Shown one piece after another: positions 1-64,000 of a stretch of DNA of 64,000 nucleotides. Source of the DNA: Cordylochernes scorpioides (taxonomy: Eukaryota > Arthropoda > Arachnida > Pseudoscorpiones > Chernetidae). Position numbers and translations under genes: made by a program. The DNA lies in the NCBI GenBank assembly GCA_030710605.1, contig CP092870.1:57903057-57967056 (forward strand), read 5' to 3'. The notes beneath the pieces were generated by a model, which had not been told where the DNA came from, did no database searches, and saw only the letters and a list, made by a program, of their open reading frames with translations. The first letter of the stretch is position 1. The number at the start of each line of letters is the position of its first letter.

Positions 1-112
1 AGTGTTTTAGTGAGTTATTTGTTCGACAATTTAATAATTTTAAATAGTTTATTTATCTCTTAGTTAATTGTTACATGGATTAATGAGAAATTAAACAAAT
101 ATAATTGATATT
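1..112. repeat. AT-rich ~140-bp repeat, left flank of the tRNA-like array
   Basis: This AT-rich stretch resembles sequence on the far side of the array at about 2940-3200, sharing the block 'ttagttaattgttacat' and a following 'gagaaattaaacaaa'. The tRNA-like array therefore appears to sit inside a pre-existing AT-rich tandem repeat. The string 'ataattgatatt' occurs at 101-112 and again at 2890-2901, so it may be a target duplication, although part of it is also array sequence. Confidence 0.6.
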
Positions 113-346
113 TATAAATGACTGCGGCGTATAATTATAAAGCTATACAACCAGTTTAACCGCATAAGTTTCTTTTTATTTATGAAAAATCATTTTTAAT
201 TTCAAAGAGAAATAATTTAATATTTCTAACTTTTTAGATGACGTATGAAAAGGTTGAATATATGAAGAGTGATGGTCTATATATGAATGGATGACGTATG
301 GAGGGTGAAAAATATGAAGAGTAATGGCGAACGGAAAAATAAAAGT

Positions 347-420
347 GTCCAGGAGCGGGAATCGAACCCACAACCTTCTGCTTACCGGGCAGGTGCCATA
401 TCCACTAGGCTATCTTGGAC
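347..420 (-). tRNA. tRNA-Thr(GGT)-like sequence, array copy 1
   Basis: This 74-nt cloverleaf-like sequence has an acceptor stem, a D-arm with an A-box-like 'tagcctagtgg', an anticodon loop 'ccggtaa' and a T-arm with the B-box 'ggttcgattcc'. The loop gives anticodon GGT, but the base before it is C instead of the near-universal U33. This copy has changes in the acceptor stem ('atcttggac' on the plus strand). It is probably a Pol III-type promoter or SINE head and not a decoding tRNA. Confidence 0.6.
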
Positions 421-698
421 GTATTTTTCCGTTCGTAACTAATATTTAAACTGACTAATAATATTTATAAATGACTGCGGCGTATAATTATAAAGCTATA
501 CAACCAGTTTAACCGCATAAGTTTCTTTTTATTTATGAAAAATCATTTTTAATTTCAAAGAGAAATAATTTAATATTTCTAACTTTTTGGATGACGTATG
601 AAAAGGTTGAATATATGAAGAGTGATGGTCTATATATGAATGGATGACGTATGGAGGGTGAAAATATGAAGAGTAATGGCGAACGGAAAAATAAAAGT

Positions 699-772
699 GT
701 CCAGGAGCGAGAATCGAACCCACAACCTTCTGCTTACCGGGCAGGTGCCATGTCCACTAGGCTATCCTGGAC
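699..772 (-). tRNA. tRNA-Thr(GGT)-like sequence, array copy 2
   Basis: Same 74-nt fold as copy 1, with the acceptor stem intact. The anticodon loop 'ccggtaa' with C at position 33 is unchanged. One base differs near the T-stem ('gagcgagaatcg' on the plus strand). Confidence 0.6.
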
Positions 773-1050
773 GTATTTTTCCGTTCGTAACTAATATTTA
801 AACTGACTAATAATACTTATAAATGACTGCGGCGTATAATTATAAAGCTATACAACCAGTTTAACCGCATAAGTTTCTTTTTATTTATGAAAAATCATTT
901 TTAATTTCAAAGAGAAATAATTTAATATTTCTAACTTTTGGATGACGTATGAAAAGGTTGAATATATGAAGAGTGATGGTCTATATATGAATGGATGACG
1001 TATTGAGGGTGAAAAATATGAAGAGTAATGGCGAACGGAAAAATAAAAGT

Positions 1051-1124
1051 GTCCAGGAGCGGGAATCGAACCCACAACCTTCTGCTTACCGGGCAGGTGC
1101 CATGTCCACTAGGCTATCCTGGAC
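1051..1124 (-). tRNA. tRNA-Thr(GGT)-like sequence, array copy 3
   Basis: This is the consensus form. The seven acceptor pairs TCCAGGA/TCCTGGA are perfect, the T-loop is 'ttcgatt' and the anticodon loop is 'ccggtaa'. The first anticodon-stem pair is a C-A mismatch, shared by the other copies. Confidence 0.6.
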
Positions 1125-1402
1125 GTATTTTTCCGTTCGTAACTAATATTTAAACTGACTAATAATACTTATAAATGACTGCGGCGTATAATTATAAAGC
1201 TATACAACCAGTTTAACCGCATAAGTTTCTTTTTATTTATGAAAAATCATTTTTAATTTCAAAGAGAAATAATTTAATATTTCTAACTTTTTGGATGACG
1301 TATGAAAAGGTTGAATATATGAAGAGTGATGGTCTATATATGAATGGATGACGTATGGAGGGTGAAAAATATGAAGAGTAATGGCGAACGGAAAAATAAA
1401 AG

Positions 1403-1438
1403 TGTCCAGGAGCGGGAATCGAACCCACAAACTTCTGC
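1403..1438 (-). pseudogene. Truncated tRNA-like copy 4 at the palindrome centre
   Basis: Only the 3' half of the tRNA-like sequence remains (T-arm and part of the anticodon stem). It ends at 'acttctgcg', where sequence switches to 'aaacccagaaaatt' and the array resumes in the opposite orientation. This marks the inversion breakpoint of the array. Confidence 0.75.
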
Positions 1439-1551
1439 GAAACCCAGAAAATTATGCGGTTAAACTGGTTGTATAGCTTTATAATTATACGCCGCAGTCA
1501 TTTATAAGTATTATTAGTCAGTTTAAATATTAGTTACGAACGGAAAAATAC

Positions 1552-1625
1552 GTCCAGGATAGCCTAGTGGACATGGCACCTGCCCGGTAAGCAGAAGGTT
1601 GTGGGTTCGATTCCCGCTCCTGGAC
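1552..1625 (+). tRNA. tRNA-Thr(GGT)-like sequence, array copy 5
   Basis: This is the first plus-strand copy. Acceptor, D-, anticodon and T-arms match the consensus. The anticodon loop 'ccggtaa' is unchanged. The downstream 'acttttatttttccg' supplies T-runs that could act as Pol III terminators. Confidence 0.6.
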
Positions 1626-1903
1626 ACTTTTATTTTTCCGTTCGCCATTACTCTTCATATTTTCACCCTCCATACGTCATCCATTCATATATAGACCGTC
1701 ACTCTTCATATATTCAACCTTTTCATACGTCATCCAAAAAGTTAGAAATATTAAATTATTTCTCTTTGAAATTAAAAATGATTTTTCATAAATAAAAATA
1801 AACTTATGCGGTTAAACTGATTATATAGCTTTATAATTATACGCCGCAGTCATTTATAAGTATTATTAGTCAGTTTATATATTAGTTACGAACGGAAAAA
1901 TAC

Positions 1904-1977
1904 GTCCAGGATAGCCTAATGGACATGGCACCTGCCCGGTAAGCAGAAGGTTGTGGGTTCGATTCCCGCTCCTGGAC
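1904..1977 (+). tRNA. tRNA-Thr(GGT)-like sequence, array copy 6
   Basis: Same fold as copy 5. A single D-loop change ('cctaatgg' for 'cctagtgg') falls inside the A-box region. The anticodon loop is unchanged. Confidence 0.6.
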
Positions 1978-2255
1978 ACTTTTATTTTTCCGTTCGCCAT
2001 TACTCTTCATATTTTCACCCTCCATACGTCATCCATTCATATATAGACCATCACTCTTCATATATTCAACCTTTCCATACGTCATCCAAAAAGTTAGAAA
2101 TATTAAATTATTTCTCTTTGAAATTAAAAATGATTTTTCATAAATAAAAAGAAACTTATGCGGTTAAACTGGTTGTATAGCTTTATAATTATACGCCGCA
2201 GTCATTTATAAGTATTATTAGTCAGTTTAAATATTAGTTACGAACGGAAAAATAC

Positions 2256-2329
2256 GTCCAGGATAGCCTAGTGTACATGGCACCTGCCCGGTAAGCAGAA
2301 GGTTGTGGGTTCGATTCCCGCTCCTGGAC
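2256..2329 (+). tRNA. tRNA-Thr(GGT)-like sequence, array copy 7
   Basis: Same fold. One D-loop change ('agtgtac' for 'agtggac') alters a conserved G of the A-box, which would be expected to weaken internal promoter activity. Confidence 0.6.
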
Positions 2330-2607
2330 ACTTTTATTTTTCCGTTCGCCATTACTCTTCATATTTTCACCCTCCATACGTCATCCATTCATATATAGAC
2401 CATCACTCTTCATATATTCAACCTTTTCATACGTCATCTAAAAAGTTAGAAATATTAAATTATTTCTCTTTGAAATTAAAAATGATTTTTCATGAATAAA
2501 AAGAAACCTATGCGGTTAAACTGGTTGTATAGCTTTATAATTATACGCCGCAGTCATTTATAAGTATTATTAGTCAGTTTAAATATTAGTTACGAACGGA
2601 AAAATAC

Positions 2608-2681
2608 GTCCAGGATAGCCTAGTGGACATGGCACCTGCCCGGTAAGCAGAAGGTTGTGGGTTCGATTCCCGCTCCTGGAC
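2608..2681 (+). tRNA. tRNA-Thr(GGT)-like sequence, array copy 8
   Basis: Consensus copy in the last unit of the right arm. All stems and the 'ccggtaa' loop are as in copy 5. Confidence 0.6.
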
Positions 2682-2901
2682 ACTTTTATTTTTCCGTTCG
2701 CCATTACTCTTCATATTTTTCACCTTCCATACGTCATCCATTCATATATAGACCATCACTCTTCATATATTCAACCTTTTCATACGTCATCCAAAAAGTT
2801 AGAAATATTAAATTATTTCTCTTTGAAATTAAAAATGATTTTTCATAAATAAAAAGAAACTTATGCGGTTAAACTGGTTGTATAGCTTTATAATTGATAT
2901 T

Positions 2902-3215
2902 ATTTATATAATTTAAACGTTTAATGTATTGTTTGAAGGCAGAGCTAGTTTCGTCTGACTTGAAAGTGTTTTATTAAGTTGATTGTTGGATAATTTGACA
3001 ATTTAAAATAGTTTATTAACACGTTAGTTAATTGTTACATGAATTAGTGAGAAATTAAACAAAGATAATTGATATTATTTACAATTTAAAAGTTTCGTCT
3101 GGTTTGAAATTGTTTTAGATGATTGTTAATCAATTTGACAATTCAAAATAGTTTATTAATACTCTTAGTTAATTTTCACGATATTTAAGAAACAATTAAA
3201 CAAAGACCTACTTCT
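2902..3215. repeat. AT-rich direct repeats, right flank of the array
   Basis: Two diverged units of about 140 bp contain 'tttcgtctgacttgaaagtg' and 'tttcgtctggtttgaaattg', each followed by 'atagtttattaa' and 'gttaatt'. Half a unit also lies at 1-112. No coding potential is seen. Confidence 0.65.
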
Positions 3216-3235
3216 TATTCTTTCTTATCTTCACA

Positions 3236-3480
3236 CTGGGTGAAGTAGAATGTGTCTGCCTTTGTCATTAAGACTGGGAGCACTACTCAGTAGCAGGCCG
3301 ACTTAGCTCCAAAAGATATGGCCGCCTCTGACATGAGGAACAGACGCCATGTGCAGTCGCTCCTAACATGGAGTACAAACGCTGCTCATCCTGTATCCCT
3401 GGATTCCTTACAGGGTACTATCAGCATGGCCAGCTGAACCCAGGTTTTTTAGTGAGATTGTTACTGCTCCCCCTCCTTCT
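3236..3480. repeat. Family A SINE-like repeat
   Basis: This dispersed sequence contains 'actgggagcactactcagta', 'gaggaacagacgccatg' and 'gggtactatcagcatgg'. Other copies are at 8045-8490, 46905-47275, 52995-53390 and 59655-60115. I see no tRNA-like head. Its origin is unknown. Confidence 0.75.
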
Positions 3481-3756
3481 AAACAAAGATAAATGTGATT
3501 ATTTGCAATTTGATGATAAAATATAAACAGCTGTTCTTAGGAAGGGAGGCTCCTCCAACTTGTCCTTCTCCAGACAAGGACAGGATCTCTCAGTTCTATG
3601 ATACTTATAGAGACATGTCTTGATAGACGCCTTGTTAGATGATTCTATAGAATGGAAAGTTGGAATATAATTCTTTATGATACACTCATTCTCATAATTG
3701 TATTCGATTTGTATATCTAAATAGAATTATTTACTATTATTATTATTATTAATATA

Positions 3757-4202
3757 CACTCATGGACAAAACTTAATGAAGTGGAATGTCTTTTAATATC
3801 GCCTGTTATCTGTATTTTTGAAGGAGACAGAGGTTGTTTACACTTGGTTATCTCGTGTGTCTTCAATAAAGGTCTCTGTAATATCTTTCAGAGTTATTGT
3901 CTCAATCCCGATATACATGCTAAAAGGTACAACTTCCTTAAGTTTTGTCCATGAGTGTAACATACTTGGTTATCTCGTGTGTCTTCAATAAAGGTAACTG
4001 TAATATCTTTCAGAGTTATTGTCTGAATCCCGATATACATGCTGAAAGGTACAACTTCCTTAAGTTTTGTCCATGAGTGTATACACACTTGGTTATCTCG
4101 TGTGTCTTCAATAAAGGTCAATGTAATATCTTTCAGAGTTATTGTCTGAATCCCGATATACATGCTAAAAGGTACAACTTCCTTAAGTTTTGTTCATGAG
4201 TG
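3757..4202. mobile_element. Mariner-type MITE with tandemly repeated end (three units)
   Basis: The left end 'cactcatggacaaaactta' and the right end 'taagttttgttcatgagtg' are inverted copies, and TA flanks both sides, as expected for Tc1/mariner-type integration. The interior consists of about three 122-bp units, each ending in a copy of the terminal inverted repeat. No transposase is present. The 89-residue minus-strand frame is only the repeat read through. Related arrays lie at 53528-54215 and 61904-63737. Confidence 0.8.
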
Positions 4203-4824
4203 TATATTATATTTCTCTATTTCACGTAAATTGGTCATTATAATTAATTTTAACAAAATATTTTCATTTCTCATCAAAAGAGAAGCTAGAAAAAAAGTAT
4301 TTCTTCACCTGATCTTGTATTCAATTTTAGGAAAATTATTCTGATAGTTTTGTCTTTGCTCTTTTCTATAAACATTTCACTTCACCTATTCCTTTTTATA
4401 ACCAGCATATGACGCGTAATTGCCGAATTTCCACTAAAGAGAGTTTTTAAAATTTCGTTTTAACTATAATTCTAAAAAATATATATCAAAAAATCAAAAA
4501 CATCTTATTTTTCTTTTTTAACTTCGCTTTAACTGATATATAAATCTTTATATTTGGACAAAAAGTTTCTTCATTTTGAGGTTTTGAAAGTTTTGGCGAA
4601 TATATTGCTCTTCAATGGGCAAATCTTATGATTCATTAATAGCTATGATAAAGGATTACAAGGTTGTCCCAAAAGTTCGTAAACACTTGCAAAAAAAATT
4701 GAAATACCAATATTATTAGCCGTTAGGTATAATGTCTTTGTATTATGTATAAAGTGATTTTATTATGTATTCGCCGTTAGGTATAGTGTCTTTGTATTAT
4801 GTATAAAGTAATTGTATTATATAG
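4203..4824. other. AT-rich intergenic sequence
   Basis: No gene is recognised. A direct duplication of about 55 bp with 'gccgttaggtata' and 'tctttgtattatgtataaag' occurs near 4718-4810, just before the next foldback element. Confidence 0.5.
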
Positions 4825-5133
4825 AACGACATTTGAAAATTATCCCGCATGTGTTTCTTTTGAACAAAAAATCGAAATTTATTTTATGAAGAAATAACGA
4901 TTATTTCTAACCTTAGGGATGAAGTATGAAAGGATGAATTGTGAAGGGTAATGATGAACGGAAAAATAAAAGTGTTCAGGGATGGGTTTATTTTTCCGTT
5001 TTATCTTTACTCTTCACAATTCATCCTTTCATACTTCATCCCTAAGGTTAGAAATAATCGTTATTTCTTCATAAAATAAATTTCGATTTTTTGTTCAAAA
5101 GAAACACATGCGGGATAATTTGCAAATGTCGTT
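4825..5133. repeat. Foldback element without tRNA-like cargo
   Basis: Two arms of about 150 bp are inverted copies, beginning 'aacgacatttgaaaattat' and ending 'aaatgtcgtt'. The loop holds only 'aagtgttcagggatggg', a remnant of the 3' end of the tRNA-like sequence found in full-length members. It is therefore a deletion derivative of the tRNA-bearing family. No gene is seen from here to 5640. Confidence 0.8.
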
Positions 5134-5650
5134 AAACAATCATAAACCGCATTATATTGTATTATGTATTATTATTATGTCTTCGCCGTATTAAAATTAT
5201 TCGCCAAATAAAAAGATAAAACAACGTTCTAAGAAAAATACGATCTTTTGGGATAACCTTATAAAACATTAGCTGTTTGATGATCTTCTTTTGACCTACA
5301 CAAAGAGTCTGAAGGGCAAATTTCAAATTAATATTTTTGATTTAATTTTCCTTTTTTAAGTAATTCTTCTTGCCTGAGGGGAACTCATGAAGATTAATTA
5401 ATTCTTGATGTAGATCGTCTGCCTTGAAAGAAGGATGAATCTGTCTATGTCATCCGTCAATCTATGAACTTCATATGTTTTTCTTCATTAATATCATTTT
5501 TCCGAGTTTTCTTCATCTTTTAGTTAAAATTTGAACTGTATCTTCACGGATTGTTGAGAATTGTGAATATTTTAAAAATGAATTTTGTATTCTTTCGTGA
5601 AATATAAGGTAGTTCCAAAAGTTCATGAGCATATTATGATATAAGCGTAA

Positions 5651-5850
5651 CACTGTGGGTTCGATTCCCATCCCTGGACACTTTTATTTTTCCGTTTATC
5701 CTTAATCTTCACAATTCATCCTTTCATACATTATCCCTAAGGTCAGAAATAATTGTTATTTCTCCTTAAAATAAGTTTCGATTTTTAGTTTAAAAGAAAC
5801 ACATGCGGAATAATTTTCAAATGTCGTTCTACAATCATAAGCCGCATTAT
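5651..5850 (+). repeat. Half copy of the tRNA-bearing foldback element
   Basis: Only the T-arm and 3' acceptor remain ('gtgggttcgattcccatc', ending at 5679). They are followed by the right arm 'acttttatttttccg' and onward to 'aaatgtcgttctacaatc'. The left arm and the 5' tRNA half are missing. Confidence 0.75.
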
Positions 5851-5949
5851 ATTGTATAAAAAAGATATATTGGATCACAAAATATCATTTATTTTACCAA
5901 TATTTCAGTTGGCTGAACGCCAACCTCTATCAAGGTATTAAAACATATT

Positions 5950-6490
5950 AATATTTTAAGAAAAAGGCATCTCCTTATCGTGAAACTGAATGGTGCTGAT
6001 GGCTTGTGCCATCTATCGGAATAAATATAGACTATTCTCGTTGATTTCTAATTATTCCAGAATTGGCCAAATACCCATTCTTGATTGATCAAGAAAATCT
6101 AACCACGGACGCGTTTCGGGCTGTTGGCCCTCATCAGTGTGGTGCAAGCTGTACCTCAACGACCAAAAAAAAAGGTCATTCAGGCATCCTGAAAAATCAT
6201 GAAACTGGTAGTTAAGGCCAGAATTGCGTGAGACCGCGACACAATGTGAAAAAATAGTACAAATGTGATATTGTACTGGGATAAGGTGCATAAATTAAGA
6301 AAAAGGCATCTCCTTATCGTGCAACTGAAAGTTGCTTTTTGGCCAATTCTGGAATAATTAGAAATCAACGAGAATAGTTGATATTTATTCCGATAGATGG
6401 CGCAAGCCATCTGCAACTTTCAGTTTCACGATAAGGAGATGCCTTTTTCTTTATTTATGCACCTTATCCCAGTACAATATCACATTTGTA
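5950..6490. repeat. Family B foldback element, one and a half copies
   Basis: Segment 6296-6456 is a near-perfect palindrome with ends 'aaaggcatctccttatcgtg' and the inverse. Upstream, 5954-6290 holds another arm plus the block 'cgcgtttcgggctgttggcc'. That block recurs near 39140 and, diverged, near 22410 and 58650. Other copies of the family lie at 28190-28410, 38985-39240 and 48485-48690. The overlapping minus-strand frames of 78-79 residues are not gene-like. Confidence 0.7.
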
Positions 6491-6492
6491 CT

Positions 6493-6915
6493 ATTTTTTC
6501 ATATTAATATGTATAAAATAAAAGGATTTAAAAGCGCGAATGTTTCTTTTATACATAAAACGAACTTCTACTGTCCTTACTGCGATGAAAAAAATATATT
6601 GGGAGGGCTTGGCTCATCAGTGGTGAACCCTCCCAGCGGTTTCGCCAATTTAATCTACCAGACCGCTTCTCAGAGCTCTAATACTGTATTGGATCATTCT
6701 GCTTTTATATGCTACATTGAGGGATGGAATCTTAGAAATGGTTTTCAAGTAAACTATGGACATAAGCTTATAGGACAGTAGAATTACATTCAAATATTTG
6801 CTTCGAGCAATGCTCTTCAGCAAACTATAAAGACAAGGCCATTAGGAATAAATTAACACAAAACAATAACGCGCCATCTATACATATAAAATAAAAGGAT
6901 TTAAAAGCGCGAATG
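6493..6915. repeat. Family C repeat with a partial direct repeat
   Basis: The segment contains the family C core 'gggagggcttggctcatcag'. The string 'ggatttaaaagcgcgaatg' occurs near 6523 and again near 6897, so a second truncated copy follows. The 90-residue open frame here is embedded in repeat also found at 44895-45200 and 45890-46180, so I do not call it a gene. Confidence 0.65.
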
Positions 6916-6919
6916 TTTC

Positions 6920-7455
6920 TTTTGCTAGTGGTCGGTTAGTAGGATATTGTAGTGTATTTGCATACTTGGATGTTTGTAGATATGCAACTATCATATTTGC
7001 ATACTTAATTATTGATTTAGGAATATGTAGATATTTAGCGGCACAATTTTGCTAGTGGTCGGTTAGTAGGATATTGTAGTGTATTTGCATACTTGGATGT
7101 TTGTAGATATGCAACTATCATATTTGCATACTTAATTATTGCTTTAGGAATATGTAGATATTTAGCGGCACAATTTTGCTAGTGGTCGGTTAGTATGATA
7201 TTGCAGTGTATTTGCATGCTTGGATATTTGCAGATATGCAAATATTCTCTTTACATACTCAATTATTGCTTTAGGAATTTGTAGATATACAGCGGCACAA
7301 TTTTGCTAGTGGTCAGTAGGATATTGTAGTGTATTTGCATACTTGGTTGTTTGTAGATATGCAACTATCATATTTGCATACTCAATTATTGCTTTAGGAA
7401 TTTGTAGATATATAGAGGCACAATTTTGCTAGTGGTCAGTAGGGTATTGTAGCGT
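6920..7455. repeat. ~127-bp tandem repeat, four copies
   Basis: Four successive units contain 'ttgctagtggtc', 'tatttgcatacttgg' and 'agcggcacaattttgctag'. The third and fourth are more diverged. A single related unit lies at 55125-55245, so the unit exists as a dispersed element as well as an array. Confidence 0.8.
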
Positions 7456-7549
7456 ATTTCTAATAAGCTATATTTCCTAAGTTCGTGGCCTAATCTAAAC
7501 CACACCTAATCTTGTCAACATCATCCGGACTACATCTCTATCTAGCGAT

Positions 7550-7895
7550 ACAACAATATTGATCTATGTCTTAAGCGAACCATGTCTAAAGCGGGCCCTA
7601 GTTTAAACGAGCTCTGTATTAATTGAGTGATGTCTTAAGCGAGCTATGTCTTAACCGGGCCATGTCCCAAGAGAGCCCAGTCTTAAGTGAACTTTGCTTT
7701 AAGCGCACCCTGTTTTAAACAATCTATATTTAAAGCGGGCCTTGATTAAAGTGAGTCCTGTATATATAAAGTGGATCTTGTCTTAAGCAAGTCCTATCTT
7801 AAGTAGATCTAGCCTCAAACAAGATATGTCTTGAGTGAGTCTTGTCCCAAGCGGACCCAGTCTTAAACGAACCTCGTCTTAAGCGAGCCTCTTGG
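7550..7895. repeat. Degenerate 16-18-bp minisatellite
   Basis: About twenty short diverged units follow the pattern 'atgtcttaagcgagc' (for example 'ccagtcttaagtgaac' and 'ctcgtcttaagcgagc'). The 'aag.gag/gaac' ends are the best conserved part. No coding frame persists. The preceding 7455-7550 contains 'tctatctagcgatacaa', which recurs near 56905. Confidence 0.65.
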
Positions 7896-7899
7896 GACT

Positions 7900-8042
7900 C
7901 ACCAAATAGTGGCTATAGAGAGGGGGTGCTATAGACAGGTCATTTTAATGCAAAATGTTTACATTTTAATGTTTAAAATCGGGCTCTATAGAGAGGAAGG
8001 AGCTATTTAGAGGAGGCGCTATAGACAGGTTTAATTGTATAT
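7900..8042. mobile_element. Pogo-like MITE remnant
   Basis: The sequence 'ctatagagagggggtgctat' and the palindromic core 'aaaatgtttacattttaatg' match, in inverse orientation, the complete TA-flanked element at 48808-48985. It ends near 'tttaattgtat'. It is non-coding. Confidence 0.6.
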
Positions 8043-8044
8043 AA

Positions 8045-8490
8045 AATTTCACCTTTGCCGGTCCCAAGCCTAGATGAAAAAGGAGAGGGGGAGCAGTAAC
8101 AAGCTCACTAAAAAACCTGGGCTCAGCTGGCCCAGCTGATAGTACCCTGTAATGGCTCCAGGAATACGTGATGAGCAGCGTTTGTACTCCATGTTAGGAG
8201 CGGCTGTACATGGCGTCTGTTCCTCATGTCAGAGATAGCCATTTTTTTTGGAGCTAAGTCAGCCTGCTACTGAGTAGTGATCCCAGTCTTAATGACAAAG
8301 GGGATACAGGATATACTCCATGTTAAGAGCGGCTGTCATGGTGTCTGTTCCTCATGTCAGAGGCGGCTATTTGTTTCGGAGCTAAGTCGGCCTGTCAATG
8401 AGTAGTGCTCCCAGTCTTAATGACAAAGGCAGACGCTTTCTACTTCACCTAGCTCTACAAGCTTGATACCCTGGTGTGATTGAGTGAAGA
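8045..8490. repeat. Family A repeat, two partial copies in tandem
   Basis: These run in the opposite orientation to 3236-3480. The diagnostic 'tcctcatgtcagag' and 'tgctcccagtcttaatgaca' blocks occur twice, the second copy starting near 8310. The end 'gataagaaagaagaag' near 8495 is the segment amplified into an 88-bp array at 60575-61010. Confidence 0.7.
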
Positions 8491-8930
8491 TAAGAAAGAA
8501 GAAGATTGTAGATAAAAATTGACTACGTTATTTATGACATAGATACAGGAAATTTGGCACATCTATAAATGCCATTTTAATGTATGACGCGCATGCATCA
8601 CCATATGCTGCCAGTTTACATTCAACATACGTAGACTAGAGGAAACTCCCGTGAACAAACAGTTAGACCTTACAGGAACTGGTCGTAAAAATTCCAGGTT
8701 CAATTCTACGGCCTTCAAGCTGACCTCTAACTCTTTTTTTTTTCCCAAAAGTTTTTAAGATGGCTGGCAAGTATTCAGGAATTCTGAAGAAGGTTCTGAT
8801 GTTTGGATTCAATTATATTCTGGGATGTAATTATAAGTTGTTAGTTGATGTAATTATTCAACGCTGTTGTTTTCTTTAAATAAATAACGAATTTATTTAA
8901 TTATTGAACTGTATATTAAAGCGAGAGATT
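8491..8930. other. AT-rich sequence, nothing recognised
   Basis: A 61-residue minus-strand frame at 8563-8748 has no family features that I recognise. No repeat copy from elsewhere in the window was identified. Confidence 0.4.
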
Positions 8931-9550
8931 TGGGAAGGTTTGGTTCATCGGTTGTGAATCTTCACAGCAAATAAACGAATTTCTATAATTATTAAAAACT
9001 ATTTCTGAATATGAAAAATAATTGGGAAGGTTTGGTTCTTCAGTAGTGAATCTTTGAGAGCGAAGAATGAATTTATATAATTATTGAACTGATATGAAAA
9101 AAAAAAGAGAGAGAATTGGTAAGAATTAGTTGATCAGTAGTGAATCTTCACAGCGAAGAACGAATTTCTATAATTATTAAGAACTCTTGATGAATATGTG
9201 AGAAAAAGAGAGAATTGAAAAGGCTTTGTTCATCATTGGTGAACATTCCCAGCTATAAACGAATTCCTTCAATTATTGAACTGATATGCAAGAGATAGAG
9301 AGAATTGGTAAGAATTAGTTCTTCAGTGGTGATTCTTCACAGCAAAGAATAAATGCCATTACCAGTAAATACATCGCCAGTAAATTTATTTGTGTAAATT
9401 TTAACGATAGAGGGCAATAAAATTTAATTTACTAATAAATTTCAATATTTATTAAATACTCTTTCTGAATATGAAAAATAATTGGGAAGGTTTGGTTCAT
9501 CAGTAGTGGATCTTCACAGCGAAGAACGAATTTCTATAATTATTAAGAAC
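8930..9550. repeat. Diverged ~90-bp tandem repeat
   Basis: About seven units contain 'ggtttggttcatcagtagtg', 'cttcacagcgaagaacg' and 'ataattattaagaactc'. Units differ by substitutions and by A-run length. The stretch 9357-9440 interrupts the array with 'ccagtaaatttatttgtgta', which is also the end of the foldback MITE at 42390-42537. Confidence 0.7.
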
Positions 9551-9554
9551 TCTT

Positions 9555-9773
9555 TCTGAGAGGACACTCCGGCTAGAGGACATTTTTCTATGAAGGACAG
9601 TTTACATTGTCAAAATTACCATTTTTACTATCTAACAACTCTCCGGTAAGAAGACACCTCTTCATAAAGGACACTTTGGCTCTGTAACTAGGTGTTGTCC
9701 TTTACAGAGAGGTAGTTCTACTGTAGCTGCTCTCCCTAAAGGACACTTTGGCTTTGTAACTAGGTATTGTCCT
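9555..9773. mobile_element. Left part of a pogo-type MITE array split by copia
   Basis: It contains 'caactctccggtaag' and two units of the 72-bp repeat 'ctgctctccctaaaggacac'. It ends in GTCCT at 9769-9773, which is repeated at 14176-14180 on the other side of the copia element. Joining the flanks recreates the uninterrupted repeat. The left terminus is degenerate. Confidence 0.75.
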
Positions 9774-9969
9774 TGTTGAAGAGTGAAAGCAAGACGACAC
9801 GTGACGTCATTTTAGTTCCTGGCGCCACCGCTTGGAGGAGCCACAGACAAAAACAAGCCTCCCTTTGCTTCCCCATGTAGTTGTTTTGTTTTGTATAACG
9901 TCTTATCTTTTACCTAATAAATACTTACTTTAAATACATTTTATCCTCTTTTATCTGCTTACCACAAAA
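9774..9969 (+). repeat. Copia 5' LTR
   Basis: It is 196 bp, begins TGTTGAAGAG and ends CCACAAAA. It matches 13980-14175 except at about three positions (for example 'gagtgaaag' here and 'gagttaaag' there). The end was set by the GTCCT duplication and by the primer site that follows directly. It lacks the usual terminal CA. Confidence 0.9.
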
Positions 9970-9999
9970 GGTTATGGGCCCAGCACGCTTCCACTGCGC
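9970..9999 (+). promoter_or_regulatory. Copia primer-binding site (initiator tRNA-Met half)
   Basis: It starts 'ggttatgggcccagcacg' immediately after the LTR. All 30 bases are complementary to the internal part of metazoan initiator tRNA-Met, from the D-arm to the anticodon loop, as I recall that tRNA. Drosophila copia is known to prime from a 5'-half fragment of the same tRNA, so this element probably does too. Confidence 0.85.
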
Positions 10000-10147
10000 G
10001 GAATAAAAGAAGAAAATAATTAATTAAAGAAGGTAAGTGAATATTCAAATATTTCTTCCTATTGACGACGCCATAAGCTCGCAACTAGGCTTAAGAAATT
10101 ACCCCACGTTTTGAAAATTTTCTGTAATAGTGTAATATCGTTTCAAA

Positions 10148-10735
10148 ATGTCGGATAGGTTTGAATATATGGTAAATAAGTTTGATGGGACAAATTATCA
10201 AATTTGGAAATACCAAATAGAAATAATTTTACGTCAACAAGGATTATTGGATTTAGTGGAAGGCAGAGATGTTAAGCCTGAAGAAGAATCCCAAAAGGTA
10301 GCTTGGAATAAAAGGAATGATAAAGCAATGGTCATAATCTCGACGGCCATTGTTTTCAAGCAATTGGAACATCTAATTACATGTGATACTGCTCAGAAAC
10401 AGTGGACAAGGCTCAAGTCCATTTATGAGCAGAGATCTACTACAAGTTTGCTGGCTATTCAACAACAATTTTATAGCTATAAAATGAATGAAAAGGATGC
10501 AATTTCAAAGCACATATCCAAAATTGAAGGGTTGATTAAACAGCTCTGTGAATTAGGAGAAAAAGTGAGTGAAGCTGCTTTCATGGCAAAAGTACTTGGA
10601 TCTTTACCATCTAAATATGCTCATTTTTTTAACTGCTTGGGATTCTGTCACACAAACAGAGCAAACAAAAGAAAATTTGATTGCAAGACTTCTTCAAGAA
10701 GAAATAAGGTTGGATCAGAAAGATCAACAAGATGA
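10148..10735 (+). pseudogene. gag: Copia Gag, frameshifted near its end
   Basis: The frame begins at the first ATG after the primer site, with a start typical of copia Gag ('DGTNYQIWKYQIE'), and continues with the helical UBN2-type capsid region. The true reading frame is left near 10624-10634 in a run of seven T. After that point this frame encodes unrelated residues to 10735. Gag continues in the next frame, which carries the zinc knuckle CNYCKRPGHFWPEC (CX2CX4HX4C) at about 10787-10828. Gag packages the element RNA into cytoplasmic particles. Confidence 0.88.
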
Positions 10736-11918
10736 TGCAACAGCTTTTAAGGCAACAGCTAACTACAATTGGAAGAAAAACAAAACATGCAACTATTGCA
10801 AAAGACCTGGTCATTTTTGGCCAGAATGTAGAAATAGACTGAGAGACCAAAAGCAGAAAAATAAGAACTCTCTTCAAGCAGAAAACAGAGACATGAATAG
10901 ATCAAGAAAACATGAAGACAGTGGAAGGAGTGCATTCATTTGTGAAAATGAGGTTTTGTCTTCAATCAAAGATGTGTGGTACCTCGACAGTGGTGCATCC
11001 GAGCACATGACAAATCGAATAGACTGGTTTTCAGAATTCAATGAACTTGATGAAGAATACCAAGTCAAGCTAGGAGATAACCATGTCATCAATGCTTCTG
11101 GAAAGGGAACCATTTTGATCTCATGTTATGTTGACGGTGAATGGACAAAAGGAATATTAAAGAATGTGTTATATGTGCCAGAAATTCATAAAAATCTCTT
11201 CTCTGCCGGAGCAGCAACAAATTTGGGAAATAAAATAATAACAGAAAAGGAAATCTGTAATATCTTCATGAATGACAAGAAAGTTGCCTGTGGAACTAAA
11301 GGATCAAATAACTTGTACACAATGCTCTTCAAGGTAACACATGAGGCTGAAGCCAATACTGCAAATGCGTACTCTCTCACATGGTGGCATCGTCGAATAG
11401 GACACATCAATGTGGACACAATCAGGATGATGGCCAAAAATGGACAGTTTAGTGATCTTAAGCTGAAAGAAGAAAAGGATTTCTTTTGCGAGGCCTGTAG
11501 GTACGGAAAACAACAATGCCAATCATTCCGCTCCATCGAGAATAAACAAAAGTATGAGGTAGGTGAATTAATTCATTCTGACCTTTGTGGCCCAATGGAA
11601 TCTCAGTCATTAGGAGGTTCAAATTACTTTCTTCTTTTTAAAGATGATCAAAGTGCATACAGAGTTGTTTACTTTATAAGGCATAAAAGTGATGTGTTCA
11701 CTAAATTCAAAGAATTTGATGCCCTAATTAAAAATCAGTTTGGCAGATCAGTTAAAATTTTCAGAACTGATAATGGAACTGAATATGTCAATCAATCGTT
11801 TTTAGATTATTTAAGAAAGAATGGCATAATTCATGAAAGATCTGCTCCTTATACGCCCCAACAGAATGGCTTTGTTGAAAGAGATTTAAGGACTATTTTA
11901 GGACTTAGTCGATCAAAA
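10636..11918 (+). pseudogene. pol: Copia Gag C-terminus, protease and integrase segment
   Basis: An open frame runs from 10569 to 11939, with meaningful sequence from about 10636. It encodes the Gag zinc knuckle, then an aspartic protease with 'WYLDSGASEHMT' (Asp codon at 10986). Next comes the GAG-pre-integrase H/H/C/C module ('WHRRIGH' to 'CEACRYG'), then the integrase core. The catalytic residues are visible: Asp at 11580 ('HSDLCGP'), Asp at 11769 ('RTDNGTEY') and Glu at 11877 ('NGFVERD'), giving a D-x35-E spacing. A frameshift near 11908-11918 ends the frame. Confidence 0.92.
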
Positions 11919-13126
11919 TGCTACATGACTCAGGGCTAGAAAAGAATCTGTGGGCAGAAGCTGTTAACACAGCTGTCTATGTTCTTAATAGAACACTTTC
12001 AAATAACGAGAAAACTCCTCTTGAACTTTGGAGTGGCAGAAAGTCAACTTTCAAACATTTCAAAATCTTTGGTTCTGAAGCCTATGCTAATATACCTAAA
12101 CAATTTAGGTCAAAATGGGATAGTAAAACAAAGAAAATGATATTCGTTGGATATGAGCATACTTCTAAGAATTATAGACTTTATGATCCTAAATCCGGAC
12201 AGATTGTAGTTTGTAGAAATGTAACTGTAAGAGAACCCAATCCAGTTGACACATGCGACACTCAGATGAAAATTGCACCTATATCAATTGAGAGTGAGGG
12301 ATCGTCGCAACATCAAGATGAGGATTCTACTCAGGAGGGAACGTGTGGGCCAACTCACTCATCCAATCTTAGACCTAGAAAGACATCACAGTGTGATGTT
12401 GCTAGTGCATGGATAGCTGAAAGCCTAGAGCCAGTTACTTATGAGGAAGCAATGTCTAGTAAAGATAAAATAAATTGGGAAATTGCTATGAATGAAGAAA
12501 AACAGGCTCTTATTAAAAATAAAACATGGAAATTGATGGACCTTCCTGATAATGCAAAAGCTATAGGATGTAAATGGATTTTCCGCATAAAAAGAAAAGG
12601 CAATGGTGAAATTGATCGTTATCGAGCAAGACTGGTGGCCAAAGGCTTCAGCCAAAGAAGAGGTATAGACTATAAAGAGACTTTTGCCCCAGTTGTAAGA
12701 TATGACTCAGTCAGAGTCTTGTTAGCCTTAGCTACTGTCATGGACATGGAAATTATGCAATTCGACATAAAGACTGCTTTTCTTAATGGTGATCTTGACG
12801 AAGATATCCATATGCAAATTCCAGAAGGAATAGAAGTTGAAAATAAAAACTTGGTTTGTAAACTAAAGAAAAGTTTATATGGACTAAAACAATCACCCAG
12901 AATCTGGAATGAGAAATTCATATATTTCTTAAAACAATTTCAGTTAACCCAATCACAAGCTGATCCATGTGTGTTCTACCAAACTAAGACTGATGCGAAA
13001 ATATTCTTAGCTCTTTATGTAGATGATGGTATAATGATGAGTACTTCAAACAACCTGTTGAAGGAATTAGCCCAATATCTGTCCTCACATTTTGAAGTCA
13101 CCATCCCACGCAAAACCAGTTTGTAG
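11918..13126 (+). pseudogene. pol: Copia integrase C-terminus and reverse transcriptase segment
   Basis: It continues the polyprotein after the second frameshift: 'LWAEAVNTAVYVLNRT', then the copia-type RT from 'WIFRIKRKGNGEIDRYRARL'. It includes the palm motif 'QFDIKTAFLNGDL' and the YVDD active site at 13016-13027. The frame fails near 13108-13122. The RT would copy element RNA into cDNA inside particles. Confidence 0.92.
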
Positions 13127-14010
13127 GCTTAGAGATAGATAAAGACAAAGAAAAAGGTCTCATATTTCTAAGTCAAACCAGTTATATAAAAAGAATACTT
13201 GATAAATTCAACATGACTTCATGCAATTCTTCAGGGACTCCTGTTGACCCCAACATGAAATTGACAAGAGAGAACATCAATGATACTCATGACATGCATA
13301 ACGTTCCATATGCTGAAGCTATTGGATGTTTGATGTTTCTTGCCGTCTGTACAAGACCTGACATAGCTTTCGCCGTTAACAAGCTAAGTAGATTCATGGC
13401 AGCTCCTGTTCTCACACATTGGAATGCTCTGAAAAGAATCTTCAAATATTTGAAAGGAACTTTGGACTCCGGCATCCTATACAAAAGAAAAGATGTGATT
13501 AAATTAATTGGATACTCTGATGCTGACTTTGCTGGTGACATTGATACACGACGGAGCACTTCAGGATACATATTCCTACTTGCAGGAGGACCAGTCACTT
13601 GGACTAGCCAAAGACAATCAGTTGTGGCTTTATCTACCACAGAAGCCGAATACATTGCAGCAAGCATGGCTTCAAGGGAAGCTGTATGGCTTAAACTACT
13701 GATCAAGGAACTGACACCCAATGATAATCCTGTTCCTTTGATGATTGACAACCAGAGTGCTATTAGACTGATCTTGAACCCAGAATTTCACAAGCGCACT
13801 AAACATGTTGATGTCAAGTTTCACTTTATACGTGAACAGCACAAAATGAAAATCATCAAGATATTCAACTGTCCAACAGAAGAACAATTGGCTGATCTTC
13901 TCACAAAGGCTCTACCAGCAACACGCTTCAAAATACTTTTTAAAGACATTGGAATGTCTGCCTTGCTTTCAAGTGGAAGTGTTGAAGAGTTAAAGCAAGA
14001 CGACACGTGA
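13123..14010 (+). pseudogene. pol: Copia RT C-terminus and RNase H segment
   Basis: In the third frame, 'VGLEIDKDKEKG' resumes the RT connection, followed by 'ARPDIAFAVNKLSRF'-like sequence (written with CTRPD here). The RNase H domain has 'GYSDADFAGD', 'STTEAEYIA' and 'KHVDVKFHFIREQ'. The stop at 14008-14010 lies about 30 bp inside the 3' LTR, so the last ten residues are LTR-encoded. Confidence 0.9.
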
Positions 14011-14175
14011 CGTCATTTTAGTTCCTGGCGCCACCGCCTGGAGGAGCCACAGACAAAAACAAGCCTCCCTTTGCTTCCCCATGTAGTTGTTTTGTTTTGT
14101 ATAACGTCTTATCTTTTACCTAATAAATACTTACTTTAAATACATTTTCTCCTCTTTTATCTGCTTACCACAAAA
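13980..14175 (+). repeat. Copia 3' LTR
   Basis: 196 bp, TGTTGAAGAG to CCACAAAA, directly followed by the target duplication GTCCT at 14176-14180. 'cctaataaatac' near 14119-14130 may supply the polyadenylation signal. The bases just before it ('aagtggaag') form only a weak polypurine tract. Confidence 0.9.
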
Positions 14176-14346
14176 GTCCTTTACAGAGAGGTAGTTCTAC
14201 TGTAGCTGCTCTCCCTAAAGGACACTTTGGCTCTGTAACAAGTTGTTGTCCTTTACAGAGAGGTATTTCTACTGTAGCTGCCTTCCCTAAAGGACACTTT
14301 GGCTCTGCAACTAGGTGTTGTCCTTTACAGAGAGGTAGTTCTTCTG
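14176..14346. mobile_element. Right part of the pogo-type MITE array
   Basis: It resumes the 72-bp repeat exactly where 9773 stopped and ends 'gaggtagttcttctg' followed by TA. It contains about two and a half units. Together with 9555-9773 it forms the interrupted host MITE. Confidence 0.75.
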
Positions 14347-14817
14347 TATGTAAAAATGTCAAATCTCTGAATGGCTCCAAGACGGTGGCCGCCAAGACGT
14401 CGCCGCTGGGCGTATGTCACTCAACAGGTTCAAGGCCCACCCACGCTGAACGTAGTCATTCCTGGCCTACACAGCGTGTCTTCGCCTACTTGGTGCACGT
14501 CACTTTGTACTTACATTGGCTAACTCACACCGGATCTCCTTCAGGGGAACTTTACCGAATTTAGAAAATCTTACTTGAAATGGTCACAGAACAACTCGCA
14601 TCTCTACAGGAATTAGGATTCTTTCAGTTAACAAGAAATGATATATCATTGAAGATCCTTTTTTTAAATTGTTGACCGTGATTAGTGTTAAACTCACATC
14701 TACAATAATTATTCGTATTCTTCGTAGATCACCAAATACGTCGCTGGAGACCCGCTGGTGATTTTCCACCAAACTCTGTAGCGGTGGTAGAGGCGCCATA
14801 TTCATTGTACATAGTAT
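14347..14817. other. GC-richer segment plus dispersed repeat, possible exon
   Basis: 14360-14560 is visibly GC-richer than its surroundings ('ggtggccgccaagacgtcgc') and I found no second copy. 14580-14700 shares 'ttctttcag.taacaag' and 'cattgaagat' with 15540-16165, so part is repeat. A minus-strand frame from 14820 starts with several Met codons ('MNMAPLPPLQSLVENHQ') and meets a donor-like GTGAGT near 14697. That could be a first exon, but the support is weak. Confidence 0.3.
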
Positions 14818-15125
14818 CATGTATATATATGTTATATAAAAATATTATTTTATTAAAAATTATATTTCATAGATTCAAATACTCTGTTAAATCGACCGCC
14901 AGAGGTCACGCTTCCCCTACAAAAACTCATTGTTGTTGTTTCCCGATGGCCGGCTCAAATCTTTTGTAAATTATGTAAATAAGTTTTTCATTTTTTTATT
15001 CTTACGCCTTAAGTCAGGCAGTATTTTTATCAAATTATTTTTTTATGTATTCCTTTAGCTTAATTAAAGCTCTATTTCTGATAACTAATTTTATTATAAT
15101 CTCTTCCACGACTGCATACCAAAAT
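14818..15125. repeat. Family D dispersed repeat, copy 1
   Basis: It matches 24244-24555, sharing 'agaggtcacgcttcccct', 'cattgttgttgtttcccgat' and 'cgccttaagtcaggcagta'. Both copies begin with a TA-rich 'gtatatatatgttatat' tract. It is non-coding and its class is unknown. Confidence 0.75.
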
Positions 15126-15570
15126 CAAGCAATAGCTAATAATTCTATATAAATAACAATCAAAATACAACAGAGAAACTTCATTTTTTACAACACATAT
15201 ATATAATTATCTTTTTTTTTAATAATAAAGACTGTGCACTTTTGCATGTATTGACAAGATGTCAATAAAATTATTTAAATTGTCAATTGTCTACTAGAAT
15301 GGGGTTAGATTATTTCAGCTAGAATGAAATTATATGTAACTTTGAATACCTTTTTCAACTTGTTGACTGTGTCTAGTATTTTGAGCTATAAAATCAAAGG
15401 TCACCTCTTTCTTCAAAATAAACGTCAGAACTAGACACCTTTTAAGATTAATTTCCTCCCTGCAAACCTTTCATCTATAATATATCAGGATCTACAATCA
15501 ATATGATCTTTAAATAACTTACATCTACAGTAATGAGGAATCTTTCAGATAACAAGAACTGAGATGTACC
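15126..15570. other. AT-rich intergenic sequence
   Basis: Nothing coding is recognised. 'gatgtcaataaaattattta' near 15258 resembles the 3' end of the retrocopy-like insertion at 35276-35576 ('gatgtcaataaagttgttca' on its minus strand). It could be a decayed 3' end from the same source. Confidence 0.4.
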
Positions 15571-16140
15571 ATTGCTGTTGTTGTTGTCGTGTCCAATGAA
15601 GAGCCTCAGACGTCTCCATACATATCTATCACAGCAGTCGCAATGTTCTTGGGTGTGTAAAGCTGTTGTTCTGGGTCAATTTTCTGTTGTTGTTGTGTCT
15701 ATAGAAGAGCCTCAGAAGTCTCCATACATCTCTATCACAGCAGTCGCAATTTTCTTGGGTGTGTAAAGCTACTTTTCTGGGTCAATTTTCTGTTTTTGTC
15801 GTGTCCAATGGAGAGCTGAAGTGTACATACATTTCTATCACAGCAGCAGCAATGTCCACTATCTTGGGTGTGTAAAACTGTTGCTCTGGGTCCATGTCAA
15901 TTTTCTGTTGTTGTCGTGTCCATTGAAGAGCCTCAGATATCTCCATACATCTCTATCACAGCAGCAGCAATGTCCACCATCTTGGGTGTGTAAAGCTGTT
16001 GCTCTGGGTCTATGTCAATTTTCTGCAAGGCTGCGGCTATTGCTGGACATGAGAATATGGGTAGGGTTCACACCAGGACAGTTGTTACATGTCCTATAGG
16101 TTCTTGTGTCATCTGGATGTATTGTCATTCCTTTGTAGTG
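15571..16140 (-). repeat. Tandem array of LINE 3' ends (~107 bp units)
   Basis: About four units contain 'cgtgtccaatgaagagcct', 'ccatacatctctatcacagc' and 'tgggtgtgtaaagctgtt'. The last part, 16015-16140, encodes on the minus strand the C-terminal LINE motif 'TYRTCNNCPGV', a Cys-rich tail typical of LINE ORF2. The unit is thus the 3' UTR plus tail of a LINE, repeated. The same unit in the other orientation forms 54600-55025, and a single copy ends 59355-59640. Confidence 0.75.
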
Positions 16141-16519
16141 TTACCATTGAAGATCATTATTTTTTTTTAACCTTAATTAGTATATCAGGATCTACCCTCA
16201 TATAGGATTCGCAACGATGTCTTCAAAGAAAAAAAGTAGAAAAGGTGAAAATATATTTACATTTAATAAAATAATTCAGATGCTCTATACATGCAAGTGT
16301 GGGTAAAACCTAACATGGACAATACACACACAAAAACCTTTATTAGGGACTTGCCCCATACAGAATCTCCCAATTGGGTAAGGTAATAATCATCTTGTGT
16401 TATTTACATAGAAATTGAACTGGCTTTACTCTTCGTCTCAAAGTCATTCAATTGTTGACTGGTCCTTACATAATGATGATCTAAAAAAAATTATAGTAAG
16501 CTATTGGCTTAGATTTGTT
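16141..16519. other. Mixed sequence with a LINE tail remnant
   Basis: The string 'acctttattagggacttgcc' near 16337 is the inverse of a LINE 3' end, like those at 48020-48075 and 50478-50560. The rest is not recognised. Confidence 0.45.
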
Positions 16520-16770
16520 TGTAAAACGACATTTGAAAATTATACCGCATGTGTTTCTTTTCAACGAAAAATCAATATATACATATATTTTTTCAAGGAA
16601 AAATACCGATTATTTCTCACCTTAGGGATGAGGAATGAAAGGATGAATTGTGAAGAGTAATGATAAACGGGGAAAAATGATTTTTCGTTGAAAAGAAACA
16701 CATGCGATATAATTTTCAAATGTCGTTTTGCAATCACAAGTCGCATTATATTATATTGTATTAGATTTGT
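16520..16770. repeat. Foldback element, deletion derivative of the tRNA family
   Basis: The left arm 'aacgacatttgaaaattata' to 'atgataaacgg' is joined directly to a short right arm 'gatttttcgttgaaaag' to 'caaatgtcgtt'. The tRNA-like segment and most of the right arm are missing. The outer 'caagtcgcattatatt' end is shared with other copies. Confidence 0.75.
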
Positions 16771-16984
16771 TTGCTGATATTTTTGAAATATGGACAATAA
16801 AACTCAAAAATGGATCTGCAAAAATGTTTTTTTTTTTAAATAAAAATGTTTATCGTTAAGATAGAGGATGCCTGACCGGCATTCGTGGTTCTTTTTTAAA
16901 AAGACACTTCGGCCAGTTGGAGTTTTTTATTTTCTCAACGTTTCAACAAAATCTTTTTGTCTTCGCAAGGAGAAATAAATAAAA

Positions 16985-17525
16985 AGCATTTAGCAAGGTA
17001 TTGTTTTCTTTTAAGGCTTTGCCAAATGCTTTATTTTTATTTTTTTCTTCAGACGAAAAAAGACAAAAGATTTTTTGATAAAATAATACCTTGAATCAAT
17101 ACCAAAATAAAAACATTAAGCCTCCAGGGAAAGTTTAATTTTAAAATAATTTTTATTTTAAAAATCTCTCAAGCTTTCAAGCAAGAAAGTCTTTCTACGG
17201 AAGAAAATATTTTACATTATTAAAACGCCAATAAAATAAGATTTTTTTTTTTAATTTAAAAATCTCTCAAGCTTTCGGGAAAGAATTTATTTAATTTCAA
17301 ATCTTATTGGCGTTTTAACAATGTAAAATATTTTCTCTCGTAGAAGGGCTTTCTTGCCTAAAAGTTTGAGAGATTTTTTAATAAAAAATATTTTTAAAAG
17401 AAATTTTCCCTGTTTTTGTTTTAATATTGATTCAGGGGATTGTTTTAAGGAAAAATCTTTTGTCTTCGTCAGAAGGAATAAATAAAAATAAAGAATTTGG
17501 TAAAGCGATAAAAGAAAACAAATTT
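16985..17525. repeat. Long imperfect palindrome inside family E
   Basis: Arms of about 270 bp face each other around 17255. For example 'attttacattattaaaacgc' on the left faces 'gcgttttaacaatgtaaaat' on the right, and 'aaaatctctcaagcttt' faces 'aaagtttgagagatttttt'. Transcribed, it would form a long hairpin. The 99-residue minus frame is low-complexity and not gene-like. Confidence 0.75.
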
Positions 17526-17599
17526 TAACACCTTGATAAATTATATAAAAGGGCGTACCTGGATCTGTAAAGAAAAAAAAAAACATTTTTTTTCCTTAA

Positions 17600-17832
17600 A
17601 ATATTTCGAGAGATTGCTCCCTCTTTATCAATTTATTGCACAGTGAATTTAATTTACAAATTATTGTAGATCACATGAAAACAAATTTGTCATTGGTCAA
17701 AAACAATTATTGATAATAATACATTAAAAAATTTAATAATAATAATAATAATATAATAAAATATTTTGAAAATTAAAGGCTTTTTAGTAATGCAGTATTT
17801 TATAATGTTTTTGAAACAAAATGTAAGGAAAA
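17600..17832. other. AT-rich spacer
   Basis: Low-complexity AT sequence with 'aataataataataatataat'. No gene or repeat copy is recognised. Confidence 0.4.
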
Positions 17833-19335
17833 AAAACAATGGTTGCCTGTAAAGTCGGTTTTACGGGCGAAGATTTTACGTGACAACGGTAGAATATTTA
17901 TTGATATGAATATAATTAAATTGCACAATAGGAACAAGGAATTGAATGAAAATAAGAATTGCACAAATTTTAACTATAGAAATATATTTTGTTTACTAAA
18001 ACATTGTACATGTAAACTTAAACTTAACTAATTCCTATTTGAGTGATTTTGTTGAGGATAGGACGATGATAGGAGAAATATGAAATGAAAGGAAGTGTTT
18101 CTGCTGTAATGTGTCTTGCGAAAGTCAAGTCGATAGTTGTTCCTTTTAACGTAGTTGACTTAGAAACGTTTGATACGCAATCAAGATTATACGTATTTTT
18201 CATGATATTAAGAAACGAGTTGTCAGGCTTTACGTTTTTGTTAAAATCACCACACAGAAGAATCGGTATACTAGAATCAACTTGCACGAACGGTGGCACG
18301 TACTGGCTGTTGTGAATGTACGGACCGAGTCCTTGCCATAGTAACATTCCAATATCCTGCATACTAGCTCCTGGATGAATATATACAGCACCGAGTATAA
18401 ACTTGAAGCTAGTATTAGCGGCGAAGCAAGTAACTTCAGTCATGCACATGTCACCCTTGGTTTTAATGACACGAGTTACGTCTGTAATCGCAACTTGGAA
18501 CACTTCCGCCGTAGATGTCGATGATAATTTACGATAGATCGCCACTCCACCAGCCGCGTTGGTATTTGAAAATCAAAACACTTATTCAGATCGAAGGTTC
18601 AAATTTTTGCTAAATAAATTTGAAATTAAATAAAATTTGTAATTGTAAATGATGAAGTTGAAAATTAAAACATTTACTTAAATTAGATGTTAAAATTCTT
18701 GCTCAACACAGTTTAAATAAAGTTTTCTTATATCTGCCACTTTTTCTTAATATTTGTAATTTTAAAGAATCAATTCGAAAATCAAAACATTTATTCAGAT
18801 CGAAGGTTCAAATTTTTGCTAAATAAATTTGAAACTATTTAAAATTTGTAAAATAATAATTAATTAATTAATTAATTTTAAACTAATAATTTACTTAACA
18901 CTATCAACATTTATCAATAGTATGACATAACCTATAAACTCAGTTTCTCAACTTTTGTGTCAATCTAACAATTAATCAATCAATCATAGTTTACGATAAT
19001 GAAATATCAGTGTACAATTATTTACCTTTATTGTTGTAGTTGTTGTAAATGACGAATCTAAGCACTCCACATTTTCACTACAGACACAGCTGACGATACT
19101 TTAACCACACGTGTGAACTTGTATTATGACGCTTTCTTGTTTTTCCAACGCCAAGAACGTTCGAGAAAGACAAAGACAGAGACAAGCATGCGCCGATTCA
19201 ATGCGCCTAATTCTCTAGCGCTGCGCGCGCAGCACTCTCGTTCGGTGACTCATCGTAACGTTACCGGGCGTTACACTTTTTCATAAGTGACTCCCAGCCG
19301 CAACCTAATTTAAGACGTTGTCACGTCAATAAAAA
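17833..19335 (-). mobile_element. Helentron-like element fragment
   Basis: One end has 'gcctgtaaagtcggttttac' and 'gaagattttacgtgacaac'. The other has the hairpin-forming 'gcgctgcgcgcgcagc' and 'gtaacgttaccgggcgttac'. I recall such ends from Helentron-type rolling-circle elements of arthropods, which carry an endonuclease domain. The element would read on the minus strand, from 19335 to 17833. Rep and helicase regions are absent, so it is an internally deleted copy. The sequence 'gatcgaaggttcaaattttt' is duplicated near 18590 and 18800. Confidence 0.45.
18024..18566 (-). pseudogene. Endonuclease (EEP-type) fragment of a Helentron or LINE
   Basis: The open frame covers 173 residues from an internal Met, and homologous sequence starts slightly upstream ('NAAGGVAIYRKLSS'). 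Motifs of the exonuclease-endonuclease-phosphatase fold are visible: 'GAVYIHPGAS', 'PILLCGDFNKNV' (Asp and Asn of the active site), 'GTTIDLTFARH' and a terminal 'YFSYHRPI', where classical members have SDH. The enzyme would nick DNA for transposition. The N-terminal half, with the metal-binding Glu, is missing. The palindromic GC-rich end nearby favours Helentron over LINE. Confidence 0.6.
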
Positions 19336-19575
19336 TAAGAAACAAATGAAGTTGACTGCGATTTTTAGAAATAAAAAATTGAGTTAAAAGAGACACATAA
19401 GGTTCGGGAATTTCTTCATATCTGTTTACACTAGCAGGGTCCTTCATTGATGCTATGGCCTCCAGGAAATAAATGCTTTTTATTTACTTTTCCTAACGAA
19501 GACAAAATATTTTTGTTGAAACGTTGAGAAAATTTAACTCTAACTGGTCGAAGTGTCTAATTTTAAAAAGAAAAA

Positions 19576-19871
19576 TGTTTTACTTGTTGTGAAGATTGAA
19601 TTCTTCAACATTAGAGGTTAAGTAAGTGAGTGAATGGTATATCAGGATCATTGTAATTTGAGGCTAACGACAATTGCAGTAATGATGCTGCCAAAGTGTG
19701 AAGAAATTCTTTGAAGAAATCCTTGCAGTAAATACTTACTGTAGTGGTGATATTGACCTGGAAATACCTGAGGTTTCTAAATTGTCCATTGATGGTGTCC
19801 CTTACTCCATTAGGGCATAGTTGGATTTGGAAATGTATTACAATAACCAGATGACAAATACAACGAAAACT
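19576..19871. other. Unassigned sequence
   Basis: A 96-residue minus frame (19611-19901) overlaps the next foldback element and shows no recognisable motif. I see no repeat copy elsewhere. Confidence 0.35.
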
Positions 19872-20300
19872 GTAGAACGACATTTGAAAATTATCCCGCA
19901 TGTTTTCTTTTGAACGAAAAATATAAATTTATTTCAAGGAAAAATAACGATTATTTATAACCTTAGGGATGAAGTATGAAAGGATAAATTGTGAAGAGTA
20001 ATGATAAACGGATAAAGTGTTCAGGGATGGGAATCGAACCTACAGTGGTCCGCTTACCGGGCAGATGCCATGTCCACTAGGCTACCCTGGACATAGGTAT
20101 TCCCATCCCTGGACAATTTATTTTTCCGTTTATCATTACTCTTCACAATTAATCCTTTCAAACTTCATCCCTAAGGTTAGAAATGGTCGTTATTTCTCCT
20201 TGAGATAAATTTTGATTTTTCGTTCAAAAGAAACACATGCGGGATAATTTTAAAATGTCGTTCTACAATCACAAGCCGCATTATATTATATTGTATAACG
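19872..20300. mobile_element. Foldback element carrying one tRNA-like sequence
   Basis: The left arm begins 'tagaacgacatttgaaaatt' and the right arm ends 'aaatgtcgttctacaatcac'. The tRNA-like sequence sits between the arms. It is the most complete single element of the family in the window and shows the original arrangement, before tandem amplification as at 112-2890. Confidence 0.8.
20019..20092 (-). tRNA. tRNA-Thr(GGT)-like sequence in a foldback element
   Basis: 74 nt. The anticodon loop is again 'ccggtaa' (GGT, C at position 33), although stems and variable loop differ from the array copies ('aagcggaccactg'). The acceptor has one mismatch. The conserved odd loop shows it was already present in the ancestor of this repeat family. 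Confidence 0.6.
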
Positions 20301-20525
20301 AAAATTCTATAGAATGAAAAACAGACGACACTGTGAATTTGTTTATATAAAGTAATTTAAAACTATTTTGTATTTATATCACCTTGGACAGCACGTAGTA
20401 CATCAATAATATCACAACTATCGACCGACTTCTGTACAACGGAATTGTTTGAGATTCTTCGGTCATATCGCAGGGAGTACACCGTACTGACTGATGTCTG
20501 GGCGACACATACCTGGACTTCGTGG
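20301..20525 (+). pseudogene. LINE ORF2 C-terminal remnant
   Basis: 'gagattcttcggtcatatcg' and the following bases read like the decayed C-terminal part of an RTE-like LINE, leading directly into the repeated segment. Frames are broken and only short matches to the expected pattern remain. Confidence 0.4.
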
Positions 20526-21580
20526 ACCAATTAAAGGAACTCACTGGTTTAACGGTCGCCGAGATGGTACATCGAGCTCAAGACAGAGATGGCTGGTGTC
20601 GTGTTTGGGATGTAATACGTACAGTACAACGTTCGATCGCGAATAAAATGATGACCAATTAAAGGAACTCACTGGTTTAACGGTCGCCGAGATGGTACAT
20701 CGAGCTCAAGACAGAGATGACTGGCGTCGTGTTTGGGATGTAATACGTACAGTGGACCCACAACGTTTGATCACGAATAAAATGATGACCAATTAAAGGA
20801 ACTCACTGGTTTAACGGTCGCCGAGATGGTACATCGAGCTCAAGACAGAGATGACTGGCGTCGTGTTTGGGATGTAATACGTACAGTACAACGTTCGATC
20901 GCGAATAAAATGATGACCAATTAAAGGAACTCACTGGTTTAACGGTCGCCGAGATGGTACATCGAGCTCAAGACAGAGATGACTGGCGTCGTGTTTGGGA
21001 TGTAATACGTACAGTACAACGTTCGATCGCGAATAAAATGATGACCAATTAAAGGAACTCACTGGTTTAACGGTCGCCGAGATGGTACATCGAGCTCAAG
21101 ACAGAGATGACTGGCGTCGTGTTTGGGATGTAATACGTACAGTACAACGTTCGATCGCGAATAAAATGATGACCAATTAAAGGAACTCACTGGTTTAACG
21201 GTCGCCGAGATGGTACATCGAGCTCAAGACAGAGATGACTGGCGTCGTGTTTGGGATGTAATACGTACAGTACAACGTTCGATCGCGAATAAAATGATGA
21301 CCAATTAAAGGAACTCACTGGTTTAACGGTCGCCGAGATGGTACATCGAGCTCAAGACAGAGATGACTGGCGTCGTGTTTGGGATGTAATACGTACAGTA
21401 CAACGTTCGATCGCGAATAAAATGATGACCAATTAAAGGAACTCACTGGTTTAACGGTCGCCGAGATGGTACATCGAGCTCAAGACAGAGATGACTGGTG
21501 TCGTGTTTGGGATGTAATACGTACAGTGGGCCACAACGTTCGATCGCGAATAAAATGATGACCAATTAAAGGAACTCAAG
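20526..21580 (+). repeat. 128-bp tandem array derived from a LINE C-terminus
   Basis: Eight units start 'ccaattaaaggaactcact' (20527, 20653, 20789, 20917, 21045, 21173, 21301 and 21429), and a truncated ninth lies near 21562. Most are 128 bp. The first is 126 bp and two carry extra bases after 'cgtacagtgg'. Each unit encodes 'LKELTGLTVAEMVHRAQDR' followed by 'DDWRRVWDVIRT', which resembles the last residues of LINE reverse transcriptase proteins. As 128 is not a multiple of three, no long frame results. Confidence 0.8.
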
Positions 21581-21589
21581 ACAAAAAAT

Positions 21590-22080
21590 TTTTGTTCAAA
21601 CGTTGAGAAAATAAAACTCTAACTGGCTGAAGTGTTTATTTTTAAAATAAATATGAATGCCGGCCAGGCAACGCCTATCCTCAGTATTACAAAATATATA
21701 TTAAAAACTCTTCAAAAAGCAGCAATCAAGATAAAAAAAAACTACGTATTAAACATTTCACTTATATTTAAAAAGATTATTAATTCCAATATTTTCCTAT
21801 TGGCAAGTAACACATCAATTTCAAGGTTACCCAGTGACGCCATTGTTACAAGGCAGCATTCCAAAAATCTGGGCGTATTTGGTCATAAAATATTGTTATT
21901 AATAGAAAATAATTCCTAAAGCCACGAATTGTCTTGGTTTTTAGAACATTTAAATCGTTATTTATATTGCCACGTGGAAAATTAGGGAAGACAAAAACTT
22001 CAGGAGGAGACAACAATTTATTTCAGGGAAGGACAAACTATGCGTGATAAACAAAAGATAAGCAAAAGAGGGGAAAGTAC
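21590..22080 (-). repeat. Family E end, inverted copy
   Basis: 21590-21690 contains 'cgttgagaaaataaaactct' and 'gccggccaggcaacgcctat', the inverse of the family E start at 55795. 'gccacgtggaaaattaggg' and 'aggaggagacaacaattta' near 21970-22025 match the inverse of 56200-56290. The sequence between is AT-rich and unrecognised. Confidence 0.6.
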
Positions 22081-22261
22081 AGAGTATAGCCAAATATAGA
22101 CATAAAAAATAATACTCTGTTAATAAAATAATAAATACTTTGTTACATATAAACAGGTGTGGTCGTTGTCTTCTCCCGGTGATGATTGACAGGTGTCCCA
22201 TGGAGCTTCTTGTGGTTGTAGAGCTACTTGACAATATTAAAGACAAACACAAAAAGATATA

Positions 22262-22560
22262 CCCTGACCGCTCACATGCGCATTTTAGATGGGAGATCGC
22301 TATCTAGAGGAACGCAAACTTGGCCTTAAATACCCTTTTTTTTATTTCTCAGGAAGCCTCTAGGACCAAATTTTTTATCGTTAAGGTACAGTCTGTACCA
22401 CGCTGACGAGGGATAACAGCCCGAAACGCAAATGTGGCTAGCCTTTCTTGATTTTTCAAGAAATTTGGTTGACCAAATATCAGGGAACAAGTTAAGTAAA
22501 CGTTTAGTTGATTTTTGTTTAACTAGATAGCGCTATGCCACATCTAAAATGATCATGTAA
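22262..22560. mobile_element. Family F MITE
   Basis: The ends 'catgcgcattttagatg' and 'catctaaaatgatcatgt' are inverted, with inner 'tcgctatctagagg' and 'actagatagcgctatg'. The middle has 'acagcccgaaacgc', shared with family B. Related ends occur near 42690-42760, 58195-58265 and 58865-58930. No coding region is seen. Confidence 0.6.
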
Positions 22561-22569
22561 ACGATCAGT

Positions 22570-23200
22570 ATATGTCTTTTTATTTTAAATACATATGTGG
22601 TGTTGAGGTCTGGTAGCCTCTTGTAGAATTCTGTCGACTAAATATGTGATGAGTGATCCTGTTGACTCTCGCTATACTGTGTTGACCGAGAGGAACAGTC
22701 AGGATGTGGAGTTTTCCAGTACCTCTCTGCACCTTGGAAGACCTTTAAAAGTTCTCACAAAGTACAGGCAGTCGTGGTCGAGGCAGAGTGGAAAGCTTGG
22801 GAATGTCCACACAAAAAACGAAGACACAGTTGCACTAAGAAAGTTCCGTGAACAGATAAAAGTTGAGCTAGGAGCGAAAAATGGAGATAGAAGAGTTCTT
22901 ACTGGCCACATGGTGGATGAGGAGGACCTTGGTGACAACCTACGAGGGCTCACGCAGATGGTGAACTGACTGTATTTATAGGATAAGACGGGGGCCTTAT
23001 GCGACAGGGGCGTGGATCGTCTGGCGAAACTGTACACTGGCGCCGTCCTGACAGTTTCCATTTTTAGACCTTGTTGTGGGAATTCTAAATCTATCTCGAT
23101 TTTAGACGTTATGACTTCTATCTCTTGCTTCAGCTCAACTCTTAATCTATTACAGAGTTTGTACAAAGTACAATACACATGATGATGTAATGACAAATGT
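22570..23200. other. Unassigned region with overlapping open frames
   Basis: A plus frame of 107 residues (22646-22969, ending 'DNLRGLTQMVN') and a minus frame of 165 residues (22699-23196) overlap. The region is GC-richer than its neighbours. The plus peptide looks more protein-like (mixed charged residues, 'KNEDTVALRKFREQIKVEL'), but I recognise no family. No second copy was noticed. It could be a fragment of a gene or of a transposon. Confidence 0.3.
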
Positions 23201-23487
23201 CAATCATGCGTATAATCATTTACAGATGTGTTTCTATATACAACATGAAAATCTTGTCATAAGTTATATACAATATGGGGTTGTTGGTTTAAATTACCAT
23301 ACATATATGTTATTAAAATTACAATTATATTCTCACAATAAGTATCTTTTTTATTTAAAAAACGCTAGATTTCAAGCGTTAGTCGCTCTTCAACGGGCTT
23401 ACAATAATATCGACTTGATCCCACCAGAAATATTTACAAAAAACAAACGCGCTCAGCGTGGATATTTATAACTGAAAATTTTGAATT

Positions 23488-24240
23488 GGGTTGTACGGAG
23501 GGTGTTTCCTTTCAAATGAAACGATTTTCGAGCGCTCGCGTTTTGAACGTGCAGGCATGCTGCACACGACACTGGTTCCAATAGATCTAGAATCTTCTGG
23601 AGAATTCATTTTCATCAGGTATCATGATTTTTGCAACATGGGGGGAGAGAGACTAACGCTCCAAGTCGAACAAACAATTCGGACCCTTTCCAAAGAAGGA
23701 AACAGTTATAGCGTCATAGTGAAAAAGCTAAAAGCAGAAGGACTAGATGTTGGCAAAGCTACAATATGTAGGGTAGTAAATGGCATCGGAAAGAAAAGGG
23801 AAGCTGAATCCAATGGGCAAAAATTTCAAGTCGATCGACCACGTCCGGTGCGGACCCCCGCCACGGTTTCCAAGGTAAAGCGGCTAGCAACTACTGAAAA
23901 TCCACCATCTCAGCGCCAACTTTCCAGAATGTGTGGAACATCGCTAAAAACGATAAATAACATCATTCACAAAGATTTGGAACTGGATACCCGACGAAAA
24001 GGCAAGGTTCACAAGCTCACCCCTTTCCACATGAAAAACCGTGCAACGAATGCCCGGAAGCTCTACGAGGAACACCTGGCCGGTTCCAGATCGGAATATA
24101 CTGCAACATTGGACGAAGCATGGATGTATGTGACGTATTGCAATGGAATCCGGAAGATCTGTTACATCAAAAGAGGCAATCAGGTCCCGGATAATTGGGT
24201 TCACCAATGCTCCGAAACTTTCCCTAAAGGTTTCATGGTT
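23488..24240 (+). pseudogene. Tc1/mariner-type transposase, 3' truncated
   Basis: The likely start is the ATG at 23638 ('MGGERLTLQVEQTIRTL'). Residues 5-60 form a helix-turn-helix domain and the second half of a paired-type DNA-binding region follows ('PPSQRQLSRMCGTSLKTINN'). The catalytic core begins 'YTATLDEAWMYV' with the first Asp. Sequence ends after 'FPKGFMVVYV', where family D repeat begins, so the second Asp and the last acidic residue are lost. It would act on terminal inverted repeats with TA target sites. No matching inverted repeat was found nearby. Confidence 0.8.
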
Positions 24241-24243
24241 GTA

Positions 24244-24555
24244 TATGTATATGAATAGACATATATGTTATATTAAAATATTATATTATTTAAATTATAT
24301 TTCATAGATTCAATTACTTCGTTAAATCAACCACCAGAGGTCACGCTTCCCCTATAAAGACTCATTGTTGTTGTTTCCCGATGGCCGACTCAAATCTTTT
24401 GTACATTATGTAAATAAGTTTTTCTTTTTTTTTTTATTCTTACGCCTTAAGTCAGGCAGTACTTTAATCCAATTATGTTTTTTTCTATATTCCATAAGTT
24501 CAATTAAAGCAATCTCTGATTAAGACTATTATTATTATTGCCACGACTACATCAC
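24244..24555. repeat. Family D dispersed repeat, copy 2
   Basis: It shares long stretches with 14818-15125 ('agaggtcacgcttcccct', 'tcttacgccttaagtcagg'). It abuts the broken end of the transposase, so its insertion or an associated deletion removed the transposase C-terminus. Confidence 0.75.
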
Positions 24556-24655
24556 CAATACCATTTAGTACTAAAAAGGACCAGAAAATAACTCCATAGC
24601 ATAATCCTCAAGATGATCAAAAATCAACAGAAATCTCATTCTTTTTATTTATATA

Positions 24656-25038
24656 ATACTAGACGGGTGACCCTGCTTCGCCCCGGGATTGACCCGTGTG
24701 CATATCTACCCGAGTGATATATATTTAGATAATATTTTTTTTATATAATTGTTTGTAATTAGCATTATCTATTTGTTTGCATCAGCATAATTTAATCTAA
24801 TCTTTGATAGAGGGCGCTGTTCGTGAGCTAAGTAGAATAATTTGAATATATAGTTTTAATAATTGATTTATATATTTTTTAAAATAGCCTATCGTCTTCC
24901 CCGTATTTTTTTTTACCTATGTATGGAAATTTTGGTTTGAATTAGTGAACTACTGCGAATTTGTATACCGGACATACAAACAAACAAACATACATACATA
25001 CATACATACATACAAACATTCATTTTTATATAATATAT
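24656..25038 (+). mobile_element. Family G repeat with GC-rich head and CATA tail
   Basis: The head 'actagacgggtgaccctgct' with 'cgccccggg' resembles heads at 51234 and, inverted, at 58615. The tail ends in 'aaacaaacaaacatacatac'. Length is about 380 bp. The next LTR element begins immediately after the tail, at 25039. Its transposon class is uncertain (Helitron-like or a short non-autonomous retroelement). Confidence 0.55.
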
Positions 25039-25260
25039 TGATACGTGCTGTAAATATCTCAAAATTATTATTCTCATATTTAACTTTTCATAGAACTTTA
25101 TTCCAATAATCATCCTCACTTGGCATTGTTTACACGAGGACTTTGTAAAATGGCGGACGTTGGTTAAATATAAAAAACTAACGAGACATACATTCTTGAT
25201 TATTTATTTCCTTTACATTAAAAATAGCTAAAAAAGAAAAACTTACATACATCCGCAACA
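25039..25260 (+). repeat. 5' LTR of the RT-less Ty3-type element
   Basis: 222 bp, matching 27848-28069. It starts TG and ends CA as is usual. It contains 'aaaatggcggacgttgg'. Confidence 0.9.
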
Positions 25261-25264
25261 TACT

Positions 25265-25280
25265 TGGCGCAGCCGAAAGG
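25265..25280 (+). promoter_or_regulatory. Primer-binding site
   Basis: 'tggcgcagccgaaagg' begins four bases after the LTR. The TGG start fits the CCA end of a tRNA, and 'tggcgcag' resembles sites assigned to tRNA-Ser in some insect Ty3-type elements. The exact tRNA cannot be fixed from here. Confidence 0.6.
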
Positions 25281-25372
25281 ATACGAAAGAAAATTAAAAA
25301 GGTAAATTTTTAATCAAAAGATTATATATTTCAAATTTAAATAACTCATTTATAAACATCTTTATTTTTATA

Positions 25373-27808
25373 ATGGCAAATATACATAGATTTGAAAAAT
25401 ATTCTGGCAGTAAGAATAATATAAAAATTGAAAGTTGGATTAAGTTGTATGAAGTAGAAAATTTAAAAGCAAACGATGAAGAAAAAATACACAATCTTAT
25501 CTACTATTTAGCAGATGAAGCCTTAGAATTTTTTGCTGATGAAATTCTTACAAATGCACATATAAAAAAATGGGAAACTGTAAAAGATAAACTCATTGCC
25601 AGATTTAAGCCTTGCACATATAGTCCCATTGTATTAACATCTAGCAGAAAGCTCCTTGCAAGTGAAACTGTGGAGACTTATTTTAAAGAAAAAATGGACT
25701 TACTGAATCAAACATCCTTGAAAAAGGAAGAGAAAATACAGCTACTAACAGATGGGCTACCTTTGAATTGGAGGGATGTGTTTGCAGCAGCACAACCTGC
25801 AGATCCAACCAAATGGATACAAGTTGCACTTTCTGTTGAGCATAACAGGCAACAAAGTAAGCTAAGAAATTTGTTTAAACCCAAAGTGTGCACTCTATCT
25901 CAACAGGAAAGATCAGCTTCAAATTGCCCATTTTTCTGCCCAATTTGCATGAAGAAAATAATTAAAGTGAAACATTGGTTGAATAAATGTCCTGATTATG
26001 ACCCAAATTATAAAACAGAAAGATCATCTAAAAATACACAACCAAAACAATTCATTACAACAGTCACAGAATCAACCACAAGTAATGAAACAAACAAAGT
26101 AACTTGCTTATCAACTAACAATCCTCCTAATAAATTGATAGACTTTAAAATTTGTGTCAACAAACATCCTTTACAAGCCTTCATAGACACAGGTGCTACC
26201 ATATCTTTAATAAGTCAAAATTTAATAAAAAGTTTGAATTTACATCCTTTAATAGATTCTCCCATGCAAATTCAACAAGCTAACTCATTAACCAAAACTT
26301 TGGGATATGTTCATGTAAATTTGCAAATTCATAATAAAACTAGAAAGGTCAAACTTCATGTAATACCTAATTTAAAATTCCAGCTACTCATTGGCTTGGA
26401 TATTGCAGAAGACTTTGAACTTATTGTTGACACTAAAGATAAAACAGTCTACACTAAGCAATCAGCAGAAATGGCACTTGTTTGCACAACCTGTAATCAG
26501 TTGCAACAACAACAACAAAACCAGATCCAACAGCAACAACAACAGAACCAGATTCAACAACAACAACAACAGAACCAGATTCAACAACAGCAACAAAACC
26601 AGGTCCAACAGCAACAAAATCAGATCCAGCAACAACAGCAGCATCAGCTCCAGCAACAACACCAGATGCAACAGCAGCAGAGACAACAACATCAAAGACA
26701 GGCAGATCTCAGCTTCATTGAAGACCCTCAAGATCATCAAAACACAGTGATGGTCAAGAAGAGAGGACTACTCAGGGCTGTGGTGCCTGCTTCTTTTAAA
26801 GAACATGTTCTGAAGGAATATCATGATAACATGAGTCACCCATCCATGAACAAGACAGTCAAATTAATAGTTCCTTTATTTTGGTGGTCAGACATGGTAC
26901 AGGAAATTAAATCTTATGTGAGATCATGCAAGACATGTCAACTGACTAAATCATCTAACCAACCAACTCTAGGACAACTAATAATTCCAGACACAGAATT
27001 ACAACCAGCTCAAGTAATAAGTGCAGATACAATAGTTATGGGAACAGCAGCTGAAAAGACAAAGCACAAGTACATCCAAGTGTTCATTGATCATCTTACA
27101 AGATATGTTTGGGCATTTCCCACTATCAAAAACACAGCTCAAGCAACGCTACAATGTTTCAACAGAATCCTTCAAGTCTCGCTACCCATAAAACATATTA
27201 TCACTGACAATGGAAAGAACTTTAATTCCAAGGAATTCAAAAGGTGTTTGAAAGTTCATAACATCAAACAAACTTTCACCACACCATACCACCCCCAGAG
27301 TAATGGAATGTGCGAAAAGGTTAACGGAACAATCATGACCAAATTAAGAACGGCCTTGCTTGATAAACCGAAAGTGAAATGGAGCACACTTTTGCCCAAG
27401 GTCATTACTGACTACAACAACACCCCTCATGACGTAACAGGTTTTCCGCCATCTTTTCTACTTTTTGGTTACAATGTACAGCCACAATTTGCTGATAACC
27501 CCTCAACCTCGGTAGAAGATGCTAGAAAACTGGCTATAAAAAGAACTCAACATCAGCGTGATATTTCTAAAAGAAGACATGATTCAAGACATCCCGACAT
27601 TGAATTTAAAGTTGGAGATCTCGTTCTTAAAAGAATTCCCTACAATGATCCGAGGCTAATTAAAACAGCTCCCAAATACGAAGGACCATTCCAAGTTTTG
27701 AGAAGATTGTCTAAAGTGACTTACGAACTCTCTACAACGGATCAAGACAACCCACCAAGAAATCCCACAGGAGATCCTATAAAGGCTCACATCTCTCAAT
27801 TAAAGTAA
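25373..27808 (+). CDS. Gag-protease-integrase polyprotein without RT
   Basis: 811 residues, intact. Residues 1-190 form a retrotransposon Gag, followed by a zinc-knuckle-like CPICMKKIIKVKHWLNKC with a long spacing (CX2CX8HX4C). The protease active site is 'AFIDTGATISLIS' with Asp272, and 'LLIGLDIAEDFELI' follows. Residues about 377-445 are mostly Gln, where other Ty3 elements have RT and RNase H. Next come the integrase H2C2 zinc module (about 480-525) and a core with Asp552, Asp612 and Glu648 (D-x59-D-x35-E). The C-terminal module has 'YEGPFQVLRR'. All integrase catalytic residues are present. The start is the first ATG after the primer site in frame. Confidence 0.92.
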   Translation: MANIHRFEKYSGSKNNIKIESWIKLYEVENLKANDEEKIHNLIYYLADEALEFFADEILTNAHIKKWETVKDKLIARFKPCTYSPIVLTSSRKLLASETVETYFKEKMDLLNQTSLKKEEKIQLLTDGLPLNWRDVFAAAQPADPTKWIQVALSVEHNRQQSKLRNLFKPKVCTLSQQERSASNCPFFCPICMKKIIKVKHWLNKCPDYDPNYKTERSSKNTQPKQFITTVTESTTSNETNKVTCLSTNNPPNKLIDFKICVNKHPLQAFIDTGATISLISQNLIKSLNLHPLIDSPMQIQQANSLTKTLGYVHVNLQIHNKTRKVKLHVIPNLKFQLLIGLDIAEDFELIVDTKDKTVYTKQSAEMALVCTTCNQLQQQQQNQIQQQQQQNQIQQQQQQNQIQQQQQNQVQQQQNQIQQQQQHQLQQQHQMQQQQRQQHQRQADLSFIEDPQDHQNTVMVKKRGLLRAVVPASFKEHVLKEYHDNMSHPSMNKTVKLIVPLFWWSDMVQEIKSYVRSCKTCQLTKSSNQPTLGQLIIPDTELQPAQVISADTIVMGTAAEKTKHKYIQVFIDHLTRYVWAFPTIKNTAQATLQCFNRILQVSLPIKHIITDNGKNFNSKEFKRCLKVHNIKQTFTTPYHPQSNGMCEKVNGTIMTKLRTALLDKPKVKWSTLLPKVITDYNNTPHDVTGFPPSFLLFGYNVQPQFADNPSTSVEDARKLAIKRTQHQRDISKRRHDSRHPDIEFKVGDLVLKRIPYNDPRLIKTAPKYEGPFQVLRRLSKVTYELSTTDQDNPPRNPTGDPIKAHISQLK

Positions 27809-27832
27809 TTTATTCTCCGTGAATAAATGCAT

Positions 27833-27847
27833 CAAAGCGGGGGTAAA
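27833..27847 (+). promoter_or_regulatory. Polypurine tract
   Basis: 'aaagcgggggtaaa' lies directly before the 3' LTR, the expected place for plus-strand priming. Its presence shows that the replication signals are kept although the polymerase is absent. Confidence 0.65.
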
Positions 27848-28069
27848 TGATACGTGCTGTAAATATCTCAAAATTATTATTCTCATATTTAACTTTTCAT
27901 AGAACTTTATTCTAATAATCATCATCACTTGGCATTGTTTACACGAAGACTTTGTAAAATGGCGGACGTTGGTTAAAAATAAAAAACTAACGAGACATAC
28001 ATTCTTGATTATTTATTTCCTTTACATTAAAAATAGCTAAAAAAGAAAAACTTACATACATCCGCAACA
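27848..28069 (+). repeat. 3' LTR of the RT-less Ty3-type element
   Basis: 222 bp. Differences from the 5' copy include 'ctaataatcatcatcac' for 'ccaataatcatcctcac' and 'acacgaagac' for 'acacgaggac'. It is followed by an AT microsatellite. Confidence 0.9.
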
Positions 28070-28544
28070 ATATATATATATATATTCATTATACCATGTT
28101 TTCTGCTGTAGAAGGGCTTCCGTGCCCGAAAGCTAGAGAATTAAAGGTTTTTCGGAATACTTTTCCCTGTAGACCTGAGATATACATATATGTATTCATA
28201 AAAAGACATCTCTTTATCGTTCAACGGAAATTTTCTGATGGCTTGCGCCATCTGTCGGAATAAATATAAACTATTCTGTTGATTTCTAATTATTCTAGGA
28301 ATAATTATTCCAAATATTTCATCAGAAAACTTTAATTTCACAATCAGGAGATGCATTTTTTCTTAATTTATCTACCATATCCCAGTATAATTTCACATTT
28401 GTACTATTTTTTCTCCCCCGGAGCACAGGGCCTAAACAAACAAGATATCTAAAAAAGCAAGTCATCAATATACTAGGAGGTCTGTTGGTTTAAGCTATTA
28501 ACTGATGTAATAGAAGAAAAAAAGCTATTTTTCAAATATATGTA
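28070..28544. repeat. AT microsatellite and family B fragment
   Basis: 28070-28085 is (AT)n. 28085-28180 contains 'tgtagaagggcttccgtgcc'. 28190-28410 is a family B partial foldback ('gacatctctttatcg', 'cacaatcaggagatgc') with a shortened inner part. The remainder up to 28544 is unassigned. Confidence 0.6.
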
Positions 28545-29390
28545 TGTGGCAATATCGTTGCGGGGTTTCTTGTTGTTGGATGCGAATGGTGATATTTGGT
28601 TGAAGCGCAGTCGTTGAGTGGTAAGTGAAGCACACAGTTAGGAATAATCAGGACACGTGATTGTTTGAAAATAAAAGGCAACTGGATTGGAGGAAAGAAA
28701 GCTTGAGAAGGCGGAGCGATTTTGATTGTTAATTAACTGATCACATGGTGGTGATTGTACTTAGCTATGAGCTGAGCGGGGAGAGGTCCTGGGCCGATGT
28801 CACCTCGTTGGAAGTGAAGGAGCAACTCTAGGTGTTGTTCCTATGAGAGCTAAGACACTACTGACAATTCTTGTCTTTCGATTTAACACCAAACCTCAGT
28901 GTCTCTCTGATGGGTCGAGAGATGTCACATGATCTTTTTCTATTGGTTGACCTACTTAAGGTGCTATCTTCTGATAGGCCGGCGGCTTCCCTTGATGAAA
29001 GCTGTGCCCTGCCTGGTAGGAAGTGTCGAGTGTTATTTTTGACTTTATTTACTTCCGTGTTATCAAATACGTCCTATCTTTGCCGGAAGCATTGGATGTC
29101 TCTCAAACTTTTATAACTTTTGGTCACTCGACACGTCCTGTTTTTCAGGAAGTATTGAGTGCATCTTGGCTAAAATAACTTCTGTGGATACTAGAGACGT
29201 CCGGTCTCTGCCCCTGCAGTATTGACACAGGGGTGCCCAGAATAGTCGTGCCAATCTTAGATCTACTTCCTATATCTTAATGCTACTTGCTTCCCTCCAG
29301 TTACCTTGTTCTTTATTAAGTCTTTGAAAATCATACATGGTACATACATAGTGGGTCGGGGTTGCATTTAATTATATACAAATTATGACA
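28545..29390 (-). repeat. 3' LTR (left copy) of the defective LTR element
   Basis: 846 bp. On the minus strand it begins TGTCATAATTTG and ends GCCACA. It carries AATAAA on the minus strand (the inverse of 'ctttatta' near 29313). The 81-residue plus-strand frame inside it is also present in the other LTR and is not a gene. The adjacent purine-rich tract (minus 'gtagggggcgca') at 29391-29402 can serve as polypurine tract. Confidence 0.9.
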
Positions 29391-31008
29391 GATGCGCCCC
29401 CTACATGTGAAGAATTCAAGAAGGGGTTAGCCTGAGAGAATTCTGTAAAATGAAAAATAATTTTGTGGGAAAATTAGTTGTAGGTATTGAGGGGCTATAT
29501 ACAAGCATTGCTGGTGACATAAGTAAGATAGAATGGGGTTGATGATATAGGTTGAGTATAATTAATAGAAATCAAAAATTTTTTAATTGTAAGAAATCAA
29601 TGAATGTTATGGTACATAGTGGGTAAAACAAAGAAAATGCGCCTAAACGAATTCTACTCGAGATAAGAAATGATATCGAGGGCGTTCTATTAAGGCTTTT
29701 GAAATCAAATAAAAATAATATAAAAATAGTTGAATGAAATCAAAATTGAATGTGTTTGGTTGAAAAAAGAAAAATATTTTGTTGCATGGTGACAAAGACA
29801 ACTGCTTAGTTACTTTTTTGCTCGAATTCTGAGAAAAAGGAATCGAGGAAATTTCATAAGGTGCTTTGAAATCAGAACAAAATGAAATAAGAAGTTGAAT
29901 GAAATCAAAATTGAATGTGTTTGGTTGAATGGTGAGAGAAAAAAAAAAAAAAAAAAAAAAGGAAAAATGCCTAACCATATTCTAGCTCGGAATTGGGAAT
30001 GGAAACCGAGGGAATTTTATTAGGGCTTGTGAGAAATCAAAATAAAAATAAGAATAAAAGTTGAACGAAATCAAAGGTGAGTGCTTGAAAAAAGGAAAGA
30101 TGAAAAATAAAAAGGTTTTAACAATAAAGGGTGATTTAATGTTTTTAGTTTAATCGAAAACCAGTGGGTTTTCGTTGATAATTGAGTTGTGGCAATTTAA
30201 GCTAAGTGGTAAATAGATTGATAATTGATAAATAAAAATGATAATATAAACTAATTGGAAAAAAAATGATAATTAATGATTAAAAGTGGTAATAAGTTGA
30301 ATAAATTGATAAATTGATTAAGTATTTAAATTTTAATTGAGAAAAATAATGAAAATGATTGATGTGAAAAATAAGGTATATTGGTTTGAACCCTTTGGTA
30401 TCTACATGCCCTGATCTAAATGTATTGATTGTTCCATTTTGCCCTATAAATGTTTTACTTGCTCAATTATGCCCTATAAATTTTTTGTCTCGTCTGTAGC
30501 GACACTTAGGTGAAAAACGTGATTCTAGCCCTTAAGTGCGTTTATGCTGTGTACAGGAGACATGGAATTCTATATAACCTTTATGTGTAATTTTTTGTCT
30601 TTGTGTGTGTGTTGTGAAAAAAATGTTAGAAGTCGGTTGTGTAAGAAATGTGTGAGTGAATTCTATGTGTTGTCTCGTATATGTGTAATTGGTTGGTAAA
30701 AAATCGATATGTAGACTCGAACTGGAATCAAAATCGGTGGTATAGCGAGGTTCCCAGTTGACCTCAATAGGGGATCTTCTCATTGTAATTAGAGATACGG
30801 AAGTGGGGTGTGTCGGGCAAAAGAGAGGGAGGGAAATTGGAGATCGGACGAGGGCGCTCCGCTTTGTTTACAGAGGCCGAATTTATCGCTGCGAACTACA
30901 CTTCCGTCGTGGTGTCTCAAATTCTCGTTTCCTGCCGTCTATTTATTTTTGGTGCGGCTCAGATCTTGTTTTTGGAGCGTGATTTCTTCGACACTGGTTG
31001 GTTATCTT
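29391..31008 (-). other. AT-rich 3' region of the defective LTR element
   Basis: No conserved domain is seen. It includes an A-run of about 22 at 29938-29960 and repeats of 'gaaatcaaaattgaatgtg' (29737 and 29907). A GC-richer patch at 30800-31000 has several short frames on the plus strand that I do not consider genes. The function could be packaging or spacing, or simply decay. Confidence 0.5.
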
Positions 31009-33423
31009 TCAGTTACTGCTATCTTTTCGGAGTTTATTTAGATTTTCTGCGAAGATGGTTCCTAAAATTATGAGAAGTTTTATAAATGTTTGTCCACAAT
31101 GAAGAATTGCTTGTCCACAATGAAAAATTGTTTGTCCAAAATTAAAAATTGCTTGTCCTAGATTAAAAACTACCTCTTGTAGTTCGAAGATTTTCTGCGC
31201 GGGCATGGCATATATAAACAAGTAATTGATGAATAAAATTGGAATACAGTTGTATGGCAGAAGTAACAAACAAAGGATGAAAATCAGATGAAAAATAGGG
31301 TATTGCCCCATGTTCGTCCACATTTTTGTAACTGGGGACTCTGAAATATTGGCTTGAACCTTATGAATTGTAGAATTTGAATGATTGGTAGGTTCGCAGT
31401 TCTCCTGTTTGATATCTTTAGGGAGTGGTGTGATATGATTGAGCTGGTTGTCAGGTTTGCAGTTCTCCTGTTTGATCGTCAATGGTTTTATTAGAGATAT
31501 GTCGGCGGTAATTGGTTTAGGTTGAAATGTGTGATCTTTTCTCTGACGTGGATGTGGTAATTTTGGCATTGTTTGTGTTATGTGTACGCTGTGTTTTATG
31601 TACGAATTTTGTTTTGTTTGGGTACCTGTGTCGGTATTTTTACGTGCAGGTTGTTTGTATTCATCGATTCTTCTAGCGAATCGGCAGGTGGGGCAGGTTT
31701 TTACCTGTTTTGCGATGTCTTGTGTCATGTTCTGCCAATAATATTGTGCTGAGATGAGTCTCGTCATCTTGGAGATGTTTGGGTGGTGGTGTTGTGTGTG
31801 TACGGACTTAAGAAGTCTGGTTGTAAATGAATTTGGGACTATAGTTTTAAGTACTCCTTTTCGGGAGACGGTGCGCAGTTTATTGGGATCCATAGTCACG
31901 CGGGATTTTCCCGGTGGAGAAGATTGTTGGTTCTTTATGAGTGGCGCATCTAGAAAGCCACAAAATGGGATACGAGTTACAACGCCCGTTTCATATTGTT
32001 GTACTCCATTTATGCTACGGACCTCATATTCGTATCTTGACAATCTTAACCTCCATCGAAACAATCTGCCTGACGGAGCTTTGATCTCTTTCAACCACTG
32101 CAATGCGGGATGGTCAGAAAATATTGTAAACTTTCTGTCCATTAGACAGGTGCGGAAATTATCCACACTTTCCACAATGGCTAGGCATTGTAGTTCCAAG
32201 TCTGAATAATTTCGCTCGTGACTACGCAGAGATCGGCTGAAATGTTGGACGGTGTATGTCTTCCCATCAGGGTAGGCTTGTTTAAGAACGCCTGTAATGC
32301 TGAATGTTGAGGTGTTACAGTACACCTGGCATGGCAGACCTTCCTGGTAAAGGTGTAATGTGGGGTGTGTGGTAAGGTTTTCTTTCAGATTAGTGAACGC
32401 TTTCTGGCATTCGTCATCCCAGACCCACATGATATCCTTTTTTAGAAGGTTGATAAGTGGCGTCCGCAAGCGGGCGTGGTCTGGAATGAATTCTTTATAG
32501 ACGTTCACAGTTTTTAGGAAAGATCGTAATGTTTTTCGATTGTGTGGTTGTTTGGTGGCGTGAATTTTTTCTATGTTTTGTGTAGATGGGATGATTGTAT
32601 TATCCTTAACGGTTGTGCATGCGCTTGTTTGTTGTTGTTGTCTTTTGGCGTGCGTGTTGCGTTTGTTGTGCGGGTTGTGCGTGTTTGTTGTGTGGTGGCG
32701 TATGGGTGCGTGTATGTTGTGAGATACATTTGCGTGTTTATGGCGTTGCGAAATATGGTCATTTGTGGATTTTGTGTGGTAAGTGGGTGAACTGTGTCGG
32801 TGTACGGACACTTTTTTGGGCATTATTGGAATTGTAGGTTGGAGTCGTGGTGGCTTTATATGTGGTGGGCATAAAGTATTGGCAATTGGGTTGAGTGAAA
32901 AGTTGCGTGGTGTGAGATTAGAATGGTGGCATGTAAATATTTGGGGTTTGGGCAATGAATGCAGGCAAGGGTTTCCATGTGTGAAAGCTTTGGGTGCTGT
33001 GCGAGTCCTTTGGGACAGGTTTTGGCCTAGCCCGTGCTTGCATTCATTTGACACATGTTTAAAGTGGTAGATGGTATTAGACAATGGGACGCCAAGTTGG
33101 AAAATAGTGCCGCGATTATAATTTAGTTTTAATTTATATTGATAAAGGGTTTTTAAGGTAAGAACTCCAAATGGCAAGGATGCATTTACCACGTGGAAGT
33201 TCTCTCTACGGGTTATTTGGCCTATTGTCAGAGGGAAAGTTAAATGTCCTATTATTTTCGTAAAACTATTTAGGGGGGATAGATCAAGGGAAGGTTTTTT
33301 AATACTTAAATTGGGGAGTTGTGCTTTTAATCTATTGTATAAATGATACGGCAATATGTTCGAACCTGCGTCTGGTTCAATGAGAAAGGTGCATGGTAGG
33401 TCCTGGGTCAGATACAAGTCCAA
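31009..33423 (-). CDS. Defective Pol: protease-like, RNase H and integrase zinc module
   Basis: 804 residues, open throughout. Near residue 18 'FLIEPDAGSNILPYHLY' resembles a retropepsin with DAG in place of DTG. Residues about 130-300 are a His/Asn/Pro/Lys-rich linker where the RT palm should be. Homology resumes at the RT connection ('NVYKEFIPDHARLRTPL') and RNase H. There the first catalytic Asp is Asn ('VYCNTSTFSITGVL'), while Glu ('SDLELQCLAIVES') and Asp ('FSDHPALQWL') remain. An integrase zinc module (about 540-582, 'CPTCRFARR') follows, then another polar linker in place of the catalytic core. Residues about 707-739 are hydrophobic and membrane-like, followed by 8-residue repeats such as 'NFGQTIFHCGQAI'. 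Confidence 0.8.
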   Translation of the reverse strand: MDLYLTQDLPCTFLIEPDAGSNILPYHLYNRLKAQLPNLSIKKPSLDLSPLNSFTKIIGHLTFPLTIGQITRRENFHVVNASLPFGVLTLKTLYQYKLKLNYNRGTIFQLGVPLSNTIYHFKHVSNECKHGLGQNLSQRTRTAPKAFTHGNPCLHSLPKPQIFTCHHSNLTPRNFSLNPIANTLCPPHIKPPRLQPTIPIMPKKVSVHRHSSPTYHTKSTNDHISQRHKHANVSHNIHAPIRHHTTNTHNPHNKRNTHAKRQQQQTSACTTVKDNTIIPSTQNIEKIHATKQPHNRKTLRSFLKTVNVYKEFIPDHARLRTPLINLLKKDIMWVWDDECQKAFTNLKENLTTHPTLHLYQEGLPCQVYCNTSTFSITGVLKQAYPDGKTYTVQHFSRSLRSHERNYSDLELQCLAIVESVDNFRTCLMDRKFTIFSDHPALQWLKEIKAPSGRLFRWRLRLSRYEYEVRSINGVQQYETGVVTRIPFCGFLDAPLIKNQQSSPPGKSRVTMDPNKLRTVSRKGVLKTIVPNSFTTRLLKSVHTQHHHPNISKMTRLISAQYYWQNMTQDIAKQVKTCPTCRFARRIDEYKQPARKNTDTGTQTKQNSYIKHSVHITQTMPKLPHPRQRKDHTFQPKPITADISLIKPLTIKQENCKPDNQLNHITPLPKDIKQENCEPTNHSNSTIHKVQANISESPVTKMWTNMGQYPIFHLIFILCLLLLPYNCIPILFINYLFIYAMPAQKIFELQEVVFNLGQAIFNFGQTIFHCGQAILHCGQTFIKLLIILGTIFAENLNKLRKDSSN

Positions 33424-33460
33424 AGTTAATTTGATGATGTCATTGGGTGGATTGCCTACC

Positions 33461-33937
33461 TTAGTCTCGAAAAGTCTCCATTGTGGCGTCTTCGGCTTGG
33501 TGTGGCTGGCTTGGAATATCTGTTGAACCGGATCGGGACCTTTTGCACTGTCCGCGCGATTGAAAGGGAAATCTAGTCATTTGTACTGCTTCCATTCGAG
33601 TGGATCGCGTTGTCGGTACACTGGGTCCGTGTCGCGTGGGTTGCTTCCGTGTGTACTGGTACGGCATGGCGGGTGGCGATAACTCGGTGGGCGTCAGGTT
33701 GTTCGGACACGTACCGGCGGTGCGGGCGGCGGTTGTCCCGAGGGTGGCGCTCCGGAAGACCGCTTCCAGTTGCGTGGATCTTGCCCCTTGTAGCGCGGCG
33801 GTCAGTTCTAAAATTACCGTCGCCAGGGTATGTCTTGTCGCTTCGTTCGTTGTCAGCTTCTTTCCGTTCGTTGCCAGTTCCTTCTCTCTTGGGTTGTCAT
33901 TGCCTTTTGTTGTGCTGGTGCCTGGGTTAATTTCCAT
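33461..33937 (-). CDS. Short Gag-like or leader protein of the defective LTR element
   Basis: 158 residues starting 'MEINPGTSTTKGND', located just downstream of the 5' LTR in the transcribed direction. It is Thr/Arg-rich and ends shortly before the Pol frame, in a different frame. I recognise no capsid domain or zinc knuckle, so a Gag role is inferred from position only. Overlapping plus-strand frames of 106-148 residues are shadows. Confidence 0.45.
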   Translation of the reverse strand: MEINPGTSTTKGNDNPREKELATNGKKLTTNEATRHTLATVILELTAALQGARSTQLEAVFRSATLGTTAARTAGTCPNNLTPTELSPPAMPYQYTRKQPTRHGPSVPTTRSTRMEAVQMTRFPFQSRGQCKRSRSGSTDIPSQPHQAEDATMETFRD

Positions 33938-33987
33938 CTTTATCCTGATTAAGCTCTATAATCTTTATCCTGTCGACTTAACCGTTC
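33938..33987 (-). promoter_or_regulatory. Expected primer-site region, no clear match
   Basis: Reading on the minus strand after the LTR end GCCACA comes 'gaacggttaagtcgacagg'. No TGG start is present and I cannot assign a tRNA. Either an unusual primer is used or the site is altered. Confidence 0.4.
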
Positions 33988-34833
33988 TGTGGCAATATCG
34001 TTGCGGGGTTTCTTGTTGTTGGATGCGAATGGTGATATTTGGTTGAAGCGCAGTCGTTGAGTGGTAAGTGAAGCACACAGTTAGGAATAATCAGGACACG
34101 TGATTGTTTGAAAATAAAAGGCAACTGGATTGGAGGAAAGAAAGCTTGAGAAGGCGGAGCGATTTTGATTGTTAATTAACTGATCACATGGTGGTGATTG
34201 TACTTAGCTATGAGCTGAGCGGGGAGAGGTCCTGGGCCGATGTCACCTCGTTGGAAGTGAAGGAGCAACTCTAGGTGTTGTTCCTATGAGAGCTAAGACA
34301 CTACTGACAATTCTTGTCTTTCGATTTAACACCAAACCTCAGTGTCTCTCTGATGGGTCGAGAGATGTCACATGATCTTTTTCTATTGGTTGACCTACTT
34401 AAGGTGCTATCTTCTGATAGGCCGGCGGCTTCCCTTGATGAAAGCTGTGCCCTGCCTGGTAGGAAGTGTCGAGTGTTATTTTTGACTTTATTTACTTCCG
34501 TGTTATCAAATACGTCCTATCTTTGCCGGAAGCATTGGATGTCTCTCAAACTTTTATAACTTTTGGTCACTCGACACGTCCTGTTTTTCAGGAAGTATTG
34601 AGTGCATCTTGGCTAAAATAACTTCTGTGGATACTAGAGACGTCCGGTCTCTGCCCCTGCAGTATTGACACAGGGGTGCCCAGAATAGTCGTGCCAATCT
34701 TAGATCTACTTCCTATATCTTAATGCTACTTGCTTCCCTCCAGTTACCTTGTTCTTTATTAAGTCTTTGAAAATCATACATGGTACATACATAGTGGGTC
34801 GGGGTTGCATTTAATTATATACAAATTATGACA
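33988..34833 (-). repeat. 5' LTR (right copy) of the defective LTR element
   Basis: 846 bp, with no difference seen from 28545-29390. It is followed by the TGTA target duplication. Confidence 0.9.
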
Positions 34834-34837
34834 TGTA

Positions 34838-35217
34838 TATCATATTTAATAAAGATTTTTTGCTGTTTTGAGATTAATTACTTGTAGAGGAATTATTGGT
34901 CATTTGCTTGCTTTTGGTATGCAGTCGTGGAAAAATAAAGATAGTTATTTACCTTTCAAGTAGTTTTTATTTTGAATTACTTGAAGTAAATTTACACGTA
35001 AAATTATTTATCACAGCAATATAGAATTTATAAAATGAATTCTATAATCGTGATTTTTAAAAATAGGTAGGGTTAACTATACATATTTACAACAATAATT
35101 AAAGTGGTATGTTCTTAAACTGTGGTCAAAAATATAGAACAGTCAATGAATGAAAATGAAATATATGTTTTTAAAAAAATAAAATATTTGCATTTTAGAA
35201 TATATAATATATATAGC
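34838..35217. other. AT-rich intergenic sequence
   Basis: No gene or repeat is recognised. Confidence 0.4.
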
Positions 35218-35742
35218 CTAGAGGTCGGTAAACTGCGGCTCGTGAATCACATGCGGCTTTGGATGTGAAACTGTGACAATTTGATAATTGAACAACTTTA
35301 TTGACATCTCGTCAATCTTTACACTCAAAGGGAGTTACAAGGTAATAATAATGGTAGGAATGAAAAGAGATATTTACAATTGACGTAGCCCTCTCCGAAA
35401 GTACGTCCGGATCAGGAGCTTGAAGCCGCTTTGAATCTAGACAGATCCTTGCAAATTGGGAAGTTCATGTTCGGAACATGTTTGATGATAATGTCGAAGA
35501 ATTTGTCGAGAAGAATCTTGTCTTCAGGCGTGAGTAGCCCGAGGAGGTGCTCCGTTTCTTCTTCGTAATAGACCGCGATGTGAAGCTGTGGTTCTTTATA
35601 TAGTTCCATACATAAATATTTATCATGCGAGTACTATTTAATCCTGGCAAGAAAAAAATGCTGTGGCTCTTTAAAAACTTTGAAATTTTTATATAGTAAT
35701 TTTTGACTCTTCCGACTCAAAGGTTTACCCACCCCTGGTATA
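35218..35742. mobile_element. hAT-type MITE interrupted by an insertion
   Basis: The left end 'gaggtcggtaaactgcggct' and right end 'ggtttacccacccctgg' are the imperfect inverted ends typical of hAT elements. A second, uninterrupted copy lies at 57285-57490 and shows that 35276-35576 is extra sequence. No transposase is present. Confidence 0.75.
35276..35590 (-). pseudogene. Retrocopy-like insertion of an unknown mRNA 3' end
   Basis: The insertion (301 bp plus duplication) is flanked by 'gatgtgaaactgtg' at 35262-35275 and 'gatgtgaagctgtg' at 35577-35590, a 14-bp duplication with one mismatch. On the minus strand it begins inside an open frame ('VYYEEETEHLLGLLTPED', then 'LLDKFFDIIIKHVPN') that stops at 35412. 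A 136-nt trailer follows with AATAAA at 35302-35297, about 20 nt before the end. No poly(A) is left. The protein family is not recognised. A 5'-truncated processed pseudogene or a LINE end would both fit. Confidence 0.6.
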
Positions 35743-35764
35743 GATAGCCTAATCTTATATTATG

Positions 35765-36225
35765 ATGCATAGCGCGCCATCTGTTATGAATATTCGAAAC
35801 TATTAAAGACGGGTATGATTCTTTTGAAAATTAAACAATTTATACTGCCCTTACTGCAATGGAAAATTTAAAGGGAAGGCATGGCTAATCAGTGGTGAAC
35901 CCTTCCAGCGATTTCGACAGTTTAATCTACCATACCGCTGTTATATTGCATTTTAGGAACTTCCTTTTATAGTGATAATGATGCTAGACTCTTGTAATGG
36001 GTATTTTAGATGAACTATGGACATAAGCTTTATCACTATAAAAGGAAGTTCCAAAAATGCAATATAAAAGCGGTATGGTAGATTAAACTGGCGAAACCGC
36101 TGGGAGGGTTCACCACTGATGAGCCAGGCCCTCCCTTTAATTTTTCCATTGCAGTAAGGGCAGTAGAAATTGTTTAATTTTCAAAAGAATCATATCGTCT
36201 TTAATAATTTCGAATATTCATAACC
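35765..36225. repeat. Family C foldback with complete inverted arms
   Basis: The left arm 'gaatattcgaaactatta' to 'aacttccttttatagtgata' is repeated inverted from about 36032 ('tatcactataaaaggaag') to 36222 ('taatttcgaatattcat'). The loop of about 60 bp holds 'gatgctagactcttgtaatg'. The segment 'ggcgcgccatctgtta' just outside is also found beside other C copies. Confidence 0.8.
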
Positions 36226-36714
36226 TAATATCTTCAGTCTATTCCAAAAAGAGCTCCAGACTTGCGATGGAGTCAACAAACGACCTTGGTCAGGTGAAAG
36301 TAAGTCTCAGACTAATGCCCTCAGTCGATGGCTGACCGAAGAATGAGGAATGACATGGGTGTTGCCAACAGCTCGTTATGGACCATGAAGAAGTGGATGG
36401 ATGCTCTCCGCGCCTTGATTTGCATATGTCGCTCCGAGGGGCACGACCTTGATATACGACCGTCTTTCTGTCTCAGCAGGCGATCCTCCTAGAAGAAGTG
36501 AACTTAATGGCTTCCAGAAAGTTCCATTAATCCAAAGTGCTTTCAGTCCTCTACGCTTTCTGAATACTAATTATATAACAATAGGTCGAAAATCTTTGGG
36601 AAATTATAGGTTGAAACTGTCTAGAAAACTGCATTAATAAATCTTGGAAAATGGATAATATACAAGGCGGTCCTGAAAGTTCATAAAAACTTGCAAAAAT
36701 TTGAATTTGGATAT
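36226..36714. other. Unassigned sequence with a possible transposase relic
   Basis: Around 36320-36410 the plus strand reads 'MADRRMRNDMGVANSSLW', which resembles a helix-turn-helix segment of a mariner-type transposase in a broken frame. The evidence is weak. The rest, including a 62-residue frame at 36449-36637, is not recognised. Confidence 0.25.
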
Positions 36715-37885
36715 AGAGTAGAACCTCCTTTTAGTGAATATCTCTCCTAAAAGAAGAGTTTTCATTTGCAAAATCATCATTTTTAGTATTTAGAAAATAT
36801 CCGGTAAGAGGACACCTCTCCCTAAAGGACACTTTGGCTCTGTAACTAGGTATTTTCCTTTACAGAGAGGTAATTCTACTGTAGCTGCTCTCCCTAAAGG
36901 ACACTTTGGTTCTGTAACTAGGTGTTGTCCTTTAAAGAGAGGCAGTTCTACTGTAGCTGCTCTTCCTAAAGTACACATTAGCTCTGTAACTAGGTGTTGT
37001 CCTTTACAGCGAGGTAGTTCTACAGTAGCTGCTCTCCCTAAAGAACACTTTGGCTCTGTAACTAGGTGTTGTCCTTTACAGAGTGGTAGTTCTATTGTAG
37101 CTGCTCTCCCTAAAGGACACTTTGGCTCTGTAACTAGGTGTTGTCTTTCACAGCGAGGTAGTTCTACTGTAGCTGCTCTCCCTAAAGGACACTATGGCTC
37201 TGTAACTAGGTGTTGTCCTATACAGAGAGGTAGTTCTACTGTAGCAGCTCTCCCTAAAGGACACTTTGGCTCTGTAACTAGGTGTTGTCCTTTACAGCGA
37301 GGTAGTTCTACTGTAGCTGCTCTCCCTAAAGGACACTTTGGCTCTGTAACTAGGTGTTGTCCTTTACAGGAAGGTAGTTCCACTGTAGCTACTCTCCCTG
37401 AAGGACACTTTGGCTCTGTAACTAGGAGTTGACCTTTACAGAGAGGTAGTTCTACTGTAGCTGCTCCCTCTGAAGGACACTTTGGCTCTGTAACTAGGTA
37501 TTCTCCTTTACAGAGAGGTAGTTCTACTGTAGTTGCTCTCCCTAAAGGACATTTTGGCTCTGTAACTAGGTGTTGTCCTTTACAGAGAGGTAGTTCTACT
37601 GAAGCTGGTCTCCCTAAAGGACACTTTAGCTCTGTAACTTGGTGTTGTCCTTTACAGGGAGGTAGTTCTACTGTAGCTGCTCTCCCTAAAGGACACTTTG
37701 GCTCTGTAACTAGGTGTTGTCCTATACAGAGAGGTAGTTCTACTCTAGCTGCTCTCCCAAAGGACACTTTGGCTCTGTAACTAGGTGTTGTCCTTCACAG
37801 AGAAGTAGTTATACTGTAGTTATTCTCTTAAAGGACACTTTAGCTCTGCAATTAGGTGTTGTCCTTTACAGAGAGGTGTTTTCGA
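36715..37885. mobile_element. Pogo-type MITE with 15 tandem copies of its end
   Basis: It starts 'gtagaacctccttttagtg'. From about 36800 a 72-bp unit ('ctgctctccctaaaggacac', 'ggctctgtaactaggtgttg', 'cctttacagagaggtagttc') is repeated about 15 times. Every unit contains the right terminal repeat 'gaggtagttctactgta'. Since 72 is divisible by three, a 191-residue minus frame stays open (repeating 'GQHLVTEPKCPLGRAATVEL'), but I see no sign that it is a real protein. Confidence 0.8.
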
Positions 37886-38285
37886 GATTGAAACCGGTAA
37901 AAACGGAGTTAATCGTATCTTAAAGATTCAGAATAGAAGAGAAGACTTATCACAAATTGAGAATGTGTAACCCAGATTTTATTTATATATCTATTCAGAA
38001 AGAATTCGTTTAAAAGGAAATTCCAACATCCTGCATTTTTCCATCGTTTACAAGCGCTGAGGGTGGGCCCTAATTGTCTTTAGAACGTTCTACAATATCC
38101 CATCAGACTCCTTTGTTTCCTGAAATGATCTTTTCCCATTTCTGGACCAAACAACCGGAATCCCGTTCGATTGTTGAATAGTTGGCCTCTTTGGCTCACA
38201 TTCTTTCTATACCAGAGAATAAACCTCATTTTCAAATTTCCACATAAGCCTGCTTGTTTCTAATGCTCAGAACAACCTTTTGAAA
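37886..38285. other. Unassigned sequence
   Basis: No clear gene or repeat is seen. The interval lies between a MITE array and a LINE fragment, and part may be upstream LINE sequence too decayed to read. Confidence 0.35.
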
Positions 38286-38960
38286 TTCAGGAACCCTAAC
38301 AACTACTCTAATATTCGAGCAGAATTACTAGCCATTGAAAACAGGCCTGATAGAATGTAAAAACTCCAACAAAAACATTTGGATTCTCTCTTACAGCCTC
38401 AGTGCTATACCACACATTAAAGATATGGATTCTGCCAAAGACAAAACGTCAACAAAAATAATCAAAATTCTAAAAAAAAATCTCACATGAAAACCAGATC
38501 ACGTTCCAATGGATCCCTTCTCACGTTAACATAGACGGCAACGAGATGGCTGACCAGTTGGCTAAAGAAGGCTGTAAGAGCCAGCCTGAAAACTCCTAAC
38601 TCACCTATTCTGAAATTTCTTCCATCCACAAACAAACAAACCTCTCTCTGGAAATCTACCCTAAACCACCCCTGGTGCACCCCACATTTCTAACAAATCT
38701 TCTTTCCACACCCTTACTAGGGAAGAACAAACGGCAATTTCAAGATTAAGAACAGGACATTTTGGAATGCTCAAATTTAATGGGAAAATCAAAACATTAC
38801 CGAAATGCCCCAAATACGATTCCCAGCCTGCCAATCCTGAACATCTATGAATTGTATCAATTACCTCTGGGAAAACCCTAGGACTATAATAGAAAAGGTG
38901 AGACAATGGAACCTAATGGAGATCGTTGAAACGACTTGAGGAATAAACAACAACAACACA
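38286..38960 (+). pseudogene. LINE RNase H domain and 3' end, decayed
   Basis: 'NIRAELLAIE' near 38310 and 'QWIPSHVNIDGNEMADQLAK' near 38498-38560 are RNase H motifs (the last Asp region of the active site), as found at the C-terminus of I- or Jockey-group LINE ORF2. Frames shift and stops interrupt. The 3' end has 'gaggaataaacaacaacaac', a short AAC-type tail. Confidence 0.7.
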
Positions 38961-38984
38961 ACTTTCGTTTTAAATTATTATAAA

Positions 38985-39240
38985 GAAAAAGGCTTCTCCC
39001 CTTATCGTGCAACAACTGAAATTTACTGAAGGCTTGCCCCAACTGTCGAAATAAATATCAACTATTCGTTGATTTTTAGTTATTCCAGAATTGGTCAAAT
39101 ACCCTATTCTTGATTAATCAAGAAAAGCTAACCATGTACGTGTTTCGGGCTGTTTGGCCCTCGTCAGCGTGGAACAAGCTGTACCTCAACGAACAAAAAT
39201 CTGGTCATTCAGGCATTCTGAAAAATCATGAATCTATTAG
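38985..39240. repeat. Family B repeat, partial
   Basis: It begins 'aaaggcttctccccttatcg' and includes 'gtgtttcgggctgtttggcc', matching 5954-6200. The inverted right arm is missing. Confidence 0.65.
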
Positions 39241-39460
39241 TTAAGGTCAGAAATTTCCCCATCAGTTCAAGAATTCCTAACTATGTTCACCCCAACTTCT
39301 ATAACGTTCAATTTTTACTGGACATTGTGACTTCAACACATATTTGTTTAGAATGGGCAAAATTGATTCACCTGCATGCACTTGTGGAAACGAAAGACAA
39401 ACCCCTGAACACCTTCTGATAAACTGTCCATTAACTTCTGATCTAAGGTAAGGAAACCAA
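39240..39460 (+). pseudogene. LINE ORF2 C-terminal Cys/His fragment
   Basis: In the frame near 39365-39450 the sequence reads 'SPACTCGNERQTPEHLLINC', the CxC...H...C pattern found near the end of many LINE ORF2 proteins. A separate 63-residue frame overlaps out of register. Family B sequence lies directly upstream, so the fragment is isolated. Confidence 0.6.
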
Positions 39461-39997
39461 CTTTACCTGACTAATGGAAAACAGGTTGCTTACAATAAAG
39501 ACCCAATACATTAAGTTCAACAGATCTGCAGGATGCATATTTCAAGGCGAAAGTGCTGACTGTACATATTTCAAGCTACTATTTCTAATTGCTATATGCA
39601 AAATTTGACATCGAACGTTTAATTTTCATGATTCCTAATGTTCAATTGTGTTAATTGTATATAATGTAATATATACACCCAATTATCCTAATTGTGGATA
39701 TGGCGTGTCTCTCCTAACTGTTTAAAAAAATAAAAATATTAAATTGTAATATTATATTTAATGTGGCCTAGAAAATATGTTTTTTTTTCATATCGTGACT
39801 CCATAAATTTTAATCCTGAATAGGTAAATGGTTCATAATGCCTTGAAGAAAATGCATTCACACTAAAATTTTATTTATTCACACTAATATAGATAAGACT
39901 GTTAATAAAACAATATGCAACCACGAAATATTCTAAAGTTGCTAAATTGTAAAAATAACATAAATCCTTTGTTATCTGATATTCTGAAAGGGATATA
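39461..39997. other. AT-rich intergenic sequence
   Basis: Nothing coding is recognised. Confidence 0.4.
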
Positions 39998-40465
39998 CAG
40001 TAGAATCTCCCTTTAGTTGACACCCCGCTAACGGACACCTCTCCACAAAGGAGAGTTTTATTTGCAAAATTAACATTTTTACCATTTAGCAACTCTCCGG
40101 TAAGAGGACATCTCTCCCTAAAGGACAATTTAGCTCTGTAACTCGGTGTTGTCATTTACAGAGAGGTAGTTCTACTGTAGCTGCTCTCCCTAAAGTACAC
40201 TTTGGCTCTGAAACTAGGTGTTGTCCTTTACAGAGAGGTAGTTCTACTGTAGCTGCTCTCCCTAAAGTACACTTTGGCTCTGTAACTAGATGTTGTCCTT
40301 TACAGAGAGGCAGTTCTACTGTAGCTGCTCTCCCTAAAGTACACTTTGGCTCTGTAACTAGGTGTTGTCCTTTACAGAGAGGTAATTCTACTGTAGCTGC
40401 TCTCCCTAAAGTACACTTTGGCTCTGTAACTAGGTGTTGGGCTTTACACAGAGGTAGTTCTACTG
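39998..40465. mobile_element. Pogo-type MITE with five to six tandem end copies
   Basis: The left end 'cagtagaatctccctttag' is preceded by TA. The right end 'gaggtagttctactg' is followed by TA. Between them the 72-bp unit of 36715-37885 occurs five to six times, here mostly with 'aaagtacac' instead of 'aaaggacac', so this array was amplified independently or homogenised locally. Confidence 0.85.
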
Positions 40466-40651
40466 TATAATCAAATGGTAAAATAGCTGCCAAAGAATTA
40501 GGTATCACATACAATAAAACTTCTCATTAAAAAAAGAGAGAATTTTGTTAGCAAAGCTCTGTCGACCTTCCAGCGATGTGGCAACGGGAGTAATTAGCCT
40601 TTGCTGCCAATCAACAACTTCCTCAACACAATCAGCACCGGGCTAATTGTT

Positions 40652-42212
40652 GTCAGGTCTTTGTACAGAATCCCGGGAGAAACAAGGGCAGAATTTAGCC
40701 ACCATGTTTGGTCCCAATGTTGTCAGGTCTTTGTACAGAATCCCGGGAGAAACAAGGGCAGAATTTAGCCACCATGTTTGGTCCCAATGTGGTCAGGTCT
40801 TTGTGCAGAATCCCGGAAGAAACAAGGGCAGAATTTAGCCACCATGTTTGGTCCCAATGTTGTCAGGTCTTTGTACAGAATCCCGGGAGAAACAAGGGCA
40901 GAATTTAGCCACCATGTTTGGTCCCAATGTTGTCAGGTCTTTGTACAGAATCCCGGGAGAAACAAGGGCAGAATTTAGCCACCATGTTTGGTCCCAACGT
41001 TGTCAGGTCTTTGTACAGAATCCCGGGAGAAACAAGGGCAGAATTTAGGCACCATGTTTGTTCCCAATGTTGTCAGGTCTTTGTACAGAATCCCGGGAGA
41101 AACAAGGGCAGAATTTAGCCACCATGTTTGGTCCCAATGTTGTCAGGTCTTTGTACAGAATCCCGGGAGAAACAAAAGCAGAATTTAGCCACCATGTTTG
41201 GTCCCAATGTTGTCAGGTCTTTGTACAGAATCCCGGGAGAAACAAGGGCAGAATTTAGCCACCATGTTTGGTCCCAATGTTGTCAGGTCTTTGTACAGAA
41301 TCCCGGGAGAAACAAGAGCAGAATTTAGCCACCATGTTTGGTCCCAATGTTGTCAGGTCTTTGTACAGAATCCCGGGAGAAACAAGGGCAGAATTTAGCC
41401 ACCATGTTTGGTCCCAATGTTGTCAGGTCTTTGTACAGAATCCCGGGTGAAACAAGGGCAGAATTTAGCCACCATGTTTGGTCCCAATGTTGTCAGGTCT
41501 TTGTACAGAATCCCGGGAGAAACAAGAGCAGAATTTAGCCACCATGTTTGGTCCCAATGTTGTCAGGTCTTTGTACAGAATCCCGGGAGAAACAAGGGCA
41601 GAATTTAGCCACCATGTTTGGTCCCAATGTTGTCAGGTCTTTGTACAGAATCCCGGGAGAAACAAGGGCAAAATTTAGCCACCATAATTGGTCCCAATGC
41701 TGTCAGGTCTTTGTACAGAATCCCGGGAGAAACAAGGGCAGAATTTAGCCACCATGTTTGGTCCCAATGTTGTCAGGTCTTTGTACAGAATCCCGGGAGA
41801 AACAAGGGCAGAATTTAGCCACCATGTTTGGTCCCAATGTTGTCAGGTCTTTGTACAGAATCCCGGGAGAAACAAGGGCAGAATTTAGCCACCATGTTTG
41901 GTCCCAATGTTGTCAGGTCTTTGTACAGAATCCCGGGAGAAACAAGGGCAGAATTTAGCCACCATGTTTGGTCCCAATGTAACAGTTCTTTGTACAGAAT
42001 CCCGCGAAAAACAAGGGCAGAATTTAGCCACCATGTTTGGTCCCAATGTAACAGTTCTTTGTACAGAATCCCGCGAAAAACAAGGGCAGAATTTAGCCAC
42101 CATGTTTGGTCCCAATGTAACAGTTCTTTGTACAGAATCCCGCGAAAAACAAGGGCAGAATTTAGCCACCATGTCTGGTCCCAATGTAACAGTTCTTTGT
42201 ACAGAATCGTAA
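40652..42212. repeat. 70-bp satellite array switching to 69-bp units
   Basis: About 19 units of 70 bp ('tctttgtacagaatcccggg', 'agaatttagccaccatgttt') run from about 40652 to 41980. Then about four 69-bp variants carry 'gtaacagttc' and 'cccgcgaaaaac'. The 70-bp part gives staggered 66-residue frames. The 69-bp part is in frame, so longer frames appear there. Units are nearly identical. I see no transposon end in the unit. The preceding 40470-40650 is unassigned. Confidence 0.9.
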
Positions 42213-42389
42213 AATATGTTTAATATATTCTGTTAATTGAAAATATCATATAAGAAGGCTAAAACTATCGTCTGATATTCAAAAATTTAAACACATAGAC
42301 ACATGCACCTTACAATGTTAGAAATTTCCTTTCAATACAAACAGTATGTTAGTAAATTAAATTTAATTGCCATCTATCATTAAATTTAT

Positions 42390-42537
42390 ACACAAATAAA
42401 TTTATTGGAAATGCGTTTCTTTTAAATATCATTAAATATTATCTCTACAGACCTTACTACATTGCAGTAAGGTCTGTAGAGATAATATTTAATGATATTT
42501 AAAAGAATAGCATTGCCAGTAAATTTATTTGTGTAAA
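42390..42537. mobile_element. Small foldback MITE
   Basis: It begins 'tacacaaataaatttattgg' and ends 'ccagtaaatttatttgtgta', and the interior folds around 'gaccttactacattgcagta'. The same terminus occurs in the array at 9361-9397. It is non-coding. Confidence 0.75.
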
Positions 42538-43020
42538 ATATTAACAAACAGTATGTATTTAAAATAATCAAAAAAGAATAAATATTTCAAACACATTTTT
42601 ATAAATTACATTTATATTTATTCTGATTTTCAAGAAGATGATTTGGCCAAATAATATGGAACAATCCTCAATCAACACCTAATTGATTTTTGTTCCAATA
42701 GGTGGCGCTCTACCATTCAAAAATGCTCAAGTAAGAGGTCAGAATATGCATCTTTTATTTTTATAGCTAATATCATAATGATATTATGGAAATTTGCTAT
42801 ATGGTCGGTGTTATTCGTCTAAACATCTTCAACCAAACATATGTAAAAAATCAAGGATCTGAAAAACAAAGAGTCCGTTTTTTTGTTGACCTTGGACGAT
42901 AAACGTGGGCTCATCATTCAGGATCAGAAAAAAAACGACAGAAAAATCAAAACAATGGAACCGTTCTTTTCTAATTTCCATTAAAACGATTGGAGCAGGA
43001 ACTTTGGTAAAATTGCAGCT
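42538..43020. other. Unassigned AT-rich sequence with family F similarity
   Basis: 'ttgttccaataggtggcgct' near 42687 resembles family F ends. Nothing else is recognised. Confidence 0.4.
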
Positions 43021-44060
43021 TTACTTTTGTGGTGGTGTCTTGTCCATGGAACAGATTAGATCGGTCCATGCACCCTGATCACAATACCGGCCAATTGAGG
43101 TGTCCGTATGGAATCCTGTTCTGGATTGATGTCTGCCATATAGAGGGCTGCAAGCGCTTTTAGAGTGGTGGTGTATTTTCCATGGAGCAGATCAGATCGG
43201 TCTATGCACCCTGATCACAATACCGGCCAACTGAGGTGTCCGTATGGATGTCCTCTTCTGGATTGATGTCTGCCATATAGAGGGCTGCAAGCTCTTTTAG
43301 AAGGGAGGTGGTATCTTGTCCATGGAGCAGATCAGTCCATGCACCCTGATCACAATACCGGCCAACTAAGGTGTCCGTATGGATATCCTGTTCTGGATTG
43401 ATGTCTGCCATATAGAGGGCTGGCCGGGTATATTTGGTCCGGAGTGAGTTGGGTGTTGTAACAGTTCCTGTAGGATCTAGTCATGTCTGGGTTTATCTTC
43501 ATTCCTTTAAAATGTCTTGTTCTGGATTGATGTCTGTCATATAGAGGGCTGGCCGGGTATATATGGTCCGGAGTGAGTTGGGTGTTGTAACAACAGTTCC
43601 TGTAGGATCTAGTCATGTCTGGGTTTATCTTCATTCCTTTAAAATGTCCTGTTCTGGATTGATGTCTGCCATATAGAGGGCTGGCCGGGTATATGGTCCG
43701 GAGTGAGTTGAGTGTTGTAACAGCAGTTCCTGTAGGATCTAGTCATGTCTGGGTTTATCTTCATTCCTTTAAAATGTCCTGTTCTGGATTGATGTCTGCC
43801 ATATAGAGGGCTGGCCGGGTATATATGGTCCGGAGTGAGTTGGGTGTTGTAACAGTTCCTGTAGGATCTAGTCATGTCTGGGTTTATCTTCATTCCTTTA
43901 AAATGTCCTGTTCTGGATTGATGTCTGCCATATAGAGGGCTGGCCGGGTATATGGTCCGGAGTGAGTTGAGTGTTGTAACAGCAGTTCCTGTAGGATCTA
44001 GTCATGTCTGGGTTTATCTTCATTCTTTTCAAACGTCCTGTTCTGATTCTTGAAATTGCT
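43021..44060 (-). repeat. Tandem array from a LINE C-terminus (~130-bp units)
   Basis: Two related blocks are present. 43021-43420 has about three units with 'tgcaccctgatcacaatacc'. 43400-44040 has five units with 'ctggccgggtatatatggtc' and 'gtctgggtttatcttcattc'. On the minus strand the units encode 'RTGHFKGMKINPDMTRSYRN', related to the LINE tail at 59485-59640 ('KHYKGMTIYPDGTRTYRTC'). Unit length varies by three-base changes ('aacagttcc', 'aacaacagttcc'). Confidence 0.75.
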
Positions 44061-44485
44061 GTTGTTAATTTTCTGTTGCAATCGTTCTGTTGAAAATTAA
44101 CTGAAAAGGTTTTCTTTTGATAGATGGATATCATCTTCCAGCAACTTTATATTGTATTCTATTCTTGAAATCGTCCCTTGCCACTCCACCAGCTCAAACA
44201 CCTGTTTGGTAAATTGGACCGATTCCATAATTCCTCTTGTAGGATGTTATGTCCCTGTACTGATGAGGGCCATAGCCTGAAACCATGGTATACAGGGTGT
44301 TGACTTTTGTCTGAATTTGCCAAAACTGTTGTTGCGGCTTATTATTTATCATCGTTAGTAATTATTTTTAAGGTGATGCAATAGATTATTAAAAAAATAA
44401 AAATACAACCTTTCGCAATGTTTTTCTTTTATTATAATATACGCGAGCTTTCGGGCTGGAGCCGCCCTTCTACAGGCAAAAATTC
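44061..44485. other. Unassigned sequence
   Basis: 'gagggccatagcctgaaacc' near 44267 is faintly like family B. A 'gagctttcgggctggagccg' stretch near 44445 resembles 28105-28130. No gene is recognised. Confidence 0.35.
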
Positions 44486-44705
44486 TTTTTTTTTTCTGCT
44501 TATCCCTAGTACACGTGGTACAGGCCATGATAATCATGGTGGGTAGTTAGCGACTGCTTTTTACTGTAAGCGCACCACATGTCTACACATGTGAAAAGCA
44601 GTTCGACTTTGCACTTACAAATATGCCAGAGTCCCGTTTGGTTACTTGCACTCGCTGGTGGGGTTGGACTTTTGCAAGAATCGGGGGGCCATTGAGAGAC
44701 AGTTA
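44486..44705 (-). mobile_element. Family H SINE, inverted and 5'-shortened
   Basis: It contains the inverse of the H body ('ctagtacacgtggtacaggc', 'atgtctacacatgtg') and starts with a T-run that corresponds to an A-rich tail. The tRNA-like head is missing at the 44705 side. Confidence 0.7.
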
Positions 44706-44894
44706 TATACATTTAATTTGTTACAAATTTTACGTAAATTTATCAGAAAGAAAAGTATTAAATCTACATAAATTATTACTATTTTACTGTGTTTAACAAT
44801 TTTGGAAGTAAATTAACCTTAAATTTCAATATTTTAATAAAGTAAAGTTTTAGACTATGGATTGGATAAGCGAGAAATCTGATTTTTTTGGTAT

Positions 44895-45200
44895 GGAATA
44901 TGACAAAATTGTTCTGGGATATGTCCTATAAACTTATGGCCATAGTTTTCTTGAAAACCATTTCTGAGATTCCACCCTTCAGTGCTGCGTATATAAGCAG
45001 AATGATCCAATACAGTATTAGAGCTCTAAAGAAGCGGTCTGGTAGATTATATATTGGTGAAACCGCTGGGAGGTTTGTCCACTGATGAGCCAAGCCCTCC
45101 CAATATATTTTTTCATCGCAGTAAGGACAGTAGAAGTTTGTATTGTATATAAAAGAAACATTGGTGCTTTTAAATCCTTTCATTTTATATGTATAGATGG
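44895..45200 (-). repeat. Family C repeat, inverted
   Basis: It contains 'ctgatgagccaagccctccc' and 'cggtctggtagatta', the inverse of 6560-6700. The outer end 'tatagatggcgcgctattg' matches other copies. The 85-residue minus frame is repeat-derived. Confidence 0.7.
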
Positions 45201-45307
45201 CGCGCTATTGCTTTGTGTTAATTTAGGTCTAAGTGCTATTATTCTGATGTACATTTAAAAGGAGAGTTTCCTCTTTTGGTATTTGCAATTATTTGAAAAA
45301 GGAGGGG

Positions 45308-45600
45308 GTCAGTGGAAGGCTGGTTAAACCGTTTGGTTTTCGACCATTACGACCCAGGTTCGATTCCCGCATTGGACACTTTTTCTGATAAAAAAAATGC
45401 TCCAATTGCCCCGATTCTTGCAAAAGTCCAACCCCACCAGCAAGTGCAAGTAACCAAACGGGGCTCTGGCACATTTGTAAGTGCAAAGTCGAACTGCTTC
45501 TCACATGTGTAGACATGTGGTGCGCTTACAGTAAAAGCAGTCGCTAACTACTCACCATGATTATCATGGCCTGTACCACGTGTACTAGGGATAATTGAAG
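45308..45600 (+). mobile_element. Family H SINE with tRNA-like head
   Basis: The head has a possible A-box 'tggttaaaccgtttgg' and the B-box 'ggttcgattcc' near 45357. The body has 'aaaagtccaaccccaccagc' and 'gcaaagtcgaactgcttctc', and the tail is A-rich after 'actagggata'. Length is about 290 bp. Copies at 44486-44705 and 57483-57768 define the family. It depends on Pol III and a LINE partner, as SINEs do. Confidence 0.7.
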
Positions 45601-45889
45601 AAAAAAAAAATTGAAAAAGGAACAAAAGAAATTCAGGTATTTTTTTTTTAATTTTGATTTTTACAAGTTTTCGATCAAATTTTCTGATCTTCAACGGGCT
45701 AATACTTCTATGTACAATATCAAGATGATCTTTATACAAAAATAATTTTTAAAAAAGTGTTATTGGCATGTGTACTGTTCACAGCTAAATTAATAGATAT
45801 ACATAGAATATTTTAACTCTTCACTCAATACACAATGAACATTCAAGGCCACTTTAATTTTAGTCATATAAGTGTAATTTAACACAAAT

Positions 45890-46230
45890 CAATAACGCGC
45901 CATCTATACATATAAAATGAAAGAATTTAAAAGCACGAATGTTTCTTTTATACATAATACAAACTTCTACTGCCCTTACTGCGATGAAAAAATATATTGG
46001 GAGGGCTTGGCTCATCAGTGGTGAACCCTCCCAGCGGTTTCGCCAATTTAATCCACCAGACCGCTTCTCAGTGCTCTAATATTGTATTGGAAGATTCTGC
46101 TTATATACGCAGCACTGAAGGATGGAATCTCAGAAATGGTTTTCAAAAAAACTATGGACATTAGCTTATAGGACATTGCTTATAAGAGCTTTGCTCGATG
46201 CAAATATTTGAATGTAATTCTACTGTCCTA
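45890..46230 (+). repeat. Family C repeat
   Basis: It contains 'gggagggcttggctcatcag' and the end 'cgcgccatctatacatataa'. It closely matches 6493-6790 and runs directly into the next tRNA-bearing element. Confidence 0.7.
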
Positions 46231-46237
46231 TAAGTTC

Positions 46238-46633
46238 ATCCAAAAAAGTTAGAAATAGTAAATATTTCTCTTTGAAATAAATATTGATGTTTCACAGAAA
46301 AGAAACTTATGCGGTGAAACTTTAAGTGTTGTTTTATAATCATACGCCGCAGTCCTTTATAATGTATTATAAGTTACTTCGAGTATTATTTACGAACGGA
46401 AAAATACGTCCAGGGTAGCCTAGTGGACATGGCATCTGCCCGGTAAGCGGAACGTTGTGGGTTCGATTCCCGCCCCTGAACACTTTTATTTTTCCGTTCG
46501 CCATTACTATTCATATTTTCACCCTTTCATACTTCATCCAAAAAAGTTAGAAATAGTAAATATTTCTCTTTGAAATAAATATTGATTTTTCACAGAAAAG
46601 AAACTTATGCGGTGAAACTTTAAGTGTTGTTTG
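46238..46633 (+). repeat. tRNA-bearing element with flanking direct repeats
   Basis: The segment 'ttcatccaaaaaagttagaa' to 'gtgaaactttaagtgttgtt' occurs on both sides of the tRNA-like sequence (about 46238-46335 and 46530-46633) in the same orientation. This is the minimal form of the tandem arrangement seen at 112-2890, one unit plus a part. Confidence 0.8.
46408..46481 (+). tRNA. tRNA-Thr(GGT)-like sequence, 46-kb copy
   Basis: 74 nt. It is flanked by 'cgaacggaaaaata' and 'tatttttccgttcg' as in the array. The loop 'ccggtaa' is again present. The 3' acceptor 'ccctgaac' has one mismatch. Confidence 0.6.
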
Positions 46634-46904
46634 ATAAATCTATATTTAATTTGTTTTTAAAATGATTGTTTAAGATTGTATATGTTTCACTGAATATTCT
46701 ACCTCTACACTCAATATATCTTAGTTATACCTGTCGAAGGGCTGTTAGCCTGAAAGCTTATATTACCCTTATATAAAATGTAACTCTTCTCTCAGCGAGT
46801 TTATTTATAAAATAATAATAATCATAAAAAGACCTATATATGGGTGAGTATTAAGTTAAAAGTTAGCTCATAAATAGCCATATATACTCGTGCTATTCAT
46901 ATAT
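46634..46904. other. Unassigned AT-rich sequence
   Basis: 'cgaagggctgttagcctgaa' near 46735 resembles short GC blocks in families B and F. No gene is seen. Confidence 0.35.
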
Positions 46905-47275
46905 TATTAAACTCCGCCTTTGCCAGTCACAAGCCTGGATAAAAAAGGAGGAGGGGGAGCAGTAACAAGCTCACTAAACAACCTGGGCTCAGCTGGCCAT
47001 GCTGATAGTACCCTGTAAGGGCTCCTGATCCAGGGATACAGGATGAGCAGCGTATGTACTCCATGTTAGGAGCGGCTGCACATGGCGTCTGTTCCTCATG
47101 TCAGAGGCGGCCATTTCTTTTGGAGCTAAGTCGGTGGCTTGCCACTGAGTAGTGCTCTCAGTCTTAATGACAAAAGCAGACGCATTCTACTTCACCCAGT
47201 CATGATGGTTGTCAAATCTCAAGCTCTACAAGCTTGATACTCTAATATGATTGAGTGGAGATAAGAAAGAAGGCA
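46905..47275. repeat. Family A repeat, near full length
   Basis: It runs from 'ctccgcctttgccagtcac' through 'gttcctcatgtcagaggcgg' to 'gagtggagataagaaag'. The right end contains the segment that is tandemly amplified at 60575-61010. Confidence 0.75.
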
Positions 47276-47423
47276 TATTATTAAAGTTTTCTTCAAAGTT
47301 TTTAAAAAGTTTTATTAAACTTATTTCCATATCTGTAGACAAATCTTATGGTCAATTTTTTATTGAAAACGATGGAGAAAGGTTATTATGAATTTAGAAC
47401 TTAATCTGATTTAATATACAGTA

Positions 47424-47664
47424 CAGTAGATTCTCCTATAACACGAGTTTTTACAACGTGATAAAAAAAAATTGCGACAAATTTATTTATACAAAGCGAA
47501 TGTTCGTATAACGCGTTATAAAATAAAATACATGATATTTGTCACTAACAATTTACCCCAACAACATTCGCGTTATACAAGTTTTATTTCGTACAACGCG
47601 AATTCCTATAACGCGATTTCATACAACACGGAACACATTAATCGCGTTATAGGAGAGTTTACTG
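47424..47664. mobile_element. Pogo-type MITE, TA-flanked
   Basis: 241 bp. The left end 'cagtagattctcctataac' and right end 'gttataggagagtttactg' are inverted and flanked by TA. The interior repeats 'cgcgttata' several times. It is non-coding. Confidence 0.8.
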
Positions 47665-47724
47665 TAAAGCTAATGGGTAACAAGTTTGTATATATTTTAC
47701 TGAATATTTGACCTCTTCATTCAA

Positions 47725-48075
47725 TATACAATGATCATTAAAGGCTACTTTTATTTTTGCCATATAAGTATAATAGCTCTTAAAAACACCTACTGGAGAT
47801 TTAGCAACCCACTGAAGACGCTGAGAACTATTTCAGAAAAGAAAAATATAGCAATAGAACTCTATAATTTCTACAGATCAATTGTAAATAGATTCATACA
47901 CAAAAGAGGTAGTGAGGAAATTTTTCGAACAGATGTGTAAATAAATCCCTTTTCAAACAAAGGCTCACATGGACATGGGGAAAGGGAGAAAAATATTAAT
48001 GTATTATTTTGTTGTTGTGTGGCGAATCCATACAGGGCAATGGGCCTTAATAAAAGCCTTTTTGTTGTTGTTGTT
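47725..48075 (+). pseudogene. LINE 3' end fragment
   Basis: A frame at 47731-47940 ends 'RFIHKRGSEEIFRTDV' and is followed by 'gggccttaataaaagccttt' and (TTG)n at about 48058-48075. This 3' end matches that of the LINE at 50478-52555. Only the last residues and the untranslated tail remain. Confidence 0.55.
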
Positions 48076-48484
48076 ATAAGTATAATAAAATTAAAAATGG
48101 ATGAATTATTTGTAAAAACAAATCAAACATTCTAAAGCTTTTTCCCGTTAGGAATTTCATCATTTTTTTGTTCTAACTTTTTTAGTACCCAGTTTATAAC
48201 GAACCACGGAAATTTAAAGGGATTTTTTACCAACAATTGAAACGGTTGAGGACTCTAGCTGTCACTGTGGCAAAGAAATCCAGGACTCGAGACATCTACT
48301 GTTGGAATACCCACTCTTCTTTTGCGATATACAACAGACAGCTTTTATTGTCTCAACTTATTTCCATATCTGTTGACAAATCTTATGGTCAATTTTTAAT
48401 TGAAAACGACAGAGGATAGTTATTATGAATTTATAACTTAATATGATTTAATATAAAGCAACTGAGTAACAAGTTTGTATATTA
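48076..48484. other. Unassigned AT-rich sequence
   Basis: 'cttatttccatatctgttga' (48358) repeats a segment near 47318, with 'aaatcttatggtcaattttt' in both. A short segmental duplication of about 120 bp links 47310-47430 and 48350-48470. Confidence 0.5.
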
Positions 48485-48690
48485 TGAAAAAGTCATCTCC
48501 TTATCGTGCAACTGAAAGTTGCTGATGTCTTGCGCCATTTATCGGAATAAATATCAACTATTATCGTTGATTTTTATTCCGATAGATGGTACAAGCCATC
48601 AGCAACTTTCAGTTGCACGATAAGAAGATACATTTTTCATAATTTATGGACCTTATTCCAGTACAATATCACATTTGTACTATTTTTTTT
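48485..48690. repeat. Family B foldback, compact palindrome
   Basis: 'catctccttatcgtgcaact' at the left and 'agttgcacgataagaagata' at the right fold back with a loop near 'atcgttgatttttattcc'. The outer 'gtacaatatcacatttgta' follows as in the 6.4-kb copy. Confidence 0.8.
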
Positions 48691-48807
48691 TCAAGTTTGT
48701 ATATGTTTCACTGACTTTTTTTTAACCTATTCACTCAATTTACGATGAACATTCAAGGCCACTTTAATTTTAGTCATATAAGTGTAATTTGTTTGAAAAC
48801 TGATATA

Positions 48808-48985
48808 CAGTTAAATCTCTCTATAGCGCCCCCCTCTAAATAACGCCTTCCTCTCTATAGCGCCCGATTTTAAACAATAAAATGTAAACATTTTACATTA
48901 AAAGTGACCTGTCTATAGCACCCCCTCTCTATTGCACCCAATTTTGGTGAGTCCCAAGAGGGGGCGCTTTAGACTGGTTTAACTG
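48808..48985. mobile_element. Pogo-like MITE, TA-flanked, complete
   Basis: 178 bp, 'cagttaaatctctctatagc' to 'ctggtttaactg', with TA on both sides. Its core 'aaatgtaaacattttacatt' is palindromic. The copy at 7900-8042 is a partial inverse. Confidence 0.75.
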
Positions 48986-49259
48986 TAACTATTTAATTTG
49001 TTTTTATAATGCTTGTTTAGGATGTCACAGTTCTTTAAGACCAAGGTATAGAAGAAATCTCATAGTTTCTGTGACGGCCAATATGTATATATGTTTATAA
49101 ATTTGTGGATGCCAAGAGGGTGGAAGTAACGGGAAGGGCAGAGTTCAGAGTAATTAGTCCCAAATTGAGATCGCCATGATGGATGGTTATCGTGGGAAGC
49201 TTTCGTGATTCCGGAAGGATCTCTCTCAAGAAGGATCTACATGGTTCGCATGTTTGGCA
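48986..49259. other. Unassigned sequence before the 33-bp array
   Basis: It appears single-copy in this window. 'agatcgccatgatggatggt' lies within. No gene is recognised. Confidence 0.35.
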
Positions 49260-50350
49260 TACTTTCTCCGCTACCTGGTTAGATGTAAGTTAAACTTTCT
49301 TTGTAGCTTGAATGTATGTCTGGTAAACTTTCTTGGACACCTGGATGAATGACAGGTAAACTTTCTTTGTAGCCTGAATGGATGTCAGGTAAACTTTCTT
49401 GGACACCTGGCTGGATGTCAGGTAAACTTTCTTGGACACCTGGCTGGATGGCATGTAAACTTTCTTGGACACCTGGCTGGATGTCAGGTAAACTTTCTTG
49501 GACACCTGGCTGGATGTCAGGTAAACTTTCTTGGACACCTGGCTGGATGTCAGGTAAACTTTCTTGGACACCTGGCTGGATGTCAGGTAAACTTTCTTGG
49601 ACACCTGGCTGGATGTCAGGTAAACTTTCTTGGACACCTGGCTGGATGTCAGGTAAACTTTCTTGGACACCTGGCTGGATGTCAGGTAAACTTTCTTGGA
49701 CACCTGGCTGGATGGCATGTAAACTTTCTTGGACACCTGGCTGGATGTCAGGTAAACTTTCTTGGACACCTGGCTGGATGTCAGGTAAACTTTCTTGGAC
49801 ACCTGGCTGGATGGCATGTAAACTTTCTTGGACACCTGGCTGGATGTCAGGTAAACTTTCTTGGACACCTGGCTGGATGTCAGGTAAACTTTCTTGGACA
49901 CCTGGCTGGATGTCAGGTAAACTTTCTTGGACACCTGGCTGGATGGCATGTAAACTTTCTTGGACACCTGGCTGGATGTCAGGTAAACTTTCTTGGACAC
50001 CTGGCTGGATGTCAGGTAAACTTTCTTGGACACCTGGCTGGATGTCAGGTAAACTTTCTTGGACACCTGGCTGGATGTCAGGTAAACTTTCTTGGACACC
50101 AGGCTGGATGTCAGGTAAACTTTCTTGGACACCTGGCTGGATGTCAGGTAAACTTTCTTGGACACCTGGCTGGATGTCAGGTAAACTTTCTTGGACACCT
50201 AAATGTATGTCAAGTAAACTTTTTTATGCACCTGACTTTATTCGGGAACCTTTTTTGGCCTCCAGAACGGGTGTAAGCTAAGCCTTCTTGACCGCATGGA
50301 TGAACGTTAGCTGAAATTTCTTTGCATCCTGAATGAATGTCAAGGAAACT
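49260..50350. repeat. 33-bp minisatellite open on both strands
   Basis: About 25 near-identical units of 33 bp ('ggtaaactttcttggacacc' plus 'tggctggatgtca') lie at 49382-50200, with diverged units at each edge. Because 33 is a multiple of three, it gives a 299-residue plus frame (MSGKLSWTPGW repeated) and a 302-residue minus frame (VSKKVYLTSSQ repeated). A variant unit with 'gatggcatg' recurs at irregular spacing. Both-strand openness argues for a satellite, not a gene. Confidence 0.85.
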
Positions 50351-50461
50351 TTCTTGTCCGCCTGGTAGGATGTTCTTGAGAATTTTGATCTAATGAATAG
50401 ATCCTAAGAAGTCATTGACTCTTTAGTTGATCATTGAGAAAATCCTCTATGGATAACTAAA

Positions 50462-50477
50462 TGTCATTGAGTGTTTC
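50462..50477. repeat. LINE target-site duplication, left
   Basis: 'tgtcattgagtgtttc' is repeated at 52556-52571. The 16-bp length fits target-primed reverse transcription. Confidence 0.85.
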
Positions 50478-50543
50478 AACAACAACAACAACAACAACAA
50501 AGCCTTTATTTAGGGCTTCTCGCCCTATACAGGATTCGCCAGT

Positions 50544-51230
50544 TCACAAGGGATGGGGAGAACACTGTGTGGCCTTTTTCCGGGATATAGTCTTGTGGAA
50601 TCCAAATATCGCCATCTCTATATACCTATTCTTTGATATTTCATTAATTAGTGCCGGAAATGAAGGACAAAGTTGCCCCATTTTATCATTTAGTTTTCGT
50701 CTTTCCTCAGACAGAGCAGCACAGTCAAATAAGTAGTGCAACATCTCCGTTGTTATTCCTGATCCACAGAAAGTGCATTTCAGGTCTTCACGCCTCAATA
50801 AAATCAGATGATGTTCTCTGAAAAAAATTGAAAGGGTTCTAAATTGTGCGATTAATCTGATGACAGGAAAAGGGAGTTCACTTAAGAAATATTCTTCGGT
50901 GGTAAACGTTGTATATATATCTCTATAGTGGGAATATAACTTTGATTGGGTTATTCTTGTTAAGTCGTTTTGTATTGTTTGCTCTATCGCAGTTCTTAAT
51001 ATTCCTGGGATAGCATTCCTTAGTGAATCAGGATCATTACAATATGTAAGCCACGAGGATCCGTTATTATTGAGTAAATTGCTTAATTGTTTTATAAACC
51101 CGATGGGCGCACCTGTAGCACAGGATAATTGCCTCATTCTATTTAAACATATTCGAGGCAATCTATTTGTATCCATACTCAGCACCCTCAGCCAATATTT
51201 CAAGGTCAATTTCAGAGCTGTTATTATTAA
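50544..51230 (-). pseudogene. LINE ORF2 C-terminal domain
   Basis: An open frame of 221 residues. It includes 'ALKLTLKYWLRVLSM'-like sequence at the 51230 side, 'LPFPVIRLIAQFRTLSIFF' in the middle and the Cys/His motif 'CTFCGSGITTEMLHYLFDC', which is typical near the C-terminus of LINE ORF2. It ends at the 3' untranslated tail. Confidence 0.75.
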
Positions 51231-51233
51231 CTA

Positions 51234-52015
51234 GACGAAAGGCCCGGGCAACGCCCGGGGTTTACCCGAGTGCGAATATATTTTAAAAACGTTGTCTAGA
51301 GTGGTCGCTATAGACAGGGTGGTCTGTATAGACAGGTGGATGTATCACACTGCTGATAACAGGGTTGCCTAAGGTGACCGCTATAGACAGGGTGGTCTGT
51401 ATAGACAGGCAGCTGATAACAGGGTTGTCTAGAGTGGTCGCTATAGTCAGGGTGGTCTGTATAGACAGGTGTATGTATCACACTGCTGTTAACAGGGTTG
51501 CCTAGAGTGACCGCTATAGACAGGGTGGTCTGTATAGACAGGTGAATTTAACACACTGATGATAACAGGGTTGTCTAGAGTGGCCGCTATAGACAGGTGT
51601 ATGTATCACACAGCAGATAACAGGGTTGTCTAGAATGGCCGCCATATACAGGGTGGCCTGTATAGACGGGTGGATGTATCACACAGCTGATAACAGGGTT
51701 GCCTAGAGTGACCGCTATGACAGGGTGGTCTGTATAGACAGGTGGATGTATCACACAGCTTATAACAGGGTTGTCTAGAGTGGCCGCTATAGACAGAGTG
51801 GTCTGTTTAGACAGGTGGATGTAGCACACTGTTGATAACAGGGTTGTCTAGAGTGGCCGCTATAGACAGGTGTATGTATCGCACAGCTGATAACAGGGTT
51901 GTCTAGAGGGGGGCAGGGAGGCCACGTGTTCGCTGGCAGCCAATGGGCGCGCATTCTATCCGTGAGCTTCAGACATACAGACAAACAGACAGAATAAGGC
52001 AAATATATAAGTAGA
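51234..52015 (+). mobile_element. Family G element with internal ~73-bp minisatellite
   Basis: The head is 'actagacgaaaggcccgggc' with 'aacgcccgggg', and the tail is 'cagacatacagacaaacaga'. Both match the layout of 24656-25038. Between them about eight to nine units contain 'gttgtctagagtgg', 'ctatagacagggtggtctgt' and 'acaggtggatgtatcacac'. It sits inside the LINE coding region and is therefore younger than that insertion. Confidence 0.65.
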
Positions 52016-52555
52016 TGAGACGCGGCCTGTTTCTGGTTTTATTATGTATCCTGGTGTATATCTAGGCAAATTCAAGAACCTACGAATAAATGTATCTTGT
52101 ATATGGTCTAATAAATCTTTATACTCTGTTGCCCAAATTGGAGCAGCATACATCAAAGCAGCCATCACAATAGAGTCAAACAGTTTCATTGCAGAGTTTA
52201 ATGAATTCATTTTTGATTTTGCCAATATTGGGGTTGTAGCATTTATTGCCGCAAGTGCTTTTCCTTTGAAAAAGTTTGCAGCTTGAGTGGTTTTAGTTGT
52301 ACTGACCAGAGGGTATCTCAAGTAATTATATCTTCTTGTTACCATCAGAGGTTTACCATTCCAGTACCATCTATCTTCTCTTGAGGGTTTACCACCATTT
52401 CGAAATACCATAACCTTCGATTTGGACTCGTTCAGTGTCATATGGTTCTCACCAAGATATTCTTTCAATATATTAATCTTTTTTGGAGGTTTATCCTCGA
52501 CTCCCCTATAATAGCAATATCATCTGCATACATCAGCAGGTGAACATCACCAAAT
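52016..52555 (-). pseudogene. LINE reverse transcriptase C-terminal part
   Basis: The active-site segment 'LLMYADDIAIIGE' (YADD at 52530-52519) is followed, after a one-base shift, by 'LNESKSKVMVF', 'YNYLRYPL' and 'MYAAPIWATEY'. These are typical of the RT thumb region of LINEs. Everything upstream of the palm is missing because of 5' truncation. Confidence 0.85.
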
Positions 52556-52571
52556 TGTCATTGAGTGTTTC

Positions 52572-52800
52572 TTAATTGGTTAAATGTAAAAGTTTAATCG
52601 AAGAATCTTATTGAAAATAGAGCAATCCATATATAAATCTTTAAATAAAATGGCATATTTTGGATATATTGGAATAAATGATATTTTAATCCAATATATG
52701 CCTTTTAAATTGAAGAATATTATATTAAAATATTCACTGATTTTCCATTTCATCACACATAACAGAAATTTTGTACACCACCTGTTCTACCATTGACCAG
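52572..52800. other. AT-rich sequence, possibly intronic
   Basis: No repeat copy is seen. It ends with 'ctaccattgaccag', which could be a weak 3' splice site for the segment that follows. Confidence 0.25.
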
Positions 52801-52915
52801 TATTGGAGGTTGTACTGAAAGATTCAGAGAGAAAGAAGAAGGTCGTGCTATGGTTGGGAAAGCCGTTGGTGGATTGCAACAAAAGGCTAAAGCAGCTGTG
52901 TCTAAGCCGCGGTAA
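52801..52915 (+). CDS. Possible terminal exon of an unidentified host gene
   Basis: After an AG at 52799-52800 an open frame of 37 codons reads 'GGCTERFREKEEGRAMVGKA' and 'VGGLQQKAKAAVSKPR', ending with TAA at 52913-52915. Composition is richer in GC and in Ala/Lys/Gly codons than the AT-rich surroundings, and the peptide looks like a soluble, helical C-terminus. I recognise no family, see no other exon here and saw no second copy. A retrocopied fragment is an alternative. Confidence 0.3.
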
Positions 52916-52994
52916 ATCCATTCAAACGGTTACCCAATTTTTCAACCTACTCTATGATGATTAATCATTAAAATGATTTGCCGTTTGTTTCAAA

Positions 52995-53390
52995 CGCATA
53001 TGCAAATGAAGTAGAATGCGTCTGTCATTAAGACTGGGAGCACTACTCAGTAGCAGGCCAACTTCGCACCAATATGAAATGGTGACATGAGGAACAGACA
53101 CCATGTACAGCCAACATGGAGTACATCCTGAATTCTCTTTGTCTTTAAGACTGGGAGCACTACTCAGTAGCAGGCCACTGACTTAGCTCCAATATGTAAT
53201 GGCCGCCTCTGACATAAAGAACAGACACCATGTACAGCCGCTCCTAACATGGATAACAGACTCATTCTGTTTTCCAGGACCTCATACAAGGTACTATCAG
53301 CATGGCCAACTGAGCCCAGATTTTTTTATCAAGCTTGTTACTGCTTCCCCTCGTCCTTTTTCATCCAGGCTTGAGACCGGTAATGGCGAA
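52995..53390. repeat. Family A repeat, two overlapping partial copies
   Basis: 'actgggagcactactcagta' occurs at 53031 and again at 53151. The first copy is truncated after 'acatggagtacatcc'. The second runs to 'ggtaatggcgaag'. Confidence 0.7.
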
Positions 53391-53527
53391 GTTTTTTTTA
53401 TATTATGATTGAACTAAATAAGCAAGCTTTCGAAAATTTTGTTCTATTTTCTACAGACTTATAATAAATGTGAATAATAATATTATTTACAAATAAATAT
53501 CTGGGTTTCTTAAGTCATATTGAACTA

Positions 53528-54215
53528 CACTCATGGACAAATTTTAAGGAAAAGGAAAGTCTTCGATGTCGTCTGTTTTTTAAGGAGAGAGATGTTTTTC
53601 ACATTTGGTTACCTCGTGTGTCTTCAATAAAGGTCACTGTAATATCTTTCAGAGTTAATGTCTGAATCCCGATATACATGCTAAAAGTTACAACTTCCTT
53701 AAGTTTTGTCCATGAGTGTATACACACTTGGTTATCTCGTGTGTCTTCAATAAAGGTTACTGTAATATATTTCAGAGTTATTGTCTCAATCCCGATATAC
53801 ATGCTAAAAGGTACATCTTCCTTAAGTTTTGTCCAAGAGTGTATCTTTCAGAGTTATTTTCTTAATCCCGATATACATGCTAAAAAGTACAACTTCCTTA
53901 AGTTTTGTCCATGAGTGTATCTTTCAGAGTTATTGTCTTAATCCCGATATACATTCTAAAAGGTACATCTTCCTTAAGTTTTGTCCATGAGTGCATCTTT
54001 CAGAGTTGTCTTAATTCCGATATACATGCTAAAAGGTACAAATTCCTTAAGTTTTGTCCATGAGTGTATCTTTCAGAGTTATTGTCTCAATACCGATATA
54101 CATGCTAAAAGGTACATCTTCCTTAAGTTTTGTCCATGAGTGCATCTTTCAGAGTTGTCTCAATCCCGATATACATTCTAAAAGGTACAACTTCCTTAAG
54201 GTTTATCCATGAATG
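53528..54215. mobile_element. Mariner-type MITE with shortened tandem end units
   Basis: The left end 'cactcatggacaaattttaa' is preceded by TA. After about two full 122-bp units come about five short units of roughly 75 bp ('tgtatctttcagagttattg', 'cgatatacatgctaaaaggt', 'aagttttgtccatgag'). These short units lack the 'ttatctcgtgtgtcttc' half. The right end is degenerate near 54215. Confidence 0.75.
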
Positions 54216-54595
54216 CAATTCTAAAATTTTATAAATCGAAAGTATATATCATATTTTAACAACCATATCTACTCTAATGTGTACCAAAGGATTTAACTGC
54301 AAAGATATTTAACGTTATTAAAATAAAAATATTTTATCCTCAATTTACACTCGACTTTATGGAAAGGTAGTCTACACAATGTGAGGTCATACGAAATAGT
54401 TGAATGTAAAAAAAAGCAAGAACTTTAAATATGCCCTTAAAATACTCTAGGGACACGTCTCCAGGTCTATAATTATATTGTTTGGAAAGGAAGGTGATGT
54501 ATTGGAGTGTTGACCTTGGAAATGGTAATACCTTAATTACACAACAAAATACATTCTGGTTCGTTTCCAAGGTGACTAACGTGGCAACGGTACCC
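54216..54595. other. Unassigned sequence
   Basis: An 85-residue minus frame (54340-54597) has no recognised motif. No repeat copy was found. Confidence 0.3.
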
Positions 54596-55025
54596 ATTTT
54601 CCAATGAAGAGCATCAAGATAGTGGACATTGTGACTGCTGTGATAAAGACATCACAATGACATGGAGACATCTGAGACTCTTTATTAGACACAACAACAA
54701 CATAAAATTGACCCAGAATAGCAGATTTACACACCTAAGAGCATAGCGACTTCTGTGATAGAGATGTATGGAGACATCTGAGGCTCTTCATTGGACACGA
54801 CAACAACAGAAAATTGGCCAGAACAGCAGCTTTACACACCCAAGAACATTACGACTGCTGTGATAGAGATGTATGGAGACATCTGAGGCTTTTCATTGGA
54901 GACGACAATAACAACAGAAAATTGACCCAGAACAGCAGCTTTACACACCCAAGAACATTACGACTGCTGTGATAGAGATGTATGGAGACATCTGAGTCTC
55001 TTCATTGGGCACGACAACAACAACC
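54596..55025 (+). repeat. Tandem array of LINE 3' ends, plus orientation
   Basis: About four units contain 'agacatctgaggctcttcat', 'gacacgacaacaaca' and 'acacacccaagaacattacg'. This is the inverse of 15571-16140, so the same LINE tail formed arrays at two sites in opposite orientation. Each unit ends with a short (AAC)n tail. Confidence 0.75.
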
Positions 55026-55124
55026 TACCTATAGAAAGAATTTTACAATATATCTATGATGTGTATGTTTGATAGGGTGGTTCTACAATTAATCTATAGA
55101 AAATGGAAAGATGGAAATGTGTAG

Positions 55125-55245
55125 GGTATTTGCATGCTTGGATATTTGTAGATATGCAAAATATCCTTTTTGCATACTCAAAAATTACTTTAGGAATTTG
55201 TATATAAATAGCGGCACCATTTTTGCTAATAGTAAGTCAAAAGGA
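55125..55245. repeat. Single copy of the ~127-bp repeat
   Basis: 'ggtatttgcatgcttggata' and 'agcggcaccatttttgctaa' match the array at 6920-7455, most closely its third unit. Confidence 0.65.
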
Positions 55246-55262
55246 TATATCTATTGTGTAGG

Positions 55263-55740
55263 GTATCAAAATTCGAAACTATTATAGACGTGTATGATTA
55301 TTTTTCAAATTAAACAATTTCTACTGTCCTTACTGCAATAGAAAAATTAATGGGGAGGGCCTGGCTCATTATTAGTGAACCCTCTCAGCGGTTTCACCAG
55401 TTTAATCTACCATACCGCTATTATATTTGCATTTTTCGATCTTCCTTTTATAGTGATACTGATGCTAGACTCTTTGATTCTTTTAAAAACGATTCACTTG
55501 TTTATCACATTAGTGAAATGATGATAAATAATGATAATAAAGAATGAGCGACAACACCAGTTTTGACAAATTCAGACAAAATTCCAACTTGTACTAAGTA
55601 GGCCTATAGCCTTGTGTCTTCTTCAACAAACAGACGACTGGCGACATTAAAGTATTTCCACTTTCTTAAGTTTCATCCATGTGTGTATATAAATGCGTCT
55701 ATAATAGTTTCGAATTTTGATAACAGATGGCGCGCTAATG
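55263..55740. mobile_element. Family C foldback with inverted ends
   Basis: The left end 'atcaaaattcgaaactatta' and right end 'taatagtttcgaattttgat' are inverted, with the family C core 'gggagggcctggctcatta' inside. The outer 'agatggcgcgcta' is shared with other copies. A related partial copy lies at 59095-59355. Confidence 0.7.
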
Positions 55741-55794
55741 TATTATAATATAATTATAGGGTGTGTGTATTTCTAATAAACTACTACACCTAAA

Positions 55795-56840
55795 GATAGA
55801 GGTTGCCTGGCCGGCATTCATATTTCTATAAAAAATAGACACTTCAGCCAGTTAGTTTTTTTTTTTTACTTTCTCAACGTTTCGACAAAAATCTTTTTTT
55901 TTCTTCGTCAGTAGAAGTAAACAATATTGTAATAAAGTATTTATTAATTTTATTATTTTTATTAACAGAGTGGTCATTTTTATGTTTATATTTTGCTACT
56001 CTGTAAATTTCCTTCGTGGCTTATCTTTGTTTACCATTGATAGTTTGTCCTTTTCCTACAATATTGTAATAAAGTATTTATTAATTTTATTATTTTTATT
56101 AACAGAGTGGTCATTTTTATGTTTATATTTTGCTACTCTGTAAATTTCCTTCGTGGCTTATCTTTGTTTACCATTGATAGTTTGTCCTTTTCCTGAAATA
56201 AATTGTTGTCTCCTCCTGAATTTTTTGTCAGGGGATGTAAATAAAGATATTTTCTCTGAATTTTTTGTCTTCCCTAATTTTCCACGTGGCAATATGCTTC
56301 ATTTTAAAATTTTAAAAAGTAGTTTAAGTTAGATATAAATTGTACATAATAGTTAGAAATTTATAAACTAATCTTTGTAATTATTGTTATTATTATATTA
56401 TTCTATTTATTTGATTATAATTTTATTATTATATATTTATTTATTTCCAAGATCATAGTCTTTGACGAGTTTAATATTTGTTTTTGACTCTGGCTTTAGA
56501 TGTTGTACTAAATTCGAAAAATCACGTGAGAACGCCTTTGCAACCTCAGAACAATTTTTAACGCCATGTCAAATGCTTTATTTTTATTTACTTTTCTCCT
56601 GACGAAGACAAAAGATTTTAAAACGACATTTGAAATACTATCCCGCATGTGTTTCTTTTCAACGAAAATTCAAAATTTATTTCAAGGAGAAATAACGATT
56701 ATTTCTAACCTTTTAGATGAGGTATGAAAGGGTGAATTGTGAAGAGTAATGATAAACGGAAAAATAAAATATTTTTGTCGAAATGTTGAGAAAATAAAAA
56801 ACTCTAACTGGCCGAAGTGTCTATTTTTCATAGAGAAATA
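55795..56840. mobile_element. Family E element with internal duplication and nested foldback
   Basis: The left end 'gacacttcagccagttag' and the right end 'ctggccgaagtgtctat' (56809-56826) are inverted. The segment 'caatattgtaataaagtatt' to 'agtttgtccttttcct' is directly duplicated (about 55923-56060 and 56059-56196, 136-bp period). A half tRNA-family foldback, 56623-56775, lies near the right end. Confidence 0.65.
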
Positions 56841-57284
56841 TAACACCTAAGTTCGTGGACTAATCTAAGCATTACTTCATCCTGGCTATTCCATCTATCT
56901 AGCGATACAATATGTGGAATGATAGAAAATTCTGGAATGAGCCAGTATGTAAAGTGGGTGGTAAATATTGGTTGCGGAAGAACTGGCTGGCAAAAAGGTC
57001 AAAGGGTAAGGTCACTTAGATAACGGTTTTGTTTATACATTGGAAGTTTTAGTCGTCTGATTAGTTTTTAGAAGATTCTTTTCCAATGTACAGAATTCCT
57101 ACCTGTTTCTTACCTGTATTTACAATTTAAGAAGGGGTCGGTGAAAGAATGGTTTAACATCAAATGAAATTCTTTAGGTGTTTACGGTTGTTTGAATGCA
57201 ATTTTTGTTAGAGTCAGGAATTTACTTCAATAAGATTTTTTTATAAAGTCATTCGAGAGAAAGTTTTTTTATCTCTTATTGTAT
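56841..57284. other. Unassigned sequence
   Basis: 'ctaagttcgtggactaatct' and 'catctatctagcgatacaa' resemble 7476-7545, so part is a dispersed repeat. No gene is seen. Confidence 0.4.
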
Positions 57285-57490
57285 TTTTTTTCAAACCAAT
57301 GCGGTTCGCGAGCCACATGCAGTTCTTTGGATGTGAAGCTCTTTATATAGTTCCATATGTAAATATTATTTATGTGAGTACTGTTTATTGTTGGGAAGAA
57401 AAAATGTTGTGGCTCTTTAAAAACTTTGAAATTTCGCAAATTGTAATTTTTAACTCTTCCGATTCAAAAGTTTGCCGAACCCTTGTCTAA
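57285..57490. mobile_element. hAT-type MITE, uninterrupted copy
   Basis: 'gcggttcgcgagccacatgc' at the left and 'aaaagtttgccgaaccctt' at the right give the imperfect inverted ends. 'tttggatgtgaagctcttta' shows the empty site of the insertion at 35276-35590. Confidence 0.75.
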
Positions 57491-57768
57491 ACCGTTGGTT
57501 TTCGACCACTACGACCCAGGTTCGATTCCCGCATTGGGCATTTTTTTCTGATTAAAAAAAAATGCTCCAATGGCCCCTTATTTTTGCAAAAATCCAACCC
57601 CACCAGCGAGTGCAAGTAGCCAGACGAGTCTGATACATTTAAAAGTGCAAAGTCGAACTGCTTTTCACATATGTAGACATGTGGTGTACTTACAGTAAAA
57701 GCAATCGCTAACTACCCACCATGATTATCATGGCCTATACCACGTGTACTAGGGATAAGCAAAGAAAA
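57483..57768 (+). mobile_element. Family H SINE
   Basis: It contains the B-box 'ggttcgattcc' near 57521, the body 'aaaatccaaccccaccagcg' and the end 'cgtgtactagggataagc'. It lies immediately beside the hAT MITE. Its first bases ('taaaccgttggttttcgacc') correspond to the tRNA-like head. Confidence 0.65.
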
Positions 57769-57879
57769 AGCAAATTTAAAAATCAACTAGAATTCCAGGG
57801 TCAATTTTCTTTATTTATATTTTCTCTCTTTTAAAGACGAATAACGAATAAAAATGGGTGAAAGTGGAAATTGTATCTG

Positions 57880-58260
57880 TTCTTCTTCTTTCTTATCTCC
57901 ATTCAATCATATTAGGGTATCAAGCTTGTAGAGCTTGTTGATGGTGTCTTCTAGAACTTTTCGAAATTTCGGCAAAAACTTGAAAGTTTTGGGTGAGGTT
58001 TGTTTGGGCTTGCAGCCCATTTTATTGGCTCTTGACCAATACCCCAAAGTGGTTACAAATTTCCATGTCCTCTATCCCAATCTCAGAACACGCTCATCAA
58101 TGGATGAACCGATACAGTCAATAATGTGGTTTAGGGGTTGTAGGTTGAGATTTTCACTTAGTACATTAAAAACAAAAAAGGCAAATCCTGATCAACCTCA
58201 CATGAGCATTTCTAGATAGCAGAGCGCCATCTAGTGGAACAGAAATCAACTAAATATTGA
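57880..58260. repeat. Family A end and unassigned repeat
   Basis: 57880-57960 has 'ttcttatctccattcaatca' and 'aagcttgtagagcttgttga', the amplified family A end. 57960-58220 includes 'ggtttaggggttgtaggttg', which recurs near 59060, and family F-like 'agagcgccatctagtggaac' near 58223. The 94-residue frame is not gene-like. Confidence 0.5.
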
Positions 58261-58401
58261 TTTAGCGTGTTCCGTGATATTTGACCAACCCAATTAAAAT
58301 ATAGCTATCAGAGTCATCAAGCAACAATTCTTTATAATCAATTCTGTCACCGTTTGCTTTTTTGAATGGAATAAATACCCAAATATGGCCATTTCTCATA
58401 A

Positions 58402-58472
58402 CCATCGGTGGTTCCGTGGTAGAATGCTCGCCTGCCACGCGGGCGGCCCGGGTTCGATTCTCGGCCAATGCA
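58402..58472 (+). tRNA. tRNA-Gly(GCC)-like gene or pseudogene
   Basis: 71 nt. The anticodon loop 'ctgccac' gives GCC, the T-loop is 'ttcgatt' and the D-arm 'ggttccgtggtagaat' matches metazoan tRNA-Gly with one change. The acceptor has two mismatches (the first pair C-C, and a C-A pair at position 5), so function is doubtful. A T-run at about 58475-58482 could terminate Pol III. Family G sequence begins just downstream on the other strand. Confidence 0.7.
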
Positions 58473-58559
58473 TTATTTTTTTTACAATTTTTAAAACTCA
58501 TTTATATATTATACAAGACATCCACGGCGCCAATTTATAATTGTAACGAATAGTATTTG

Positions 58560-58620
58560 AATAAAAGCATTTAATCGGGTACAACCTGGGCGCTGCCCGG
58601 GTCAATCGGCTAGTTTCTTG
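58560..58620 (-). repeat. Family G head, inverted
   Basis: 'acctgggcgctgcccgggtc' and 'aatcggctagtttc' are the inverse of the G heads at 24656 and 51234. Confidence 0.5.
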
Positions 58621-59094
58621 ATAAATCAAGAAAAGCTATCCACAAACGCGTTTGGCGCTGTTGGCCCTCGTCACCATTGTGCTGACTGTACCTCTAAGAC
58701 CAAAATTTGATCCCCAGAGGCTTCCTGAGAAATCAAGAAATGGGTATTTAAGGCTAAATTTGCGTAAATACGCTTTTCATGAAAAAAAAACAATAAAAAA
58801 ATATAAAAAAAGGTCAGGTGTTGATATAAAAATTAAAAAAGGCATATCATGACCAGGCTCACATAAACATTTTTAGATGAATGAACGCCATCTAGTGGAA
58901 CAGAAATCAACTAAACGTTGATTTAGCCTTTTCCCTGATATTTACCAACCCAATTTCTTGATAAATAAAGAACTCCGAAAGAGTTACTGTTCTTCATTTC
59001 CTCTATCCCAATCCCAGAAAACGCTCATCAATGGATAAACAAATACAGTTAATTATGTGGTTTAGGGGTTGTAGGTTGACACTTAGTACACTTA
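58621..59094. repeat. Family B/F-like repeat
   Basis: 'acgcgtttggcgctgttggc' resembles the middle block of family B, and 'gaacgccatctagtggaaca' resembles a family F end. 'ggtttaggggttgtaggttg' repeats 58132. No gene is seen. Confidence 0.5.
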
Positions 59095-59355
59095 TCAAAA
59101 TTCGAAACTATTATAGACGCTTATGATTCTTTTTTTTAAATAAACAATATCTACTGCCCTTACTGCAATGGAAAAAAAAATAATGGGAGGGCCTGGCTCC
59201 TCTGTGGTGAACTCTCCCAGCGGTTTCACCAGTTTAATCTACCCTACCGCTGTTATATTGCATTTTTGGAACTTCCTTTTATAGTGATATACTGATGCTA
59301 GGACTCTTGTAATGGGTATTTTAGTTGAACTATGGACATAAGGTTTGAAGACAGC
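59095..59355. repeat. Family C repeat, left part
   Basis: It has 'atcaaaattcgaaactatta' and the core 'gggagggcctggctcc', followed by 'gcatttttggaacttccttt'. The right inverted end is missing. Confidence 0.65.
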
Positions 59356-59648
59356 AGAATTGCATACATTGTTGTTGTTGTCGTGTCCAATGAAGAGCCT
59401 CAGACGGCTCCGTACATCTCTATCACAGCAGTCGTAATGTTCTTGGGTGTGTAAAGCTGCTGTTCTGGGTCCATGTAAATTTTCTGCAAGGCTGCGGTCG
59501 TTGCTGGGCATGAAAAAATGTGGGTAGGCGTTAGTTCTACACCAGGACAGTTGTTGCATGTCCTATAGGTTCTTGTACCATCTGGATATATTGTCATTCC
59601 TTTATAGTGTTTTGTTCTGAGTCTTGTTATAGTTTTTATTACATACAT
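59356..59648 (-). pseudogene. LINE 3' end with ORF2 C-terminus
   Basis: On the minus strand a frame reads 'TITRLRTKHYKGMTIYPDGT', 'CNNCPGVELTPTHIFSCPA' and 'ALQKIYMDPEQQ', then continues to 'TAVIEMYGAV' and an untranslated tail ending near (AAC)n at 59370. The Cys/His pattern CX2C...H...C is intact. It is the single-copy source-type version of the units in 15571-16140 and 54596-55025. Confidence 0.75.
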
Positions 59649-59654
59649 TTATAA

Positions 59655-60118
59655 ATATATAAAACTCCGTCTTTTCCGGTCCCAAGCCCGGGTGAAAAAG
59701 GAGGAGGGCAAGCAATAACAAGCTCACTAGAAAACCTGTGCTCAGCTGGCCCGGCTGATAGTACCCTGTAAAGGCTCCTAATCCAGGAATGAGCAGCGTT
59801 TGTACTCCATGTTAGGAGCGGCTATACATGACGTCTGTTCCTCATGTCAGAGGCGGCCATTTCTTTTGGAGCTAAGTCAGCCTGATACTGAGTAGTGCTC
59901 TCATTCTTAAGGATAAAGACAGACGCATTCTACTTCACCCAGTCATGATGGTTGTCAAAGCAGACACCATCAACAAGCGCTACAGGCTTGATACCCTGAT
60001 ATGATTGTTGAACGTTGATAAGAAAGAAGAAGAGACTCATCCCCAGCACAGACACCATCAACCAGCTCTACAGACTTGATACCTCAATATGATTGAGTCG
60101 AGATAAAAAAGAGAGAAG
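59655..60118. repeat. Family A repeat with two inverted 88-bp end units
   Basis: The body matches 46905-47275. It is followed by two units with 'gataccctgatatgattgtt' and 'agagactcatccccagcaca', which are the inverse of the 88-bp units at 60575-61010. Confidence 0.7.
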
Positions 60119-60574
60119 ATAAATATATAATATGTTTCGAGAAATCGCTCCTCCGCAAATATCAATTTGTGAATAAGTAACATAAGTATATAGTTGTTCT
60201 AATTAGTCTTTGATGTTATCTCAAATAAAACATGTTTAAGAGGGAAAGTGTTGCGACGATAATAAATTAAGTTTAAGATTAGGAGGACAGGTAGAAACTG
60301 GTTTCGGTCACGTTGTTTGTCCGAACAGCTGTTGGGTCCAGCTTTGCCACTCCCTTTTACCGCAGAACGTGCGTCACTAGCAATCCATCATCTTAGGAAA
60401 ATAGGTTTAGTAAAGGATGATCATAGAAAGAAAGATTTCACAAACATCCTGGTTGTAGCTCTTTTGATTCCAGCAAGAATCTCTGAAGCAGTTCAAGTCT
60501 ATTATGTAAATTTTGTTACTTTAGCTAAATATGCTAGTTTTGATTGTATAAGACTGACAGCTGGACAAAGCTGG
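60119..60574. other. Unassigned spacer between inverted 88-bp repeats
   Basis: An 87-residue plus frame (60317-60580, 'LPLPFTAERASLAIHHLRKI') runs into the repeat at its end. I recognise no family. The segment looks single-copy and separates two oppositely oriented arrays of the same unit. Confidence 0.3.
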
Positions 60575-61010
60575 GGATGAGTCTCTTCTCTTTTCTTATC
60601 TCCACTCAACAATCATATTAGGGTATCAAGTCTGTAGAGCTTGTTGATGGTGTCTGTGCTGGGGATGAGTCTATTCCTCTTTCTTATCTCCACTCAACAA
60701 TCATATCAGGGTATCAAGCTTGTAGAGCTTGTTGATGGTGTCTGTGCTGGGGATGAGTCTCTTCTTCTTTCTTATCTCCACTCAACAATCATATCAGGGT
60801 ATCAAGCTTGTAGAGCTTGTTGATGGTGTCTGTGCTGGGGATGAGTCTCTTCTTCTTTCTTATCTCCACTCAACAATCATATCAGGGAATCAAGTCTGTA
60901 GAGCTTGTTGATGGTGTCTGTGCTGGGGATGAGTCTCTTCTTCTTTCTTATCTCCACTCAACCATCATATCAGGATATCAATCTTGTAGAGCTTGTTGAT
61001 GGTGTATTCT
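60575..61010. repeat. 88-bp tandem array of the family A end
   Basis: Five units contain 'ttcttatctccactcaaca', 'agggtatcaagcttgtagag' and 'gttgatggtgtctgtgctgg'. Staggered 60-residue frames are by-products. The array ends at 'ggtgtattctggaacttttg', which matches 57945-57965 in a non-repeated copy. Confidence 0.85.
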
Positions 61011-61903
61011 GGAACTTTTGCCGATATTTCGGCAAAAAAATTGAGAGTTTAGGGTCAATATAATGAGTCTGTAGTCACAGTCGTAGAATCGGTCTAATTC
61101 TTTGAGCCTCTGCTCCAATTATTTAGGCGTTTGGAGATTCACCTAGTCGAAGAGGTTTGATGTTGCTCATGTAGTCAGAAGGTTTTATAAAGATTCGAAC
61201 GGCTCTAATTCAAGGTAATATTCAGCTGGTCTGGTCTATCTAGATACAGGCTCTACCAAACCAAAACATAAAGTACTAACCAGGCTTATAGATAAAGGAA
61301 GTAGATTCCTAGCTATCCCTGCTAGGCCCTATTATTATATATTATTATATAAAAACATCAATATAAACCTGATTCTAACTAATATAATTACTTTTATTAC
61401 ATTTTTCTCTCCTTAATAAGATATAAATATAATACATATAAACAACTATTTAATCATCTAACTTAAACACAAAAAAATATCAATTTTTATCTTATATATT
61501 TAATTTAGATTTAGCTTGCTAATCTAATAGAATTCACTATTTATATATAAAATATTACTATTATTACAAGTTTTAAATATAGTTCTGTCAATATATAAAT
61601 CCATGTTAACTTACTCTATAATATCAACTTAATTTAAATTATATTTAAGATTTAAATTTTTATTAGATAAACTTTATTATTTATTATTATTTTTATATTA
61701 CTACATATATATATTATGTATTATTACCACCCAGTAGCCTTATAAGCATATGTCCATAATCCCTTTGAAACACCCATTTACTGTAATACGATGATAGAGA
61801 GAAAAGTAATCATTTAAAATATTTGCTAAATTTATATTCAGATAAATTAATTGTTCAATTATGAAATATATTAATGAAAAAAACAATGTAAAAAAATAAT
61901 ATA
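61011..61903. other. Unassigned, strongly AT-rich sequence
   Basis: 61010-61330 has mixed composition, and 61330-61740 is almost entirely A and T. No gene, RNA or repeat copy is recognised. I considered a mitochondrial insertion but saw no mitochondrial gene. Confidence 0.35.
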
Positions 61904-63737
61904 CATTCATAGATAAAACTTAAGGAGATGGAAAGTATTTAATATCGCCACTGTCTTTTTCTTTTCTTTCTTTTTTTTTTTTAACAGAGGCAATTTTGTT
62001 CACATTTATTTATCTCGTGTGTCTTCAATAAAGGTCACTGTAATATCTTTCAGAGTTATTGTCTCAATCCTGATATGCATGCTGAAAGTTACAACTTCCT
62101 TAAGTTTTGTCCATGAGTGTATCTTTCAGAGTTATTATCTCAATCCCGATATACATGCTAAAGGATACAACTTCCTTAAGTTTTGTCCATTTGTGTATAC
62201 ACACTTGGTTATCTCGTGTGTCTTCAATAAAGGTTACTGAAATAACTTCCAGAGTTATTGTCTCAATCCCGATATACATGCTAAAAGGTACAACTTCCTT
62301 AGGTTTTGTCCATGAGTGTATACACACTTGGTTATCTCGTGTGTCTTCAATAAAGGTCACTGTAATATCTTCCAGAGTTATTGTCTCAATCCCGATATAC
62401 ATGCTAAAAGGTACAACTTCCATAGGTTTTGTCCATGAGTGTATACACACTTGGTTATCTCGTGTGTCTTCAATAAAGGTCACTGTAATATCTTCCAGAG
62501 TTATTGTCTCAATCCCGATATACATGCTAAAAGGTACAACTTCCTTAAGTTTTGTCCATGAGTGTATACACACTTGGTTATCTCGTGTGACTTCAATAAA
62601 GGTCACTGTAATATCTTTCAGAGTTATTGTCTCAATCTCGATATACATGCTAAAAGGTACAACTTCCTTAAGTTATGTCCATGAGTGTATACACACTTGG
62701 TTATCTCGTGTGTCTTCAATAAAGGTCACTGTAATATCTTTCAGAGTTATTGTCTCAATCCCGATATACATGCTAAAAGGTACAACTTCCTTAAGTTTTG
62801 TCCATGAGTGTATACACACTTGGTTATCTCGTGTGTCTTCAATAAAGGTCACTGTAATATCTTTCAGAGTTATTGTCTCAATCCCGATATACATGCTAAA
62901 AGGTACAACTTCCTTAAGTTTTGTCCATGAGTGTATACACACTTGGTTATCTCGTGTGACTTCAATAAAGGTCACTGTAATATCTTTCAGAGTTATTGTC
63001 TCAATCTCGATATACATGCTAAAAGGTACAACTTCCTTAAGTTATGTCCATGAGTGTATACACACTTGGTTATCTCGTGTGTCTTCAATAAAGGTTACTA
63101 TACTATTATTGTGCCTTCTGCATGCTTCGGACAAGCATTTTAAGGCATGACTCATGTTTGGGAGACACCAAGCGCCCGCCGCAATGGAGGGCCAAGGAGA
63201 GGGCTGGAGAGGCGCCGGCAAAGCCGTGGGCACCCCGGGGGAGAAGAGGGCGAGTGCGCGCCGTTTATGAGGGAACCAAGGCAGCACCAAGCACAACTAA
63301 AGCGCCGCAGGCTTCAAAAATATTTAAGGGATCATTTCAGTGATCAAGATCAAGCGATCAAGATACAGAGATCAAAAGGTCTGGCTTTTATTCTCTCAAT
63401 AAAGGTTACTGTAATATCTTTCAGAGTTATTGTCTGGATCCCGATATACATGCTAAAAGGTACAACTTCCTTAAGTTTTGTCCATGAGTGTATACACACT
63501 TGGTTATCTCGTGTTTCTTCAATAAAAGTTACTGTAATATCATTCAGAGTTATTGTCTCAATCCCGATATACATGCTAAAAGGTACAACTTCCTTAAGTT
63601 TTGTCCATGAGTGTATACACACTTGGTTATCTCGTGTGTCTTCAATAAAGGTCACTGTAATATCTTTCAGAGTTATTGTCTCAATCCCGATATAAATGCT
63701 AAAGTGGTAGAACTTCCTTAAATGTTGCCCATGAGAG
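61904..63737. mobile_element. Mariner-type MITE with about ten tandem end units
   Basis: The left end 'cattcatagataaaacttaa' is a mutated terminal repeat preceded by TA. About ten 122-123-bp units follow, each with 'ttatctcgtgtgtcttcaat', 'ccgatatacatgctaaaagg' and the terminal-repeat copy 'aagttttgtccatgagtgta'. A 296-bp GC-rich insertion breaks the array at 63100-63395. The 347-residue plus and 182-residue minus frames are repeat read-through. Confidence 0.85.
63100..63395. other. GC-rich insertion with 15-bp target duplication
   Basis: 'tcaataaaggttact' at 63085-63099 is repeated at 63396-63410, and the array resumes exactly in phase. The 296-bp insert is markedly GC-rich ('gaggcgccggcaaagccgtg', 'caccccgggggagaagaggg'), unlike everything around it. 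It has open frames on both strands but no motif that I recognise and no poly(A). The duplication length suits LINE-driven retroposition. Confidence 0.65.
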
Positions 63738-63739
63738 TA

Positions 63740-64000
63740 TACACACTTGTCCATATAGACACCAAAAAACGACTTGATGGTCACTAACAAATCAAATTGT
63801 AGAATATTTATCCATATAGTCACCAGAATTCGAAATCAGGATGATGGATACTAACAGAAGATATTTGTTCAATTGTTCATGGTGTGGACGCTAACTGCCC
63901 ACTAATCCTATGCTTAAAATAACGTTTACAAGATGGATGATTCATCTATCCAGTGTTTTGATGACATAATCTAGACCAAGGACATCTATTACCGTTTTAT
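63740..64000. other. Unassigned sequence at window end
   Basis: 'ttgtccatatagacacca' near 63768 and 'tatccatatagtcacca' near 63809 form a loose direct repeat. No gene is recognised. Confidence 0.35.

What the first reader, a model, noticed from the sequence alone, without database searches (positions are those of the whole stretch)
28545..34833. LTR element with matching LTRs whose enzymes are hollowed out
Seen: 846-bp LTRs without a difference I could find, a TGTA duplication and an open 804-codon frame. Known: an autonomous Ty3-type element needs an RT palm and an integrase DDE core. Both are missing, each replaced by a polar low-complexity linker, while non-catalytic neighbours (RT connection, integrase zinc module) remain. 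The first RNase H Asp is Asn, and the protease has DAG. Inference: this protein may have become structural or regulatory for a parasite element that moves in trans. The membrane-like C-terminus with 8-residue repeats adds to the oddity.
Basis: partly seen in the sequence, partly recalled or inferred. Interest (0 to 1): 0.78.

Follow-up and report, generated by a model that had tools for sequence, protein, structure and literature searches.

The report
Gutted retrotransposon with a selected protein
This is one of about a thousand copies of a mobile element that has lost every enzyme it needs to move, apparently travels with the enzymes of a complete relative, and yet still carries a dead-enzyme protein whose folded parts seem to be kept by natural selection.

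Summary
Window 28545-34833 (minus strand) is an LTR element with identical 846-bp LTRs, a TGTA duplication and an open 804-codon (855 stop-to-stop) pol frame without RT palm or integrase core. It is not a one-off: a marker of this hollow type (H) occurs 1,044 times in the genome, and 133 of the 150 best-scoring copies keep a frame of at least 795 codons. A full-length relative (F, about 8.3 kb, with RT, RNase H, zinc module and integrase) is present; two markers occur 578 and 622 times. F and H share LTRs, primer-site and polypurine-tract sequence and 3' region, and F/H recombinants exist, so their RNAs were probably co-packaged. H's RNase H carries D358N, E401Q and D469G (Ty3 numbering) in 33 of 33 copies; the first two are published RNase H-killing substitutions. 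Among H copies the folded pol domains show purifying selection (pN/pS about 0.3; neutral expectation about 0.66), while the linkers and gag remnant look neutral. Best reading: a trans-mobilised hyperparasite whose gutted Pol persists as a selected non-enzymatic protein. Precedents (Athila, IAP 1-delta-1) make it a new variant of a known kind. The protein's job is inferred.

The parts
33988..34833 (-). 5' LTR (element reads on the minus strand), TG...CA ends
   Evidence: identical to 28545-29390 over 846 bp
28545..29390 (-). 3' LTR
28541..28544 (.). target-site duplication TGTA, left copy (right copy 34834-34837)
   Evidence: sequence; in 17 other paired elements the four bases next to both LTR ends agree: TATA in 15, AATA in 1, TACA in 1
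33963..33987 (-). primer-site position next to the 5' LTR (GAACGGTTAAGTCGACAGGATAAAG); the first 22 bases are the same in full-length L032 and L033
   Evidence: priming tRNA not identified
29391..29415 (-). polypurine-tract-like sequence before the 3' LTR (GTAGGGGGCGC...), shared with the full-length elements
33461..33937 (-). ORF1, gag remnant (158 codons from ATG, 164 stop to stop); lacks most of the gag frame of F; neutral-looking (pN/pS 0.82)
   Evidence: no Pfam match
31009..33576 (-). ORF2, hollow pol, 855 codons stop to stop, +1 frame relative to ORF1; first Met at residue 252, so the N-terminal part can be reached only by frameshift or a non-AUG start
33085..33438 (-). protease-like domain with EPDAG in place of DTG; pN/pS 0.29 (residues 1-164)
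32587..33084 (-). linker 1, its first 52 residues homologous to the PR-RT spacer of F; neutral-like (0.73)
31972..32586 (-). RT thumb plus RNase H; D358N (codon 32314-32316), E401Q (32188-32190), D426 kept, D469G (31984-31986), Ty3 numbering; pN/pS 0.31
31669..31866 (-). integrase H2C2 zinc module
   Evidence: PF17921, 54 bits; CPTC in 32 of 33 copies, (the 33rd, L047, is frame-shifted before it)
31465..31668 (-). linker 2, where the integrase core is missing; neutral-like (0.91, wide interval)
31012..31464 (-). C-terminal tail shared with F: hydrophobic segment 31207-31308 and variable-number heptad repeats 31081-31188

Best explanation
A non-autonomous Ty3-type LTR lineage (H), derived from or related to a complete element (F) in the same genome, that lacks most of gag, the RT palm and the integrase core and moves with F's enzymes in trans. 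Shown here: shared ends with F, recent insertions, F/H recombinants, shared loss of RNase H and protease catalytic residues, and a deficit of amino-acid changes in the remaining folded domains of the pol frame. Inferred: trans-mobilisation itself; that the hollow protein is made (by +1 shift out of ORF1) and works without catalysis. Most likely mode, about 0.4 on its own: an assembly or packaging adaptor that joins F's Pol proteins through the retained protease-like, thumb/RNase H and zinc modules and favours the RNA it was translated from, as reported for the gag-pol fusion of mouse IAP 1-delta-1.
For: Partner: 4 of the 18 LTR-paired elements among the 40 best LTR matches are F-type, 2 of these 4 with an open 1,399-codon pol. 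L032 scores RVT_1, RT_RNaseH, H2C2 and rve and has YFDD and D-35-E. All 150 best RT matches are 100% identical to L032's RT piece; 93 of 150 lie in frames of at least 1,380 codons. Trans-mobilisation: LTR pairs of 17 elements differ by 0-4 bases, the window's by 0. By LTR or 3' region the nearest relative of several elements belongs to another class, for example 3' region L027 (H) to L032 (F) 0.5% and LTR L030 (H) to L029 (M) 1.1%, although the thumb-RNase H of H and F is only 68% identical. L039 and L040 are F gag-PR plus H middle; L041 is F, an H stretch at linker 1, F. By eye, 4 of 63 places of the F zinc/integrase-junction marker on contig C1 lie 0.9-1.7 kb downstream of an H marker. Selection: folded PR+RNase H+Zn in the 9 LTR-ascertained H copies 42 N:40 S against 72% N expected (P 5e-5; 8e-4 with ts:tv 3.3); linkers 66:24, as expected (P 0.55); folded versus linkers Fisher P 0.004. 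Core pN/pS 0.29 in 12 and 0.30 in 30 copies. Catalytic losses in 33 of 33 cores. D358N and E401Q abolish Ty3 RNase H (PMC5371799, passages).
Against: A third class (M, 5.2 kb; L029, L031, partial L043) shares the ends and has moved recently but has no conserved pol frame, so the hollow protein is not required for mobilisation. ORF1 looks neutral (24 N:11 S). Taken alone the N-terminal/protease part is weak (16 N:13 S, P 0.044 or 0.10) and its bootstrap interval (0.13-0.65) reaches the neutral value. H against the chimeras' H core gives dN/dS 0.41-0.49, against 0.20 for one F pair. RNase H changed faster in H than in F (16 against 5 sites, P 0.027). The tail is exchanged with F, so its conservation is not evidence for H. 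The N/S tests treat distinct variants as independent, and single-pair neutral simulations scatter widely (2.5% point 0.25). No expression data; the structure models were poor.
Confidence: 0.72

Rival explanations
1. Dead passenger: H is an internal-deletion derivative that moves in trans like ETn or cattle D-type elements; the frame is open only because copies are young and A/C-rich, and the protein does nothing.
For: LTRs of sampled copies are nearly identical, so copies are young. Linkers are A/C-rich and low in stops. M elements move without a frame. ORF1 looks neutral.
Against: Between-copy variation (median core pS 0.051) is far larger than LTR-LTR divergence (0-4 bases per pair), so it mostly arose in replicating lineages; in that variation folded domains have too few amino-acid changes while linkers do not.
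Confidence: 0.15
2. Interference: the hollow protein joins F's RT or integrase assemblies as a dead subunit and limits F, a copy-number control or competitor poison. [quoted passage not shown]
For: RNase H is killed by charge-neutral substitutions shared by 33 of 33 copies while the surrounding domain is conserved; Ty3 subunit roles in PMC5371799 (passages). That the retained modules would pair with F's is inference.
Against: H depends on F, so a general block of F hurts H unless it is local. RT fingers and palm are absent. No interaction data.
Confidence: 0.2
3. RNA-level constraint: translation through the RNA, or an RNA signal inside the frame, is what is selected; the protein sequence is incidental.
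For: ORF1 stays open in 9 of 9 copies while looking neutral. The 76 zinc-module codons show no change at all, not even synonymous, in the 9 LTR-ascertained copies, though other copies vary there.
Against: A need for an open frame alone would not spare amino acids in folded domains and release them in linkers of the same frame.
Confidence: 0.1
4. Unique deletion product, assembly artefact or single domesticated host gene.
For: None found.
Against: 1,044 marker places, reversed-pattern control 0; all 56 scored near-full-length matches at 95-100%, 54 without a stop; paired LTRs with matching 4-base flanks at 8 further H places.
Confidence: 0.01

Closest known systems
Mouse IAP 1-delta-1 elements
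   Same: Loss of part of gag and pol, dependence on other IAPs in trans, a novel protein from the remaining frame, and most new IAP insertion mutations are of this subtype (PMC6466679, passages; primary paper PMC2413153 not held).
   Different: 1-delta-1 is described as one 1.9-kb deletion giving a gag-pol fusion; here gag, RT and integrase are all gutted, the thumb-RNase H differs from the partner at about one third of residues, and RNase H is dead by point substitutions. A cis effect is reported for IAP, not tested here.
Non-autonomous Athila families of Arabidopsis
   Same: Non-autonomous LTR elements with intact frames under purifying selection and recombination with autonomous families (PMC2410132, abstract and sections 8 and 9).
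   Different: Athila non-autonomous copies keep gag or env and lack pol; here the kept and selected frame is a catalytically dead pol and gag is the part that has decayed.
Cattle ERVK[2-1-LTR] C/D pair, MusD/ETn, KoRV/RecKoRV
   Same: In cattle, defective elements outnumber competent ones, share ends with them and recombine with them; the three pairs are said to share a swapped old central segment (PMC10924933, abstract and passages).
   Different: Cattle D-type elements are described as lacking functional genes; here the central segment is an open frame with selected domains.
BARE-2, TR-GAG, LARD, TRIM (plants mainly)
   Same: Non-autonomous LTR elements thought to use partners in trans (BARE-2 seen as a citation in PMC11963269, passages; TR-GAG and TRIM in search listings; LARD and details recalled).
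   Different: As recalled, TR-GAG keeps gag only, LARD and TRIM are non-coding, BARE-2 cannot make GAG; none is known to me to keep a gutted pol.

Membership tests
Autonomous Ty3/gypsy LTR retrotransposon | LTRs with TG...CA ends and target-site duplication | tested here: met
Autonomous Ty3/gypsy LTR retrotransposon | RT palm with YxDD | tested here: not met
   no RVT_1; about 256 residues of the F pol are missing between A residues 314 and 322
Autonomous Ty3/gypsy LTR retrotransposon | integrase DDE core | tested here: not met
   no rve; core absent after residue 636
Autonomous Ty3/gypsy LTR retrotransposon | catalytic RNase H (D, E, D, D) and protease D-S/T-G | tested here: not met
   N, Q, D, G in 33 of 33 cores; EPDAG in 9 of 9
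Autonomous Ty3/gypsy LTR retrotransposon | primer-binding site complementary to a tRNA 3' end | tested here: inconclusive
   site does not begin with TGG; no tRNA comparison was made
Non-autonomous derivative mobilised in trans by a partner | partner with complete domains and matching ends in the genome | tested here: met
Non-autonomous derivative mobilised in trans by a partner | recent copies despite missing enzymes | tested here: met
   LTR pairs 0-4 differences; window pair 0 of 846
Non-autonomous derivative mobilised in trans by a partner | mobilisation actually depends on the partner | not testable with these tools
   indirect only: recombinants and shared ends
LARD / TRIM (non-coding) | no conserved coding frame | tested here: not met
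   133 of 150 best-scoring copies with a frame of 795 codons or more; purifying selection
TR-GAG | intact gag as the only domain | tested here: not met
   ORF1 truncated, neutral-like; pol remnant present
IAP 1-delta-1-like element with a helper protein acting in cis | deletion derivative with an open, selected frame | tested here: met
IAP 1-delta-1-like element with a helper protein acting in cis | protein raises mobilisation of its own RNA | not testable with these tools
   needs an experiment

The most novel reading that the evidence does not exclude
An entire pol polyprotein has been turned into a non-enzymatic accessory protein of a hyperparasite: protease, RNase H and integrase modules lost catalysis but keep their folds as pairing surfaces for the helper's enzymes, and the element's success depends on this protein. 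With 1,044 hollow, 578-622 complete and 654 non-coding marker places, one genome would hold a three-tier ladder of helper, protein-coding parasite and protein-less parasite sharing the same ends.
Probability: 0.4. Interest if true: 0.78.

Novelty: new variant of a known kind. Interest (0 to 1): 0.62.

Why it matters
Non-autonomous LTR elements are often treated as protein-less passengers. The coding exceptions I found or recall keep gag, env or a gag-pol fusion. Here a pol frame stripped of every catalytic function that was checked is the part selection keeps, next to a non-coding sibling class that moves without it. That gives a natural comparison in one genome for asking what a dead Pol contributes. 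It also recalls the retroviral connection subdomain, which resembles the Ty3 RNase H domain but lacks the catalytic residues (PMC5371799, passages).

Tried and rejected
Unique deletion and host-gene readings were rejected by copy counts. Composition alone as cause of the open frame was rejected for the whole frame (0 of 500 shuffles); alone, linker 1, linker 2 and the tail stay open in 3, 6 and 1 of 500. A first core estimate of pN/pS 0.58 (13 copies) included L047, whose frame is shifted after core residue 244; it was dropped, as were recombinants L039 and L040. L009 (frame broken at 730 codons) was dropped (19 of 20 kept). and most of the 30-copy set are biased because loci were picked by protein score. 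The 9-copy set came from the LTR search alone and holds every H-type element of that search. Of the 12-copy set, 9 are these and 3 (L045, L046, L048) were in both the 3'-region list and the RNase H list, so they are not free of protein bias. pN/pS of 1 is not the neutral value: simulation with the observed ts:tv gave 0.66 pooled. An early view that both linkers are ancestral was weakened on rechecking: the linker 2 query ran 8 residues into the shared tail; without them the match is weak.

Structure: the whole ORF2 model had mean pLDDT 28, the thumb-RNase H model 46. A Foldseek search of the second gave reverse transcriptases in its top seven rows, best E 2.5e-5, TM 0.29-0.38; not used as evidence. 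A search of viral contigs for relatives of the F core found none. The host species was not identified. No strong self-priming complement was found between the LTR and the primer-site region (best 9 bases). Paper searches showed Athila and IAP 1-delta-1 as the nearest cases and no selected, catalytically dead pol in a non-autonomous LTR element; only listings and the passages named were seen, so this is not proof that none is in print.
Full report
What is there. The window lies in an unnamed 2.62-Gb, 24-contig genome. The element at 28545-34833 reads on the minus strand. Its LTRs are identical over 846 bp and flanked by TGTA. ORF1 (33461-33937) overlaps ORF2 (31009-33576), which is in the +1 frame. 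ORF2 encodes a protease-like region, a polar linker, an RT thumb plus RNase H, the integrase H2C2 zinc module, a second linker, and a tail with a hydrophobic segment and heptad repeats. RT fingers/palm and the integrase core are absent.

It is a large family. A 24-mer present in 28 of 28 H-type loci examined (two of them the same place) and 0 of 9 other loci occurs 1,044 times exactly, reversed control 0. With a 230-aa RNase H piece as query the 150 best of 49,273 first-look candidates were scored; they are 96-100% identical and 133 of 150 lie in frames of at least 795 codons. An LTR search, which does not look at coding sequence, scored 40 of 5,867 candidates; these 40 places make 18 LTR-paired elements including the window, plus 4 unpaired LTR matches. 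I classed the 18 as 9 H, 4 F, 3 F/H recombinants and 2 M. All 9 H have an ORF2 of 820-862 codons; 2 of 4 F have an unbroken 1,399-codon pol; none of the 3 recombinants has an unbroken pol.

The complete relative. F elements of about 8.3 kb have a 325-380-codon gag frame (stop to stop) and a pol with a protease DTG (Pfam scores below the cut-offs), RVT_1, RNase H, H2C2 and rve, YFDD and a D-35-E spacing. The 150 best RT matches are all identical to L032's RT piece, and 93 of 150 have frames of 1,380 codons or more. Two F markers occur 622 (zinc/integrase junction) and 578 times (RT). A marker of the shorter M class occurs 654 times. Such counts depend on how conserved each 24-mer is. That F is active was not tested.

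Why trans-mobilisation. H, F and M share LTRs, primer-site and polypurine-tract sequence. Nearest relatives by LTR or by the last 600 bp of the internal region often cross classes: 3' region L027 (H) to L032 (F) 0.5%, LTR L030 (H) to L029 (M) 1.1%, while H and F are 68% identical in thumb-RNase H. L039 and L040 join F gag-PR to the H middle; L041 carries an H stretch at linker 1 between F gag-PR and F RNase H-integrase. Counted by eye on contig C1, 4 of 63 F-junction marker places lie 0.9-1.7 kb downstream of an H marker on the same strand. Template switching between co-packaged RNAs is the simplest cause; this is inference from established retroelement biology. The 17 other paired elements have matching 4-base flanks, TATA in 15.

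Dead enzymes. Aligned through Ty3 (7q5b and 4ol8), H has N at D358, Q at E401, D at D426 and G at D469, in 33 of 33 cores including recombinants L039 and L040 (of its two tables for the last position one is a residue off, the other gives G in 33 of 33). F keeps all four in L032 and L038. The review PMC5371799 (passages) states that D358N, E401Q and D426N eliminate Ty3 RNase H activity and D469N reduces it. The protease motif DTG of F is EPDAG in 9 of 9 H copies. As these losses and the missing cores are shared by the H copies, they predate the variation among them.

Selection. Among the 9 LTR-ascertained H copies pN/pS (bootstrap 95%) is 0.29 (0.13-0.65) for N-terminus plus protease, 0.73 (0.47-1.22) for linker 1, 0.31 (0.16-0.56) for thumb-RNase H, 0.91 (0.31-4.96) for linker 2 and 0.29 (0.17-0.52) for the tail. 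The zinc codons did not vary at all in these 9, though other copies vary there. Neutral expectation by this method is about 0.66 pooled. Counting distinct changes, folded domains have 42 N:40 S (expected 72% N; P 5e-5, or 8e-4 with a ts:tv of 3.3), linkers 66:24 (expected 73%; P 0.55); thumb-RNase H alone P 0.002 or 0.01, N-terminus/protease alone P 0.044 or 0.10; folded against linkers Fisher P 0.004. Twelve cores give 0.29 and 30 cores 0.30; how they were chosen is told under Tried and rejected. About 11 stop-creating changes would be expected beside the 242 changes seen in the 9 copies; none is present, and no H-type element of that search was left out. LTR pairs differ by only 0-4 bases, so most between-copy differences arose in replicating lineages. 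The tail is exchanged with F and cannot count for H. ORF1 is open but neutral-like (24 N:11 S, pN/pS 0.82), as if kept mainly as a path for ribosomes: ORF2 has no Met before residue 252 in 8 copies and 213 in one. H against F cores: pS 0.59, pN 0.19, with more Ty3-like residues lost in H than in F in RNase H (16 against 5, P 0.027), but not clearly in the protease (13 against 8) and not in the zinc module (5 against 8), the last two using neighbouring element B as outgroup. So RNase H is relaxed compared with an enzyme but not free.

What it probably does. The retained domains are ones expected, from their families, to pair or bind nucleic acid. The nearest tested precedent, IAP 1-delta-1, needs other IAPs in trans, and its fusion protein is reported to work in cis (PMC6466679, passages). 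I favour an adaptor that helps H RNA into F particles; a dead subunit that interferes with F is the main rival. Against both, M elements move without such a protein. No transcript, protein or function was tested.

Novelty. Athila (PMC2410132) already shows non-autonomous LTR elements with selected frames and recombination with autonomous kin, and cattle ERVK (PMC10924933) shows defective elements that outnumber competent ones. New here, as far as the searches named went, is that the selected frame is a pol with its catalysis gone, in about a thousand copies beside complete and protein-less siblings. Hence new variant of a known kind.

Noticed in passing
window 25039-28069 (+): A second gutted Ty3-type element next door: 222-bp repeats (98%) at both ends, one 811-codon frame with gag-like part, protease, a poly-Q stretch where RT and RNase H should be, then H2C2 and an integrase core. 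At least 41 near-full-length copies, 15 of 41 without a stop. Whether its domains are under selection was not tested.
   Followed up: partly
L029, L031, L043 (5.2-kb M class): Shorter elements with the same ends, remnants of linker 1 and (in L029, L031) the zinc module, and broken frames; marker occurs 654 times.
   Followed up: partly
flanks of L025-L041 and the window element: The 4-base duplication is TATA in 15 of 17 sampled elements (AATA, TACA in the others, TGTA in the window), so the family seems to target TATA or (TA)n sites.
   Followed up: partly
window 33963-33987: The primer site next to the LTR does not start with TGG, and two versions exist among copies (GAACGGTTAAGTCGACAGG and CAGAGTCGACAGG); the primer is unclear.
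   Followed up: partly
window 31081-31188 and F pol C-terminus: 21-bp heptad repeat whose copy number varies among H copies; common pol frame lengths in H and F are 7 residues apart.
   Followed up: partly
window 10136-14010 (+): A Ty1/copia-type element in three overlapping frames, probably broken (class by eye from the protein sequence).
   Followed up: no
window 108-2895, 36672-37835, 40508-42137, 49151-50308, 61997-63837: Large 352-bp direct and inverted repeats and minisatellites of 72, 70, 33 and 123 bp; several are open in more than one frame, probably by periodicity only.
   Followed up: no
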